From the NCBI GenBank assembly GCA_009694865.1, contig SICD01000005.1:1-43278 (forward strand): a stretch of DNA of 43,278 bases. Reading direction: 5' to 3'. The notes beneath the pieces were generated by a model, which was given only the letters and a program-made list of their open reading frames with translations, had not been told where the DNA came from and did not search any database. The position numbers were made by a program, and so were the translations under genes. Numbering within the stretch: the first letter of the stretch is position 1; each line of letters begins with the position of its first letter. This stretch comes from Candidatus Magasanikiibacteriota bacterium. GTDB lineage: Bacteria > Patescibacteriota > Patescibacteriia > Magasanikbacterales > GWA2-37-8. Below are positions 1 through 43,278 of the stretch, in pieces.

Positions 1-1
1 C

Positions 2-478
2 GGCTGGCGCCTCTACGAGTGGATGCGATTCACAGACGCGTGCATCGCCCTCAACAGCGAGGTGAGCGAATACCACCGCAAAGCCAGCGTGGCCGCGGCT
101 GGGCCAGCGGTGTTCCGAGCCGACTCGTGCCTCCCAAATCAGTACCTCCGTGGCCGGCTTCACCAGATGCACATGGACGTGGACGAGTACAGCGACTACC
201 CCCACAACAGCGCTGCCTCCTTCATCAGCAGGCTGATCTACGAGCTGTACAAGCTCGATCCGGACGGCACAGGCACCTGCAAGGACGTGCTCAAGGAACT
301 GAACACCATTGAAGAAGATCTCCGACGTGTCGAGCGATTCTCGTGCGATGACGACAGCGGACCGAAGTCGGTCGCGCGGGTAGCAACCCAGCGAAACGCC
401 TTCCAGGGATTCAAGCCAACGCTGGATGCCAAGATCGAGAAGCTGTTCACGTACAACCAGAAGTGGACAGGGGGGTGA
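2..478 (+). CDS. hypothetical protein, GC-rich orphan gene, 5' partial at window edge
   Basis: Frame is open from base 2 (GWRLYEWMRFTDACIALNSEV...) to the stop at 478; GC-rich third positions; followed by hairpin-rich 3' region. Confidence 0.55.
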   Translation, partial: GWRLYEWMRFTDACIALNSEVSEYHRKASVAAAGPAVFRADSCLPNQYLRGRLHQMHMDVDEYSDYPHNSAASFISRLIYELYKLDPDGTGTCKDVLKELNTIEEDLRRVERFSCDDDSGPKSVARVATQRNAFQGFKPTLDAKIEKLFTYNQKWTGG

Positions 479-587
479 AGCGCCCAGCCGCTACGAACGG
501 CTGAGCAACGGACTCAAGGGCGCCTCATCAGCGCCCGACCCCTTTTTATCTGTACTCGATTAGAGATAAGAAAGAGTCTAAAAACTA

Positions 588-622
588 AAAAACGTCCGGC
601 ATCTGCCGGACGTTTTTAATTT
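588..622. terminator. Rho-independent terminator, probably bidirectional
   Basis: aaaaaacgtccggcatctgccggacgtttttaat: A-tract, stem, T-tract, between convergent genes. Confidence 0.75.
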
Positions 623-679
623 ATTCTACTAACGAGGAGATTGCCACGTCGTCGTGCGAACTCCTCCTCGCAATGACGC

Positions 680-1897
680 CTATTCGCCCTTCTTCTCTTC
701 TTCGATCTTCACCTCTTCTGTAATTACTGCCTCGGGCGCCACATCCTTCACCAATTCCTTCGCTTCCGTCTTCGCCATTTTCTCTTTCACTTCAGCCTTG
801 CGGGCGCTTTTGCCCTTAATTCCAGCCAATTTAAGACCCAGGCGGTGTTCGGTTGGCTCCAAAGACACAATCTCAAATTCACATTCCTGATTAAGTTTAA
901 ACTTGTCGGCCAAATTGCTGACGGGTTCATCTGATACTTCCGAAATGTGCGCCAAACCATGGATGTCTTTGTCGAGACCAATCATGAGACCAAATGATTC
1001 AATCTTCAAAATTTTACCAGTCACCTTCTCCCCTACCTTGTATTTATCTTTCACGCTCTTCCACGGATCATCAATCGTGCGTTTAATGGAAAGATAAATT
1101 TTAGAATGATCAAGCTGAATAACTTGCGCCTTTACTTTTTGACCAACTTTCAAAACATCTTTCGGATGATCGATGCGTTGCCAAGCAATTTCCGAAATAT
1201 GCACCAAACCTTCCAACCCTTCGCCAAAACGAATAAACGCGCCAAACGAGGTGAGGGCGGATACCTCACCATCCACCACATCACCAATTTTATACGCGTC
1301 GAGCACGGCTTTTTGCGAATCTTCCCACACCGCACGCTCGGAGACAATTAATTTTTCTTCCATTTCATTCACATCAATTACCTTCACTTCCATTTCCTTA
1401 CCCATCATTTCGCGCAATTTTTCAAAAATACGATTCTTGTCCCCGCCCGCGACGCGCGGATAATTATCGGGGCTAAGTTGAGAAACCGGCATAAACGCTG
1501 ACAGCGCCTCCACCTGAATCATAAGACCGCCTTTGTTGGCACCGGTAACTTTGGCTTTAAGAGTCAAACCATCTTTAAGCCATTTCTTCATGTTGTCCCA
1601 CGCGCGCTTAAACCCGGCAATACGAAACGACAATTCCATTTCACCATTCTCATTTTCCAACTCTACCAACGTGGCTTCTACTTCATTGCCAATTTTAAGA
1701 TTACTATATTCGCTTGATTCCGCGAACATTTCTTCTCCGCGCACCACACCCGTGGTCATGCCTTCAATATCAATGTGAACTTCCCCTTTATCGACGGATA
1801 TCACTTTACCCTTAATCACATCCCCGGGCTTGGGCACTTCCATGGCCTGGATCTGGAATAATGTTTTAAAACTACCGGCTTTGTCTGTCATAAACAA
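680..1897 (-). CDS. rpsA: 30S ribosomal protein S1-like, multiple S1 domains
   Basis: Repeated S1 motifs (GDVIKGKVISVDKGEVHIDIEG, GDVVDGEVSALTSFGAFIRFGEGLEGLVHISEI, GEKVTGKILKIESFGLMIGLDKDIHGLAHISEV). Confidence 0.93.
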   Translation of the reverse strand: MFMTDKAGSFKTLFQIQAMEVPKPGDVIKGKVISVDKGEVHIDIEGMTTGVVRGEEMFAESSEYSNLKIGNEVEATLVELENENGEMELSFRIAGFKRAWDNMKKWLKDGLTLKAKVTGANKGGLMIQVEALSAFMPVSQLSPDNYPRVAGGDKNRIFEKLREMMGKEMEVKVIDVNEMEEKLIVSERAVWEDSQKAVLDAYKIGDVVDGEVSALTSFGAFIRFGEGLEGLVHISEIAWQRIDHPKDVLKVGQKVKAQVIQLDHSKIYLSIKRTIDDPWKSVKDKYKVGEKVTGKILKIESFGLMIGLDKDIHGLAHISEVSDEPVSNLADKFKLNQECEFEIVSLEPTEHRLGLKLAGIKGKSARKAEVKEKMAKTEAKELVKDVAPEAVITEEVKIEEEKKGE

Positions 1898-1985
1898 AAA
1901 AATTTTGCTTAGCCCGCTTAGTCTTTAAGGACAACGGGGGCCTTTCTCTAAGGCGGAAAGGCTTGTTAGGTTAGTTGTAAGGTTA

Positions 1986-2014
1986 AGTATATCAGAAATG
2001 AATGATGGTGTCAA
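1986..2014 (-). promoter_or_regulatory. sigma70-type promoter for rpsA
   Basis: Minus strand TTGACA-N17-TATACT, about 90 nt upstream of rpsA. Confidence 0.85.
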
Positions 2015-2089
2015 ACGCTAGTCCTTGAACTCCAATCCAAACCGCAACGTAACTATTCAATTCTTTCCAACAAACAGCGCCAATCACCC

Positions 2090-2213
2090 ACAATGTCATT
2101 GCGAGGAAGAAGCCTCGCGGCGACTGACGAAGCAATCTTCACCACCGTTACCAACGCCATTGGTGAGGATTGCTTCGTCGTTCGTTCCTCACTCCTCGCA
2201 ATGACAGCGGGAA
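2090..2213. repeat. palindromic REP-like element, ORF-less
   Basis: gtcattgcgaggaagaagcctcgcggcgactgacgaagcaatc ... gattgcttcgtcgttcgttcctcactcctcgcaatgac; inverted arms. Confidence 0.85.
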
Positions 2214-2408
2214 AGAACTGAATAGTTACACCGCAACCCCTTGCCCCCCAGAGCAAATTATGGTAAAATAAACCCAGTTTTTCCAACCATAAACGGGTGT
2301 TACCAACACCCCCCGTGTACCCCCCCTGCGAGGGGGGAATCGCTGATTTTAATACTTTCGTACCTTTCGTAATTTAGCACATCTTAACGGAATTAATTCC
2401 ACCACCAT

Positions 2409-3020
2409 ATGCATTTAAGTTGGCTCGGTCAAACAGCCGTTAAACTCCAAACCAAATACCAAGACGAGGACGTTACTGTCATTATCGATGGCTATAAACC
2501 GACTGCGGGCGAATTCCCCCGCAGCTTTTCGCCCACGATTGCTTTATTCTCCAATGGCGAAACCGATGCGGCCACCCTCTCGCAAAATCCGTTCGTACTC
2601 TCCACGCTCGGAGAAATAGAATTAAAAGAAGTTATGGTAACTACCTGGCCGGCGGAGAACACCATTATTTTTAAAATAAACGCCGAAGGCCTGGCGATTG
2701 TTCACCTCGGCCGCCTTACCAAAAAACCCACAACGGAAGATTTGGAAAAACTGGGACACGTGGATATTGTACTCCTGCCGGTTGGCGGCGGCCAAAACTA
2801 CTTAAACGCCGAAGACGCCGCGGCGATTGTGACCACTCTCGAGCCCCGCATCGTCATCCCCATCGCTTATAACTGCGACACTGACCCAACCGCCCAGCCA
2901 CTGGGAGAATTTATTAAAGAATTGGGATTAAAACCGGACGTCACCGACAAAAAAATTATTATCAAGAAAAAAGATCTGCCGCAAGAAGAAACCAAGCTGA
3001 TGATTTTAGAAAAATCCTAA
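2409..3020 (+). CDS. MBL-fold metallo-hydrolase-like protein (UlaG-like)
   Basis: MHLSWLGQTAVKLQ start, HLGRL and DIVLLPVGGGQNYLNAEDAAAIV motifs typical of the CPR UlaG-like family. Confidence 0.7.
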   Translation: MHLSWLGQTAVKLQTKYQDEDVTVIIDGYKPTAGEFPRSFSPTIALFSNGETDAATLSQNPFVLSTLGEIELKEVMVTTWPAENTIIFKINAEGLAIVHLGRLTKKPTTEDLEKLGHVDIVLLPVGGGQNYLNAEDAAAIVTTLEPRIVIPIAYNCDTDPTAQPLGEFIKELGLKPDVTDKKIIIKKKDLPQEETKLMILEKS

Positions 3021-3029
3021 TTCTCAGTT

Positions 3030-3150
3030 GTCATTTCGAATCCCCCGCCTTCGGGGGTGAGAAATCTCTGGCTCACCAACGATCGACGGACAGAGATTCC
3101 CCTAAGAGGGATCGCGAGACCTCGTCGCCGTGAGGCTCGCTCGGAATGAC
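3030..3150. repeat. REP-like palindromic repeat cluster
   Basis: gtcatttcgaatcccccgcc...gagaaatctctggctcacc...cagagattcc...gaggctcgctcggaatgac; same family at 10.2, 34.0 and 38.8 kb. Confidence 0.8.
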
Positions 3151-3168
3151 AATACGTTAGAAGCTATG

Positions 3169-3579
3169 TCCCCCAAAAAAACCTCACTAAAAAAGAAGCT
3201 ATCAATCATAGAAGAACAAATGAAAGAACCTGCTAGCCCGACCTTGCCTGATTTTAAAGAGACAAACCGCGAACGAAGCGCGAAACGCTTAATGTGGCTG
3301 GGCGTCATAAGTTTTTCGGTCATCATCGCGGTGCTGTGGGGGTGGTCCCTCGCCGTCCAAATGTCCGAATTCCAGCTTAAACGCGCGCCCGAATACACCC
3401 TCGCGAGTAAAACCAAACAAGAGTGGAGCGAACTATTCGCGAAACAAAAAGAGGATCGGAATAGTCGCGAAGCAACCTTGCAACAAATTCGTGATGCCAT
3501 TAAAGGGCTGGGCGCGCTCACTGCCACGAGCACGGGTCAAACAACATCGACATTAACGGCCACATCAAGCGTTAAGTAA
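3169..3579 (+). CDS. hypothetical membrane protein, one TM segment
   Basis: ORF track 3130..3579; start probably ATG 3169 (MSPKKTSLKKK); hydrophobic VISFSVIIAVLWGWSLAV. Confidence 0.6.
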   Translation, partial: SPKKTSLKKKLSIIEEQMKEPASPTLPDFKETNRERSAKRLMWLGVISFSVIIAVLWGWSLAVQMSEFQLKRAPEYTLASKTKQEWSELFAKQKEDRNSREATLQQIRDAIKGLGALTATSTGQTTSTLTATSSVK

Positions 3580-3696
3580 TTTCAAAATCCAAATTACAAA
3601 TGCCAAATCAAGCTCAAAACTCAAATATCAAATTAGTAAATTTGGATTTTGGATTTAATTTGACATTTGTCATTTGACATTTGAATTTCAAGACCT

Positions 3697-6162
3697 ATGC
3701 AATCCAAACTCCCCATACCGAGTGGCCCCATTGGCCAGCTCACCGTCGCCCCCATTGTTGATGAAATGAAACAATCATATTTGGAATACGCCATGAGCGT
3801 TATTATTTCGCGCGCCCTCCCCGATGTGCGTGATGGTTTAAAACCGGTACATCGTCGCATTTTATATGCCATGGGCAATCTGGGGCTGCGCCACACCGCC
3901 CGCTTTCGCAAATCCGCCCACGTGGTTGGTGAGGTGATGGCCAAATACCACCCCCATGGCGACACCGCTATTTATGATTCCATGGTGCGCATGGCCCAGG
4001 ATTTTGCCATGCGCCACCGGTTAGTTGATGGCCAAGGCAATTTTGGCTCCATGGACGGCGACAGTGCCGCCGCCATGCGCTATACCGAAGCGCGCCTCAC
4101 CACGCTCGCCGAAGAAATGCTGGCCGATATTGAAAAGGATACGGTAAATTTTATTCCCAACTACGATGGCAGTCACCACGAACCAACCGTACTACCCACC
4201 CAAGTCCCCAACCTGCTCCTTAACGGCACGGTCGGCATTGCCGTGGGTATGGCCACCTCAATTCCCCCGCATAATTTAAACGAACTCTGCGACGGCATAA
4301 TAATGCTCATTGACCAACCCAAAACCAGCCTGGACGATCTGTGTGTGGTTATTAAAGGCCCGGATTTCCCCACGGGCGGTATTATTTATAATAAAAAAGA
4401 TATTGCCACGGCTTTTGCCACCGGCCGAGGCGGCGTGGTAATGCGCGCCAAAACCGAAATCGAAGAAGCTAAAAATGGTCTCTTCCGCATTGTGGTCACC
4501 GAAATGACCTATCAGGTGAACAAATCGGAACTCATCGAAAAAATTGCCACACTGGTTCAAGACAAAAAAATTGAAGGCATCCGGGACATTCGGGACGAAT
4601 CCAACAAAGACGGCGTACGCGTGGTCGTGGAACTTAAAAAAGATTCCTACCCTAAAAAAATTCTCAACCAGCTTTTTAACCACACCGACCTCCAAACCAC
4701 CTTCCACTATAACATGCTCGCGCTGGTCGACGGCATCCAGCCGCGCGTGTTAAACCTTAAAAACATTTTGGAAGAATTTATTAAGCACCGCCAGGTGGTC
4801 ATTCGCCGCCGTACCGAGTTTGATTTAAACAAAGCCCAAGACCGCGCCCACATTTTGGAAGGTTTAAAAATGGCCCTCGATAAAATTGATCTGGTGATCA
4901 AAACCATCCGCGCGAGTCGTGACAAAGAGGAAGCCAAGGTTAATTTGATGAGCAAATTCAAATTTACCGACCGCCAAACCACGGCTATTTTAGAAATGCG
5001 CTTGCAACAATTAGCCAACCTCGAAGCCCAAAAAATTGAAGATGAATTAAAAGAAAAGAAACTGTTGATGAAAGAACTAGAATCAATTCTGGCGTCAGAA
5101 CCTAAAATTCTGGGCATCGTTAAAACTGAAATCAAAGCGCTGAAGGCTAAATTTGGCAACGATCGCAAAACCCAAATTATTGCCCATGGTGTTAAAGAAT
5201 TTACGACCGAGGATTTAATCCCCAACGAGCCAACGATTGTAATGACCACCACCGATGGCTACATTAAACGTCTCCCCCCCGATACCTTCAAACAACAATC
5301 CCGCGGCGGCAAGGGCGTAATTGGCGTGACTACAAGAGAAGACGAATCCGTGGACCAAATGCTCATGACCAACACGCACGACAACATGCTCTTCTTCACC
5401 AGTCGCGGCCGCGTGTTTCAATTAATGGCCTACGACATCCCGCAAGCCAGCCGCACCGCCAAAGGTCAAGCTTTAGTAAACTTTCTTCAATTAGCGCCTA
5501 ACGAAAAAGTAACCGCCCTACTTGCCACCAGTGACATTGAAAAATATAAATTCTTGGTAATGGTTACCAGTAAAGGAACTATTAAAAAAACCGCCCTCGA
5601 AGATTTTGCTAACGTCCGTAGGAGCGGTCTCATTGCCCTTAAACTAAAAGGCGATGACAGCTTAGAATGGGTAAAGCCATCCAAGGGAACTGATGAAATA
5701 ATTTTGGCGACTCGGGGCGGTCAAGCCATCCGCTTTAGCGAGCGTGACGTCCGCGAAATGGGTCGCACCGCCGCCGGCGTCCATGGTATGCGCCTCAAAA
5801 GTGATGATGTTATTATTGGCATGGACATTGTCGCGCCCGATAATAAAAATTTGGAATTCCTAACTATCGCCGCCAATGGCCTCGGCAAATGCACCAAACT
5901 CCACGAATATAAAGTGCAGGGTCGCGGAGGATCCGGCATAAAAACCGCCGACGTCACCCCTAAAACCGGCCCCATTGTCTACGCCCGCGTTATTGACCGA
6001 GGCCTGGCCGAGACCCAAGATCTCATGATGATCTCTATGCAAGGCCAAACCATTCGCCTACCTTTCAAATCTATTAACACTTCCGGACGAGCTACCCAGG
6101 GTGTAAGACTTATGCGATTTAAAGAAGAAGGTGATAAGGTAGCGAGTGTGACGATTATATAG
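3697..6162 (+). CDS. gyrA: DNA gyrase subunit A
   Basis: [42 protein letters not shown] active Tyr, C-terminal beta-propeller repeats. Confidence 0.97.
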
Positions 6163-6183
6163 CCACTACTTAAAAGAATAAAA

Positions 6184-6218
6184 AACAATCCCGTTTATTT
6201 CGGGATTGTTTTTATTTT
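6184..6218 (+). terminator. gyrA terminator
   Basis: aaacaatcccgtttatttcgggattgtttttattt. Confidence 0.85.
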
Positions 6219-6354
6219 TGTAGCCTCGGCTTTCCAGAAAAATCAACACTTCAATTTCTCTGGAAAGGGCCGAGGTAGAATGGAGGTTGGCCCGTGTGGA
6301 TCGCCATGACGCCGGCGACAGCGGGATGGTAACTCGAGGACGAGAATGAGCGGA

Positions 6355-6987
6355 CTACCTAATTCTGTGGGCGGGACGAAGGATGGTGAAGGTGCCGGGG
6401 CCGCCGAGGTTGGGCGTGGTGGTGATGAAACGCGGAGTCGCGCCACCACCGCGTTCGACGAACGCGTCGTGGAGACCGCCCAGATCTCTGATCGTGCCGG
6501 CAGTCAGACCGTTGCCTTCCACTTCCGCCGTTACCATGATCGGACCGCCCCTGGTGGGGAAAATCCGGTAGTTGGCTCCGATCCAGCGGAGAATGTTGTC
6601 CCCGCAGACCACGATCAGCCTTGTGCGTTCGAAAGCGTAGCCGATGATGGGGCGACCGAGCGGGTCGGAGAGCCCAGCCTCGACAGCGAAGACCGTCTCG
6701 AGGGTATCGTCGATCGACGACGCCGGGAGAGCACTCCGCTCCGGAATTGGATAGAATCCATTTCGGAGCGCCGCCGCGCCGATCATGTGTCGTTCGCTGG
6801 ACGAGGTCGCGATCACGCGCTCGGGGGCAGCCACGCCCAAGCGCAACCGACGCACCCGCCGCTGGCAACGAACGCCCAGCGCCTCGCGGCGCAACATCTC
6901 GGCACGATCCACGTCCGGCAAACCGAACCTGTGCTTCCCGGGCGGGCAACCCGACAACGCAGGAACTACGAAGAGCGTAACTTCCAC
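6355..6987 (-). CDS. hypothetical protein, GC-rich orphan gene, GTG start
   Basis: RBS-like AAGGAGG just upstream of GTG at 6987; strong GC3; no family recognised. Confidence 0.55.
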   Translation of the reverse strand: MEVTLFVVPALSGCPPGKHRFGLPDVDRAEMLRREALGVRCQRRVRRLRLGVAAPERVIATSSSERHMIGAAALRNGFYPIPERSALPASSIDDTLETVFAVEAGLSDPLGRPIIGYAFERTRLIVVCGDNILRWIGANYRIFPTRGGPIMVTAEVEGNGLTAGTIRDLGGLHDAFVERGGGATPRFITTTPNLGGPGTFTILRPAHRIR

Positions 6988-7153
6988 GATGGCCTCCTTG
7001 GTTGGATTGTTTCTTTGATTACGATATTCTCAACGCCAAACGACGGTGAGAAACCATTCCTACTCATACCACAAACAAAGATCGCCGTCAAGACCAAAAC
7101 ATCCTAAAAAAAGAAAAACGCCCCACTGATGGGGGCGTTCAGACAAGCATAAT

Positions 7154-9019
7154 TTACTCTCTCACTATCAAATCCTTCACCTTCCTCACAATCGCCCCAG
7201 CGTCAATCTCCTCATACGCCAACAGCTCCTCCGGCTTACCGCTTTTTGGCATCTTTCTCACCGCCAACCGTATTACCGGCAAACTTTCACCCTTGACCTT
7301 TAAACTTTCACCTAACACACTCGCCACCGCCTCACCAATCCCACCTTCCGCGTAATGATCCTCCACCGTAATAATCGCCTTCGTCTCGCGCGCCGCTTTT
7401 TCTAAAGTCGCAACGTCGAGAGGCTTAATACTGTATAAATCAATCACCCTAATATTCATCCCCTCTTTTTGTAATTCATTATATGCTTTCAACGCCTCAT
7501 GAAGGGTCACCCCCGCCCCCACTACTGTCACCACATCCTTATCACTACTTTTGAGCGTCTTACTCCCGCCAATGGGAAATGTTTCATCAACGCCATACAA
7601 AATGGACGATTCCTTGCGCGTGGTACGAATGTACACGTTGCCCACGTGCTCGGCCGCCGCCTCCACTAATCGCTCGGTGGAAATAGCATCCGATGGGTAC
7701 AATACCACGCTGTTAAAAATTGATCGAAACATTCCTAAATCCTCCAGCGCCATCTGCGACGCCCCGTCTTCACCAATCGAAACTCCCGCGTGCGAACCAA
7801 CAAATTTAATATTCGCGTTGGCATACTGGCTCATTCGAATCTGATCAAACGCGCGCGTAAAAAAACACGCAAACGTAGAAATAAATGGAACCTTACCACG
7901 CCTAGAAAACCCTAAAGCCGTCCCCACCATATTTTGCTCCGCGATAAACATTTCAAAAAACCTATCAGGGTATTTGGCTTTAAACAACTCCGCGTAGGTG
8001 GAATTACTTACCTCTGCATCCAGTACCACTACATTATTAAACTTCGGCGCCAGCCGCACCAACGCATTCCCATAAGCTTTTCGTGTCGCAACCGCTTTAT
8101 CGGTTGGATAATTGAGGTTTTGAATTTGATTTGATATTTGATATTTGATATTTGATATTTCCGCCACTTCCGGTTTTGCCACAACTCCCACAATTTTCTT
8201 ATCAACTTCTCCGAGCTCCTTTAACGCTTGATCTAACTCGGCGGCGGATAGTGGTTTTCCATGCCAGGCATCTTTATCTTCAATAAACGAAACACCTTTA
8301 CCCTTCAAGGTCTTCGCGATAATCATCACCGGTTTATCTGGCGATTGTTGCGCTTTTGTATACGCCAATATAATTTCATCAATATTATGCCCATCAATCA
8401 CAATGGTCTCCCACCCAAACGCCCGGGCTTTTTGTTCGTAAACTTCAGTATGGTGCCCATACATAGTTTCGCCTCGCTGCCCCAGCCGGTTCACATCCAT
8501 AATACCCACCAAATTATTTAGTTTATAATGCTCTGCCGATGCCATTGCCTCCCAAACCGAACCTTCCGCCATTTCACTATCACCCAAAAGTACCCAGGTG
8601 CGGTAGGGCAACTTGTCCAGCTTGGCATTAAGCGCCATCCCCACCCCCACCGACAACCCTTGCCCCAAAGAACCCGTCGGCACCTCAGTATACGGAAACG
8701 CCATCGTCGGGTGCCCCTCCAAACGGCTCCCAAATTTTCGGAGCGTCAACATTTCCTCTTCGCTCACCTTCCCGGCCGCGGCGTAGATAGAATAAAAAAG
8801 CGGCGAGGCATGGCCTTTAGAAAAAATCAGGCGATCGTTGTTTACATATTCATGATTATCGAGATCGGTCCGAAAAAATCCGGAAAACATAAGCACCGCC
8901 ATCAAATCCGCCGCGGAGAGCGACGACGTGGGGTGGCCAGAGCCAGCTGCCGTGGTAGAAACCAGGCTGTAGTAACGAATGAGTTTAACTAATTTTTGTA
9001 ATTGTTCTTGATTTGCCAT
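7154..9019 (-). CDS. tkt: transketolase (full-length, N+C fused)
   Basis: GHPTSSLSAADLMAVLM, GDSEMAEGSVWEAM, FIAEQNMVGTALGFSRRGKVPF. Confidence 0.93.
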   Translation of the reverse strand: MANQEQLQKLVKLIRYYSLVSTTAAGSGHPTSSLSAADLMAVLMFSGFFRTDLDNHEYVNNDRLIFSKGHASPLFYSIYAAAGKVSEEEMLTLRKFGSRLEGHPTMAFPYTEVPTGSLGQGLSVGVGMALNAKLDKLPYRTWVLLGDSEMAEGSVWEAMASAEHYKLNNLVGIMDVNRLGQRGETMYGHHTEVYEQKARAFGWETIVIDGHNIDEIILAYTKAQQSPDKPVMIIAKTLKGKGVSFIEDKDAWHGKPLSAAELDQALKELGEVDKKIVGVVAKPEVAEISNIKYQISNQIQNLNYPTDKAVATRKAYGNALVRLAPKFNNVVVLDAEVSNSTYAELFKAKYPDRFFEMFIAEQNMVGTALGFSRRGKVPFISTFACFFTRAFDQIRMSQYANANIKFVGSHAGVSIGEDGASQMALEDLGMFRSIFNSVVLYPSDAISTERLVEAAAEHVGNVYIRTTRKESSILYGVDETFPIGGSKTLKSSDKDVVTVVGAGVTLHEALKAYNELQKEGMNIRVIDLYSIKPLDVATLEKAARETKAIITVEDHYAEGGIGEAVASVLGESLKVKGESLPVIRLAVRKMPKSGKPEELLAYEEIDAGAIVRKVKDLIVRE

Positions 9020-9025
9020 ACATTT

Positions 9026-10201
9026 TTACGCCGTCGCCGCCTTCCCTTTCTTCATATATTTTTTAACCAGGAAAACTGATACCCCGGCCGCTACGGCCAC
9101 GGCGACAAGAACAGCAATAATATTATGAAGAATCATGGAAACAGCAATGGTTACGATGCTCAGTACCGCCGCGACTATAAATGTCACCGCGCCAATTAAC
9201 CCGCGGCTAATTGAACCCGCGATGGGAAGAATATCAAGGAACGTGCTGATTGGTCCAAAAAACATACTCAAACCTACCCACATCATAATAAACCCAACCA
9301 AACGCAAAATCCACGTCATGGTCGAATTTTCACTCTTCATTGTGGCGATTGCCTCATCTTTTGTCCCCTTAAACGCGCGATACAAACTACCATTTTTTTG
9401 ATCAACAAACGACGAGAGATTGGTGCCGTCGAGTTTACCAAAAGTAGTTACCTGAATATTGGCTGGAACATAACCATAATGCACGCGTACATCCCCCACC
9501 TGCGGGCTGGCCAGCGTTCCTTTACCCAAGAAAACAAATTCACTCGTGCCCGCCTGCGCGAGGAGCGGTGTTGGATAAGCCACCGAGCTAGAGGTTAAAA
9601 CCAACGCATCACTTCCGGGAAGTCCCAAACTCGTCATATCCAGGGTTAAGTTGCCCAGTGTCGCGACCGTTACTGTTGTGTCGTTGCTAGGAACACCCAT
9701 CGCCGGATTCTCGTGTCCCTCAGGAATTTTAAATTCCGCCGAATTGGCTGGCTCCGCAACCCATTCCTTAGTATAGGAGTACGTAATATTTTGCGTTTCA
9801 CTGCCACCGGTATTTTTTTGCGTTTCAGTTTTTGAGGTTTCTTTCCAAGCAAACATTTCCGCCTGACGAGAAAGTTTTAAATAATTACCCGCTTTAACTT
9901 GTACCAATTCACTCGTCCCCGGCACGGTAACACTGTCCGACAACGTTTCCGTAGTTTTAATCGCACCCCGGGCCGCCACCAATTTGCCTTGCGCCGATTG
10001 GTCGACATTTGTAGCATCCACCACCGGCGCTTGCATTGCTTGCTTCACCAGCTTAGCGGCTCGCCCCGCCCGGCCTTCATTCCAATACAAAACCCCAAAC
10101 GATACCACAAACAAAAGCAAACCAACCAGAACTCCTTTTATAGAATTCATGAGACGACTCCCCAAACCAACATTCGTGGTTTGTGTAAATTGATCGGGCA
10201 T
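9026..10201 (-). CDS. TMEM43 family protein
   Basis: N-terminal LMNSIKGVLVGLLLFVVSFGVLYWNEGRA, C-terminal cluster of TM segments. Confidence 0.8.
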   Translation of the reverse strand: MPDQFTQTTNVGLGSRLMNSIKGVLVGLLLFVVSFGVLYWNEGRAGRAAKLVKQAMQAPVVDATNVDQSAQGKLVAARGAIKTTETLSDSVTVPGTSELVQVKAGNYLKLSRQAEMFAWKETSKTETQKNTGGSETQNITYSYTKEWVAEPANSAEFKIPEGHENPAMGVPSNDTTVTVATLGNLTLDMTSLGLPGSDALVLTSSSVAYPTPLLAQAGTSEFVFLGKGTLASPQVGDVRVHYGYVPANIQVTTFGKLDGTNLSSFVDQKNGSLYRAFKGTKDEAIATMKSENSTMTWILRLVGFIMMWVGLSMFFGPISTFLDILPIAGSISRGLIGAVTFIVAAVLSIVTIAVSMILHNIIAVLVAVAVAAGVSVFLVKKYMKKGKAATA

Positions 10202-10436
10202 AGTGTTATATTAGTTAGAACCTGCGAGGCTGGTCTCAATTGTCATTCTTACGACGAAGGAAGAATCTCTGTCTCAACTTTATTGTTACATTGTTTCATT
10301 GTTCAATTACTATTAATTGAACAGAGATCCGTCGCTCGCTCGGGATGACAACCAAACGCGTAAGTTCTAATTTTTTAAAATAAACTACAATCAGTATACC
10401 AAAAAAACAAGCTACGCTGAAGAAATTTGTCAATAG

Positions 10437-10508
10437 TGTCCTCGGCGCGAATCGAACGCGCATCATCTCCTTCGGAGGGAGATATTTTATCCATTAAACT
10501 ACAAGGAC
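10437..10508 (-). tRNA. tRNA-Arg (anticodon CCG)
   Basis: 72 nt cloverleaf: GTCCTTG/CGAGGAC acceptor, TCTCC-CTCCGAA-GGAGA anticodon arm, GCGCG-TTCGATT-CGCGC T arm. Confidence 0.93.
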
Positions 10509-11569
10509 TAAACAAGGCGGCGTAATTTTCTCAATACTTGATATATCCTATATCGCACGGGCGAAATAATCAAGTCAAACGTCCCCGGCGCTTCAATAAT
10601 TTCTCCCCCGAACCCCAGCTTAAATCGCGTTACCCCGGCGTACTGGTGTTTTTGATCGTACTGATACGGAGTCTCCCCCGGAGACTGTATTATTATCCCC
10701 GATGGCTCACACCCCCCTACCCCCCTCACAGGGGGGATGTGTGGCGCTATCCCAAAAAAATCATACTGGCGGTAGCCTAATTTTTTTCCCAACTTAATCC
10801 CCTCCCACTGCAAAAGATGCGGCGCCATAAGATTGCGAAACCCATGATCCGAAGCGCCAAAAAGATACGTAAATACCTTTCCAAAACCCACAAAAATGGC
10901 GCTGGCAACTGGGATTTCCTTGCTATATAAAGTAATTTGTTGGACGAACGGTGAGGCTAAAATATTTTGATAATGCTCTTCCGGATGCAAACGAAACCCA
11001 TCACGCTGTGCCGTCTTGCGACTCAACAATAAAAAATTTTTCAAGTTTTTTTCCAACCGCACCGTGAGTTCTTTTTTTTGCGCGAGACGAATATTATATC
11101 GCGTTTTTTCATGCATAGCCACCAAAAGACTCTCGGCGCTCTTCCCTAAATCCAAGACGGAAGTGGCGCGGGGGTTGAGATCGATAACCTTGTTAGCTTG
11201 TAGCTTGTAGCTTGTAGCTTGTAGCGGTTCGACTCGAAAAAAAATGCACTTTTTACTTTTTAAGTAAGGCACTAAGGTTTTATAAATTTGATCATTTGGA
11301 TTTGATTTGACATTTGACATTTGACATTTGACATTCAATACCGGTCCTTTCGGGCAAAACGCGTACTGCCACCCCAACGGCAATTGTGTATACACTACCT
11401 GTGCCTGCAACAGTGTCTCGCCATCCTCCACCACCGCCAACCGCTCTACCTGTTTTCCCTCCGCAATTAAAATTTCACCCCAGGCAAATGATTGCAAAAA
11501 AGAAGCGTCGCCCTGTTGCAACAACCACGCGTCCCACTGAGTTTCGTTGTGGACTGAAATAATTTCCAT
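10508..11569 (-). CDS. FemA/FemB-family aminoacyltransferase (peptidoglycan bridge type)
   Basis: FLQSFAWGEILIAEGKQVERLAV, KTRYNIRLAQKKELTV, RDGFRLHPEEHYQNILASP, YLFGASDHGFRNLMAPHLLQWEGIKLGKKLGYRQYDFFGIA. Confidence 0.88.
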   Translation of the reverse strand: MEIISVHNETQWDAWLLQQGDASFLQSFAWGEILIAEGKQVERLAVVEDGETLLQAQVVYTQLPLGWQYAFCPKGPVLNVKCQMSNVKSNPNDQIYKTLVPYLKSKKCIFFRVEPLQATSYKLQANKVIDLNPRATSVLDLGKSAESLLVAMHEKTRYNIRLAQKKELTVRLEKNLKNFLLLSRKTAQRDGFRLHPEEHYQNILASPFVQQITLYSKEIPVASAIFVGFGKVFTYLFGASDHGFRNLMAPHLLQWEGIKLGKKLGYRQYDFFGIAPHIPPVRGVGGCEPSGIIIQSPGETPYQYDQKHQYAGVTRFKLGFGGEIIEAPGTFDLIISPVRYRIYQVLRKLRRLV

Positions 11570-11639
11570 GCTACTTTAAAAATACGAAGTCTAAAATCAT
11601 TGTCAGTGTACTCTAAAAAAGCTTGCGGAGTCAATAAAA

Positions 11640-11672
11640 AACCACGGGCGTTTAAGCCGGTGGTTTTCTCGC
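11640..11672 (-). terminator. terminator at the distal end of the GC-rich array
   Basis: Minus strand: AAAACCACCGGCTTAAACGCCCGTGGTTTTTTATT. Confidence 0.8.
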
Positions 11673-11790
11673 TCCTCCCAACTAGAGGATAGCGCGGACT
11701 AGGAAAGTAGACGATGGGGAGAGCCATCAAAAATTTTCTTAGGACGTTATTCTCTATGTGGGAAAAGCAAACATGCCATTCGAACCTTGA

Positions 11791-11862
11791 AACACTTTCA
11801 AAACTCGAACTGCAGGGGGAGAACACGTTTTGTGCAAACGTGCCTCCCCCAATTTTTAGTGC
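11791..11862 (-). repeat. intercassette element, copy 1 (degenerate)
   Basis: Minus strand GCACT...GGGGGAGGCACGTTTGCACAAAACGTGTTCTCCCCC...TTCGAGTTTTGAAA; TGCAC loop. Confidence 0.55.
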
Positions 11863-11963
11863 AAAGAACTAGTGACGGCCTATCTCGCCATTGCGAGAGG
11901 CCGATTTTTTTTCGCGTTTGTGTTTCCGACCTGGGGACGCGAGTGACAGGTCGGGGTGGTTTC

Positions 11964-12152
11964 TTACTTCTTCGCCGTGCCGGTCTGCCGGCACTTCACG
12001 CAGAGGAGCGTGATCACCTCGCCCGCGTTGAAGCGGTCATAGGTGGGCTTCTCCACGCGGGCCGTCCCGCCGCACTGGCAGCGGAACCAACGCTTGCCCT
12101 CGTCCGTGAACTGGACGGAGGGGGCGGTGGTCGGCATGGCGGCGGGCAGCAT
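11964..12152 (-). CDS. small zinc-ribbon protein
   Basis: MLPAAMPTTAPSVQFTDEGKRWFRCQCGGTARVEKPTYDRFNAGEVITLLCVKCRQTGTAKK; CxC...CxxC. Start uncertain, no clear RBS. Confidence 0.55.
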   Translation of the reverse strand: MLPAAMPTTAPSVQFTDEGKRWFRCQCGGTARVEKPTYDRFNAGEVITLLCVKCRQTGTAKK

Positions 12153-12207
12153 CGGCTCGGGCGACCGTGCGCCCTGCCCGTTGCGGATGTAACCCCCGAC
12201 GCTTAGG

Positions 12208-12798
12208 CTAGAAGTGGCGCGAGCGGACCGGACGGCGACCGTCCAGCTCGTCGTCCTCGATGTCCTCGGCCGTGATGGCCGGGACGATCGGACGCAGCTT
12301 GGCCGCCGCCGCGAGAGCCGACTGGGCCGCGACGCAAATCGCGGAACCCTGGCGGTTGAAAAATCCGCCCATCTGGCCGTCGCTAAACGTCCACTCGGCG
12401 AAGCTTGACGCTTCGGAGTGGCTGGTTTCGACGAGACGGTCGACCAGCATGTCGCGCTCCGCCTTGTAGGCCAGGTCGTACTCGCGGTTGCGCTTGCGCA
12501 CCTCCGCGTACTGCGCCTCCGCCTGGGCCGGGTCGACCAACTTGACCCAGCCGTCGTCGTCGCAGGTGGCGACGCGGCGTCCCTGCATGTGCAGGGTGCG
12601 GGTCGAGGTCGACCCGCCGATGGAGTCGGCGCGGTTGGTGATGAACACCGATCCGTTCCGACCCCACGGGGCCGACTCGAACGCCGCGCGGAGCGCGTCG
12701 TACGCCTCCTTGCGACCGTTGTTGGCAACCTCGGCGGCGCGGGCCGCGGCCACGAGGCGGTTCCAGTCACAGGGGTGGGGGAAATTGATCGTCGACAT
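12208..12798 (-). CDS. hypothetical protein, GC-rich array gene
   Basis: MSTINFPHPCDWNRLVAAARAAEV... preceded by GGAAGGA RBS. Confidence 0.7.
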   Translation of the reverse strand: MSTINFPHPCDWNRLVAAARAAEVANNGRKEAYDALRAAFESAPWGRNGSVFITNRADSIGGSTSTRTLHMQGRRVATCDDDGWVKLVDPAQAEAQYAEVRKRNREYDLAYKAERDMLVDRLVETSHSEASSFAEWTFSDGQMGGFFNRQGSAICVAAQSALAAAAKLRPIVPAITAEDIEDDELDGRRPVRSRHF

Positions 12799-12964
12799 GA
12801 TGTCCTTCCGGGTGGTTAGCCCGCTCACTTAAATCCCGATAAAATCGGGACTGATCCGTTACCCATCTTTCAGGGGCGCTGAGTGAGTCAGCATTCCGGA
12901 TCATGGTTTCTTAACCGAGGTTCACATTACATTCGCACTCCGGCAGATACCGGGTGTAAATAAA

Positions 12965-13038
12965 TGCTCCTCGACTCAATCTCCAAAATAATTTGAAACT
13001 AAGTCGAGGACCCGCGGTGCGTTGCGGGACTCGAGTGC
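12965..13038 (-). repeat. intercassette element, copy 2
   Basis: Minus strand GCACTCGAGT-CCCGCaacgcaccGCGGG-TCCTCGACTTAG...GAGTCGAGGAGC. Confidence 0.75.
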
Positions 13039-13235
13039 GCTGATTTTTTGCTATCGCTCTCCGGTCTCGTAAACCAGCAAAGACTCCAAAGTGACGCCTG
13101 ACGCGGTAACTTCACGCGTTTTTCTTTTCTTCGCTTGATGTTGACCAGCGAATCTTCGTACTTGGCTTTTCATCCGCCAACGGCAGACTACTTCGCTTTT
13201 CCCAGGGGCTAGGAACCATTCCCCTGTGAGGAAGT

Positions 13236-13607
13236 TTAGCGCGCGGCGTAGGCCCGCACCTCCTCCTCGGTGAGAAAAAACGCGACGATGTTCTCGCCGC
13301 ACCTCTCCTCACTTCCGACCTCAATGTCCGGGTTGGTCCAAAAGGACTCCTCCCCGAACATTCCGGCGCCCGCCTCCCACGCCACGTGGAGGCGCCCGCC
13401 CTTTACGGAGAGCTTGAGCCACTGGTGCTCCAGCGGCTCTTCGTTCACCGGGAGGATCGCGGGATCCTCCCCACTCACCACCGCCCACCCATCCGGGTAG
13501 GCGGTGCGGAGCTCGATCTTGAGCTCCTCCACCCGGGCCTGGGCCCGGGTGGCCTCGTCCCGCGCCCCTTCGAGCGCCTGGACGAGTTCCTGCTTGGAGC
13601 TCGACAT
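13236..13607 (-). CDS. hypothetical protein, GC-rich array gene
   Basis: MSSSKQELVQALEGARDEATRAQARVEELK..., GGAGG RBS 5 nt before ATG. Confidence 0.7.
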   Translation of the reverse strand: MSSSKQELVQALEGARDEATRAQARVEELKIELRTAYPDGWAVVSGEDPAILPVNEEPLEHQWLKLSVKGGRLHVAWEAGAGMFGEESFWTNPDIEVGSEERCGENIVAFFLTEEEVRAYAAR

Positions 13608-13681
13608 GGTCGCCTCCTTACGAGTCGCTTCTCCTCGCACCCCTGTCGGCTTCTGGCCTTCAGTCGGATACAAAGTTCATC

Positions 13682-13767
13682 ACTCCTCGATTCACATCTC
13701 AAATTTTAAAATGTAAATCGAGAAGGGAAGCGTTGGATGTGCAATCCGCGACTTCCCCCTCGAGTGC
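13682..13767 (-). repeat. intercassette element, copy 3
   Basis: Minus strand GCACTCGAG-GGGAAGtcGcGGATtgcacATCCaaCgCTTCCC-TTCTCGATTTACAT...GTGAATCGAGGAGTG. Confidence 0.75.
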
Positions 13768-13888
13768 TATTTTTACGATACCGGCCTTGCGCCGGGGCAG
13801 TTTTGTTAAGCCAGCTTCTGCCAACTGGCCTTTAACGATATTGTGTAGCCTCCGACTTGGCGGTGGCGAACCGCCTATCGCCGGAAAG

Positions 13889-14899
13889 CTACTTGCAGCG
13901 GGGGCAGGGCATCTCCCGCGGGATGCCGTCCGTGTAGGTCCGGTCGGTCCACTGACCAGAGCCCGCGCAGAGGGGGCAGGTGCGCGCCGCCATGGCGCGG
14001 ACGCCCTCGAGCGTGGCCGCTCCGCCGATGAAACGGCCCGGGTGGCAGAAGATCGCCCCCGTGACGCCGCTCGCCTCGGCGAGCGCCTCGCCGCGCTTGC
14101 CGGCCCAGGCCGCGGGGAGCGGCTGGCGCATTTCGAAGCTCCCCTTCCGCGGGGGGACGGCCTGGATGAACCAGTACGTCCCGTCCTCGGACGGGTAAAC
14201 CACAAACTGCGCCGTGGCGGACGAATCCGCCACCAGGCCGGACCAGTCGAACGAGTACCGGTCGAACTTCACGACCGGATCGTCGCCCGCCTTGGCGATG
14301 GCCGCCGCCACCGCCGCCTCCTGCCGCGCCACCGCCTGCGCCTGGGCGATGACGCGGGCGAGGATTCCACCCGCGAACTCCACCGCGCGCCCGAAGGCGT
14401 CGTCGAAGTCGCGCGGCTCCTCGTCCCAGGTGGGGACGAAATCCCCCAACACCGAGGAGGTGTTGTAGGGGACCATCCCCGCCGGGAGGGTCGTCCCGAA
14501 CGTGACGCCGTTGTCGCTGGCGTCGATGTTCTGGACGAGGCCCTCGTCCACGAGCGCCGCGACGCGCTCGCTGCCCGCGATCTGGACGCCGTAGTGGCGC
14601 CAGACCAGCCCGAAGGCCGAGAACGGGACGCCGTTCTCGCGGACGCCGGCTCCACCCCGCTGGTGGTGGTCGAACCGGCCGGTGGCGGCGTCGTACACCG
14701 CCCCGACGTCCACCACCAGCTCGCACCCGGCGAGCACGGCCTCGTCGCGGGTGCGTACGAGGTCGACCTTCGCGATGCGCCGCAGGGCGGCGACCGCGAA
14801 GACGTCGTCCGCGTGGAACTCACCGTTGTGAGTTCAGACGCACATGCGCCGTCCGACGATGGCGGGGACGCCGCCGGTGTTGCTATCGTTGGTGGCCAT
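13889..14899 (-). CDS. MYG1/UPF0160-family metal-dependent protein with in-frame TGA at 14834-14836 and C-terminal CxxC zinc motif
   Basis: ATG at 14899 with AGGAGG RBS: MATNDSNTGGVPAIVGRRMCV*THNGEFHADDVFAVAALRRIAKVDLVRTRDEAVLAGCELVVDVGAVYDAATGRFDHHQRG...; C-term RTCPLCAGSGQW...PCPRCK. Confidence 0.85.
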
Positions 14900-14962
14900 G
14901 GTGTCCTCCTTGTTAGGAGTTTTCCTGTCGGACTAAGCGGCATGGCTACCACTCACAGGGAA

Positions 14963-15091
14963 TCTTGTCCGCAAAAGAGTGAACGTTTGCCGTCACTCCG
15001 GCTCCTCGGTACTTCCCCGAAGATTATTACCCCAACTGCTAACGCTTAGGGCTTCGCGCGAGAAGCAAATCTCTCTACCTGCTCCTCGACT
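14963..15091 (-). repeat. long leader repeat copy A (~129 bp)
   Basis: Near-identical to 16249-16375 (tcttgtccgcaaaagagtga.cgtttgccgtcactccggctcctcggtacttccccgaagattattacccca..). Confidence 0.92.
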
Positions 15092-15168
15092 CACGCTCCA
15101 AGATCTTTAAATTATTTTCTTAGTTCGTCAGTTGAGGACCCCGCGGTGCGTTGCGGGAATCCAAGTGC
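15081..15168 (-). repeat. intercassette element, copy 4
   Basis: Minus strand GCACTTGGATT-CCCGCaacgcaccGCGGGG-TCCTCAACT...GAGTCGAGGAGC; G-U compensated stem. Confidence 0.75.
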
Positions 15169-15175
15169 TTCATTT

Positions 15176-15631
15176 TTATTCTTCCTTTCCGCCAAACCAC
15201 AGAGCGATCTCTCGCTCCGCGGCCTCGGCCGAATCAGAGGCGTGGACGATATTGTCCACGCCGGAGGTGGCGAGCTCGAGAGCCCGCCACCCCGACTGAC
15301 CATCGCGCCACCTGGTCATCACCAGGTGGCGCAACTGGCCCGGGGCTGCCCGTCGGGGATCCGACGGGCCGAGCATCGCCCGGACGCGCGCCACCGCGTC
15401 CGGGCCGTCCACTACCAGGGCCATAACGGTCTGGCCCTGGTAGTACTCGAGCAAGCGGGCAAAAAACTCTTTGCCCGCGTGCTCGGCGTAGTGAGCCGCG
15501 ATCAGCTCGCGGCTCACTACGACCAGCTGCCGCCGGGACACCGTCCCGACGGCCTTCACCGCCGCCATGACCTCCAGCAAAAAATTCTGGAGACCGAGCG
15601 GCTTAACCATGACAAACGTGCGCATGGTCAC
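15176..15631 (-). CDS. ndk: nucleoside diphosphate kinase
   Basis: RTFVMVKPLGLQN, ARLLEYYQGQTVMALVVDGPDAVARVRAMLGPSDP, active-site DNIVHASDSAEAAEREIALWF; AAAGGAG RBS. Confidence 0.88.
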   Translation of the reverse strand: MTMRTFVMVKPLGLQNFLLEVMAAVKAVGTVSRRQLVVVSRELIAAHYAEHAGKEFFARLLEYYQGQTVMALVVDGPDAVARVRAMLGPSDPRRAAPGQLRHLVMTRWRDGQSGWRALELATSGVDNIVHASDSAEAAEREIALWFGGKEE

Positions 15632-15650
15632 GCTCCTTTCTGGAGCACTA

Positions 15651-15725
15651 TGCTCCGACTTTTATAGTGAACAATTTTCAAAATAAAAGTCGAAGGGTGA
15701 ACTGTGCAGTTCACCAATCGAGCGC
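15651..15725 (-). repeat. intercassette element, copy 5
   Basis: Minus strand GCGCTCGATT-GGTGAACtgcacaGTTCACC-CTTCGACTTTTAT...ATAAAAGTCGGAGCA. Confidence 0.75.
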
Positions 15726-15789
15726 AGAGGTTAGTTACCACTTTTTCCTTGCCACCTCGTGAGCAAGGAGTGGTTGCCCGCTGATGTTG

Positions 15790-16131
15790 CTAGCGGGCCG
15801 TGCGGGCGGAGGTGCGGACCTCCTGGAGATCCGAGATCGCCGTCTCCGGCCACTCGAACCCCGCCGCCCCGCGCACCGCCCAGCGGATCGTGGGGAACGA
15901 CCCGTACTGGCCGTGCCACTCGGCGAGCAAGACGCCCGCCACCGAGCTCATGCCGGGGAGCACGAGCTCGACCGTCTCGCCCTTCAGCAACTCCTCGCGC
16001 CCGGGCAGGGCGAGGAGGGTCTCGCGGACGTACTCCGCGAGCGCGCTTCCCTCCATGGGGAGGTTCGCCCCAACGAAGGGGGCAATCTCAAAGCCGGTGA
16101 CGGGGTGGCCGCTGAAATTGATCTTTTTCAC
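15790..16131 (-). CDS. Csx15-like protein; GTG start (alternative ATG at 16188)
   Basis: VKKINFSGHPVTGFEIAPFVG...GREELLKGETVELVLPGMSSVAGVLLAEWHGQYGSFPTIRWAV...ISDLQEVRTSARTAR matches my recollection of the Csx15 pattern (N-terminal NFSHPL, C-terminal LPG...AALLLAELHGRMGHFPTIVRL...LQAVRDAAR). Confidence 0.6.
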   Translation of the reverse strand: MKKINFSGHPVTGFEIAPFVGANLPMEGSALAEYVRETLLALPGREELLKGETVELVLPGMSSVAGVLLAEWHGQYGSFPTIRWAVRGAAGFEWPETAISDLQEVRTSARTAR

Positions 16132-16248
16132 TTTTTTTCCCGCCACTTTCTTTAGGTGGCGGTCCTCTGGTAACCCTGGCGGACTCATGAACGATAAAAC
16201 TATCCATGACAGGGCCCCGATCGTTGTAGAACGAATCGGGAATGGTTG

Positions 16249-16375
16249 TCTTGTCCGCAAAAGAGTGATCGTTTGCCGTCACTCCGGCTCCTCGGTACTT
16301 CCCCGAAGATTATTACCCCACGTGCTAACGCTTAGGGCTTCGCGTGAGAAGTATTTCTCTCTGTTACTCCTCGAC
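16249..16375 (-). repeat. long leader repeat copy B
   Basis: Direct repeat of 14963-15091, same orientation relative to the following gene. Confidence 0.92.
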
Positions 16376-16457
16376 TTAAATCTCAAATATAATTTTAAGA
16401 TTTTAGTTGAGGTGAGGAGCGCGCTGGTGCAAGCGTCGCTCCTCTATTCACTCGTGC
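16366..16457 (-). repeat. intercassette element, copy 6
   Basis: Minus strand GCACGAGTGAATAGAGGAGCGacgcttgcaccagcgCGCTCCTCA-CCTCAACTAAAATCT...AGATTTAAGTCGAGGAG. Confidence 0.75.
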
Positions 16458-16525
16458 TACTTGAGGTTGGTTGACCCCGTATTGAGCACCTCTTAGCTCG
16501 AAACGGGTTGGGGGCGACGTGCCCC

Positions 16526-16813
16526 CTACGCCACCTTGAGGGTGGCGAGGGCGGCCGCGAAGCGGCCGTCGCCCAGCTTGGCCACGCGGCCCAGCTGGCT
16601 CGGGCGGCCCACGGGGGCCGGGGCCGGCGTGAGCCGGCCGTCCCACGCCTTGCGGGCCCGACCGTCGCCGGCCGTCCCGCGCGAGGCGGCGGCGACGATC
16701 GCCGCCGAGCGGGCCGCGGTGGCCCGCTCGTCCGCCTGGCGGGCGGCCCAGCCCGCCCACTCGTTCTCAACGGTGGAGCGAGGGGCGGGGCGGATCATCA
16801 TGGTCTTCTTCAT
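16526..16813 (-). CDS. hypothetical Ala/Arg-rich protein, first gene of array
   Basis: MKKTMMIRPAPRSTVENEWAGWAARQADERATAARSAAIVAAASRGT...; RBS weak. Confidence 0.5.
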   Translation of the reverse strand: MKKTMMIRPAPRSTVENEWAGWAARQADERATAARSAAIVAAASRGTAGDGRARKAWDGRLTPAPAPVGRPSQLGRVAKLGDGRFAAALATLKVA

Positions 16814-16819
16814 TTGATT

Positions 16820-17622
16820 TTTGCCGGTCGCTTCTTAAGCTGCACCGGCTCCTCTGAAACACCACAACACCTGTTCAACTAACACGACATACGTCGTACT
16901 AGCCAGGCGTTCTGATGCCGCAACAAATAACAAAAAACATATTTATTATTTCTTGCGATTAAATTGTCAAAGGTCAATCGTCATCCGTTTGCTTAGTACT
17001 TATTCTGCTTAGAACTTAGTACTGGCTCGTAATACCGACTGTCCCCTGCTCCACCGACTAGATCCTTCGCTTGCGCTCAGGATGACAAGAAGGTGAAGAA
17101 GGGACGCACTCGATACTACTAGGTCTAGTTAGGCCTAGAGGAGACCGCGAGGGGCTAGGGAAGTCTTGCGACCTCAACCTTGGCACACTCTCCGCCTCAC
17201 TCCGTAAAGTGGCTTGCGCCACCACGGAGCTAAAATTTACTAGAAGAGCGAAAATTCTCTTCGCCACTATCAATCTCTCCCACGCTCGTTTTAACGAGCG
17301 TGCCCCGAGTAAAATCGAGGGGCTTCTTTTCAGTGGCGACTAGATTTCTCAAACTCTTGATACTGTTGAAAAGAACAGGGCCGAATTGCTTCAACCGATG
17401 AGAGGACAAGTTTGCGGGTTCGTATGTATTACTTTTTGAACCTCTGTCTTGTCACACTCGTCAGTGGAAACAATAAACCTCTCTTTTATGGAGAGAGGTT
17501 GTCGAAATTTGACATTTGTTATTTGATATTTGTCATTCTATCAGCTCCTCTCTCCAGAGGCTGATAGACTGTTGATTGTAATGAGCTTGCCTTGTTAGGG
17601 GCTTCCGGGTCTTTCAGCCTAA
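16820..17622 (-). ncRNA. long structured leader / candidate noncoding RNA upstream of the GC-rich array
   Basis: No convincing CDS; many stem-loops on minus strand: TTGTTAGG..CCTAACAA, CTATCAGC..GCTGATAG, CCTCTC..GAGAGG, ACGCTCGT..ACGAGCGT, GTGGC..GCCAC within CTCCG..CGGAG. Confidence 0.45.
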
Positions 17623-17628
17623 CAAACC

Positions 17629-17657
17629 AGTATATCATAGCTAGCCGCTTTTGTCAA
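17629..17657 (-). promoter_or_regulatory. strong sigma70-type promoter for array/leader
   Basis: Minus strand TTGACA-AAAGCGGCTAGCTATGA-TATACT (17 nt spacer). Confidence 0.88.
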
Positions 17658-17737
17658 TCGTAGATACTCAATTTACTATTTACTAATTACTATTTACCTT
17701 ATTTTAGCCAAATTTATGTTATATAGAATTACTAAAT

Positions 17738-17781
17738 TATGTCAATTTGCACTTGACATATATCTTAATGTGTGCTATAGT
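17738..17781 (+). promoter_or_regulatory. promoter of trmB-like gene with overlapping palindromic operator
   Basis: TATGTCAA-tttgcac-TTGACATA (17738-17760) overlaps -35 TTGACA (17753); 17 nt to TATAGT (17776-17781). Confidence 0.85.
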
Positions 17782-17888
17782 ATCTATAAGTTAGCCAAAA
17801 AAGTGTCAACGTTTAGTAAAAAGTACCGCAGCGAGCGGGATCCAGCTGTGGCATGATAATTGGTAAATAGCATTAATTTCGCTAATAT

Positions 17889-18731
17889 ATGGCAAAAATT
17901 GAACACTTTACTCAACCTACCAGCATCCAGCAAACCCTCATCGACCTTGGCCTTGGCGAAAACGAAGCTAAACTCTACGAAATTTTGCTGGCGAACCCAG
18001 ACGCCACTATCCCCCTCTTAAAACAAAAAAGCCCGTTTTCACGGACCATGTTGTATTATATTTTGGAGAATTTAAAAGGGTATGGGCTCTTGGAATCCAA
18101 AGACATTGGCCCCAAAACTATTTTTAACGCCTCCCCACCGGAAAAGCTGGAAGAATTATTTGACGATCAAGAAAAAGAACTGAAACGACAAAAGGACCAA
18201 TTAAAAAACGTGATTGGCGATTTGCGATCCACCTATGCCCTGGCGCATAATAAACCGGGTATTAAATTTTATGAAGGCAAAGAAGGAATTATTCGAGCGT
18301 ACGAAGAATTGTTGGCTGTTGGGCAACCAATTGACAGTATTGAGGACAAGGGTGAAATGGCGACGTTTATTCCAGAATACTTTCCAAAATTTATAAAACA
18401 GCGCGTGGCAAAAAACATTTTTAATCGGGTGGTAGCGCCGAGCAGCAACGCTATTAATAGTACCAGCGAAAAAGAACTACGCGAAACACGCACCATTCCC
18501 GTAGAAGAATTTCCCTGTACTATGGATATTAAAATTGCTGGCGAGACAGTGCTCATGACCACCCTAAAAGAAGATCAGGCCATGGCGATTCAAATTCATC
18601 ATCCAGTGATTGCCTCCAACTTTAAACTACTCTTTAAATTTTTTTGGGATCACACTGCCAAACGCGAGTCGCCTAACCGCGGCACAGCGGTGGCTGGCGA
18701 CAACTCGGGCGTAACTATGTTAAACAATTGA
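17889..18731 (+). CDS. TrmB-family transcriptional regulator
   Basis: N-terminal wHTH (LIDLGLGENEAKLYEILLANPDATIPLLKQKSPFSRTMLYYILENLKGYGLLES) and C-terminal TrmB-like domain. Ends in TGA. Confidence 0.8.
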   Translation: MAKIEHFTQPTSIQQTLIDLGLGENEAKLYEILLANPDATIPLLKQKSPFSRTMLYYILENLKGYGLLESKDIGPKTIFNASPPEKLEELFDDQEKELKRQKDQLKNVIGDLRSTYALAHNKPGIKFYEGKEGIIRAYEELLAVGQPIDSIEDKGEMATFIPEYFPKFIKQRVAKNIFNRVVAPSSNAINSTSEKELRETRTIPVEEFPCTMDIKIAGETVLMTTLKEDQAMAIQIHHPVIASNFKLLFKFFWDHTAKRESPNRGTAVAGDNSGVTMLNN

Positions 18732-20731
18732 CCGGTCGGATCGAGTTCCTGTAAACGTTCCGGCGATGCGGTGGAAAGTTCGCTCATATATTCATCAAGC
18801 GGTAGCATCCGGTAGCCCGGCAGTAACAGCGGTGTAATTGTTTCTTGATAATTACGATTCTTACTCATCACCATCGCAAGCGGCACTTCACCCTTGTTGT
18901 CATCCTCGCCAGAAAGCCCTGGACCAACAATAACATCAAGGTGACACTCCTCTTTTTTATTTTCAGATACGTGAGTATGTATGTGGCGCTTAACAGCAAC
19001 CAACTCCGCAATTCGTGAACGCCAACCGTCATTGTCGCGAACATTGTCATCGATGTAAATTCCCTCCCCCGACAACTTATTAAAAACAGAAACCATAAAA
19101 TTTTCGTAGTCGAGGCCACGTTTGTACACCGTGGAACGCACGCCAAGTGCCACATCAATTTGGTTATTTTTTAATTTTTCTATCTGCGAGAAGTCACCGG
19201 TGATAACACCAGCGGGAAAAGCTGGAATTTCATCATAATAATCCAAAGCACTATACGATCCATTCTCATGATCAATCCGGGTACGAAAATATTGTTCTTT
19301 CCCCTCCGATAATTTCTTCTTAGCCAATAAAAAAGTTGGTGAACAACCGTCCTGCGCCATCAAACCAACTTTATTGGGGTAGATAACACCGCCGTTAGCA
19401 TCCCGACCACTTATGGTACTTGGCACCACAGCAACGTCATTCAGATGTGCGGCTACCTGTGGCAACAATTCTTTTAAATTATTAGGGTCGCGACTAATAG
19501 CCTGGATTCTGTCTTCCGCATAATGAAATTGATCCAACCCTGTTTCACCTTCTTTAATCATAAACACTTTATACAATGCGTCGGAAAGCCTGGTTTTTTC
19601 TTCGTCGCTGAGTTTTGCCCCTACCGCTGTTTCTAGCCTATCCCAACGAATTAATTTCTGCAGCAACTGGTTTAACGGGTAATAAACGGCGTCAGCCATG
19701 GTAATATCAACATAATCTTCATCGAGATCAGAGGCCGTACGTTCCGCTCGACTCGCGCCACTGCCCGGACCAAACTCGAGCATTATTTTTTTCTTTCGAG
19801 GGTCCTTCAGGCGCTGTAATAATTCCACTGTATTAAAACCCAGCCGCGGCTCATTTTCCGCTGCTGTTCGGTCTACCCGCCAATGAATTTCCGGAATCGG
19901 TTTTAATTCCCCACGCAATCCGAGCGCGTGTGTCAACACTCCCATCTTGCCTATTTCTTTAATAATATTCAACACAGCGACGCGCTCGGTTTGAAGCTCC
20001 ATAAGATCAACACTGCCGAGCGGTCGATTTTTCAAATTTTCTACAACTTTTCTAAAGAGCCCCGACAACGCCTGGTCACCCGGATCTCTTCGAATTTCAT
20101 TTAGTTGCAATTCATCAATAATTTTTTTAAAATTTGTTCCCGGATGGTCCATAATACGCTGGTACATTGCCTCAACAACATCTTTCGCTCGCACGAGTCC
20201 GTGCTGTTGAGTTGTCGCTGGGTCAACTCCAAAATTATGTGTCAAATTATAGCTTCCAAAAAAATTTAGGTCAAAGACCACTTTAAATGTATTCAACACC
20301 AATTGCATATCATACCGATTAAGCCGTTGTGATAATTGGAGAGCTCTACTAATAATAGTGGGGTCAACCTCGAGCGCTGGAAATAGCATCATTGCCCAAT
20401 TTTTAAACTCTTTAATAAAATTATAGGCCCGTGTCTTCTCGTTCGCGGTCGCTCCCTCCATAAAAAATAAAAACCAGTTTTGTTCAGATGTCGGTATGGT
20501 GTCAAAACGAACACCGGTTTTACTATAAAAATCACGAGCCGCTGACGTGGCAGCTTCAGACGGTCCAACGTTGTTGACCGCCAAATGATCAGGGCCAATT
20601 AAATGTTTCTCCTGTTGAGCACGCTCAAAATCACCCTCCCGTGATTCAGGGGACAATTTTGCTGGACGCTCTCGTTTCTCCCGCCGCGACGCGCCTACTA
20701 CTCTTGGATGAGGGGTTCCTTCGGCAAACAT
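18650..20731 (-). CDS. large protein with class I SAM-methyltransferase-like domain
   Basis: KIMLEFGPGSGASRAER (motif I-like), IDVALGVRSTVYKRGLDYENFMVSVFNKLSGEGIYIDDNVRD. Confidence 0.6.
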   Translation of the reverse strand: MFAEGTPHPRVVGASRREKRERPAKLSPESREGDFERAQQEKHLIGPDHLAVNNVGPSEAATSAARDFYSKTGVRFDTIPTSEQNWFLFFMEGATANEKTRAYNFIKEFKNWAMMLFPALEVDPTIISRALQLSQRLNRYDMQLVLNTFKVVFDLNFFGSYNLTHNFGVDPATTQQHGLVRAKDVVEAMYQRIMDHPGTNFKKIIDELQLNEIRRDPGDQALSGLFRKVVENLKNRPLGSVDLMELQTERVAVLNIIKEIGKMGVLTHALGLRGELKPIPEIHWRVDRTAAENEPRLGFNTVELLQRLKDPRKKKIMLEFGPGSGASRAERTASDLDEDYVDITMADAVYYPLNQLLQKLIRWDRLETAVGAKLSDEEKTRLSDALYKVFMIKEGETGLDQFHYAEDRIQAISRDPNNLKELLPQVAAHLNDVAVVPSTISGRDANGGVIYPNKVGLMAQDGCSPTFLLAKKKLSEGKEQYFRTRIDHENGSYSALDYYDEIPAFPAGVITGDFSQIEKLKNNQIDVALGVRSTVYKRGLDYENFMVSVFNKLSGEGIYIDDNVRDNDGWRSRIAELVAVKRHIHTHVSENKKEECHLDVIVGPGLSGEDDNKGEVPLAMVMSKNRNYQETITPLLLPGYRMLPLDEYMSELSTASPERLQELDPTGQLFNIVTPELSPATAVPRLGDSRLAV

Positions 20732-20901
20732 AGTACTTTATACTAATATCCTACTAAAATTACCCAAAAAAAGCAACCACCTACACCCTAACCCCTTGCC
20801 AAAAATCATATTATATAGTATCCTAAGAGCTACACACGTCCAAAATTCGCTTACAATCCGGTTTCGGATTTCGGATTTCGGATTTCGAGTTTTTCAATTA
20901 T

Positions 20902-21105
20902 ATGGCTCTTCCCGGCCACCGCCGTACTTCCGGCGACAAAGGACGCAACGCCACAGCGCGCGCCCTCAAAGAATTAACCCTGAATAGTTGCCCTAAATGC
21001 GGCAAAGCCACTCTGCCCCACCGCGCCTGCCGATTTTGCGGCACCTACCGCGGACGACAAGTCATCACTGTTGCCAAAAAACTTGCCAAGACGAAGCAGG
21101 CTTAA
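20902..21105 (+). CDS. rpmF: 50S ribosomal protein L32
   Basis: MALPGHRRTSGDKGRNATARALKELTLNSCPKCGKATLPHRACRFCGTYRGRQVI. Confidence 0.9.
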   Translation: MALPGHRRTSGDKGRNATARALKELTLNSCPKCGKATLPHRACRFCGTYRGRQVITVAKKLAKTKQA

Positions 21106-21195
21106 GCAATAAGTTCTAGGTGCTAAGCGTAAGCGAAGAACGAATTGTTTTGCTTAGAGCTTAGTACTTACATACTTAGTGCTACAAAACACACT

Positions 21196-21639
21196 ATGCC
21201 CAACAGACACCTCGCTCGTTCTATCGCCATGCAAAGCCTCTTTGAATGGGATTTTCGTGGCAACCCCACGGCGGCCCTGCCAGCGATCGTGGAACACAAC
21301 CTTACAGAATTCGCTCCCGGCCTCGCGGAAACCGAATTTACCAGAAAACTGGTGGCTGGTGTCATTGACAATCTCCAGGCAATCGACGAATTAGTGTCTC
21401 ACTACGCCCCCAGCTGGCCCATTGGTCAAATTACCATTGTCGATCGCAACATCTTGCGCATTGGCATGTTTGAGCTTAAATTAAGCGCCGATGTCCCTCC
21501 GAAAGTAGCCATTAATGAAGCGATTGAACTTGCTAAAAGTTTCGGCGGACCGTCATCCGGGAAATTTGTTAATGGCGTCTTGGGATCAATTTATAATGAT
21601 ATTATTAAAAAAGAAGACGCTCCAACAGAGCAAAAATAA
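21196..21639 (+). CDS. nusB: transcription antitermination factor NusB
   Basis: [17 protein letters not shown]...[20 protein letters not shown]...[29 protein letters not shown]. Confidence 0.93.
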
Positions 21640-21645
21640 TTAATT

Positions 21646-22416
21646 ATGCCGCTCACCTACCAATCACCGGAAATCGCCGCTAAAAATTTCCCCGAACTAG
21701 AAGACCAACTCGGCATCACTTTTAAAAATCCGGAGTTGCTCATTCAATCTTTTGTCCATCGTTCGTATCTTAACGAACACCATGATTTCCCTCTGGGACA
21801 AAATGAACGCTTGGAATTTTTAGGAGACGCGGTACTCGAGCTAATTGTCACCGAATTCTTATTTAACGAATATCTCAATCCCGAAGGCGAACTCACCAAC
21901 TGGCGTGCCGCGCTAGTGAACGCGGTGATGCTCTCAAAAATAGCCTTTGAAATTGGCATGGAACCGTATCTCTTTCTTTCCCACGGCGAAGCCAAGGACG
22001 CTGGCACCAAAGCGCGCGGTTACATTATGGCCAACGCTATTGAAGCTTTAATTGGCGCCATTTATTTAGACCAAGGTTATGATATGGCGCGCCAATTTAT
22101 TACGCGCTGGGTTTTAATAAAACTGCCGGAGGTGCTAGAGCAGGGCTTGTATTTAGACGCGAAAAGCCGTTTTCAAGAATCCGCCCAGGAACTTTTAGGT
22201 GTCACCCCAACCTACCGCGTACTCCACGAAGAAGGTCCCGACCATGCCAAAAATTTTCGCGTCGGGGTGTTTGTGGATAAAGAACTGGTCGCGGCGGGCG
22301 TTGGCACCAGTAAACAAGAAGCCCAAACCGAAGCCGCTGAAGCGGCCGTGAAAATAAAAGGCTGGAAAGGGCCGAAAATAAATATTATAAAACGAGGAGA
22401 CGGAAACCCTGTTTAA
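21646..22416 (+). CDS. rnc: ribonuclease III
   Basis: NERLEFLGDAVLELIVTEFLF, signature helix and C-terminal dsRBD. Confidence 0.95.
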   Translation: MPLTYQSPEIAAKNFPELEDQLGITFKNPELLIQSFVHRSYLNEHHDFPLGQNERLEFLGDAVLELIVTEFLFNEYLNPEGELTNWRAALVNAVMLSKIAFEIGMEPYLFLSHGEAKDAGTKARGYIMANAIEALIGAIYLDQGYDMARQFITRWVLIKLPEVLEQGLYLDAKSRFQESAQELLGVTPTYRVLHEEGPDHAKNFRVGVFVDKELVAAGVGTSKQEAQTEAAEAAVKIKGWKGPKINIIKRGDGNPV

Positions 22417-22420
22417 CAGC

Positions 22421-22493
22421 GCGTCGGTAGCTCAGCTGGTAGAGCAGATCCCTCTTAAGGATAAGGTCCCGGGTTCGATCCCCGGCCGACGCA
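22421..22493 (+). tRNA. tRNA-Lys (CTT)
   Basis: GCGTCGG...CTCTTAA...CCGGG-TTCGATC-CCCGG-CCGACGC-A. Confidence 0.94.
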
Positions 22494-22522
22494 CGAAATC
22501 CCAAAACTTGGGATTTTTATTT

Positions 22523-22594
22523 GCTCGCGTCGTTCAACGGATAGGACGGTAGCCTTCGAAGCTGCATATGGGGGTTCGATTCCCTCCGCGAGCA
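22523..22594 (+). tRNA. tRNA-Arg (TCG)
   Basis: GCTCGCG TC GTTC AACGGATA GGAC G GTAGC CTTCGAA GCTGC ... CGCGAGC A. Confidence 0.93.
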
Positions 22595-22608
22595 CGACCA
22601 AATAGTTT

Positions 22609-22637
22609 CAGCCCAAGGCTGATCCGCCTCGGGCGGA
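22609..22637 (+). repeat. CPR-type double-hairpin repeat
   Basis: CAGCCcaaGGCTGatCCGCCtcgGGCGGA. Confidence 0.75.
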
Positions 22638-22697
22638 CAATGGATAGAATATCAGGCTTCGAACCTGAAGATGGGAGTTCGATCCTCTCTGGGGGCA
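22626..22697 (+). pseudogene. tRNA-Arg(TCG)-like remnant, 5' half replaced by repeat
   Basis: Exact 72 nt geometry with intact anticodon arm (TCAGG-CTTCGAA-CCTGA) and T arm, but acceptor and D stem contain mismatches where the repeat supplies the sequence. Confidence 0.6.
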
Positions 22698-22760
22698 CAA
22701 AACTAAATAGACGCGCCACGCATGGCACGTCTATTTTTATTACAGCTGGTTTAACCTATT

Positions 22761-23912
22761 TTATGAACCCTGGGAGCAGATCAAAAGCACTGGATCCCAC
22801 GTTTTAACCCCCGGGCACGCGCATTCAGTACCATTCCAATGCGTACGCTGGTCAGCCGTACACGTTGGCGTGGATGGGGAAGTATCCACCGGCGGCGCGG
22901 TTTTAAACGTCACCGGTACATACTCTGATTTTACAACAAATTGACGCGGGGCGGCAAAGCCAGAAGTTAGATCATTACTACCAGCTTCCACACTCCAACG
23001 ATACATTTTATCGTACTGCAAAATTCCCGCTGGCACCCTCACCGCCGAACATAGCCAATGATTTAGAGCGTCGTTGCAGCGGTTATCATCTTTTTGACGT
23101 GAGATAAAATCCCGCTCCCACACTTTATTATTGGTGTCGACATCTTGTACATACCACCGGAAATAATTACTCCCCGGCCCTTTATCAACCCACGAAAGTT
23201 GGGGCGTAAGGGACGTAACCACCGCTCCATCAAGGGGCGCCTCTAAGGCAGGCTTTACAGGCAACACCACGATAGTTGGAGGTAATTGCACTTTCAAAAA
23301 ATCATTACTGACAGCGTTCACGGGAACAACCGGCTTTGCGACGACAACACTCTGTGCCGCCGATTTACTAACCAGCTGTGCCAACTGTTTCTGCGCGTCC
23401 GGCAATTTGCCAAGCGCCACAGCAAGCTTGTTGTTCGCCTCATTTTTCTCTATTACTAAGTTGGTGCTATCTACGACAATATCTACCGCCATTAAAGTTT
23501 TTACTAAAGCCACCGCATTTTGGCTAAAAGTAGCCACTATTACGGCCGTCCCTTTTCCATCCATTCCATTATCAATCGAAGAAACAATCGCTGGAGTGGC
23601 GCCGCCGCTACCACGTAACACCGTACTTACTTTAAAAGCCGGGGTAGTATTGTTGCCAACATTCTTTACTGTCAGCTGAACAGTGGTTTGACCGACTTTA
23701 TTCGTGCCGAGTTTAACATTTTGATCGGCAATCAAATCAGCCGTCAGGTCGAACGACTTTTTAAAAACAACCGTCTTAGCAGCCACGCCCCCCGGCAACA
23801 CCGCTTGGGCCGAACTTACCGAGGCGACCAAAGCAACGCCTGCTAAAATTCCCGCAGTCGCGAGTCGGGTGAACCAGGTATGTTTTTGCTGTAAGCGTGA
23901 AGATTTTGTCAT
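22761..23912 (-). CDS. secreted CARDB-domain protein
   Basis: Signal peptide (LATAGILAGVALVASVSSAQA); VQLTVKNVGNNTTPAFKVSTVL...VDIVVDSTNLVIEKNEANNK. Confidence 0.75.
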   Translation of the reverse strand: MTKSSRLQQKHTWFTRLATAGILAGVALVASVSSAQAVLPGGVAAKTVVFKKSFDLTADLIADQNVKLGTNKVGQTTVQLTVKNVGNNTTPAFKVSTVLRGSGGATPAIVSSIDNGMDGKGTAVIVATFSQNAVALVKTLMAVDIVVDSTNLVIEKNEANNKLAVALGKLPDAQKQLAQLVSKSAAQSVVVAKPVVPVNAVSNDFLKVQLPPTIVVLPVKPALEAPLDGAVVTSLTPQLSWVDKGPGSNYFRWYVQDVDTNNKVWERDFISRQKDDNRCNDALNHWLCSAVRVPAGILQYDKMYRWSVEAGSNDLTSGFAAPRQFVVKSEYVPVTFKTAPPVDTSPSTPTCTADQRTHWNGTECACPGVKTWDPVLLICSQGS

Positions 23913-23937
23913 ATGGTTATAAGTAATCATAGTACAA

Positions 23938-26900
23938 TTATAGAGATAGAATTTGAATATCAATAAGATCACCCGGCTTTAATAGCCCCTGAGTGGAAAT
24001 TAATTGGTTACTCAACTCCAAACTATAAGATTTCGTTTCTAACCCTTTGAGACCAACTTGCTCCACCAAAATTACTTCGTGCTTCGTTGCTAGTTTGTGG
24101 CCTTGCACCATTTTACTGCCGTTGATGGTAATTTTCATTTGAAACGCGCCCGCTGAAACATTGCCTTCGTTTTTCACACTAAAACGCACAGTGCTGCCGG
24201 AACTTTTAGCAACTCCGGCGCCATTATTACCTCCGTAAAATATATTATAATTCTTACCTATGTATACTTCTTCAGCTGGCACTGTTAAAGAGGCGCTCTT
24301 TATGGTTTGCACAGCCCGATTATTATCTTCGTCGCTCTCGATAACTTCATTTTTATTATCTACTTCTAGAATAATTTCATTAAATTGTAATCCAGGATCA
24401 ATTTTCTTTGTATATACTTTTGTCTCTCCAGCCAGAAGACCGACGGCCTCATCATCATTCGCCGATACGTTAGCTCCAAAAAAGGTAATGTTCGTATTGA
24501 AACGACCAGTCGGCGTGTTGCCTTTATTAATAAGGCTGTAGGTAAGATACGAATTGCCTTGAAGATCCTTGCTGAGACTAATACCCTCCCCTTTCGCTTG
24601 ATCAGACAACACCGCTAAATCACGTGTGCCTTTAAAGGTGGCACTGTTATTATTCTCGTTGTTTTCAATAATTTGATTCTTGTTGTCTACCATTACATTA
24701 ATGGCTGGCAATTGTTCAACATTGGCGATAATATTTTTATCAAAGACGACAGTATACTCCTTCTCTTCCCCGGCCTCAAGACCGCTTGGTTCCGATATCG
24801 GATAGTGAACTGCTGACTCAAGTTCACCTACCACAATGTCGGTACTAAACGGACCGGTGGGAATAAGGCCATCATTTTTGACGGTGAAAAGGAAGGGATA
24901 GACTCCTTGAACACCTTTCTGCAACGCCATGGTTTCTTTTATTTGTAAGTCGTTGGACCAGGACAGAATCATGGTGTTGTTATCCTCATCACTCTCGGCG
25001 ACGGCGTTATTTTTGTCAACCGTGACCTCAACACTCAAAAATTGCTGCAAGTTATCTAGAGCCGCTTGGTCGATAATAAATGAATATACCTTTGTTTGGT
25101 TAACATTAAGTCCAACGCCTTCCATTACCGCCGGGAATAAATATTGTCCCGATCCGCCGGTACCGTTGACAGCCACCTTGCTAACAAACGGACCGCTCAG
25201 GCCGGTACCAGTGTTTTGTACAGCATAGCGAATTAAAAATAAACCCTTAACGTTTGGGCCTGGTTTAATTTTTTCTACCGACACTGGGGTAACAACCAAA
25301 TCCACTTTGGGAATTTTTACCAAAATTTGTTTCGCAAACGGACGATCCTCTACATCCGCGGGGTCCTCGTAGCCGGCAGTAATGAAATACAAATCGCTCG
25401 CGGCGTTCACTTCCAACACTTTGTTGCCTTTAAAAGGCTTTAGACTGCCGGCCACTTGTATCGGCGCCGCCTGGTTCATGGCTTGGCCATTCAGAGGTAC
25501 GGTGCTCCGGAAAATGCCAGAATTAGGGGCCGTCTCCGCCAACGTAATAAGCTCCGCGTCGTACGCTTGGTTAGGTGTAAACGGTAATATTTTATGTACT
25601 CCACCTGGCAAAATTGCAATGACTGGTTTGGCCACATACACCATGGCTGTTAACCCTTCACTCGTCAGCGAATCCATATTACGGGTATCATCAGAAACGG
25701 TAACATACAGCTGAGACGGCACGGTAGTGAGCTCAATTAACGGTGCGCTATCAGCATCTGTGATTAACACCGTAGCGTGATTGGTGATTTTACCGCCACT
25801 CTTATATTGCACTTTTGAATCACTTTTAAACGAACCCAGCACTTCTAAATTAATTCCTTTTTCTACCACAATATTATTTGTTCCTTGTAGCGTAAGATTG
25901 CCCTTAATTAGCTGGTGCGATGGCTTGCCATTACTTTGGAAAGAAACATTTGACACTTGCTGACCTTCTCGTTTTAAGAGCAAATTGTTAAACGTGGCGT
26001 CGGTTTCTATTGCCGCTGTATAATTATTGTCTCCAACTACCAAAGTGACCGTTCCACCAAGCGCGATAAACGTGGAACCTTTTTGTAAATGAAAATCTTG
26101 AAAGGCATAGATACTCCCATTAGCAGAAAAAGAACCGGATGGCTGTTGAAAAAAACCGCCATCGAAAATAATAGTGGTTTTGCTTCCGTTCTCAATTTTT
26201 CCGGCGTTAAGCGCGGTGCGTGCGGTACGGAGCATCGCTGTATCCTTGACGATAATTTTACCGCCATTACTTAACACACTATCAACAATTACCTGCGAAG
26301 ACCCGGGTATTACCAGAGTTTCTTTGCCAGCTGCCGAAGTAATCGTATCAAAAAAATATTTTCCTTCCAAAGTTAACTGGGTGTCTGCGGAACCCAAACT
26401 AAGACCCTCGGCAGTCACAAGCATTGTGTCGGAGAAAATTCTGAGCGGCAGATTCTTTCCGACATCTTCCTTAATGCTGACACTACCCATTTCCAGGCCC
26501 GCTAAAGTTCCTTTAAATTGGACGTCGGCCCCTAATTTTACTTTGGTTTTGGTAGCCATCTTGAAAGCACCGTTATTTTTAACCTCTAAGCCGCCTTTAA
26601 AGTAGATGCTGTTAGGACTGACGTTATACAAATTTTTAAAATCAAGCGTTCCATTGTCAATGGTGGTTGCTCCGGTAACAACAAGATTTGCTAAATTCAC
26701 CGCAACAGTAAATTCGGGATGGTTGGGTAAAATAATGCTATTTTTATAATTATTTCTAAGAGACGACATCGCGTTGCCGCTTGGCGCCATCAACACCCCT
26801 CCGTCTTTGATGATTAAATTCTTAACTTCAATTTTGTTATCGCCTGATATTTTATTAATTTGTCGATATTTAACAATTCCCAACAAATCCGCGGATTGTT

Positions 26901-27144
26901 CTTTCCCAAGGACTACATTAGCCAAATACACCGTTTGATTTTTTCCAATAATAGCCGTATCGCTTCCTCCAGGCATATGACCCTCACAATTCTTCCAGTT
27001 TGCTTCGCTAAGAAAAAAACTCTCATTATCACCATCGCGTTCGTAAACACACTCAGCCGCCGCTGCCGGCCGTGCCATCGCCGCGATAGACACTACACTC
27101 AACACCCCCACTAACCATACCATTACTTGGACTTTCTTTGGCAT
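23938..27144 (-). CDS. large secreted protein with multiple CARDB repeats
   Basis: Signal peptide MPKKVQVMVWLVGVLSVVSIAAMARPAAAA; repeated VDKNNAVAESDEDNN / VDNKNQIIENNENNN / VDNKNEVIESDEDNN. Confidence 0.82.
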   Translation of the reverse strand: MPKKVQVMVWLVGVLSVVSIAAMARPAAAAECVYERDGDNESFFLSEANWKNCEGHMPGGSDTAIIGKNQTVYLANVVLGKEQSADLLGIVKYRQINKISGDNKIEVKNLIIKDGGVLMAPSGNAMSSLRNNYKNSIILPNHPEFTVAVNLANLVVTGATTIDNGTLDFKNLYNVSPNSIYFKGGLEVKNNGAFKMATKTKVKLGADVQFKGTLAGLEMGSVSIKEDVGKNLPLRIFSDTMLVTAEGLSLGSADTQLTLEGKYFFDTITSAAGKETLVIPGSSQVIVDSVLSNGGKIIVKDTAMLRTARTALNAGKIENGSKTTIIFDGGFFQQPSGSFSANGSIYAFQDFHLQKGSTFIALGGTVTLVVGDNNYTAAIETDATFNNLLLKREGQQVSNVSFQSNGKPSHQLIKGNLTLQGTNNIVVEKGINLEVLGSFKSDSKVQYKSGGKITNHATVLITDADSAPLIELTTVPSQLYVTVSDDTRNMDSLTSEGLTAMVYVAKPVIAILPGGVHKILPFTPNQAYDAELITLAETAPNSGIFRSTVPLNGQAMNQAAPIQVAGSLKPFKGNKVLEVNAASDLYFITAGYEDPADVEDRPFAKQILVKIPKVDLVVTPVSVEKIKPGPNVKGLFLIRYAVQNTGTGLSGPFVSKVAVNGTGGSGQYLFPAVMEGVGLNVNQTKVYSFIIDQAALDNLQQFLSVEVTVDKNNAVAESDEDNNTMILSWSNDLQIKETMALQKGVQGVYPFLFTVKNDGLIPTGPFSTDIVVGELESAVHYPISEPSGLEAGEEKEYTVVFDKNIIANVEQLPAINVMVDNKNQIIENNENNNSATFKGTRDLAVLSDQAKGEGISLSKDLQGNSYLTYSLINKGNTPTGRFNTNITFFGANVSANDDEAVGLLAGETKVYTKKIDPGLQFNEIILEVDNKNEVIESDEDNNRAVQTIKSASLTVPAEEVYIGKNYNIFYGGNNGAGVAKSSGSTVRFSVKNEGNVSAGAFQMKITINGSKMVQGHKLATKHEVILVEQVGLKGLETKSYSLELSNQLISTQGLLKPGDLIDIQILSL

Positions 27145-27222
27145 ATGATTTGACGAAATCATGTCGCGCAACGTCATTTGAGGCGCGACGTTAAAAAATT
27201 ATTAATAATCGGGACATGATTA

Positions 27223-27251
27223 ATTATAAACTGCTATGGGTCTTTTGTCAA
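27223..27251 (-). promoter_or_regulatory. consensus promoter for CARDB gene
   Basis: Minus strand TTGACA-N17-TATAAT. Confidence 0.88.
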
Positions 27252-27305
27252 AAAAATGAGAAGGCCAGGTCCGGTGGACCTGGCTGAAAAACCCTCCTTC
27301 TCATC
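27249..27305 (-). terminator. nested terminator after the GC-rich lipoprotein gene
   Basis: Minus strand GAGAAGGagggtttttcagCCAGGTCCaccGGACCTGGCCTTCTCATTTTTTT. Confidence 0.8.
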
Positions 27306-27310
27306 TTTTT

Positions 27311-27661
27311 CTACCCGCCCGGGGGTTTGCACTCCCCTCGGAAGTCGGCGGTGCACTGATGGTAATGGTCGCAGGCGCGACTGTACGTGACCAACGTTCC
27401 ACCGGGCGTGCACTCCGGCTCAAGACCCGGGCCGCAACAGTCGCGGTCGTCCCGGCACGGGCGACAGAGCTGCTCCTGGCCCAGGCACCCATTACTGGGG
27501 TCGTGGGGGTCAGTCGGCGTCCACCGGCCGCGACAGGCGGGATGAGCCATGTCCTGGGGCGCCGCCTGGAGATCCGCGTTCGGATCCACGTACGGGAGCG
27601 GGTCGTTGCTACCGTAGCACGCGACCAGAAACAGAACGACGGTGGTCAAAACGTTTTGCAT
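27311..27661 (-). CDS. small Cys-rich putative lipoprotein, GC-rich orphan gene
   Basis: MQNVLTTVVLFLVACYGSNDP lipobox-like; GGAGG RBS; about 11 Cys. Confidence 0.65.
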   Translation of the reverse strand: MQNVLTTVVLFLVACYGSNDPLPYVDPNADLQAAPQDMAHPACRGRWTPTDPHDPSNGCLGQEQLCRPCRDDRDCCGPGLEPECTPGGTLVTYSRACDHYHQCTADFRGECKPPGG

Positions 27662-28063
27662 CGGACACCTCCGAAAAAGTGAGTACCTGTTCGTCGGTAT
27701 GACGTTCATGGGTACGTAGCAAGAAACAGTTGCTATTTCCTATCACACACCCAAAAAAGATTAATTATCTTATCATACCATGAGGCAATTGTCAAACGTA
27801 TGAATAGTTAAAAAAATTTACCCCTAATCAAATTGTTTAAAAAATAAAAAATCTTTCCCCTGTGCATAACTTCGCATTCTGCTCTTTATCTTTTTTAGAA
27901 TACACTATATAATATACCTAGGTCGAAAAAAATTTTTTACAGGAATGCTTGTCATGTAAAAAATTCTTCTAAAAATTTTTTTCTCGCGTTCGCGAGGTAA
28001 GAAAAAAATTTATCTTTAGCCGCTCACTCGAGCGCGCTACACAAATGATAGGAGGTGTCTACT

Positions 28064-28132
28064 ATGGCAACGAAAAAGAAAGCCGCCAAGAAAGGCAAAA
28101 AGAAAGCCGCTTCAAAGAAAAAGAAACGTTAG
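28064..28132 (+). CDS. 22-aa lysine/alanine-rich basic peptide
   Basis: AGGAGG RBS then MATKKKAAKKGKKKAASKKKKR*, followed by a terminator; absent from the ORF track because of length. Confidence 0.75.
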   Translation: MATKKKAAKKGKKKAASKKKKR

Positions 28133-28139
28133 TCTTTTA

Positions 28140-28175
28140 AAAATCCCCCGAGTAATCGAGGGATTTTTTTTATTA
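28140..28175 (+). terminator. terminator after basic peptide
   Basis: aaatcccccgagtaatcgagggattttttttatt. Confidence 0.85.
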
Positions 28176-29576
28176 GAACAATCGTGGTTGTTTCGTCCCA
28201 GCAGGTTTACTCAAAGGAAATGGGTCAACCACGCCATATTGCCCATCAAACCCGGGCACAATTTTTACCTTACCTGCGCGCATATGCTGTATTCCCAAGG
28301 CAATATTTTTGTCATTCACAGCCTGTTCAATATCCTGTATATCCTTATATAATAAAATCTCAAATTCATTACCCAGCGCTGGCACCAGCCGCCGATACTC
28401 CACCTCAACCGCTTTGCTCTTTTTTCCAACCCCTAAACACGCGCTAATAATTTCCCGGAGCGGAACAATATATTTGTGGGGGATAAAATTTTCTTGAATG
28501 ATTTTATCTTCCGATCGATCCGATAGTTCATCCACGCGGTACAAAACTCCCACCGTGACTTTTTTCTTGCATACGGGACAAATTCCCTTATTTCGTTTCG
28601 TCTCGGCTGGCGTACAAGAAAATTTACAGTCCCGGTGTCCATCGTAATGGTACATCCCCTCCTCCGGATAAAATTCAATCGTGTATAAAAACTTTTTCTT
28701 ATCCCCGGTTTTTAAAATTCGCCGAATCTCATCATACGTAATATCTTTTTCATTCTCAAACGCAAACACATTAGCCTCGCGCCCCAAATTATCCAAACTG
28801 TGGGCGTCCGAATTTGAAACAAGCGTAATGTTGTCTAAATTCGTGAGACGGCGGTTCATGGGCGGGTCACTAGAGAGGCCGGTTTCAATCGCAAAAATTT
28901 CCGGCGTTAACTCTTCAAAACATTCCTCCAAAGAATCGTAACCAGACTTAGATCCAAACACCGCAAACCACGGCGTCCACGCGTGCGCCGGAATTACCAT
29001 CATGCGTGGGTCAATATCCAGGCACATCTTTACAATCTCTTTCCCCGTAATCCCAATAATTGGCCGGCCATCGGCATGCAAATTGGCTCCATAATCAAGC
29101 AACGCTTGATTAAACCGCTTCGCCACCGCCAAATTTGGAGCATAAATGAGTAGGTGCAAACGCCGCACTTTCTCCTTATGTTTGTAAATACAAGAAATCT
29201 CCGTCCCAACAATAAATCGCACCGGCGTCGACATTGTCATCCTGAGTCGGAGCGAAGAGCCTGTCCTGAGGCTCGCGCCGAAGGAATCTAGTTCATTCGA
29301 TTGGCCAACTAGATTCTTCGCTTCACTCAGAATGATATGTGACTGAGCCAGAGATCCCTCCTGCGGTCGGGATGACAGTTGGTACAAACCACTCTTCCCA
29401 ATCTCTTCCAAATTCTCTTCCAAGTGTTCCATCCACTTGGGATGCGTAAAATCCCCTGTCGACACAATCCCAACCCCCTTCTCCCCACACGCCTTGGCAA
29501 TTGCGGGCAACTCCAACAGCGGCGAGCACGCCCGCGCGTATTTGGAATGAATGTGGAGATCGGCGACCACCTCCAT
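28173..29576 (-). CDS. PHP-domain protein, endonuclease Q-like
   Basis: MEVVADLHIHSKYARACS, STGDFTHPKWMEHL, ISNSDAHS-like LVSNSDAHSLDNLGREANVF, zinc-binding CKFSC...CPVCKKKVTVGVLYRVDELSDR. Confidence 0.85.
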   Translation of the reverse strand: MEVVADLHIHSKYARACSPLLELPAIAKACGEKGVGIVSTGDFTHPKWMEHLEENLEEIGKSGLYQLSSRPQEGSLAQSHIILSEAKNLVGQSNELDSFGASLRTGSSLRLRMTMSTPVRFIVGTEISCIYKHKEKVRRLHLLIYAPNLAVAKRFNQALLDYGANLHADGRPIIGITGKEIVKMCLDIDPRMMVIPAHAWTPWFAVFGSKSGYDSLEECFEELTPEIFAIETGLSSDPPMNRRLTNLDNITLVSNSDAHSLDNLGREANVFAFENEKDITYDEIRRILKTGDKKKFLYTIEFYPEEGMYHYDGHRDCKFSCTPAETKRNKGICPVCKKKVTVGVLYRVDELSDRSEDKIIQENFIPHKYIVPLREIISACLGVGKKSKAVEVEYRRLVPALGNEFEILLYKDIQDIEQAVNDKNIALGIQHMRAGKVKIVPGFDGQYGVVDPFPLSKPAGTKQPRLF

Positions 29577-29577
29577 A

Positions 29578-30243
29578 TTAAATAAAAGAATTAAAGTCTT
29601 TAGGAATTGGTACCTCAACTATGACCAGTTCGCTTGTAGTGGCCGTTGCAAAAGCCAGCGACGTGGCCGCCAACGCTAACACCTGATTAGGCAACTGTTT
29701 TGAGGCTCCGTACTTCACATCCCCAACTATTGGGGATCCGATATACCCCAGCTGCGCCCTAATTTGGTGCGACCGCCCCGTACCGAGCTTAACTTTGAGC
29801 AAAGAATATTTTCCATTTGACTTAACCACTTCATAACTTAAATCTGCTCGCTGGCTTCCCGTAGTCTGTAGTCTGTGGACGGTAGTCCGATTCGTATTCT
29901 CATCCTTTGTTAAAAAATGCACCAAAGTTTCTTTCTCTTTTTTTAATTTTCCTTCCACTACGGCATGATAAATTTTTTCTACTGTGTGATTTCTAAACTG
30001 CTCTGAAAGTCGGCTCGCCCCCTTACTCGTCTTCGCAAAAAGAATGATTCCCTGCACATTCCTGTCGAGCCGATGCAATAACCCCAAAAAAACTTTCCCT
30101 GTTTTATGATACTTTTGTTTTAAATAATATTTCACCTCATCCATCAAAGTCGGGTCGCCCGTCACATCTCCCTGTACCAAAACGCCGGCCGGTTTATAGA
30201 CGGCAATGAGATGATTATCTTCGTAGAGCACTTGTAAGGGCAT
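29578..30243 (-). CDS. RluA-family pseudouridine synthase
   Basis: VLYEDNHLIAVYKPAGVLVQGD, LGLLHRLDRNVQGIILFAKTSKGASRLSEQF, GRSHQIRAQLGYIGSPIVGDVKYGA. Confidence 0.93.
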   Translation of the reverse strand: MPLQVLYEDNHLIAVYKPAGVLVQGDVTGDPTLMDEVKYYLKQKYHKTGKVFLGLLHRLDRNVQGIILFAKTSKGASRLSEQFRNHTVEKIYHAVVEGKLKKEKETLVHFLTKDENTNRTTVHRLQTTGSQRADLSYEVVKSNGKYSLLKVKLGTGRSHQIRAQLGYIGSPIVGDVKYGASKQLPNQVLALAATSLAFATATTSELVIVEVPIPKDFNSFI

Positions 30244-30295
30244 GGGATTATATGCGAATGCGCTGAGACGCCACGAATTTTGCCAATCAACACTA

Positions 30296-30682
30296 TTAAT
30301 TAGTTACTCTCCAAATTTGCAGAGGCCGTACTCTAAAATTAACTAATAAACCCAAACGTAAATTCAATGCTTCTAAATAACGCAGTAGCTGAATTTTGTG
30401 ATCTTTAGTGAGTCTGTCCGTGGCTTTAAACTCAATAACTATTTTATTATCGACAACTAAATCGGCACGAAAATCTCCTATGACCACGCCATCTATTACT
30501 ACATGTAACGACGCTTCAGCAACATACGAGATGCTTTTGCTTTTCAAGAATGCGCAAACAGCTTTCACATAATGTTTTTCCTGGAACTTAGTTCCTAACT
30601 TATTTTGAACATCAAACAAGACACCATTAAGTTGATAGGATAGTTCTTGGTAAATAATTCCTCCCATATTCTCTATTCGCAT
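30296..30682 (-). CDS. GxxExxY protein
   Basis: IIYQELSYQLNGVLFDVQNKLGTKFQEKHYVKAVCAFLKSKSISYVAE...IVIEFKATDRLTKDHKIQLLRYLEALNLRLGLLVNF. Confidence 0.9.
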   Translation of the reverse strand: MRIENMGGIIYQELSYQLNGVLFDVQNKLGTKFQEKHYVKAVCAFLKSKSISYVAEASLHVVIDGVVIGDFRADLVVDNKIVIEFKATDRLTKDHKIQLLRYLEALNLRLGLLVNFRVRPLQIWRVTN

Positions 30683-30711
30683 TATTCGTGGGCCCTCAAG
30701 GCCATTCGCAT

Positions 30712-31707
30712 TTATTCCTTACTCCACCGCGCAAAAATTCCCGCTGGCAACAATCGCTCACTACCTTTCTCTGCGATCGTCAGCTCCCCAATTTCGATTT
30801 CTCCTTTGTACTCTTTCATTAAATCCGCTAAATTATTTTTATAGGAAATTGCTGAATACCCCGATGCATACCCATTGATAAGAAAAAATAACGGCTGGTC
30901 GCTTAAAACCTGTTTACAGACATCGAGCAACTCCAAAAAATGATCTTCCACTTTCCACAATTCCCCCTTCGCTCCATGCCCAAAAGCTGGTGGATCCATA
31001 ATAATACCATCATATTTATTTCCTCGTTTCACTTCCCGTTTCACATACGCCCGTGCGTCATCAAGTATCCAACGAATGGGTTTATTTTCCAAACCCGACA
31101 ACATGGCGTTATCCCGTGCCCACCCAATCGCCACTTTCGATCCGTCCACGTGGACTACCTCCGCCCCCGCTTTCGCGGCAGCAAGAGAGGCCCCTCCCGT
31201 GTAACCAAACAAATTTAGAACGCGGACGAGTCCTCCTCCCGCCTCCTCCCCTGCGGTGGAGGAGGTTGCGTTTCCCCTCCCCTTCGCAAAGGGGAGGTCG
31301 GGGAGAGGTCTCGCTTTGTTTTCTTGTTTTCTTGTTTTCTTGATTTTCTCCCCAATCCACTCCCAATTCCCCACCTGTTCCGGAAACACCCCCGTATGCT
31401 TAAACGCCGACAATTTAATCCAAAGCTTAAAACCAGCAAGATCAACGGGCCACCGCTCCGGTAATTTCTTTCGCGTCTGCCATGTCGCCGTAGGGACAGG
31501 TCTAGACCTGTCCCCACCGTTTTCTGAACGAAAATACGCATCCGCCTTCTGCCACTCACTCTCTGATAACCGCTTTTTCCACAACGCCTGCGGATCCGGC
31601 CGTGCGACCGTCACCTCGCCATACCGCTCCAATTTTTCCCCGTCGCCACTATCGAGCAGGGCATAATCATTGCCTGGTTTAGTTTTTAAAATGGAGTATT
31701 CATGCAT
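30712..31707 (-). CDS. class I SAM-dependent rRNA methyltransferase (RlmI/RlmK-like)
   Basis: VLNLFGYTGGASLAAAKAGAEVVHVDGSKVAIGWARDNAMLSG, DGIIMDPPAFGHG. Confidence 0.88.
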   Translation of the reverse strand: MHEYSILKTKPGNDYALLDSGDGEKLERYGEVTVARPDPQALWKKRLSESEWQKADAYFRSENGGDRSRPVPTATWQTRKKLPERWPVDLAGFKLWIKLSAFKHTGVFPEQVGNWEWIGEKIKKTRKQENKARPLPDLPFAKGRGNATSSTAGEEAGGGLVRVLNLFGYTGGASLAAAKAGAEVVHVDGSKVAIGWARDNAMLSGLENKPIRWILDDARAYVKREVKRGNKYDGIIMDPPAFGHGAKGELWKVEDHFLELLDVCKQVLSDQPLFFLINGYASGYSAISYKNNLADLMKEYKGEIEIGELTIAEKGSERLLPAGIFARWSKE

Positions 31708-31774
31708 AGATATTGCTGTAAAGTTAGCCTTATGTTAGAATCAAGTATACTAAATAATACGCTCTTGGGCAACT

Positions 31775-32200
31775 ATGAAAGATATAATACTATTTCCAGA
31801 CGAAACTATTGTCGCAACAAAACTTTTTGATGTCCACCAAGACTGGGAAGTCCCAATCTCAGGATTTTTTATAATTGCTGCTGTGCGTAAAATAAAATCT
31901 ATATCCGAATTTACCGACGAAGAAACATCTGAGTTCATCAATCTCATTCGTGCAATTCGGGCTGGGATGAGAGACGTGCTTGCTATACAGGAAGTGTACT
32001 TATTCCAAAACGAAGACACCGAGCACGGTTTTCATCTGTGGATGTTACCGCGCCACGCATGGATGGAAAAATTTGGCAAAAAAATCCAATCAGTACGGCC
32101 CATCATAAATTATGCCAAAGAAAATATGCTCGGTGATGATGTTTTTACGGAAGTTAGAGACTGTGTAAAAAAAATGAGGGTATATATGTCAAATTTTTAA
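31775..32200 (+). CDS. HIT-superfamily-like protein
   Basis: EDTEHGFHLWMLPRHAWMEKFGK (HxHxxxxPRH-like). Confidence 0.6.
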   Translation: MKDIILFPDETIVATKLFDVHQDWEVPISGFFIIAAVRKIKSISEFTDEETSEFINLIRAIRAGMRDVLAIQEVYLFQNEDTEHGFHLWMLPRHAWMEKFGKKIQSVRPIINYAKENMLGDDVFTEVRDCVKKMRVYMSNF

Positions 32201-32208
32201 AATGACAA

Positions 32209-32943
32209 CTAAATTTCTCCCCCCTCATATTCAATCTCACTCTCATCGAGTCTCCGTATCCCCTCTCCACTCATCATCTCTTCATACGTATGCGCGATAA
32301 GCCCTGGTACGCGACCAAGAATAAAAAAACCCGTCGCGATGCGCCAATCAAAACCCATATCGGATAAAATCGCCGCGTTGGCACCATCCATATTGAGCGG
32401 CAAAGGTTTGGAAGAAATTTTATTTAAAGCTTCACCAACTGTCACCGCGAAAGAACAATGTTTACCATACAACCCCGTTTCTTTGGCAACAGTAAACAAC
32501 GTGTCCGTCCGATTGTCATGGCTGAGCACGCGATGTCCATATCCCGGGATACGGACTTTTTTTTCTTTTAAACTTTTTAAGAGGAATTCAAGATCACTCA
32601 CACCAACATTGGTCTGAAAAAACTTCGCCGCGCCTTCCAGCGCTCCACCATGCTTATTTCCGCCAAGCGCCAAAATGCCAGCCGCGACCGACACGTGCAA
32701 ATCATTCCCAACTGACGCCACCATCCGCGGCACCATCGCCGACGCCACCCCGACACCATGGTCAATCATGGCCGTTAACATGGCATTCAACATTTTAGTT
32801 TCCTTGACAGTCGGCAATTTCCCACGCCAAATCAAAAATACCGTTTCCACAAAACTTTTATTTTCCACGAGCTCGTGGAGATTGTAGCCACGGATAATTT
32901 CTTGTCCATCGTTAACGTTACTAATTGCGGTTTTCCATTGCAT
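32209..32943 (-). CDS. short citrate synthase / citryl-CoA lyase-like protein
   Basis: GGNKHGGALEGA, RIPGYGHRVLSHDNRTDTLF, LPLNMDGANAAILSDMGFDW; 244 aa only. Confidence 0.8.
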   Translation of the reverse strand: MQWKTAISNVNDGQEIIRGYNLHELVENKSFVETVFLIWRGKLPTVKETKMLNAMLTAMIDHGVGVASAMVPRMVASVGNDLHVSVAAGILALGGNKHGGALEGAAKFFQTNVGVSDLEFLLKSLKEKKVRIPGYGHRVLSHDNRTDTLFTVAKETGLYGKHCSFAVTVGEALNKISSKPLPLNMDGANAAILSDMGFDWRIATGFFILGRVPGLIAHTYEEMMSGEGIRRLDESEIEYEGGEI

Positions 32944-33016
32944 AATGGTCGAAAGATTAGAAGATTAAAAGACTAGAAGATTATCGAACAATATCGGACA
33001 ATAATCTTGCAATCTT

Positions 33017-33976
33017 TTAGTCTTTAAATCTTTGTCGCCCTCGCCGAAATCTTCTCTTTACCATCCAATACAACAAAAATAATCCAACAAAAATAATAGC
33101 AATCCGAATGGGGTTATTATTATCCGAAATAAATAACCAGGCCGGTTGCGCCCTTTCCGCGTAGGGGGCTGCTTTGTCCGCGTAGCTCTGAACGGTCGCG
33201 TAATAGGTCTTCACCCGCACCAACGCCGTTTGGGTGCCACTATACACTCGCCCTACCGTGCCGGCAGTTGAGGAAACCGCATCCACCACCTTGCCGGCTC
33301 CCTCAAGCGCTTCCCGATTTTTATTAAACGCGTCCAGCAAACTATTGCTATGAACAGTACTACTAATCTGCGCGAATAAGTTTTTCGTCGCCGCGGTTAC
33401 TTCTTTAACGCCTAAAACCACTCCGTCCGCCGCTCCCGTTGGCGCCGGTGCCCCCACAAAAATCTGACCACCTTGTCTTTCCACTTCAACCATCAGCGCC
33501 TGACCGATATTTAAGGCTTTCCCCTGGCCGGTAATGTCTTGTAACGGAACAACAAAACCAGTATTCTTGTCCGTTACCATAAGCGACGCGCCCACTGCCC
33601 CACCAATGCCACCCGTATCCAACCCAATGCGAGTGCCTTGTTCATCAATAGTTGTAACTGAAACAAACCGCGCCGACAAGGAGTGCGCGCCCGGGGTAGG
33701 TTGCCAAAATACTCGAAGTTGCTGGGCACTCTCGCGAGGCAAACGTTTAATTTGCGCTTTATCAATCAACTCATTATTGTCATAAAAACCAACCTCGCCT
33801 TCCAGCGCGTAATAATCATTATTAACCACTACTGTATACACGCGAGCTAATTCACCATCGGCCAACGACGTCCGCGCCAACCAAATTCCACTCGCCGGCA
33901 CAAAACCAACACCGGCGGCGGAAACGGCGAGAGGAAAAAATAATAATATCACTAAACCAATTATAATTTTTCGCAT
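33017..33976 (-). CDS. secreted/membrane-anchored protein with signal peptide and C-terminal TM
   Basis: MRKIIIGLVILLFFPLAVSAAGVGF ... IRIAIIFVGLFLLYWMVKRRFRR. Confidence 0.7.
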   Translation of the reverse strand: MRKIIIGLVILLFFPLAVSAAGVGFVPASGIWLARTSLADGELARVYTVVVNNDYYALEGEVGFYDNNELIDKAQIKRLPRESAQQLRVFWQPTPGAHSLSARFVSVTTIDEQGTRIGLDTGGIGGAVGASLMVTDKNTGFVVPLQDITGQGKALNIGQALMVEVERQGGQIFVGAPAPTGAADGVVLGVKEVTAATKNLFAQISSTVHSNSLLDAFNKNREALEGAGKVVDAVSSTAGTVGRVYSGTQTALVRVKTYYATVQSYADKAAPYAERAQPAWLFISDNNNPIRIAIIFVGLFLLYWMVKRRFRRGRQRFKD

Positions 33977-34143
33977 ACACAAATCAATTGTCATCCCGAC
34001 CACAGGAGGTCGTAGATCCTCCAAGGAGGAGATCTCTGGCTCACAAACGATCGGCGGACAGAGATTCCTCTATGAGGGATCGCGAGACCTCGTCGGCTGC
34101 CAAGCCTCGCTCGGAATGACAAACGTCTTAAAACTTAAACATT

Positions 34144-35115
34144 TCAAGCATGCAGCTTAACTAACTCTACCAAATCCTCATACCTCTCCGCAATCATAAC
34201 TCCAACTTCCTTAAGCGCCGCCTCTTTTTCCGCCGCCCCCTGTCCCCGCGCCACAATGGCTCCCGCATGCCCAATGTTCATGCCTTCGGGGAGCATCTGC
34301 GCGAATTTACCACCAATATAAATCGCAAGCGGCTTAGTAAATTCTTTATTTTTAATTAATTCCACAATTTCAAATTCATAACTCCCGCCATGCTCGCCAA
34401 AAATTATTACCGCTTTCGTTTGTTCATCTTTTTCATACAATTTGAGCACATCGGCATATGTCGTTCCCATCAAGAGGTCTCCCCCCACGTGCACGGCCGC
34501 GCTTTGGCCTAAGCCATTTTTGGATAATTGCCACGAAAGCTCATTTGTCATACCACCAGAACGAGAGATAACCCCAATACTACCCGGTTTAAAAATATCG
34601 TTGACTAATGGTCCGCCGATCACACCAATCCGCCCCACGCCCGGATTAATCGCACCAAGCGAACTCGGACCCAAAATGCGAATATTTTTTTCTTTCGCCG
34701 CCGCCAAACAGTACGCCGTGTCTTTAATGGGGATACGTTCCACAAACACGTTAATGAGTGCAATATCGTTTTCAATCGCTTCTAAAATTGCGGCCTTGGC
34801 GGCAAATGGTGGCACATAAATCACCGAAACGACATCGCTCAACTTGTCATTCTGAGCGGAGGCTCGCGCCGGAGTCGAAGAATCCATTTCACCAAACGTC
34901 AAGGGATCCTTCGCTTCGCTCAGGATGACAGCCATCGCCTCCTTCACCGTATCAAACACCGGCTTTCCTTCCACTTCCTGCCCACCTTTTTTGGGCGTCA
35001 CACCACAGAGGACATTGGTGCCATAATCAAGCATGGCTTTGGCACCTTTTTGGCCTTCCTTGCCCGTGATGCCTTGGACCAGGACTTTGGTGTTTTTAGA
35101 AATGAGGATGGACAT
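34144..35115 (-). CDS. succinyl-CoA synthetase alpha-like / citryl-CoA synthetase small-subunit-like
   Basis: VLVQGITGKEGQKGAKAMLDYGTNVLCGVTPKKGGQ, GVISRSGGMTNELSWQLSKNGLGQSAAVHVGGD, NIGHAGAIVARGQGAAEKEAALKEVGV. Confidence 0.88.
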   Translation of the reverse strand: MSILISKNTKVLVQGITGKEGQKGAKAMLDYGTNVLCGVTPKKGGQEVEGKPVFDTVKEAMAVILSEAKDPLTFGEMDSSTPARASAQNDKLSDVVSVIYVPPFAAKAAILEAIENDIALINVFVERIPIKDTAYCLAAAKEKNIRILGPSSLGAINPGVGRIGVIGGPLVNDIFKPGSIGVISRSGGMTNELSWQLSKNGLGQSAAVHVGGDLLMGTTYADVLKLYEKDEQTKAVIIFGEHGGSYEFEIVELIKNKEFTKPLAIYIGGKFAQMLPEGMNIGHAGAIVARGQGAAEKEAALKEVGVMIAERYEDLVELVKLHA

Positions 35116-35123
35116 AATGGATG

Positions 35124-35525
35124 CGTCATTGCGAGCGACCGGAGGGAGCGTCGCAATCCCCTTATTTTACCAGGGAGTTAATTCGTTAAATAAATCTCTC
35201 AACTCAGGATTAAATTTGTGTATCAACTCATCTTTCTTTTTTCTAGAATAATTTTTTATCTGCTTCTCGCGCGCAATCGCATCGTCCGGATGGCTGTATT
35301 CTTCGTAGTAAACTAATTTATTAACATTATATTTTTTTGTAAAATATCCGCCATTACCTTCCTTGTGGTCTAACACCCGTTTATGTAGCCCACTCGTTAC
35401 ACCAACATATAATACGGCATTACTGTGATTGGCCATCAGATAAGCATAATAACGTTCTTCCTGCATACGGAGTTTCTAAGCAAGGGGATTACGACGTCGC
35501 TCGTTCCTCGCTCCTCGTAATGACG
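35124..35525. mobile_element. palindromic element with GIY-YIG ORF in the loop
   Basis: Left arm 35124-35163 cgtcattgcgag..gcgtcgcaatcccctt; right arm 35482-35525 aaggggattacgacgtcgctc..cgtaatgacg; inverted. Confidence 0.72.
35167..35466 (-). CDS. GIY-YIG nuclease family protein
   Basis: YYAYLMANHSNAVLYVGVTSGLHKRVLDHKEG...KLVYYEEYSHPDDAIAREKQIKNYSRKKKDELI. Confidence 0.93.
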   Translation of the reverse strand: MQEERYYAYLMANHSNAVLYVGVTSGLHKRVLDHKEGNGGYFTKKYNVNKLVYYEEYSHPDDAIAREKQIKNYSRKKKDELIHKFNPELRDLFNELTPW

Positions 35526-36718
35526 CTACTATCGCGAATCATCTCCGCCAGCACCTGCGCCGTCTCGCTCATTCCCGTTTCTTTTTTAAACATTTTGATA
35601 TTCAAATTATTCCGTTTAACACATTCTTCCAAAAGCGCAAAACCCTCCGCGCTCTCCGTTCCATCGCGCCGAACAACAATTGGATAGGCCGGCTTAATCT
35701 CATCTAGCGCGTCTACAATACCCATAAACGTTTCTTTGATATTGGTAAAGTTAGCCACCACTCCGCACATCCAGAGTCCCTTGAGTCCAGGCTTGGAGAG
35801 AACAACCTTGGCGAGTTGGTACACTTTTTCGCGCGGCGGATTGCCGGAATACTCGGTATAGTTTGAAGGCTTAAGACCAGCGCCGGCTAAAGCGTCCATG
35901 TTGGCAATCGACGCTCCCCCACCGTTCAAAATCATGGCAATATCACCATCAAGCTCAATATATTTTCCAGCCGTACCACGGTAATACGCTTCTCCCTCAT
36001 CAATTTTTTTCGCCGCAATCTCTCGGTCGGTCGGCAGTCGCCCCATCATGGTACGTGGTTCCAATTCTTTCCATTCCTCGTGACGATAGAACGCATCATC
36101 GTCAATCGCCACTTTCGCGTCCGCCGCCACCCAGCGACCATCAGTGGTTTTAACGAGGGGGTTAATTTCTACAACACGAGTGTCTTCTGCAAGGAAACAA
36201 GACCACAGTTTATTTTTAATGTCATCCTGAGGCACAGCCGAAGGATCTAGTTGGCCACCTAGATTCTTCGCTTCGCTCAGAATGACAGATTGACGCACGT
36301 CTAAAAATTTCTTTTCTATCTGCTCCTCCGCCACATCCTCAATGTCCATGCCCCCTTCCGAAGAATAAATAATCACCGGTTGTTTTTTGTTGGTATCGTA
36401 CGTTATCGAGAAATAATGCTCCTCGGCAATATTCAATTTTTCTTCAATTAAAAGCGCGGACACATACTGCCCGCGAATTTGCATGTCAAACAATTCCGCG
36501 CAGGCCATTACCACTTCCTGAATGGACGAACAAAATTTAATCCCATTATTTTTTCCGCGCTTGCCGCTTAACACCTGCGCCTTAACCACCACATCCGTCA
36601 CGCCGAGGCTGTTGTACGCATCCATAAAATTATCACCACGCTTAACCACCGCGCCTTTAGGAGTGGCAATGCCATGCTTAGCAAATAATTTTTTTCCTTC
36701 AAATTCGTAGAGATTCAT
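35489..36718 (-). CDS. ATP-grasp succinyl-CoA synthetase beta-like / citryl-CoA synthetase large-subunit-like
   Basis: MNLYEFEGKKLFAKHGIATPKGAVV, VEINPLVKT, EYSGNPPREKVYQLAKVVLSKPGLKGLWMCGVVANFTNIKETFMGIVDAL resembles ATP-citrate lyase. Confidence 0.85.
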   Translation of the reverse strand: MNLYEFEGKKLFAKHGIATPKGAVVKRGDNFMDAYNSLGVTDVVVKAQVLSGKRGKNNGIKFCSSIQEVVMACAELFDMQIRGQYVSALLIEEKLNIAEEHYFSITYDTNKKQPVIIYSSEGGMDIEDVAEEQIEKKFLDVRQSVILSEAKNLGGQLDPSAVPQDDIKNKLWSCFLAEDTRVVEINPLVKTTDGRWVAADAKVAIDDDAFYRHEEWKELEPRTMMGRLPTDREIAAKKIDEGEAYYRGTAGKYIELDGDIAMILNGGGASIANMDALAGAGLKPSNYTEYSGNPPREKVYQLAKVVLSKPGLKGLWMCGVVANFTNIKETFMGIVDALDEIKPAYPIVVRRDGTESAEGFALLEECVKRNNLNIKMFKKETGMSETAQVLAEMIRDSSVITRSEERATS

Positions 36719-37044
36719 AAATCCATTCTAAACTCTTTACCATAATCCTTAAACCCTAAACTCTCGTACCACGCATGCACCTTTGGGCGGCTATAGCGGC
36801 TGGTGCCAATAAGCTTATAACACTCTCGCGCTTTCGCCTCGGCAATCACCGACTCAACCAACTTGGTACCTAGCCCTTTTCCTCGTTGACTTTCTTCCAC
36901 CAGCACATCAAATAAGCCGTATGGTTTGGCATGAGCGTCGTCAAAAATAAGATACAGATACGCTCGGCCTACTTCGCGACCATTGTCTTCCATCGCGATT
37001 CTGACAGCATACGTATCGCGCTTCTCTTCTTTTTTAATTTCCAT
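36715..37044 (-). CDS. GNAT-family N-acetyltransferase
   Basis: LFDVLVEESQRGKGLGTKLVESVIAEAKARECYKLIGTSRYSRPKVHAWYESLGF. Confidence 0.9.
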   Translation of the reverse strand: MEIKKEEKRDTYAVRIAMEDNGREVGRAYLYLIFDDAHAKPYGLFDVLVEESQRGKGLGTKLVESVIAEAKARECYKLIGTSRYSRPKVHAWYESLGFKDYGKEFRMDL

Positions 37045-37095
37045 AACAATGTAACAATATAGCAATTGAACAATTGATCGCGCGAGATTCCTCGA

Positions 37096-38070
37096 CTACG
37101 CTACGCTTCGCTCGGAATGACAATCTAAGATGTCTCCTAAAATTTTACTTAATTTCTCCGGACTCAACCCCCCCTCGTCTTTCTCAAAATCGGCACCAAC
37201 AATTTGTTGATTTTTTATATTCTCAATATTTTTTGCAAACGCCCCCCATTTTCTCTCCTCAAATCGCTGTCTCTGCCGTGGAGTGAGCTCTAGATCGTGA
37301 TAAATAACGGTATCAATTGGCCGGGGCAAATAACTTTCTAGCTCGCTCACAAAATCACTCAAGCGCTCCGGCCCGGTTTCACCGTTCTGCTCATAGGCAT
37401 CGCCCGCTACGTAGATTAATTTCGCTTTTGAGGCATCAATCGCTTCTTTTACGCCACCGGGGAGAAGTGTGGCGATAACGCTGGTATACAAACTGCCCGG
37501 GCTCAAAAAAATATAATCGGCTTCTTGAATTACATTCTGGGCTTCGGAATATATTTTAACCTCCGGCTCCAACCACACGCGCTTAATTTTAAGCGTTCGA
37601 TCGTAGGTTGGGTCATCCAACGCCGCTTCGGTCTTAACAATCATACCATTTCGCAATTCAGCGCACAAATCACTCGGCTCTAAAGTTATCGGATAAGCAT
37701 GCCCAACCGCCGACACCGCCTCCTCCAGTGCCCGCACCCCGCTCATAAAATCTTTGGCGTAATTACTGCCGAGTGTCAAAAATAAATTACCCAAATTATG
37801 CCCGGTCAATTTGCCGTCTCCGGTAAAACGAGTTCGATAAAAAATATTTCGCAACCAATGATAATCATATGGCGAGAGCGCCAAAACCGCGCGCAAAATG
37901 TCGCCCGGCGGCAAACCACCAAACTCCTGTCGTAATCTCCCCGATGAACCACCCGAATCACTCATGGATATGACGGCGGCTACTTCCAATTGACCAACAA
38001 ATTTTTTTAACGCGTTAATCACAATCGCGCTTCCATTCCCCCCGCCGATAACAACTACTTTAGTCTTCAT
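37096..38070 (-). CDS. YvcK/CofD-family gluconeogenesis factor-like protein
   Basis: KVVVIGGGNGSAIVINALKKF, SMSDSGGSSGRLRQEFGGLPPGDILRAVLALS, LTGHNLGNLFLTLGS. Confidence 0.9.
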   Translation of the reverse strand: MKTKVVVIGGGNGSAIVINALKKFVGQLEVAAVISMSDSGGSSGRLRQEFGGLPPGDILRAVLALSPYDYHWLRNIFYRTRFTGDGKLTGHNLGNLFLTLGSNYAKDFMSGVRALEEAVSAVGHAYPITLEPSDLCAELRNGMIVKTEAALDDPTYDRTLKIKRVWLEPEVKIYSEAQNVIQEADYIFLSPGSLYTSVIATLLPGGVKEAIDASKAKLIYVAGDAYEQNGETGPERLSDFVSELESYLPRPIDTVIYHDLELTPRQRQRFEERKWGAFAKNIENIKNQQIVGADFEKDEGGLSPEKLSKILGDILDCHSERSVA

Positions 38071-38136
38071 AAAAATTCAATATGCGTGGATCAAAATACA
38101 AGTTGTATATTTTTCCATGTATTTTGTATATTGTTT

Positions 38137-38793
38137 TCAACTTATACCTAAAAAATCAAATAATTTTTTGTCGAGCAGAGACTCAATAATTAAATTCGCT
38201 TTAGAAAAATCTCCATGACTCCACCTAGGATCCGGTACTGCGACGCATCGCATGCCCGCCGCCTGCGCGCTCACGAGCCCATTGACTGAATCCTCAATAA
38301 CCACACATTCGGCCGGCGGAATCTGGAGCACTTCGGCAGTATGCCTATAAATTGCTGGATCTGGTTTGCCAACAAAATTAACATGATCGGTAGAGACAAG
38401 CGCGTCAAAATACTTTCCCCATTCGAAACGATTAACAATCGTATTAATACGCTCAAGCGTGGAACCAGACGCAATCGCGAGTTTCACGCCGCTCTGTTTA
38501 ATTCTTGGGAATAATTCACTCGCCCCTGGCATAGGACCGGCTTGATAGGTGTAAATAGGTTCCGTAGCCACCAAACGCCCTTGCAAAATCTCTTCCACGG
38601 AATCGACTAAACCAAAATGTTGTTTTAAAAACAACGCGTTCTCACGAAAACTTTGACCCGTCATTCGCGCTGTTAATTCGCGCGATAATTTAATTTTATA
38701 TTTATCCAAAAAACCCATCTCGGCTTTGGCCCAGTAAAACTCACTATCAATAATCACTCCGTCCATGTCAAAAATAACAGCTTGAAATTTCAT
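38137..38793 (-). CDS. HAD-superfamily hydrolase (beta-phosphoglucomutase-like)
   Basis: AVIFDMDGVIIDSE, KLAIASGSTLERI, FVGKPDPAIY, CVVIEDSVNGLVSAQAAGM. Confidence 0.93.
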   Translation of the reverse strand: MKFQAVIFDMDGVIIDSEFYWAKAEMGFLDKYKIKLSRELTARMTGQSFRENALFLKQHFGLVDSVEEILQGRLVATEPIYTYQAGPMPGASELFPRIKQSGVKLAIASGSTLERINTIVNRFEWGKYFDALVSTDHVNFVGKPDPAIYRHTAEVLQIPPAECVVIEDSVNGLVSAQAAGMRCVAVPDPRWSHGDFSKANLIIESLLDKKLFDFLGIS

Positions 38794-38819
38794 ACCTATT
38801 AGTTAGTGCCTTAACAATT

Positions 38820-38930
38820 GTCATTTCGAACGAAGCCGTAGCGCAGAGAGAAATCTCTGGCTTACCCAACATTACGACGATTGAGACAGAGATTCCTCGT
38901 CGGCTGCGAAGCCTCGCTCGGAATGACAGT
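38820..38930. repeat. REP-like palindromic repeat
   Basis: gtcatttcgaacgaagccg...agaaatctctgg...cagagattcctcgtcggctgcgaagcctcgctcggaatgac. Confidence 0.8.
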
Positions 38931-38947
38931 AGCCAAACGGGAATTTA

Positions 38948-40801
38948 TTATTCAACCGTCACGCTCTTCGCCAAATTCCTCGGCCGATCAACATCTTTGC
39001 CTAACGCCACCGCCATATGATACGCAAACAACTGTAGTGGAATCGTGTTAACCAGTGGCTCCAACAATTCCATAGTTGGTGGAACATAAATCACATCATC
39101 GGCCAGTTCTTTTGCTTGCTCATCGCCTTCGGTCGCGATCAAAATTACCGGAGCCTTGCGCGCGCGTATCTCTTCGATGTTGCTCCTCATTTTATCATAT
39201 AATTGGTTTTTCGTCAGGATGGCGACCACTGGAAAATCCGGCGACAGAAGCGCAATTGGCCCGTGCTTCATTTCGCCACCCGGGTAGGCTTCGCTATGGA
39301 TATAGGTAATCTCTTTGAGTTTGAGTGAGCCCTCCAGCGCTACCGGAAAATTAACACCGCGGCCAAGAAAAAGAAAATTTTTATACTGCTTATACTTCTC
39401 AACTATTTTTTTAACTTCACTTTCAATCTTAAGAGATTGTTCCATTTTTACCGAAATCTCCCGAAACGCTTTTACCAGGCGCTCACCAGTAGCTACCGTT
39501 ACACGACGCAAACGTCCAAACTGGAGAGCATACATGACGAGAACCGCAATCATATTAGTATACGCTTTAGTAGACGCGACTGCCAACTCCGGACCGGCGT
39601 GGATGTACGTGCCGCCATCAGTCTCGCGCGCAATGGTGGAACCAATCACATTCACAACTCCACGGACGAACGCGCCTTTACGTTTCGCTTCGCGCAAAGC
39701 CGCAATCGTATCAGCCGTTTCACCGGATTGCGAAATACCAAACACCAAAGTGTTTTTGTCGAGGATCGGGTCGCTATAGCGAAACTCGCTAGCCACTTCC
39801 ACTTCGGTAGGGATGCCAGCCAAACGTTCAAACGCGTACTTGCCAACCATCGCGGCGTACGAAGCAGTGCCACACGCAATTAAAATAACCCGGTTTATGC
39901 TACGCATATCAACGTCAGTCATGTTGAGCCCACCCAGGTGCGCCGTGCCTTCATCTTCCACCAACCGTCCACGCAAAGCATCTTTAATCACGGTGGGCTG
40001 ATCAAAAATTTCTTTTAACATAAAGTTAGCAAACCCGCCTTTTTCAGCTTCAGCTTCACTCCAGTCAATATGCTCGGTATGTTTATCAATCTTTTTATCC
40101 TGCAAATTAAAAATCTGCACGCCCGTATCGGTAATCTCCACCATCTCTTCATCATCTAAAAAAATCACCTGCTGAGTGTGTGCCAGCATCGGCGACGTGT
40201 CCGACGCGATAAAATATTCTTTGTCCCCTACCCCTACTACCAGCGGGCTCCCGAGCCTGGCCGCAATTAACGTCCTTGGATGCTTGGCGTGCATCACGAC
40301 CAGCCCATACGTGCCACGGACATAACTTAAGGCGCTCTGCACGGCCGCGCGAAGGGCACCTTGCTTGTCCGCCGAAGCTTCCGCGAAGGCGGAATATTGT
40401 GTTTCAATTAAATGCGCCAAAATTTCTGTATCGGTTTGCGAACGAAGCGTATGGCCTTTTAAAAATTTATCTTTCAGCTCGCGATAATTTTCCACAATCC
40501 CATTATGCACCACAATAATGTCGCCGCTACAATCGGTATGCGGGTGTGCGTTTTCCTCCGTAACTCCGCCATGCGTGGCCCAGCGAGTGTGGGCGATACC
40601 AAACGTACCCTGGATATTCTCATTCTGTAACTTGGCAGCCAAGTTATCAATCTTTCCAACTGCTCTAACACTCTTAAATGTACCGTTATGCGCAATCGCC
40701 ACACCGGCCGAATCATACCCCCGGTATTCAAGACGGCGCAGACCCTTGAGTAAAATCGGCAGCGCTTCTTTATGCCCAATATAACCTACAATTCCACACA
40801 T
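38948..40801 (-). CDS. glmS: glutamine-fructose-6-phosphate aminotransferase
   Basis: MCGIVGYIGHKEALPILLKGLRRLEYRGYDSAGVAI; SIS domains; C-term RPRNLAKSVTVE. Confidence 0.97.
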   Translation of the reverse strand: MCGIVGYIGHKEALPILLKGLRRLEYRGYDSAGVAIAHNGTFKSVRAVGKIDNLAAKLQNENIQGTFGIAHTRWATHGGVTEENAHPHTDCSGDIIVVHNGIVENYRELKDKFLKGHTLRSQTDTEILAHLIETQYSAFAEASADKQGALRAAVQSALSYVRGTYGLVVMHAKHPRTLIAARLGSPLVVGVGDKEYFIASDTSPMLAHTQQVIFLDDEEMVEITDTGVQIFNLQDKKIDKHTEHIDWSEAEAEKGGFANFMLKEIFDQPTVIKDALRGRLVEDEGTAHLGGLNMTDVDMRSINRVILIACGTASYAAMVGKYAFERLAGIPTEVEVASEFRYSDPILDKNTLVFGISQSGETADTIAALREAKRKGAFVRGVVNVIGSTIARETDGGTYIHAGPELAVASTKAYTNMIAVLVMYALQFGRLRRVTVATGERLVKAFREISVKMEQSLKIESEVKKIVEKYKQYKNFLFLGRGVNFPVALEGSLKLKEITYIHSEAYPGGEMKHGPIALLSPDFPVVAILTKNQLYDKMRSNIEEIRARKAPVILIATEGDEQAKELADDVIYVPPTMELLEPLVNTIPLQLFAYHMAVALGKDVDRPRNLAKSVTVE

Positions 40802-40844
40802 ATACTAAACAAATATTATTTTATTAAACAGAAATTAAAAAATA

Positions 40845-41240
40845 TTATCCCTCTTTCTGTTTTGATTGATACGTAGTTTTGATAAACAAATTAAGTTGAA
40901 AATGGATTAAGTCGGCGTGCTTTAGCAATTGATTGAACTGCTCTACAGTTATACGGCCCCGTTTATAGAGCAGGCAACACCAATGCTTGACCTCAAAAAG
41001 TGAACCACGAGAATTATAATAAAATTTGATTCGATCCAAGTAATGAAACCTACCATAACCTTCGGCAATATTTGCGCCGACTGAATCAACTGCTCTTATA
41101 AATTGGTCTCCAAAAATCTTTTTATCGTGCCAATCCAATCGTTCATATATTTGCCAGCCAACTTCACATAACTCTAAAGAAATTTTATAAACAAATACAT
41201 CACCTAATTTTGTATACCCTTCCATAAAATATTTGTTCAA
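40845..41240 (-). CDS. four-helix bundle protein (S23/23S rRNA IVS protein family)
   Basis: YKISLELCEVGWQIYERLDWHDKKIFGDQFIRAVDSVGANIAEGYGRFHYLDRIKFYYNSRGSLFEVKHWC. Confidence 0.92.
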   Translation of the reverse strand: MNKYFMEGYTKLGDVFVYKISLELCEVGWQIYERLDWHDKKIFGDQFIRAVDSVGANIAEGYGRFHYLDRIKFYYNSRGSLFEVKHWCCLLYKRGRITVEQFNQLLKHADLIHFQLNLFIKTTYQSKQKEG

Positions 41241-41331
41241 TATTCTTCAATATCCATTTAATATTTGTTCCGGTAAAGGGAAGAGGGCGGCCGGCGCGTG
41301 TGCGTCGTCGCCCCTTTCCGTGGTTCGCCAG

Positions 41332-41489
41332 TCAGTCAACAACGGGACAGCCGTCCTCGGCCAGGCGCGAAAGCGCCACCTCGTCGATCGGCGGCGGCGG
41401 TTCCTCGCGCGGTGGCGTCTCGTCGAGAAGAGCGAGGGGGTTGCCATCGATGATCTTCTGATCCTGGCCTGCGCTACACTGAGTGCTCA
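41332..41489 (-). CDS. small hypothetical protein, GC-rich orphan gene
   Basis: AGGAGGA RBS then MSTQCSAGQDQKIIDGNPLALLDETPPREEPPPPIDEVALSRLAEDGCPVVD*, TGA stop. Confidence 0.6.
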
Positions 41490-41587
41490 TGGGATCTCCT
41501 CCTGCAAGCGGTCCACGGTTCTGGGGCACAATTCTCGCACTTACGAAAATTTTGCCACCACCTAAAAAATTAAACTTAATTAATTTT

Positions 41588-42343
41588 TCAAACGGTTAGT
41601 TTTTCAGCCATTGCCAACCCCTCTTTGGTATTTATCCCAATCGCCTCTTTCGGGTCAATCGCGACGCTGGAAATTTTTTTACCACTCGAAACCGCCATCC
41701 CAATCAAATCGGTTAAATAATATTCTCCTTGGCTATTTTCATTTTTTAATTTTTTTAAATTCTCCCACAGCCATCCAGATTCAAACACGTAGTAGCAGGG
41801 GTTCAATTCACTGGACATCGCCTCCTCGGGGATCGCATCTTTTAATTCTACTGATTTAATAATCCCACCGCTCGCATCACGCACAATCCTCCCAAAATCT
41901 TTTAGAGACGATCGCCATTCATTAAAATCCAGCACGGTGATAGTTGCAAGCGTTATGGTAGCCTGGGTTGCAGTGTGTTCACCAATCAATTTATTAATGG
42001 ATTTAGTAGTAATAAATGGCATGTCACCGTATAAAACTACTATGTGCCCTTCATCCTTAAGGCCAGCTTCGGTTTGAGCTACTGCGTGACCCGTACCAAG
42101 TTGTTTTTCCTGGACAACATAATTCGCTCGTTCGCCCAAATAATTCTGGACTAAATTGTCCCGCCTGCTCACTACCACAACTGGCTTAATTCCAGCCTGT
42201 TCAACTGCACCAACAACATAATCAACTAGCGGCCTATTCTTTAGCTCGTTCATCACTTTAGGCAAAGCACTCTGCATCCGCTTACCCTCCCCGGCCGCCA
42301 AAATAACTACGGCAACGTTATCGATGGGAACTGATGTGGTCAT
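41588..42343 (-). CDS. GlmU-like sugar nucleotidyltransferase (N-terminal domain only)
   Basis: VAVVILAAGEGKRMQSALPKVMNEL, QLGTGHAVAQTEAGL, VVLYGDMPFI. Confidence 0.9.
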   Translation of the reverse strand: MTTSVPIDNVAVVILAAGEGKRMQSALPKVMNELKNRPLVDYVVGAVEQAGIKPVVVVSRRDNLVQNYLGERANYVVQEKQLGTGHAVAQTEAGLKDEGHIVVLYGDMPFITTKSINKLIGEHTATQATITLATITVLDFNEWRSSLKDFGRIVRDASGGIIKSVELKDAIPEEAMSSELNPCYYVFESGWLWENLKKLKNENSQGEYYLTDLIGMAVSSGKKISSVAIDPKEAIGINTKEGLAMAEKLTV

Positions 42344-42959
42344 AAATTTCGGTAAGGGTGTTAAAGTATGGGAGGCCGGTCGCCTGATATTCCGCTTCCG
42401 GAAATGATGAGGATTTTTTCATCACGATTTTTATCTCTGGAAATTGTTTCGCTAGCGCGACCGTCTCCGGGACTTTATCATTAATAAACCAAATTTCTTT
42501 ATCCGACACATTTTTCAACAATTCTTCCATCACCGTATGTTTCTCCTCATCCACCATAAATACTCTGTCAAAATATTTCTCAATTTCGAGCGCGCGGACT
42601 TTTTTAAACTGATACTCCGCATCCCCAAGACTAAGCAAAATCATTGGCTCGCCAAAGGATTTAAGTTTTTCTAAAAACGTAATCGCATCGGGAAATAAAA
42701 ATTCTTTTAACCGCTCTGGGGCCATGGTACTGGCCAACGCGGCAAATGCTTTATCTTCATCAAAACCTTTCATTGCCAAAACCTGCGCGTGACGTTGGTC
42801 GTCATACCACACCTGGCCACTCGCGCTATTGCGCGCCTCCCGGTACGTTTGCAAATACAGGTCCTCCGAAATACCTAGTGGCGCCAGTGCCGCCACGCGA
42901 GCGTTGCTAAATCCGGGGCGGGTATTAAACAGCGTATCATCAAAATCAATAATAAACAT
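42318..42959 (-). CDS. HAD-family hydrolase
   Basis: MFIIDFDDTLFNT, PMILLSLGDAEYQFKKVRALEIEKYFDRVFMVDEEKHTVMEELL, WFINDKVPE. Confidence 0.85.
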   Translation of the reverse strand: MFIIDFDDTLFNTRPGFSNARVAALAPLGISEDLYLQTYREARNSASGQVWYDDQRHAQVLAMKGFDEDKAFAALASTMAPERLKEFLFPDAITFLEKLKSFGEPMILLSLGDAEYQFKKVRALEIEKYFDRVFMVDEEKHTVMEELLKNVSDKEIWFINDKVPETVALAKQFPEIKIVMKKSSSFPEAEYQATGLPYFNTLTEIYDHISSHR

Positions 42960-42971
42960 ACTCGCCAGGTC

Positions 42972-43069
42972 GCTAATATCTTTTTAATATCTGTTTAATA
43001 TTCTTTTAATATTATTGATAATCAACGAGAATATTGAAAAGATATTAAACAAATATTGAGAAAATATTT
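42972..43069. repeat. AT-rich palindromic element, ORF-less
   Basis: TTAATATCTgTTTAATATTCTTTTAATATTattgataatcaacgagAATATTgAAAAGATATTAAACAAATATT. Confidence 0.7.
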
Positions 43070-43278
43070 TTACAGTTTATCCCAAAGATTATCAAAAATA
43101 ATTTTCTGCGTTTCGCACACCCCTTCGTTTTCAATCACCACTCCCACTAAATCTTTTTTTGCGTTGAGTGAGATGTAGGCCGTCTTCCCTGGATAAATAA
43201 TAATGTCGGTGGGCGTTTTGCTTTCGGCTTTAAGCCACTTGCGTTCATCCAGCCCGCGCAGTTCCCCGCCTTCACCAA
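43070..43278 (-). CDS. partial ORF, possible TrmB-like regulator C-terminus
   Basis: GEGGELRGLDERKWLKAESKTPTDIIIYPGKTAYISLNAKKDLVGVVIENEGVCETQKIIFDNLWDKL*; runs off window. Confidence 0.55.
   Translation of the reverse strand, partial: GEGGELRGLDERKWLKAESKTPTDIIIYPGKTAYISLNAKKDLVGVVIENEGVCETQKIIFDNLWDKL

Follow-up and report, generated by a model that had tools for sequence, protein, structure and literature searches.

A GxxExxY nuclease gene between inverted box arms in a Patescibacteria genome, a probable copy of a selfish palindromic element

The window, by which we mean the whole stretch of DNA analysed (43,278 nt of contig SICD01000005.1), belongs to a Candidatus Magasanikiibacteriota genome of 987 kb (G000). 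Between the genes for a SAM-dependent methyltransferase (30712..31707, minus strand) and an RluA-family pseudouridine synthase (29578..30243, minus strand) it holds a GxxExxY gene (30296..30682, minus strand), assigned from profile matches, alignment and a structure model to a predicted PD-(D/E)XK nuclease of 128 aa. The gene lies between two inverted arms made of short boxes, and the whole element, which has no strand of its own, spans 30245..30718, as delimited by the sequence, the alignment of the arms and the empty junctions of relatives. Sequence and arm alignment place the left arm at 30245..30288 (plus strand), with the boxes ATGCGAAT (30252-30259), CACGAAT (30272-30278) and TGCCAAT (about 30281-30288) and a mini-hairpin at 30260-30271, and the right arm at 30675..30718 (minus strand), with the boxes ATTCGCAT (30704-30711), ATTCGTG (30684-30690) and again ATTCGCAT (30675-30682) and a mini-hairpin at 30691-30703. 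The reverse complement of 30675-30718 aligns with 30245-30288 over 44 versus 43 nt, with three boxes per arm, and the interval between the first and second box is in each arm a GC mini-hairpin (GGCC-TTGAG-GGCC and GCG-CTGAGA-CGC). The element occupies the space between the two flanking genes: the methyltransferase stop codon lies inside it, 1 nt separates its end from the RluA ATG, and its innermost box contains the GxxExxY start codon. The sequence-only reading had drawn the arms at 30252-30278 and 30684-30711, with the outer 9 and inner 8 nt identical, and these are present as written; that they abut the neighbouring genes is borne out too, whereas their extent was set too short, each arm running to about 44 nt and the methyltransferase stop codon being included. 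Taken alone, the inverted repeat is only moderately significant against chance, as its Smith-Waterman score is 31 and, of 342 random placements of the same geometry in the relatives' loci, 5 score at least 30. It is nevertheless certain, because the architecture recurs in a gene-less copy elsewhere in the same genome (L005).

The window protein is a member of the GxxExxY/PDDEXK_3 family, with scores above the curated cut-offs of TIGR04256 (102.1 bits, cut-off 35) and PF13366 (103.6 bits, cut-off 22). Across 103 aligned sequences, residues E35, D74, K86 and Y102 do not vary, and E84 and Q98 are kept in at least 90%; D..ExK plus the QxxxY residues form what we take to be the motif of the RecB/Cas4-like branch of PD-(D/E)XK nucleases. 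The structure model (pLDDT 90.5, pTM 0.83) is closest in fold to 4ic1 (SSO0001, presumably a Cas4), with a Foldseek E of 1.9e-4, a Z of 9.8, an rmsd of 3.2 and 98 aligned residues; restriction enzymes, Hjc, LHK-Exo, MGME1, AddAB and Dna2 follow at Z under 8. By its residues and its modelled fold, the GxxExxY protein is predicted to be a PD-(D/E)XK nuclease of the Cas4/RecB-like type. It is under purifying selection, the median dN/dS being 0.11 for 22 pairs, which include one identical pair. GxxExxY genes are common, though we know of no role assigned to them, and the passages of open-access full texts that name GxxExxY do not deal with arms.

The sequence-only reading had anticipated flanking inverted repeats at other GxxExxY genes, and these are widespread. 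In a set of 95 relatives, the window's own genome included, 35 genomes have PF13366, with 117 matches, of which 2 at contig ends and then 1 of the remaining 115, too near an edge, were left out; inverted arms scoring at least 30 flank 90 of the resulting 114 genes, versus 5 of 342 placements drawn at random within these loci. The architecture also recurs across phyla: among 80 named loci from Bacteroidota, Ignavibacteria, Chloroflexi, Acidobacteria, Desulfobacteraceae, Nitrospirae and others (three of which repeat genomes of the relatives set), 78 remained after L182 and L210 were dropped, and 51 of them have inverted arms, versus 1 of 312 random placements. The arm score is below 30 at 24 of the 114 and 27 of the 78 genes, respectively. 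The boxes have the core C-N-R-A-T and are spaced by about 8-10 nt; by eye, a common arm form is ATAGAAC-RCNGAT-GAC-RCNGAT-TTR-RCNGAT-TTY-RCNGAT, and the classic class has four boxes per arm with a 9-9-10 spacing. The motif ATTCGTGG..ATTCGCAT, suggested earlier as the flanking repeat, is one such box variant, but not a fixed one, as the variants change with the nuclease subfamily. The likeness drawn in that reading to S23 elements, with their ORF in a palindrome, is real as well: among the loci listed, out of many more matches, inverted box arms of similar layout and with other boxes (about 8 nt, of the types AGTTCATAG and TAAGTGTG; L118-L147) are found at 25 of 30 S23 (PF05635) genes of the same genomes, versus 0 of 120 placements. 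The S23 genes examined are taken to lie outside rRNA. S23 is a four-helix bundle without a nuclease fold, and the shared layout suggests that copying of the elements could rest on host machinery.

In relatives, the order of the methyltransferase and RluA genes is conserved and empty sites, for which the sequence-only reading had suggested looking, are found between them. The GxxExxY gene in the window fills an inverted-repeat element and not ordinary operon spacing. At the 24 loci where both genes were aligned and measured, the window's own copy (L228) among them, the junction is 2-50 nt in 12, against 471 nt in the window. One 108-nt junction (L237) holds a gene-less box palindrome of 80 nt, and the remaining junctions measure 105-121 nt or contain unrelated genes. 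At a second site, the empty junction is 1 nt (L140), compared with 566 nt where GxxExxY is present (L077).

Some copies are located within genes. Open frames of at least 287 aa contain ten of the 115 GxxExxY matches, among them in-frame copies in RecG of four genomes (L053, L054, L055 and L057), always between DEQHRFGVEQR and TATPIPRS, C-terminal fusions to RecJ in three genomes (L075, L081 and L086) and, read by eye, a dUTPase fusion and two prepilin-like frames. The solved RecG structure 1gm5 aligns to 10-415 and 578-846 of the insert-bearing RecG, Pfam PDDEXK_3 matches at 440-553, and positions 424-566 of the query are spanned by the four RecG rows only, the other RecG rows listed staying on one side. 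In all four genomes, helicase motifs II and III flank the RecG insert, and the arms of the RecJ-fused copies translate to NAD/DAN-rich repeats. Between two species (G077 and G084), the recG inserts are identical over 400 nt, on one side the adjoining 200 nt have identities of 0.99 and 0.93, on the other 300 nt have 0.91-1.00, and beyond these identity is about 0.8 and rises again further out. This tract, a single case, is perhaps what homing would leave; it could also stem from ordinary recombination.

The window's genome has two further GxxExxY genes, both with inverted arms, one with ACGGATT-type boxes (L001) and one with ATGCGAATCTAC-type boxes (L003), and a half element (L006) that adjoins recR. 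The gene-less palindrome L005 lies between gmk and rplS, both named by reading of their ORFs, and has a window-like architecture with a loop of a few nucleotides; when it was compared with 133 GxxExxY arm sets, the arms of the window scored 54 and the next best 25. Other repeats were observed in the same genome. In-frame palindromic repeats occur in the window inside the methyltransferase gene (31220-31345, CCTCCCCTTCGCAAAGGGGAGG type), where about 100 nt are absent from relatives (L002 versus L230 and L231), and inside a PHP-like gene (29229-29390, TCATCCTGAG..GAGCGAAG type), and a 123-nt insert of the latter type is present in a gene of L001 read by eye as leucyl-tRNA synthetase. The RecG match of G000 (G000:C55:13600-14685) lies in an open frame of 823 aa, compared with roughly 700 aa in most relatives, and the longer frame is possibly due to another insert.

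Gene-less palindromes are dispersed over many genomes and co-occur with GxxExxY. A covariance model, R1, built from nine of them and used to search the 95 relatives, matched in 31: in 27 of 35 GxxExxY-positive and 4 of 60 negative genomes (p 1e-12), with a Spearman correlation of 0.80 between the copy numbers of palindromes and GxxExxY genes. In the largest family alone, palindromes are present in 23 of 27 positive versus 3 of 19 negative genomes, and in 100 genomes of a second class in 45 of 67 versus 5 of 33 (p 1.4e-6); they were also matched in 20 of 20 named GxxExxY genomes tested. Palindromes also occur where GxxExxY is lacking, in four relatives and in five genomes from the second class. 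Phages were rejected as a vehicle, no GxxExxY relative being found in 50,697 phage records with L001 as the query and none confirmed in viral contigs, as were plasmids, with GxxExxY relatives in 8 of 72,556 records.

Another enzyme, such as a Y1/HUH REP transposase or one from an insertion sequence, might move the palindromes, GxxExxY being a passenger between two copies. Overall, Y1_Tnp does go with palindromes (19 of 36 versus 12 of 59 genomes, p 0.0016), and in one genome (G162, L307-L326) the box palindromes occupy the centres of MITE-like elements of two kinds, with terminal repeats GAGACCTCTGAAAAAT and CAATGCTGTCAGGTTA, so that palindromes there are carried in a MITE with GAGACCTCTGAAAAAT ends. 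Their spread is hitch-hiking, because they lie inside a MITE, and the G162 family of identical copies, though the most striking one, was dropped as proof of active movement since its copies are nested in a conventional MITE. On the other side, a Y1_Tnp (PF01797) match at E<=0.001 is absent from G000 and from its congener G001, both of which have palindromes, and Y1 as the sole driver was thus rejected for G000; Y1_Tnp is also absent from 12 of the 31 palindrome-positive relatives. In relatives without it, palindromes are present in 10 of 13 GxxExxY-positive versus 2 of 46 negative genomes, and Y1 makes no added contribution to a rank regression (coefficient -0.03, compared with 0.58 for GxxExxY). 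The passenger explanation, which we consider unlikely, also sits poorly with arms that track the identity of the nuclease: over 8,778 pairs, with elements scoring below 30 or with broken frames left out and L148 repeating the G081 element, arm similarity correlates with nuclease identity (rho 0.45, Mantel p 0.001). Mere co-inheritance could produce this concordance. When protein identity is equal, elements from one genome resemble each other hardly more than elements from different genomes do, arm similarity within versus between genomes being 0.231 versus 0.210 and 0.230 versus 0.232 in the two lowest identity bins.

Gene-less copies also resemble the arms of their own genome's GxxExxY elements in part of the cases. 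In each of the high-copy genomes G054, G114 (Cnuella takakiae) and G098, the palindromes match arms of their own genome better than any others of the 133 GxxExxY arms. With one palindrome per genome in 19 genomes, the own element ranks first in 7 (0.4 expected), or in 5 of 17 after removal of two palindromes close to a GxxExxY gene, whereas the matching fails in 8 of the 19, the own rank being 26 or worse. The 41 copies at 40 loci of the three genomes have a near-constant size, sharp ends and unrelated flanks. No target duplication was seen by eye in the 41 flank pairs, where the palindrome continues into the flanks (A|T, GA|TC), which leaves its ends uncertain. The copies have diverged, and therefore no recent movement is evident there; no transposition event was seen among the copies examined.

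Twenty-six of these 41 gene-less copies coincide with the stop codon of a long frame, versus 31 of 200 random positions, and their box cores are kept while the spacers drift. Kept cores with free spacers resemble binding sites, and the boxes might be operators, with GxxExxY acting as a nuclease or DNA-binding regulator, the gene-less palindromes as regulatory sites or terminators, and movement occurring only by rare recombination; the stop-codon positions would also suit such a role. Yet match counts per genome searched, with both strands of one palindrome scored separately, range from 0 to 150 or more and the sites differ, positions at gene 3' ends fit insertion better, and neither the in-frame copies inside RecG and RecJ nor the empty sites would be expected of operators, which makes this a rather improbable explanation.

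The arms had been proposed to form a pairing stem-loop, a claim that finds no support in the dispersed copies. Left-right agreement at variable positions, compared with that of arms of different copies, is 0.43/0.49, 0.42/0.50 and 0.38/0.46 in gene-less copies of G054, G114 and G098, analysed at the commonest length only (12 of 21, 6 of 12 and 7 of 8 copies) and, in G054, only for copies starting ATAG or GTAG. Thus, no compensatory pairing between the arms was found in the gene-less copies of these three genomes (permutation p 0.94-0.99), and the conserved unit is therefore a set of inverted boxes, which, as far as sequence can tell, argues for DNA boxes bound by protein over an RNA stem. Gene-bearing arms of Patescibacteria are often near-perfect complements (L108, with 44/44, L105 and L094), possibly through recent arm duplication or conversion. 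These complementary arms, together with the ORF-in-palindrome layout and the arms at S23 loci noted above, would suit an intervening sequence of the S23 kind, in which the arms base-pair into an RNA stem that is removed or cut by RNase III, the protein being a by-product. This is very unlikely, given the lack of excess left-right agreement in gene-less copies, the position of the window copy between two protein genes and not in rRNA, and the dN/dS of 0.11; identity with an RNA family was rejected for lack of any Rfam match in 13 sources.

Hence, we hypothesize, with a probability of about 0.6, that the GxxExxY gene, together with its arms, is a copy belonging to a family of selfish palindromic elements with a cognate PD-(D/E)XK nuclease. 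An element of this family would consist of inverted multi-box arms that either enclose their own GxxExxY nuclease gene or are gene-less (about 80 nt). We infer that the nuclease has as its binding sites the inverted boxes found in elements of its own class, and that the bound enzyme cuts DNA and thereby starts copying. Elements would in this way reach new positions beside gene ends, where they would often supply the stop codon, and, through break repair as in homing, empty alleles of used sites. A broader proposal, for which we would give slightly less than even odds, is that these are multi-phylum mobile palindromes outside the known transposon families, in which a stand-alone Cas4/RecB-like nuclease recognises inverted box arrays and spreads copies with and without the gene, placing them at gene ends and, through homing, in frame inside essential repair genes, with S23 four-helix proteins as a second, non-nuclease occupant. 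The nuclease-in-box-palindrome layout is apparently a widespread and undescribed kind of small selfish DNA element, as no paper joining box arms with a GxxExxY gene was found in the open-access literature. If the hypothesis is true, it provides a function for GxxExxY genes, names a class of bacterial selfish DNA whose drifting boxes may have kept it out of repeat catalogues, offers an enzyme and its site as a tractable pair for studying the spread of palindromes without a classical transposase, and would account for some of the insertions in genes of Patescibacteria, RecG and RecJ among them, with a tie to the S23 puzzle.

Several known systems share parts of this design. Rickettsia palindromic elements and other MITEs are palindromic repeats, some of them in frame in protein genes, and to our knowledge have no linked nuclease gene, whereas the box palindrome described here encloses one. 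Similar to homing endonuclease genes, a single small nuclease is found as an in-frame insert at one conserved RecG site in four genomes, one RecG pair having a flanking tract that resembles co-conversion; in contrast to them, most GxxExxY copies are at scattered gene ends, have inverted box arms and gene-less relatives, and are surrounded by neither intron nor intein. For the S23 intervening sequences of 23S rRNA, the part of the source available to us describes a small ORF in a loop between inverted terminal repeats (PMC4990558). The ORF-in-palindrome layout of GxxExxY is the same, and S23 genes also have box arms in the genomes studied here, but the window element is not in rRNA, its protein is unrelated and under strong purifying selection, and its gene-less relatives have no arm covariation. 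REP/REPIN-RAYT systems are described, in the accessible parts of three papers, as short palindromic intergenic doublets with a high copy number in some genomes and several classes per genome, each beside its own single gene (PMC3116915, PMC8266576, PMC3733652), and REPs inside repair genes are reported in one of these (PMC3733652). Like REPINs, the palindromes described here are dispersed doublets tied to the flanking repeat of a gene, with the caveat of the eight genomes of 19 in which the matching fails, and gene-bearing and gene-less copies have common ends. Unlike in REPIN-RAYT systems, the gene codes for a predicted PD-(D/E)XK and not an HUH nuclease, Y1_Tnp is missing from G000, there is no fixed GTAG tag, and the classic class has four boxes per arm instead of one REP hairpin. 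By analogy, the best reading is that the element would work like REPIN-RAYT, and perhaps like a homing endonuclease, while belonging to neither, because G000 has no Y1 transposase, the nuclease fold is a different one and the arms are multi-box.

Follow-up and report, generated by a model that had tools for sequence, protein, structure and literature searches.

CGTC REPs (Di Nocera et al. 2013, PMC3733652) carry a CGTC or TGTC tag and a stem beginning with AT, and are mostly arranged as head-to-head dimers. They are found in five phyla, include the Rickettsia (RPE) and Neisseria repeats, sometimes lie inside genes, and according to the authors have no associated transposase genes; one of several suggestions in the same paper is that enzyme-bearing CGTC elements vanished early and that the CGTC REPs are heading for extinction. 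The elements described here resemble this superfamily in tag, stem start, prevailing head-to-head arrangement, spread over several phyla and occasional intragenic location, but they differ in that a GIY-YIG gene is regularly enclosed, loops are often longer, and a CCA tail is not found throughout.

The REPIN-RAYT systems (GTAG REPs; PMC3116915, PMC3733652) are similar in having an enzyme gene between inverted REPs, dispersed non-autonomous REP dimers, and separate enzyme lineages for the several REP types. Membership in that class was nevertheless rejected because the flanked gene here encodes a GIY-YIG nuclease instead of a Y1 (HUH) transposase; in addition, the tag sequence is CGTC rather than GTAG. 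GIY-YIG homing endonucleases (I-TevI-like, free-standing or intron-borne) share the nuclease fold and, by inference, the character of a selfish gene that splits its target, but no intron is present here, no NUMOD domain was seen, and the gene is flanked by a dispersed repeat family instead of a single cognate allele. Among solved structures, the best sequence matches to the nuclease are 1ZG2 and 1YWL (5e-10 and 2e-7), which are hypothetical UPF0213 proteins; these small YhbQ-like GIY-YIG proteins are comparable in size and single-domain fold, but the two have no reported function or REP context, and the relation rests on sequence only. Rickettsia palindromic elements likewise lie in frame within protein genes, as do palindromes in both CoA ligase genes at our locus, but our genome also contains a relative of the palindrome that carries an ORF.

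The terms "palindrom" and COG2827 are absent from the survey of the GIY-YIG superfamily (PMC1564403), and in the open-access literature searched, no paper connected GIY-YIG proteins with REP, RAYT, REPIN, dRS3 or extragenic palindromes. Most subscription papers and all bioRxiv preprints were outside the scope of that search, and novelty is not proven.

Architecture of the 402-bp insert

The DNA analyzed, called the window below, is a stretch of 43,278 nt from Candidatus Magasanikiibacteriota bacterium (GTDB Patescibacteriota; Magasanikbacterales; GWA2-37-8), comprising positions 1 to 43,278 of the forward strand of contig SICD01000005.1 (GCA_009694865.1). The own genome is 987 kb in 55 contigs and is 94.7% complete. 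The features of interest are as follows.

2094 to 2206, no strand assigned: REP dimer without an ORF, from a different subfamily (TGTCATTGCGAG) and lying within a MITE (2049-2229)
34144 to 35115, minus strand: alpha subunit of CoA ligase, flanking gene
34845 to 34930, no strand assigned: in-frame REP dimer in the alpha gene, CTGA type
35124 to 35163, plus strand: left CGTC-REP arm (CGTCATTGCGAG...GTCGCAATCCCC), a hairpin stem with an unpaired CGTC tag
35167 to 35466, minus strand: GIY-YIG nuclease ORF of 99 aa, group A (PF01541; invariant columns)
35482 to 35525, minus strand: right CGTC-REP arm in the opposite orientation to the left one; the beta-subunit ORF ends in it (final residues and stop)
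35489 to 36718, minus strand: beta subunit of CoA ligase (ATP-grasp), its C-terminus running into the right arm
36220 to 36287, no strand assigned: in-frame REP dimer in the beta gene, CTGA type, apparently common to the congener

The insert (35124-35525) is 402 bp long and consists of two inverted REP arms (CGTCAT...ATGACG) enclosing the nuclease ORF; it begins with CGTCATTGCGAG...GTCGCAATCCCC at 35124, ends with GGGGATTACGACG...CTCCTCGTAATGACG at 35525, and splits the CoA ligase beta/alpha gene pair. Both arms are copies of a single REP type. As single-stranded DNA, the left arm is predicted to form one hairpin (-8.3 kcal/mol, z -1.66), and the right arm alone folds poorly (z +0.87). The ORF matches Pfam PF01541 at 53.2 bits (cut-off 22.6), and the fold residues Tyr, Tyr-x-Gly, Arg, His and Glu are invariant among the 13 small GIY-YIG members of the own genome; with both the domain match and the catalytic residues present, it belongs to the GIY-YIG nuclease superfamily. 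The beta reading frame overshoots the alignment end of most relatives by about 11 aa, and its C-terminus, VITRSEERATS*, is encoded by the right arm. The earlier note had claimed that a GIY-YIG gene splits a REP-type palindrome and interrupts a two-subunit enzyme operon, and that the right arm encodes the last beta residues; both claims held, the first on the evidence of the arms, the PF01541 match and the flanking CoA ligase genes.

REPs in the own genome

In a 399-kb sample of the own genome, 240 closed-stem units with a GTCAT tag were counted, versus 25-61 for six permuted control tags, and the tag was preceded by T or C in 222 of the 240. Within 400 bp or less, 60 pairs in this sample were head-to-head and only 20 had other orientations. 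Genome-wide, the tag pattern matched 426 times, compared with 38 for the reversed pattern. Both the tag and the predominance of head-to-head dimers place the insert arms in the CGTC-REP superfamily. CCCG-type arms have a stem of 8-9 bp, a loop of 4-5 nt and a tail near CCA; in the majority of the arms the loops are longer and interrupted, and the tails include CTCTG, CTAGTT and CCCCTT. The tails of nuclease-adjacent REPs recur among REPs elsewhere in the 399-kb sample. Separately, 48 of the 60 head-to-head dimers join unlike stem classes, often ATCCT with ATTCT; the cruciform of a perfect homodimer would be more stable, and it is possible that mixed-class dimers thus limit deletion.

The earlier note had also claimed that the arms reconstitute the palindrome family of an ORF-less copy at 2090-2213, and this held only in part. 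That copy belongs to the same superfamily but to a different subfamily, with a TGTC head and another tail, and it is nested in the MITE at 2049-2229, whose terminal repeats (GTAACTATTCARTTCTTTCC) surround the REP dimer; for these reasons, it is not an empty allele of the GIY-YIG element. The dimer folds strongly as single-stranded DNA (z -8.65). The REP part of the MITE exists in six copies of 99-100% identity (window 2049-2229 and contigs C5, C17, C22, C47 and C53), and the MITE has therefore probably been active recently. Closer cousins of the insert are ORF-less CGTCAT...ATGACG dimers such as L272:7717-7831, L276:641-738 and L283:4320-4412. At L285:3783-5519, the MITE terminal repeats lie 1.7 kb apart and enclose a dUTPase-like ORF, another ORF and a group-A nuclease, an arrangement that might represent either two MITE remnants or a single larger element.

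As a second correction to the earlier note, two further REP dimers lie in frame within the alpha and beta genes; they are missing from most relatives. At the position of 34845-34930, the alpha gene of the congener carries another REP type; the beta dimer at 36220-36287 has a single-strand folding z of -3.78. A third CGTC-REP dimer within a protein gene, again with the frame intact, is present at window 29235-29377.

Same-type REPs enclose many group-A nucleases

PF01541 has 14 matches in the own genome, UvrC and the 13 small genes. Six of the small genes form group A, the other five being 43-49% identical to the insert nuclease. An inverted REP pair surrounds each of the six, every pair with its own sequence type, and the ORF occupies the place of the short spacer in ORF-less dimers.

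For wider comparison, 170 group-A loci were assembled: 90 from the order and class, obtained by profile searches and including the own genome, and 80 from other groups. The latter are selected best matches from named genomes, picked by protein similarity and not randomly. The tag pointed inward on both sides at 49 of the 86 order-level loci with full flanks, as against 1 of 89 control genes (neighbors from the same loci and the CoA-ligase loci). Typed arms on both sides were present at 90 of the 170 loci, and in 85 of these 90 pairs the two arms were of the same type; 2000 shuffles yielded 22.6 such pairs on average and never more than 37. Pairing of same-type arms is thus shown. No tagged REP was visible on either side of 36 of the 170. 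Matched arms were found in Bacteroidota, Bacillota, Pseudomonadota, Chloroflexota, Verrucomicrobiota, Cyanobacteriota, Fibrobacterota and Actinomycetota, among others, and in Neisseria gonorrhoeae the nuclease gene lies next to dRS3-type repeats (GTCATTCCCGCGCAGGCGGGAATC).

Two aspects of these counts require comment. Our initial null for arm pairing used mispaired flanks, and only 35 of 86 loci exceeded its 95% level; this null was judged too strict because the tag is common to all loci, and type matching and control genes were used instead. In addition, the motif and type classes were set after viewing the own-genome and order-level loci, and the loci from other phyla therefore constitute the cleaner test of breadth.

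An intron-borne homing endonuclease was considered as a candidate and rejected: Rfam found no intron, only tRNAs, at L015, L009 and five loci of the sister group B (see below).

Co-travel of arms and nuclease, and REP load

On the nuclease protein tree, arm type required 32 changes, compared with 70.4 when types were shuffled. In 43 of 68 cases in the order-level sample, arm type was shared with the nearest nuclease of another family (shuffled mean 15.6-15.7, maximum 30 in 5000), and this result remained after excluding all pairs with any similar flanking gene. Within the order, the gene and its arms thus travel together at unrelated sites. Across phyla, co-segregation of arm type with nuclease was not significant (34 versus 28.6 expected), but only 95 alignment columns were available and the deep branches were unresolved.

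The number of group-A genes correlated with tag excess over 95 genomes (Spearman 0.40, p 5e-5, without correction for kinship). When four REP types were counted separately, the median number of further REPs elsewhere in the genome was 16 for the nuclease's own arm type and 2 for the other types (p 1.4e-10); the observed share was reached in none of 5000 permutations. In genomes without group A, the median was 1. REP load is thus specific to the type carried by the nuclease. This association is compatible with a nuclease that spreads REPs and also with one that is confined to genomes rich in its targets. Some REP-rich genomes (G011, G034, G027 and G006) contain no group-A gene, which may have been lost or never present. 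The genomes and loci are phylogenetically non-independent, and several of the association tests share data.

RAYT was examined separately as a REP mobilizer and rejected, there being no PF01797 match in the own genome and no detected effect of RAYT presence on REP excess in the 95 genomes. The own genome is incomplete, and a RAYT could sit in the missing part.

Empty sites

Neither a REP nor a nuclease is present at the beta/alpha junction in the 27 relatives in which both genes could be placed. The two genes overlap in the congener (gap -4 bp) and are separated by 1 to 23 bp in many other relatives; longer gaps contain unrelated sequence. A second case is found in Azospirillum lipoferum 4B, where a nuclease gene with REP dimers on either side lies between sufB and sufC. 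The corresponding spacer is short and has no REP or nuclease in A. ramasamyi, A. oryzae and Azospirillum sp. B510, which are about 95% identical to A. lipoferum 4B over the matched parts only. Judged by these occupied and empty sites, the element is an insertion. No target-site duplication or exact insertion boundary could be read at the CoA-ligase and Azospirillum empty sites, as the junctions are too diverged. Among the Shinella/Rhizobium plasmid loci, matched arms were seen at L286, L289 and L290 and none were visible at L287; an exact empty site for these loci was not found.

The earlier note had named two outcomes that would refute it, the lack of empty-site alleles and the lack of a statistical association between the nuclease family and the palindrome. 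Neither was obtained: empty sites exist at both junctions described above, the association is very strong by inward tags, same-type pairing and type-specific load alike, and the interpretation is supported. Its proposal that ORF-less copies are either MITE-like derivatives or targets mobilized by the GIY-YIG protein is still the right pair of alternatives; we favor the first, and mobilization by the enzyme remains an inference.

Proposed explanation and its rivals

The reading that we prefer, and hold to be somewhat more likely than not, is that REP-GIY-REP is an autonomous, compact mobile REP element and that the ORF-less dimers are its derivatives. The nuclease would recognize a REP hairpin of its own type, as a single strand or cruciform, and cut there; host repair would then copy either the REP-ORF-REP unit or a short ORF-less REP dimer to a new place, the dimers being mobilized in trans. 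Since GIY-YIG enzymes are not known to pass through the covalent intermediates of transposases, the ends would have to be joined by host repair rather than by the nuclease. On this model, CGTC REPs would stand to the GIY-YIG gene as GTAG REPs and REPINs stand to RAYT transposases. Cleavage of REPs, copying by repair, and the nuclease driving rather than following REP spread are all inferred, as is the direction of causation. Against the element reading stand the gene-free REP-rich genomes, the 36 bare loci, the non-significant co-segregation across phyla, the absence of a readable target-site duplication, and the lack of a known covalent intermediate in GIY-YIG enzymes.

The REP-flanked nuclease is the first candidate enzyme for spreading CGTC REPs, a very common class without a known mover. 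Same-type REP enclosure in many phyla, with matching load, brings a question that has been open for more than 10 years to a direct biochemical test. Were the reading correct, the small genes that are annotated as "GIY-YIG nuclease family", mostly without context, would gain a biological role, and it would account for in-frame repeat peptides such as VILSEAKNL that recur in predicted proteins.

The rival that survives best, and which is possible, is a homing parasite: a free-standing GIY-YIG homing-type gene cuts ORF-less REP dimers and is copied into them through homologous repair, the REPs themselves owing their spread to some other, unidentified process. In its favor, GIY-YIG is a classic homing-nuclease fold (PMC1564403), the ORF takes the place of the short spacer of ORF-less dimers, REP-rich genomes without the nuclease gene exist, and the sister group B adjoins tRNA genes, some with a partial tRNA copy opposite, as expected of target-splitting genes. 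Against it, CGTC REPs have not been reported to flank any other enzyme gene (PMC3733652), no RAYT was found in the own genome, and genomes that lack the nuclease of a given type have few REPs of that type. Most of these objections weigh only weakly because a homing gene also needs abundant targets, and the rival predicts most of the patterns that the mobile-element reading predicts.

A host-serving, structure-specific nuclease, that is, a resident repair enzyme for REP cruciforms or hairpins kept near REPs for regulation (e.g., as terminators), is most improbable. The superfamily does include the cellular structure-specific enzymes SLX1 and UvrC (PMC1564403), and REP dimers fold strongly as single-stranded DNA, but the gene is patchily present, occurs as several divergent copies per genome at unrelated sites, and interrupts operons, and empty sites exist in relatives. 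Coincidence, whereby intergenic REPs are so common that any small intergenic gene is flanked, gains some support from the abundance of tag matches in the genome but is virtually ruled out by the single control gene with inward arms, the same-type pairing, and the repetition of the pattern in many phyla.

The mobile-element reading can be taken further, to a form that we think slightly more likely to be wrong than right: a GIY-YIG nuclease of ~95 aa spreads CGTC REPs, which make up one of the two bacterial REP superfamilies, a bare nuclease together with host repair moving hairpin-ended units, and a sister lineage uses tRNA genes similarly. If so, this would be a class of transposable element without DDE, HUH, serine or tyrosine recombinase, or reverse transcriptase.

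Group-B genes and other observations in the window

Group-B GIY-YIG genes, both in the own genome and in relatives, adjoin tRNA genes of many kinds. The tRNA-adjacent loci are as follows.

Own genome: L011, L013, L017, L021
Relatives: L300-L302, L304-L306, L308, L311, L317, L319 and others

The tRNA is on the 3' side of the ORF at 18 of 22 tRNA-adjacent loci, and at 9 of the 22 the opposite side holds a partial copy of the same tRNA that exceeds the 99% level of mismatched pairs. Since these 22 were picked for a nearby tRNA, the counts describe the arrangement and not its frequency. In the own-genome cases, the partial tRNA copy is interrupted by short hairpins. From this arrangement, it is conceivable that small GIY-YIG genes use structured targets more generally.

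Elsewhere in the window, positions 12001-17000 form a 5-kb island of 59-70% G+C with unusual ORFs, most of the remainder being 41-49%; the island may be foreign. A 23S rRNA intervening-sequence protein and a PDDEXK_3 protein, kinds that are often orphan or mobile genes, are encoded at 40845-41240 and 30296-30682, respectively.

Follow-up and report, generated by a model that had tools for sequence, protein, structure and literature searches.

A small S23 gene between inverted unit-array arms in a Magasanikbacterales genome, a possible copy of a widespread mobile unit

Introduction

Small genes enclosed by inverted repeats raise the question of whether gene and repeats form one unit and what the repeats are for. 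This question is posed by an S23 gene in a Candidatus Magasanikiibacteriota bacterium (GenBank assembly GCA_009694865.1, contig SICD01000005.1). The gene lies between glmS (38948-40801, minus strand) and a GlmU-like nucleotidyltransferase gene (41588-42343, minus strand). All coordinates refer to the window, i.e., the whole stretch of 43,278 nucleotides that was analysed. The S23 protein family, the intervening sequences (IVSs) of rRNA and heptamer repeats are already known. Structures of S23 proteins have been solved since 2006-2007, and to our knowledge no function has been assigned to them. IVSs of 23S rRNA that code for S23 are described in Coxiella and Leptospira, where they are removed by RNase III (PMC4990558). 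In the present work, the window copy was compared with the other S23 copies of its genome (G000, 0.99 Mb, 7 S23 genes), with those of related genomes and with loci from many phyla.

The S23 element of the window

The features discussed are compiled in Table 1. The encoded protein, 126 aa long from the ATG or 131 aa if it starts at the TTG at 41240 further upstream, matches PF05635 with 79.5 bits (cut-off 33.8) and TIGR02436 with 81.2 bits (cut-off 24). AACAAATATTA begins at 40808 and its reverse complement TAATATTTGTT finishes at 41269. Further inward, the left arm continues with AACAAATATTATTTTATTAAACAGAAATTAAAAAATATT and the right arm, as reverse complement, with AACAAATATTAAATGGATATTGAAGAATATTGAACAAATATT. 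The arm-to-arm alignment score of 16 exceeded 200/200 shuffles. For this copy alone, the chance probability was 0.0038 with 64-nt flanks (20,000 dinucleotide shuffles, both flanks) and 0.0014 with 101-nt flanks (5,000 shuffles). The initial annotation of the window, made from the letters only, had described an S23 gene flanked by inverted arms, and this was borne out (p about 0.001-0.004). The arms are better than AT-rich background: they beat dinucleotide shuffles as well as the shifted pseudo-ORFs described below.

Complementary ends, by which an IVS is recognised, surround the ORF. Rfam gave no match at the gathering threshold in 26000-43278, and the element lies outside any rRNA gene. Folded as RNA, the whole element showed a modest gain over shuffles (z=-1.48). 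Adjoining the element is a GC-rich hairpin-like stretch (GGGCGGCCGGCGC..GCGTCGTCGCCC, 41276-41330), which is kept in the congener G001.

Table 1 Coordinates of the palindrome-bounded features of the window
Feature	Position	Strand	Remarks
Complete S23 element, gene with both arms	40808..41269	-	Absent as a unit in the congener G001
S23 / four-helix-bundle ORF	40845..41225	-	PF05635, TIGR02436; AlphaFold mean pLDDT 93
5' arm of S23 element	41226..41269	-	In gene sense AACAAATATT AAATGGATATT GAAGAATATT GAACAAATATT; 10-11-nt units
3' arm of S23 element	40808..40846	-	Inverse of the 5' arm in gene sense, with more degenerate units; reaches into the stop codon
GxxExxY (PD-(D/E)XK) element	30245..30718	-	Arms 30245-30296 and 30666-30718, ORF 30296-30682; PF13366, 103.6 bits
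GIY-YIG element	35123..35526	-	Arms 35123-35163 and 35482-35526 (TCATTGCGAG type), ORF 35167-35466; PF01541, 53 bits
Solo palindrome	42975..43068	.	Arms of 39 nt each, made of 11-nt AATATY units, around a 16-nt loop; polarity opposite to the S23 element

The AlphaFold monomer consists of four helices (pLDDT 93). Its structure matches, with overall TMq values of 0.73-0.84, were 2gsc (0.83) and 2rld, the S23 structure BT_0352 of Bacteroides thetaiotaomicron, followed by Avd (4dwl) and the DGR ribonucleoprotein complex (8ub7) at 0.73-0.78. The S23 protein of Xanthomonas is described as a homopentameric toroid in work cited in PMC4990558. The window model matches this pentameric family and the DGR protein Avd, and its own pentamer state is predicted from these relatives.

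Arms around S23 genes in this genome and across phyla

For each copy in this genome, the left flank was aligned to the inverted right flank and the score compared with 200 dinucleotide shuffles. The arms of 7/7 S23 genes scored above all shuffles. Across phyla, arms at p<=0.005 were found at 87/113 S23 loci. These comprised 80 loci from genome records of many phyla, including an ANME-1 archaeon, for which one S23 lineage served as query, and 33 loci from the taxonomic family. In an independent set of 28 loci picked on domain score only, 21 reached p<=0.005 and 26 reached p<=0.05. As a control, shifted pseudo-ORFs along the same loci reached p<=0.005 in 5/433 cases. Two DGR-type Avd genes, each next to a reverse transcriptase gene and found with the same profile, had no arms. 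A search of phages for S23 gave no match and a search of plasmids gave one. A counterexample is the S23 gene of a Pseudanabaena conjugative plasmid (L270, NC_019690.1), which is without arms by the same test.

S23 genes were carried by 203/379 genomes of the phylum, a 1-Mb genome having about a dozen copies at most, and by 17/25 genomes of the taxonomic family. The window copy had been singled out as intergenic, as if it were an exception to the rRNA IVS. It is indeed intergenic, but it is no exception, as 0/20 S23 loci checked overlapped an rRNA gene.

Arm units and their link to the protein

Arms are usually built of 4-5 degenerate tandem units of 7-8 nt, and the window copy with its units of 10-11 nt is an exception. 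The best period was 7 nt in 58/91 5' arms and 62/91 3' arms, and 8 nt in 24 and 21, respectively. Chained units were spaced by 7 nt (409 cases), 8 nt (132), 9 nt (45) or 6 nt (21). Four units were counted in 72/180 arms and five in 35/180, against mostly 1-2 in shuffled flanks. Exactly five units per arm, as a pentamer would lead one to expect, did not prove to be the mode; since the commonest count is four, one unit per subunit is tentative.

The unit motif differs from copy to copy: GAAT, GTAT, GTAG/TTAG, GTTG, AGTT or C-containing types. Within this genome, the arms of different S23 copies showed no mutual match above background in cross-pair scores. An element's own arms paired better with each other than with the mean of the five elements with the most similar arms in 90/91 cases. 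A unit-order test gave a mean rank of 0.22 (neutral 0.5), a value biased because the arm limits were taken from the alignment itself, so that the cross-element comparison is the better evidence.

Placed on a tree of 90 S23 proteins, of which 62 rows had a motif class, the class needed 18 changes, and labels shuffled in 500 trials needed 37.7 on average and at least 31; the tree has few columns and weak forks, and the classes were set after the arms had been inspected. Arm polarity, i.e., a G-rich or C-rich 5' arm, needed 7 changes (mean 12.3, minimum 9). Arm and protein distances were correlated (Mantel rho 0.14, p=0.0025; flank-composition control -0.04), and the link held for different-phylum pairs with arms permuted within phylum (p=0.027). 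For instance, the clade with GTAG/TTAG arms unites the ANME-1 archaeon, Omnitrophota, Planctomycetota, a Thermodesulfovibrionia record and Anaerolineae. As judged from these comparisons, the unit motif tracks the S23 protein lineage, also across phyla. The palindrome of the window copy had been called AT-rich; the palindrome is real and its AT-richness is incidental, as units vary by copy and track the protein.

Conservation, gain and loss of the unit

In four syntenic orthologue pairs, the arms were 81-97% identical and the S23 proteins 0.74-0.97. Third codon positions were 42-49% identical in three of the pairs, with 74-85% identity of the protein there, and 0.94 in the fourth, which is too close to inform. 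Arms and protein appear to be kept by selection, since both stay similar while third codon positions diverge. The 3' arms were somewhat less kept than the 5' arms in 3/4 pairs. Changes in the arms are often uncompensated, and strict pairing is therefore not demanded.

S23 genes pointed in the same direction as both neighbours at 79/97 loci, with neighbour direction judged from the longest open frame. Three S23 sites have alleles in which gene and arms are missing together. At the window site, the alignment with G001 runs to 40803 and resumes at 41271, with unrelated small palindromes in between. At the site of L031, an element of G020, the spacer in G022 comprises about two dozen bases without arms or clear palindrome, and G021 has a solo palindrome of the TGTCATTGCGA type. 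At the site of L036 (in G024), the spacer in G023 measures 53 nt, again without arms or clear palindrome. No clear target duplication was seen at the sites read, where the compared genomes are just 70-91% identical. Sites without the element indicate gain or loss of the unit and not a transfer event or its direction. Taken at the level of sequence, gains and losses affect gene and arms jointly, the arms are conserved between orthologues, and the unit resides mostly in co-directional spacers.

Some spacers seem to be occupied more than once. Congeners carry different palindromes at homologous spacers (window 42960-43075 and 40803-41271; L075 in G021), as if these had been repeatedly occupied. 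In Bacteroidota, the same spacer holds S23 elements with different arms (L161, L164, L166, L173, L179). Judging by neighbour sequence, it is the frdA/sdhA-frdB/sdhB spacer, and the pattern fits old residence or repeated insertion.

Solo palindromes

The initial annotation had also pointed to solo copies and empty sites as something to look for, and both were found. An unbiased scan of 353 kb of the genome detected 112 inverted repeats where shuffled sequence gave 4; at score 20 the counts were 68 and 0. Strong inverted repeats with loops of 300-500 nt and tandem-unit arms hold S23 or GxxExxY genes. Solos that match gene-bearing copies in polarity belong to the CAAATGTC, AACGGATT and GCGAATG types. 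The CAAATGTC solos share their arm type with the S23 element L007. The AACGGATT solo at L065:10891 matches the GxxExxY element at L065:13681, the outer ATAGAACAC included, and the GCGAATG..CACGAAT solo at L054:11283 shares its arm type with the window GxxExxY element.

The solo at 42975-43068 (score 25, p=0.0002) folds into a strong RNA hairpin (z=-5.45). The right S23 arm, said to resemble it, indeed matches its left arm directly (repeat families D1, D3, D4). The resemblance stands, but not the claim of a solo copy of the same palindrome. As the polarity of its arms is reversed, it is not the window S23 element minus its gene, and that candidate was rejected. G001 has a different solo at this site, which is like GxxExxY arms. 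A second AATATY solo with 11-nt units (L072:5405-5502) is likewise of opposite polarity to the window S23 element. The reversed AATATY solos may have arisen by an arm-to-arm junction, which is one possibility.

GxxExxY, GIY-YIG and other palindrome-bounded genes

The layout of an ORF in a palindrome loop had been proposed for three families, S23, GxxExxY and GIY-YIG, and a survey of their flanking repeats against shuffles was run on the genome. Besides the 7/7 S23 genes, 3/3 GxxExxY genes and 8/13 small GIY-YIG genes had arms above all 200 shuffles. In the taxonomic family, 12/12 GxxExxY copies had arms at p<=0.01. The layout is common to the three families; a shared arm sequence is not, with S23 and GxxExxY arms being tandem units of different motifs. 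GxxExxY units are, e.g., ACAGATTT, ACGGATT and TACGAAA, and GIY-YIG genes have REP-like TGTCATCCTGAGCG palindromes or lie at tRNA genes. The window GxxExxY arms scored 21, above all shuffles, and its site in G001 holds other sequence without a GxxExxY gene. The arms of the window GIY-YIG element (score 18) are real, of an unrelated type, and the element is missing at its site in G001.

Several of the remaining small GIY-YIG genes are found at tRNA genes, with partial tRNA copies alongside. By eye, L013, L015, L019, L021 and L023 (G000 contigs C30, C38, C50, C31 and C55) place a small GIY-YIG gene beside tRNA-like genes, several with a partial tRNA copy on the opposite side, as if homing into tRNA genes. 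Two further palindrome-bounded genes were noted. A 118-aa ORF, family unassigned, lies in a 343-nt loop between inverted arms of 51-52 nt unlike the others (L059:3887-4332), and a YidD-like gene lies between two inverted TGTCATCCTGAGCG repeats, probably by coincidence (L058:3840-4360).

Comparison with known systems

The REP/RAYT and IS200/IS605 systems combine a small gene near palindromes with solo palindromes, as seen around S23. The S23 element differs in that its arms are tandem-unit arrays varying by copy and in that it has no Y1 transposase. A search limited to Y1 (IS200/REP-type) transposases found none in G000 or G001, and a RAYT/IS200 reading was rejected on this ground. Moreover, ends common to all copies, as in classical IS elements and MITEs, were not found among the S23 copies of this genome.

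Heptamer-type direct repeats include the STRR repeats of cyanobacteria. Further, TAACTGA heptamer repeats occur in Beggiatoaceae, Cyanobacteria and Bacteroidetes; in Beggiatoaceae they lie just upstream of start codons and have been suggested as targets for a post-transcriptional regulator (PMC4679880). Like S23 arms, these repeats are degenerate 7-nt tandem units, intergenic, often placed before a start codon and missing in some relatives. In contrast, their description mentions neither S23 nor intervening sequences and has a single inverted set, whereas S23 arrays are paired, inverted and enclose a gene.

As for the rRNA IVS, both it and the S23 element are patchy and mobile-looking in distribution. 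The S23 element differs by its position in spacers between protein genes and by its tandem-unit arms with a motif that tracks the protein, and RNase III cutting would apply to it by analogy. On this likeness, the S23 unit may be regarded as an operon-dwelling relative of the rRNA IVS. Avd shares the fold and likely the pentameric state of S23. Unlike Avd, the window S23 gene has no adjoining reverse transcriptase, and the two Avd copies are without arms. One partial RVT_1 match is present in this genome, on another contig.

A possible mechanism and its alternatives

The layout around most S23 genes, the units that track the lineage and the joint gain and loss of gene and arms point to an unrecognised kind of mobile element. 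With a probability of about 50%, the window S23 element is a copy of a mobile unit that is widespread and composed of an S23 gene and inverted unit-array arms, and whose protein putatively binds the arms in single-stranded form. TRAP, which reads GAG/UAG repeats, offers a likeness. A homopentamer of S23, a relative of Avd in fold, would bind the array of units in single-stranded RNA or DNA, with roughly one unit for each subunit. By pairing, the arms would also form a hairpin that lets the unit stay within an operon. This hairpin would probably be cut by RNase III, as in the S23-coding IVS of 23S rRNA, and would delimit the unit during movement. The mobile form could be the strand with bound arms, using host repair or replication, which is a guess.

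Alternatively, host REP-like hairpins may pre-exist, their loops serving as insertion sites for genes of the S23, GxxExxY and GIY-YIG families, with solos as empty targets. The shared arm types of solos and gene-bearing copies (AACGGATT, CAAATGTC, GCGAATG..CACGAAT) fit this idea, and so do the small GIY-YIG genes at tRNA genes, which are themselves stem-loops. It is unlikely, though, for the S23 sites in G022 and G023 have no arms or clear palindrome, the window solo has the wrong polarity for a target of the window S23 element, and a host repeat would not track S23 across phyla. Arms acting as terminal inverted repeats for a transposase in trans, with S23 as a passenger and solos as MITE-like deletion products, would explain presence and absence as a unit with both arms as well as the plentiful solos (112 inverted repeats against 4). 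Arms that vary by copy within one genome are unlike the ends of one transposase; neither this genome nor the congener has a transposase of the Y1 family searched, and no clear target duplication was seen in the genomes compared (70-91% identical there), all of which makes this a good deal less probable still.

About as improbable, or slightly more so, is a regulatory role, in which S23 controls the expression of itself and of the host operon by way of the arms, these being conserved elements of the mRNA, and the unit moves seldom and as a side effect. Elements that have long stayed at a single operon site with their arms strongly conserved (frdA-frdB, etf and por spacers) and the proposed regulator sites near Beggiatoaceae start codons (PMC4679880) speak for it. 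The patchy presence (203/379 and 17/25 genomes), the congener sites without the element and the many unrelated host operons speak against it. In the least probable alternative, S23 would partner a reverse transcriptase in trans as Avd does, and the hairpin-bounded transcript would be copied and retro-inserted. It draws on the match of the model to Avd and the DGR ribonucleoprotein, on the inverted repeat that aids DGR retrohoming (PMC12875486) and on RVT_1 genes in 16/25 genomes of the taxonomic family. This genome has 7 S23 genes and one partial RVT_1 match, and the DGR-linked Avd genes checked are without arms. Dependence on a reverse transcriptase was rejected, as the S23-bearing genomes G001, G015, G017 and G019 have no RVT_1 match.

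Conclusions

Extended beyond the window, the mobile-unit reading becomes more tentative and falls somewhat short of an even chance. S23 would then be a ring protein reading, in a TRAP-like manner, the 7-8-nt single-stranded arrays of its own arms, and would define a new class of mobile elements present in numerous bacterial phyla and in one archaeon or more. Protein and arms would co-evolve, and the unit would sit in operons as a protein-recognised hairpin. The scattered heptamers known from Bacteroidetes and Cyanobacteria would represent its arms or what is left of them, and GxxExxY nucleases would belong to an element of parallel design. A published link between S23 genes and inverted heptad arms, or an association of motif and protein, was not found in the literature covered, whose incomplete coverage makes this weak evidence of novelty.

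If each S23 gene carries its own binding arrays, genome sequence would reveal the binding sites of hundreds of copies, and the function of the family would become testable. The element is also a possible source for heptamer repeats whose spread stayed unexplained (PMC4679880). Furthermore, the findings suggest that the rRNA IVS may be a special case of a much commoner element that dwells in operons.
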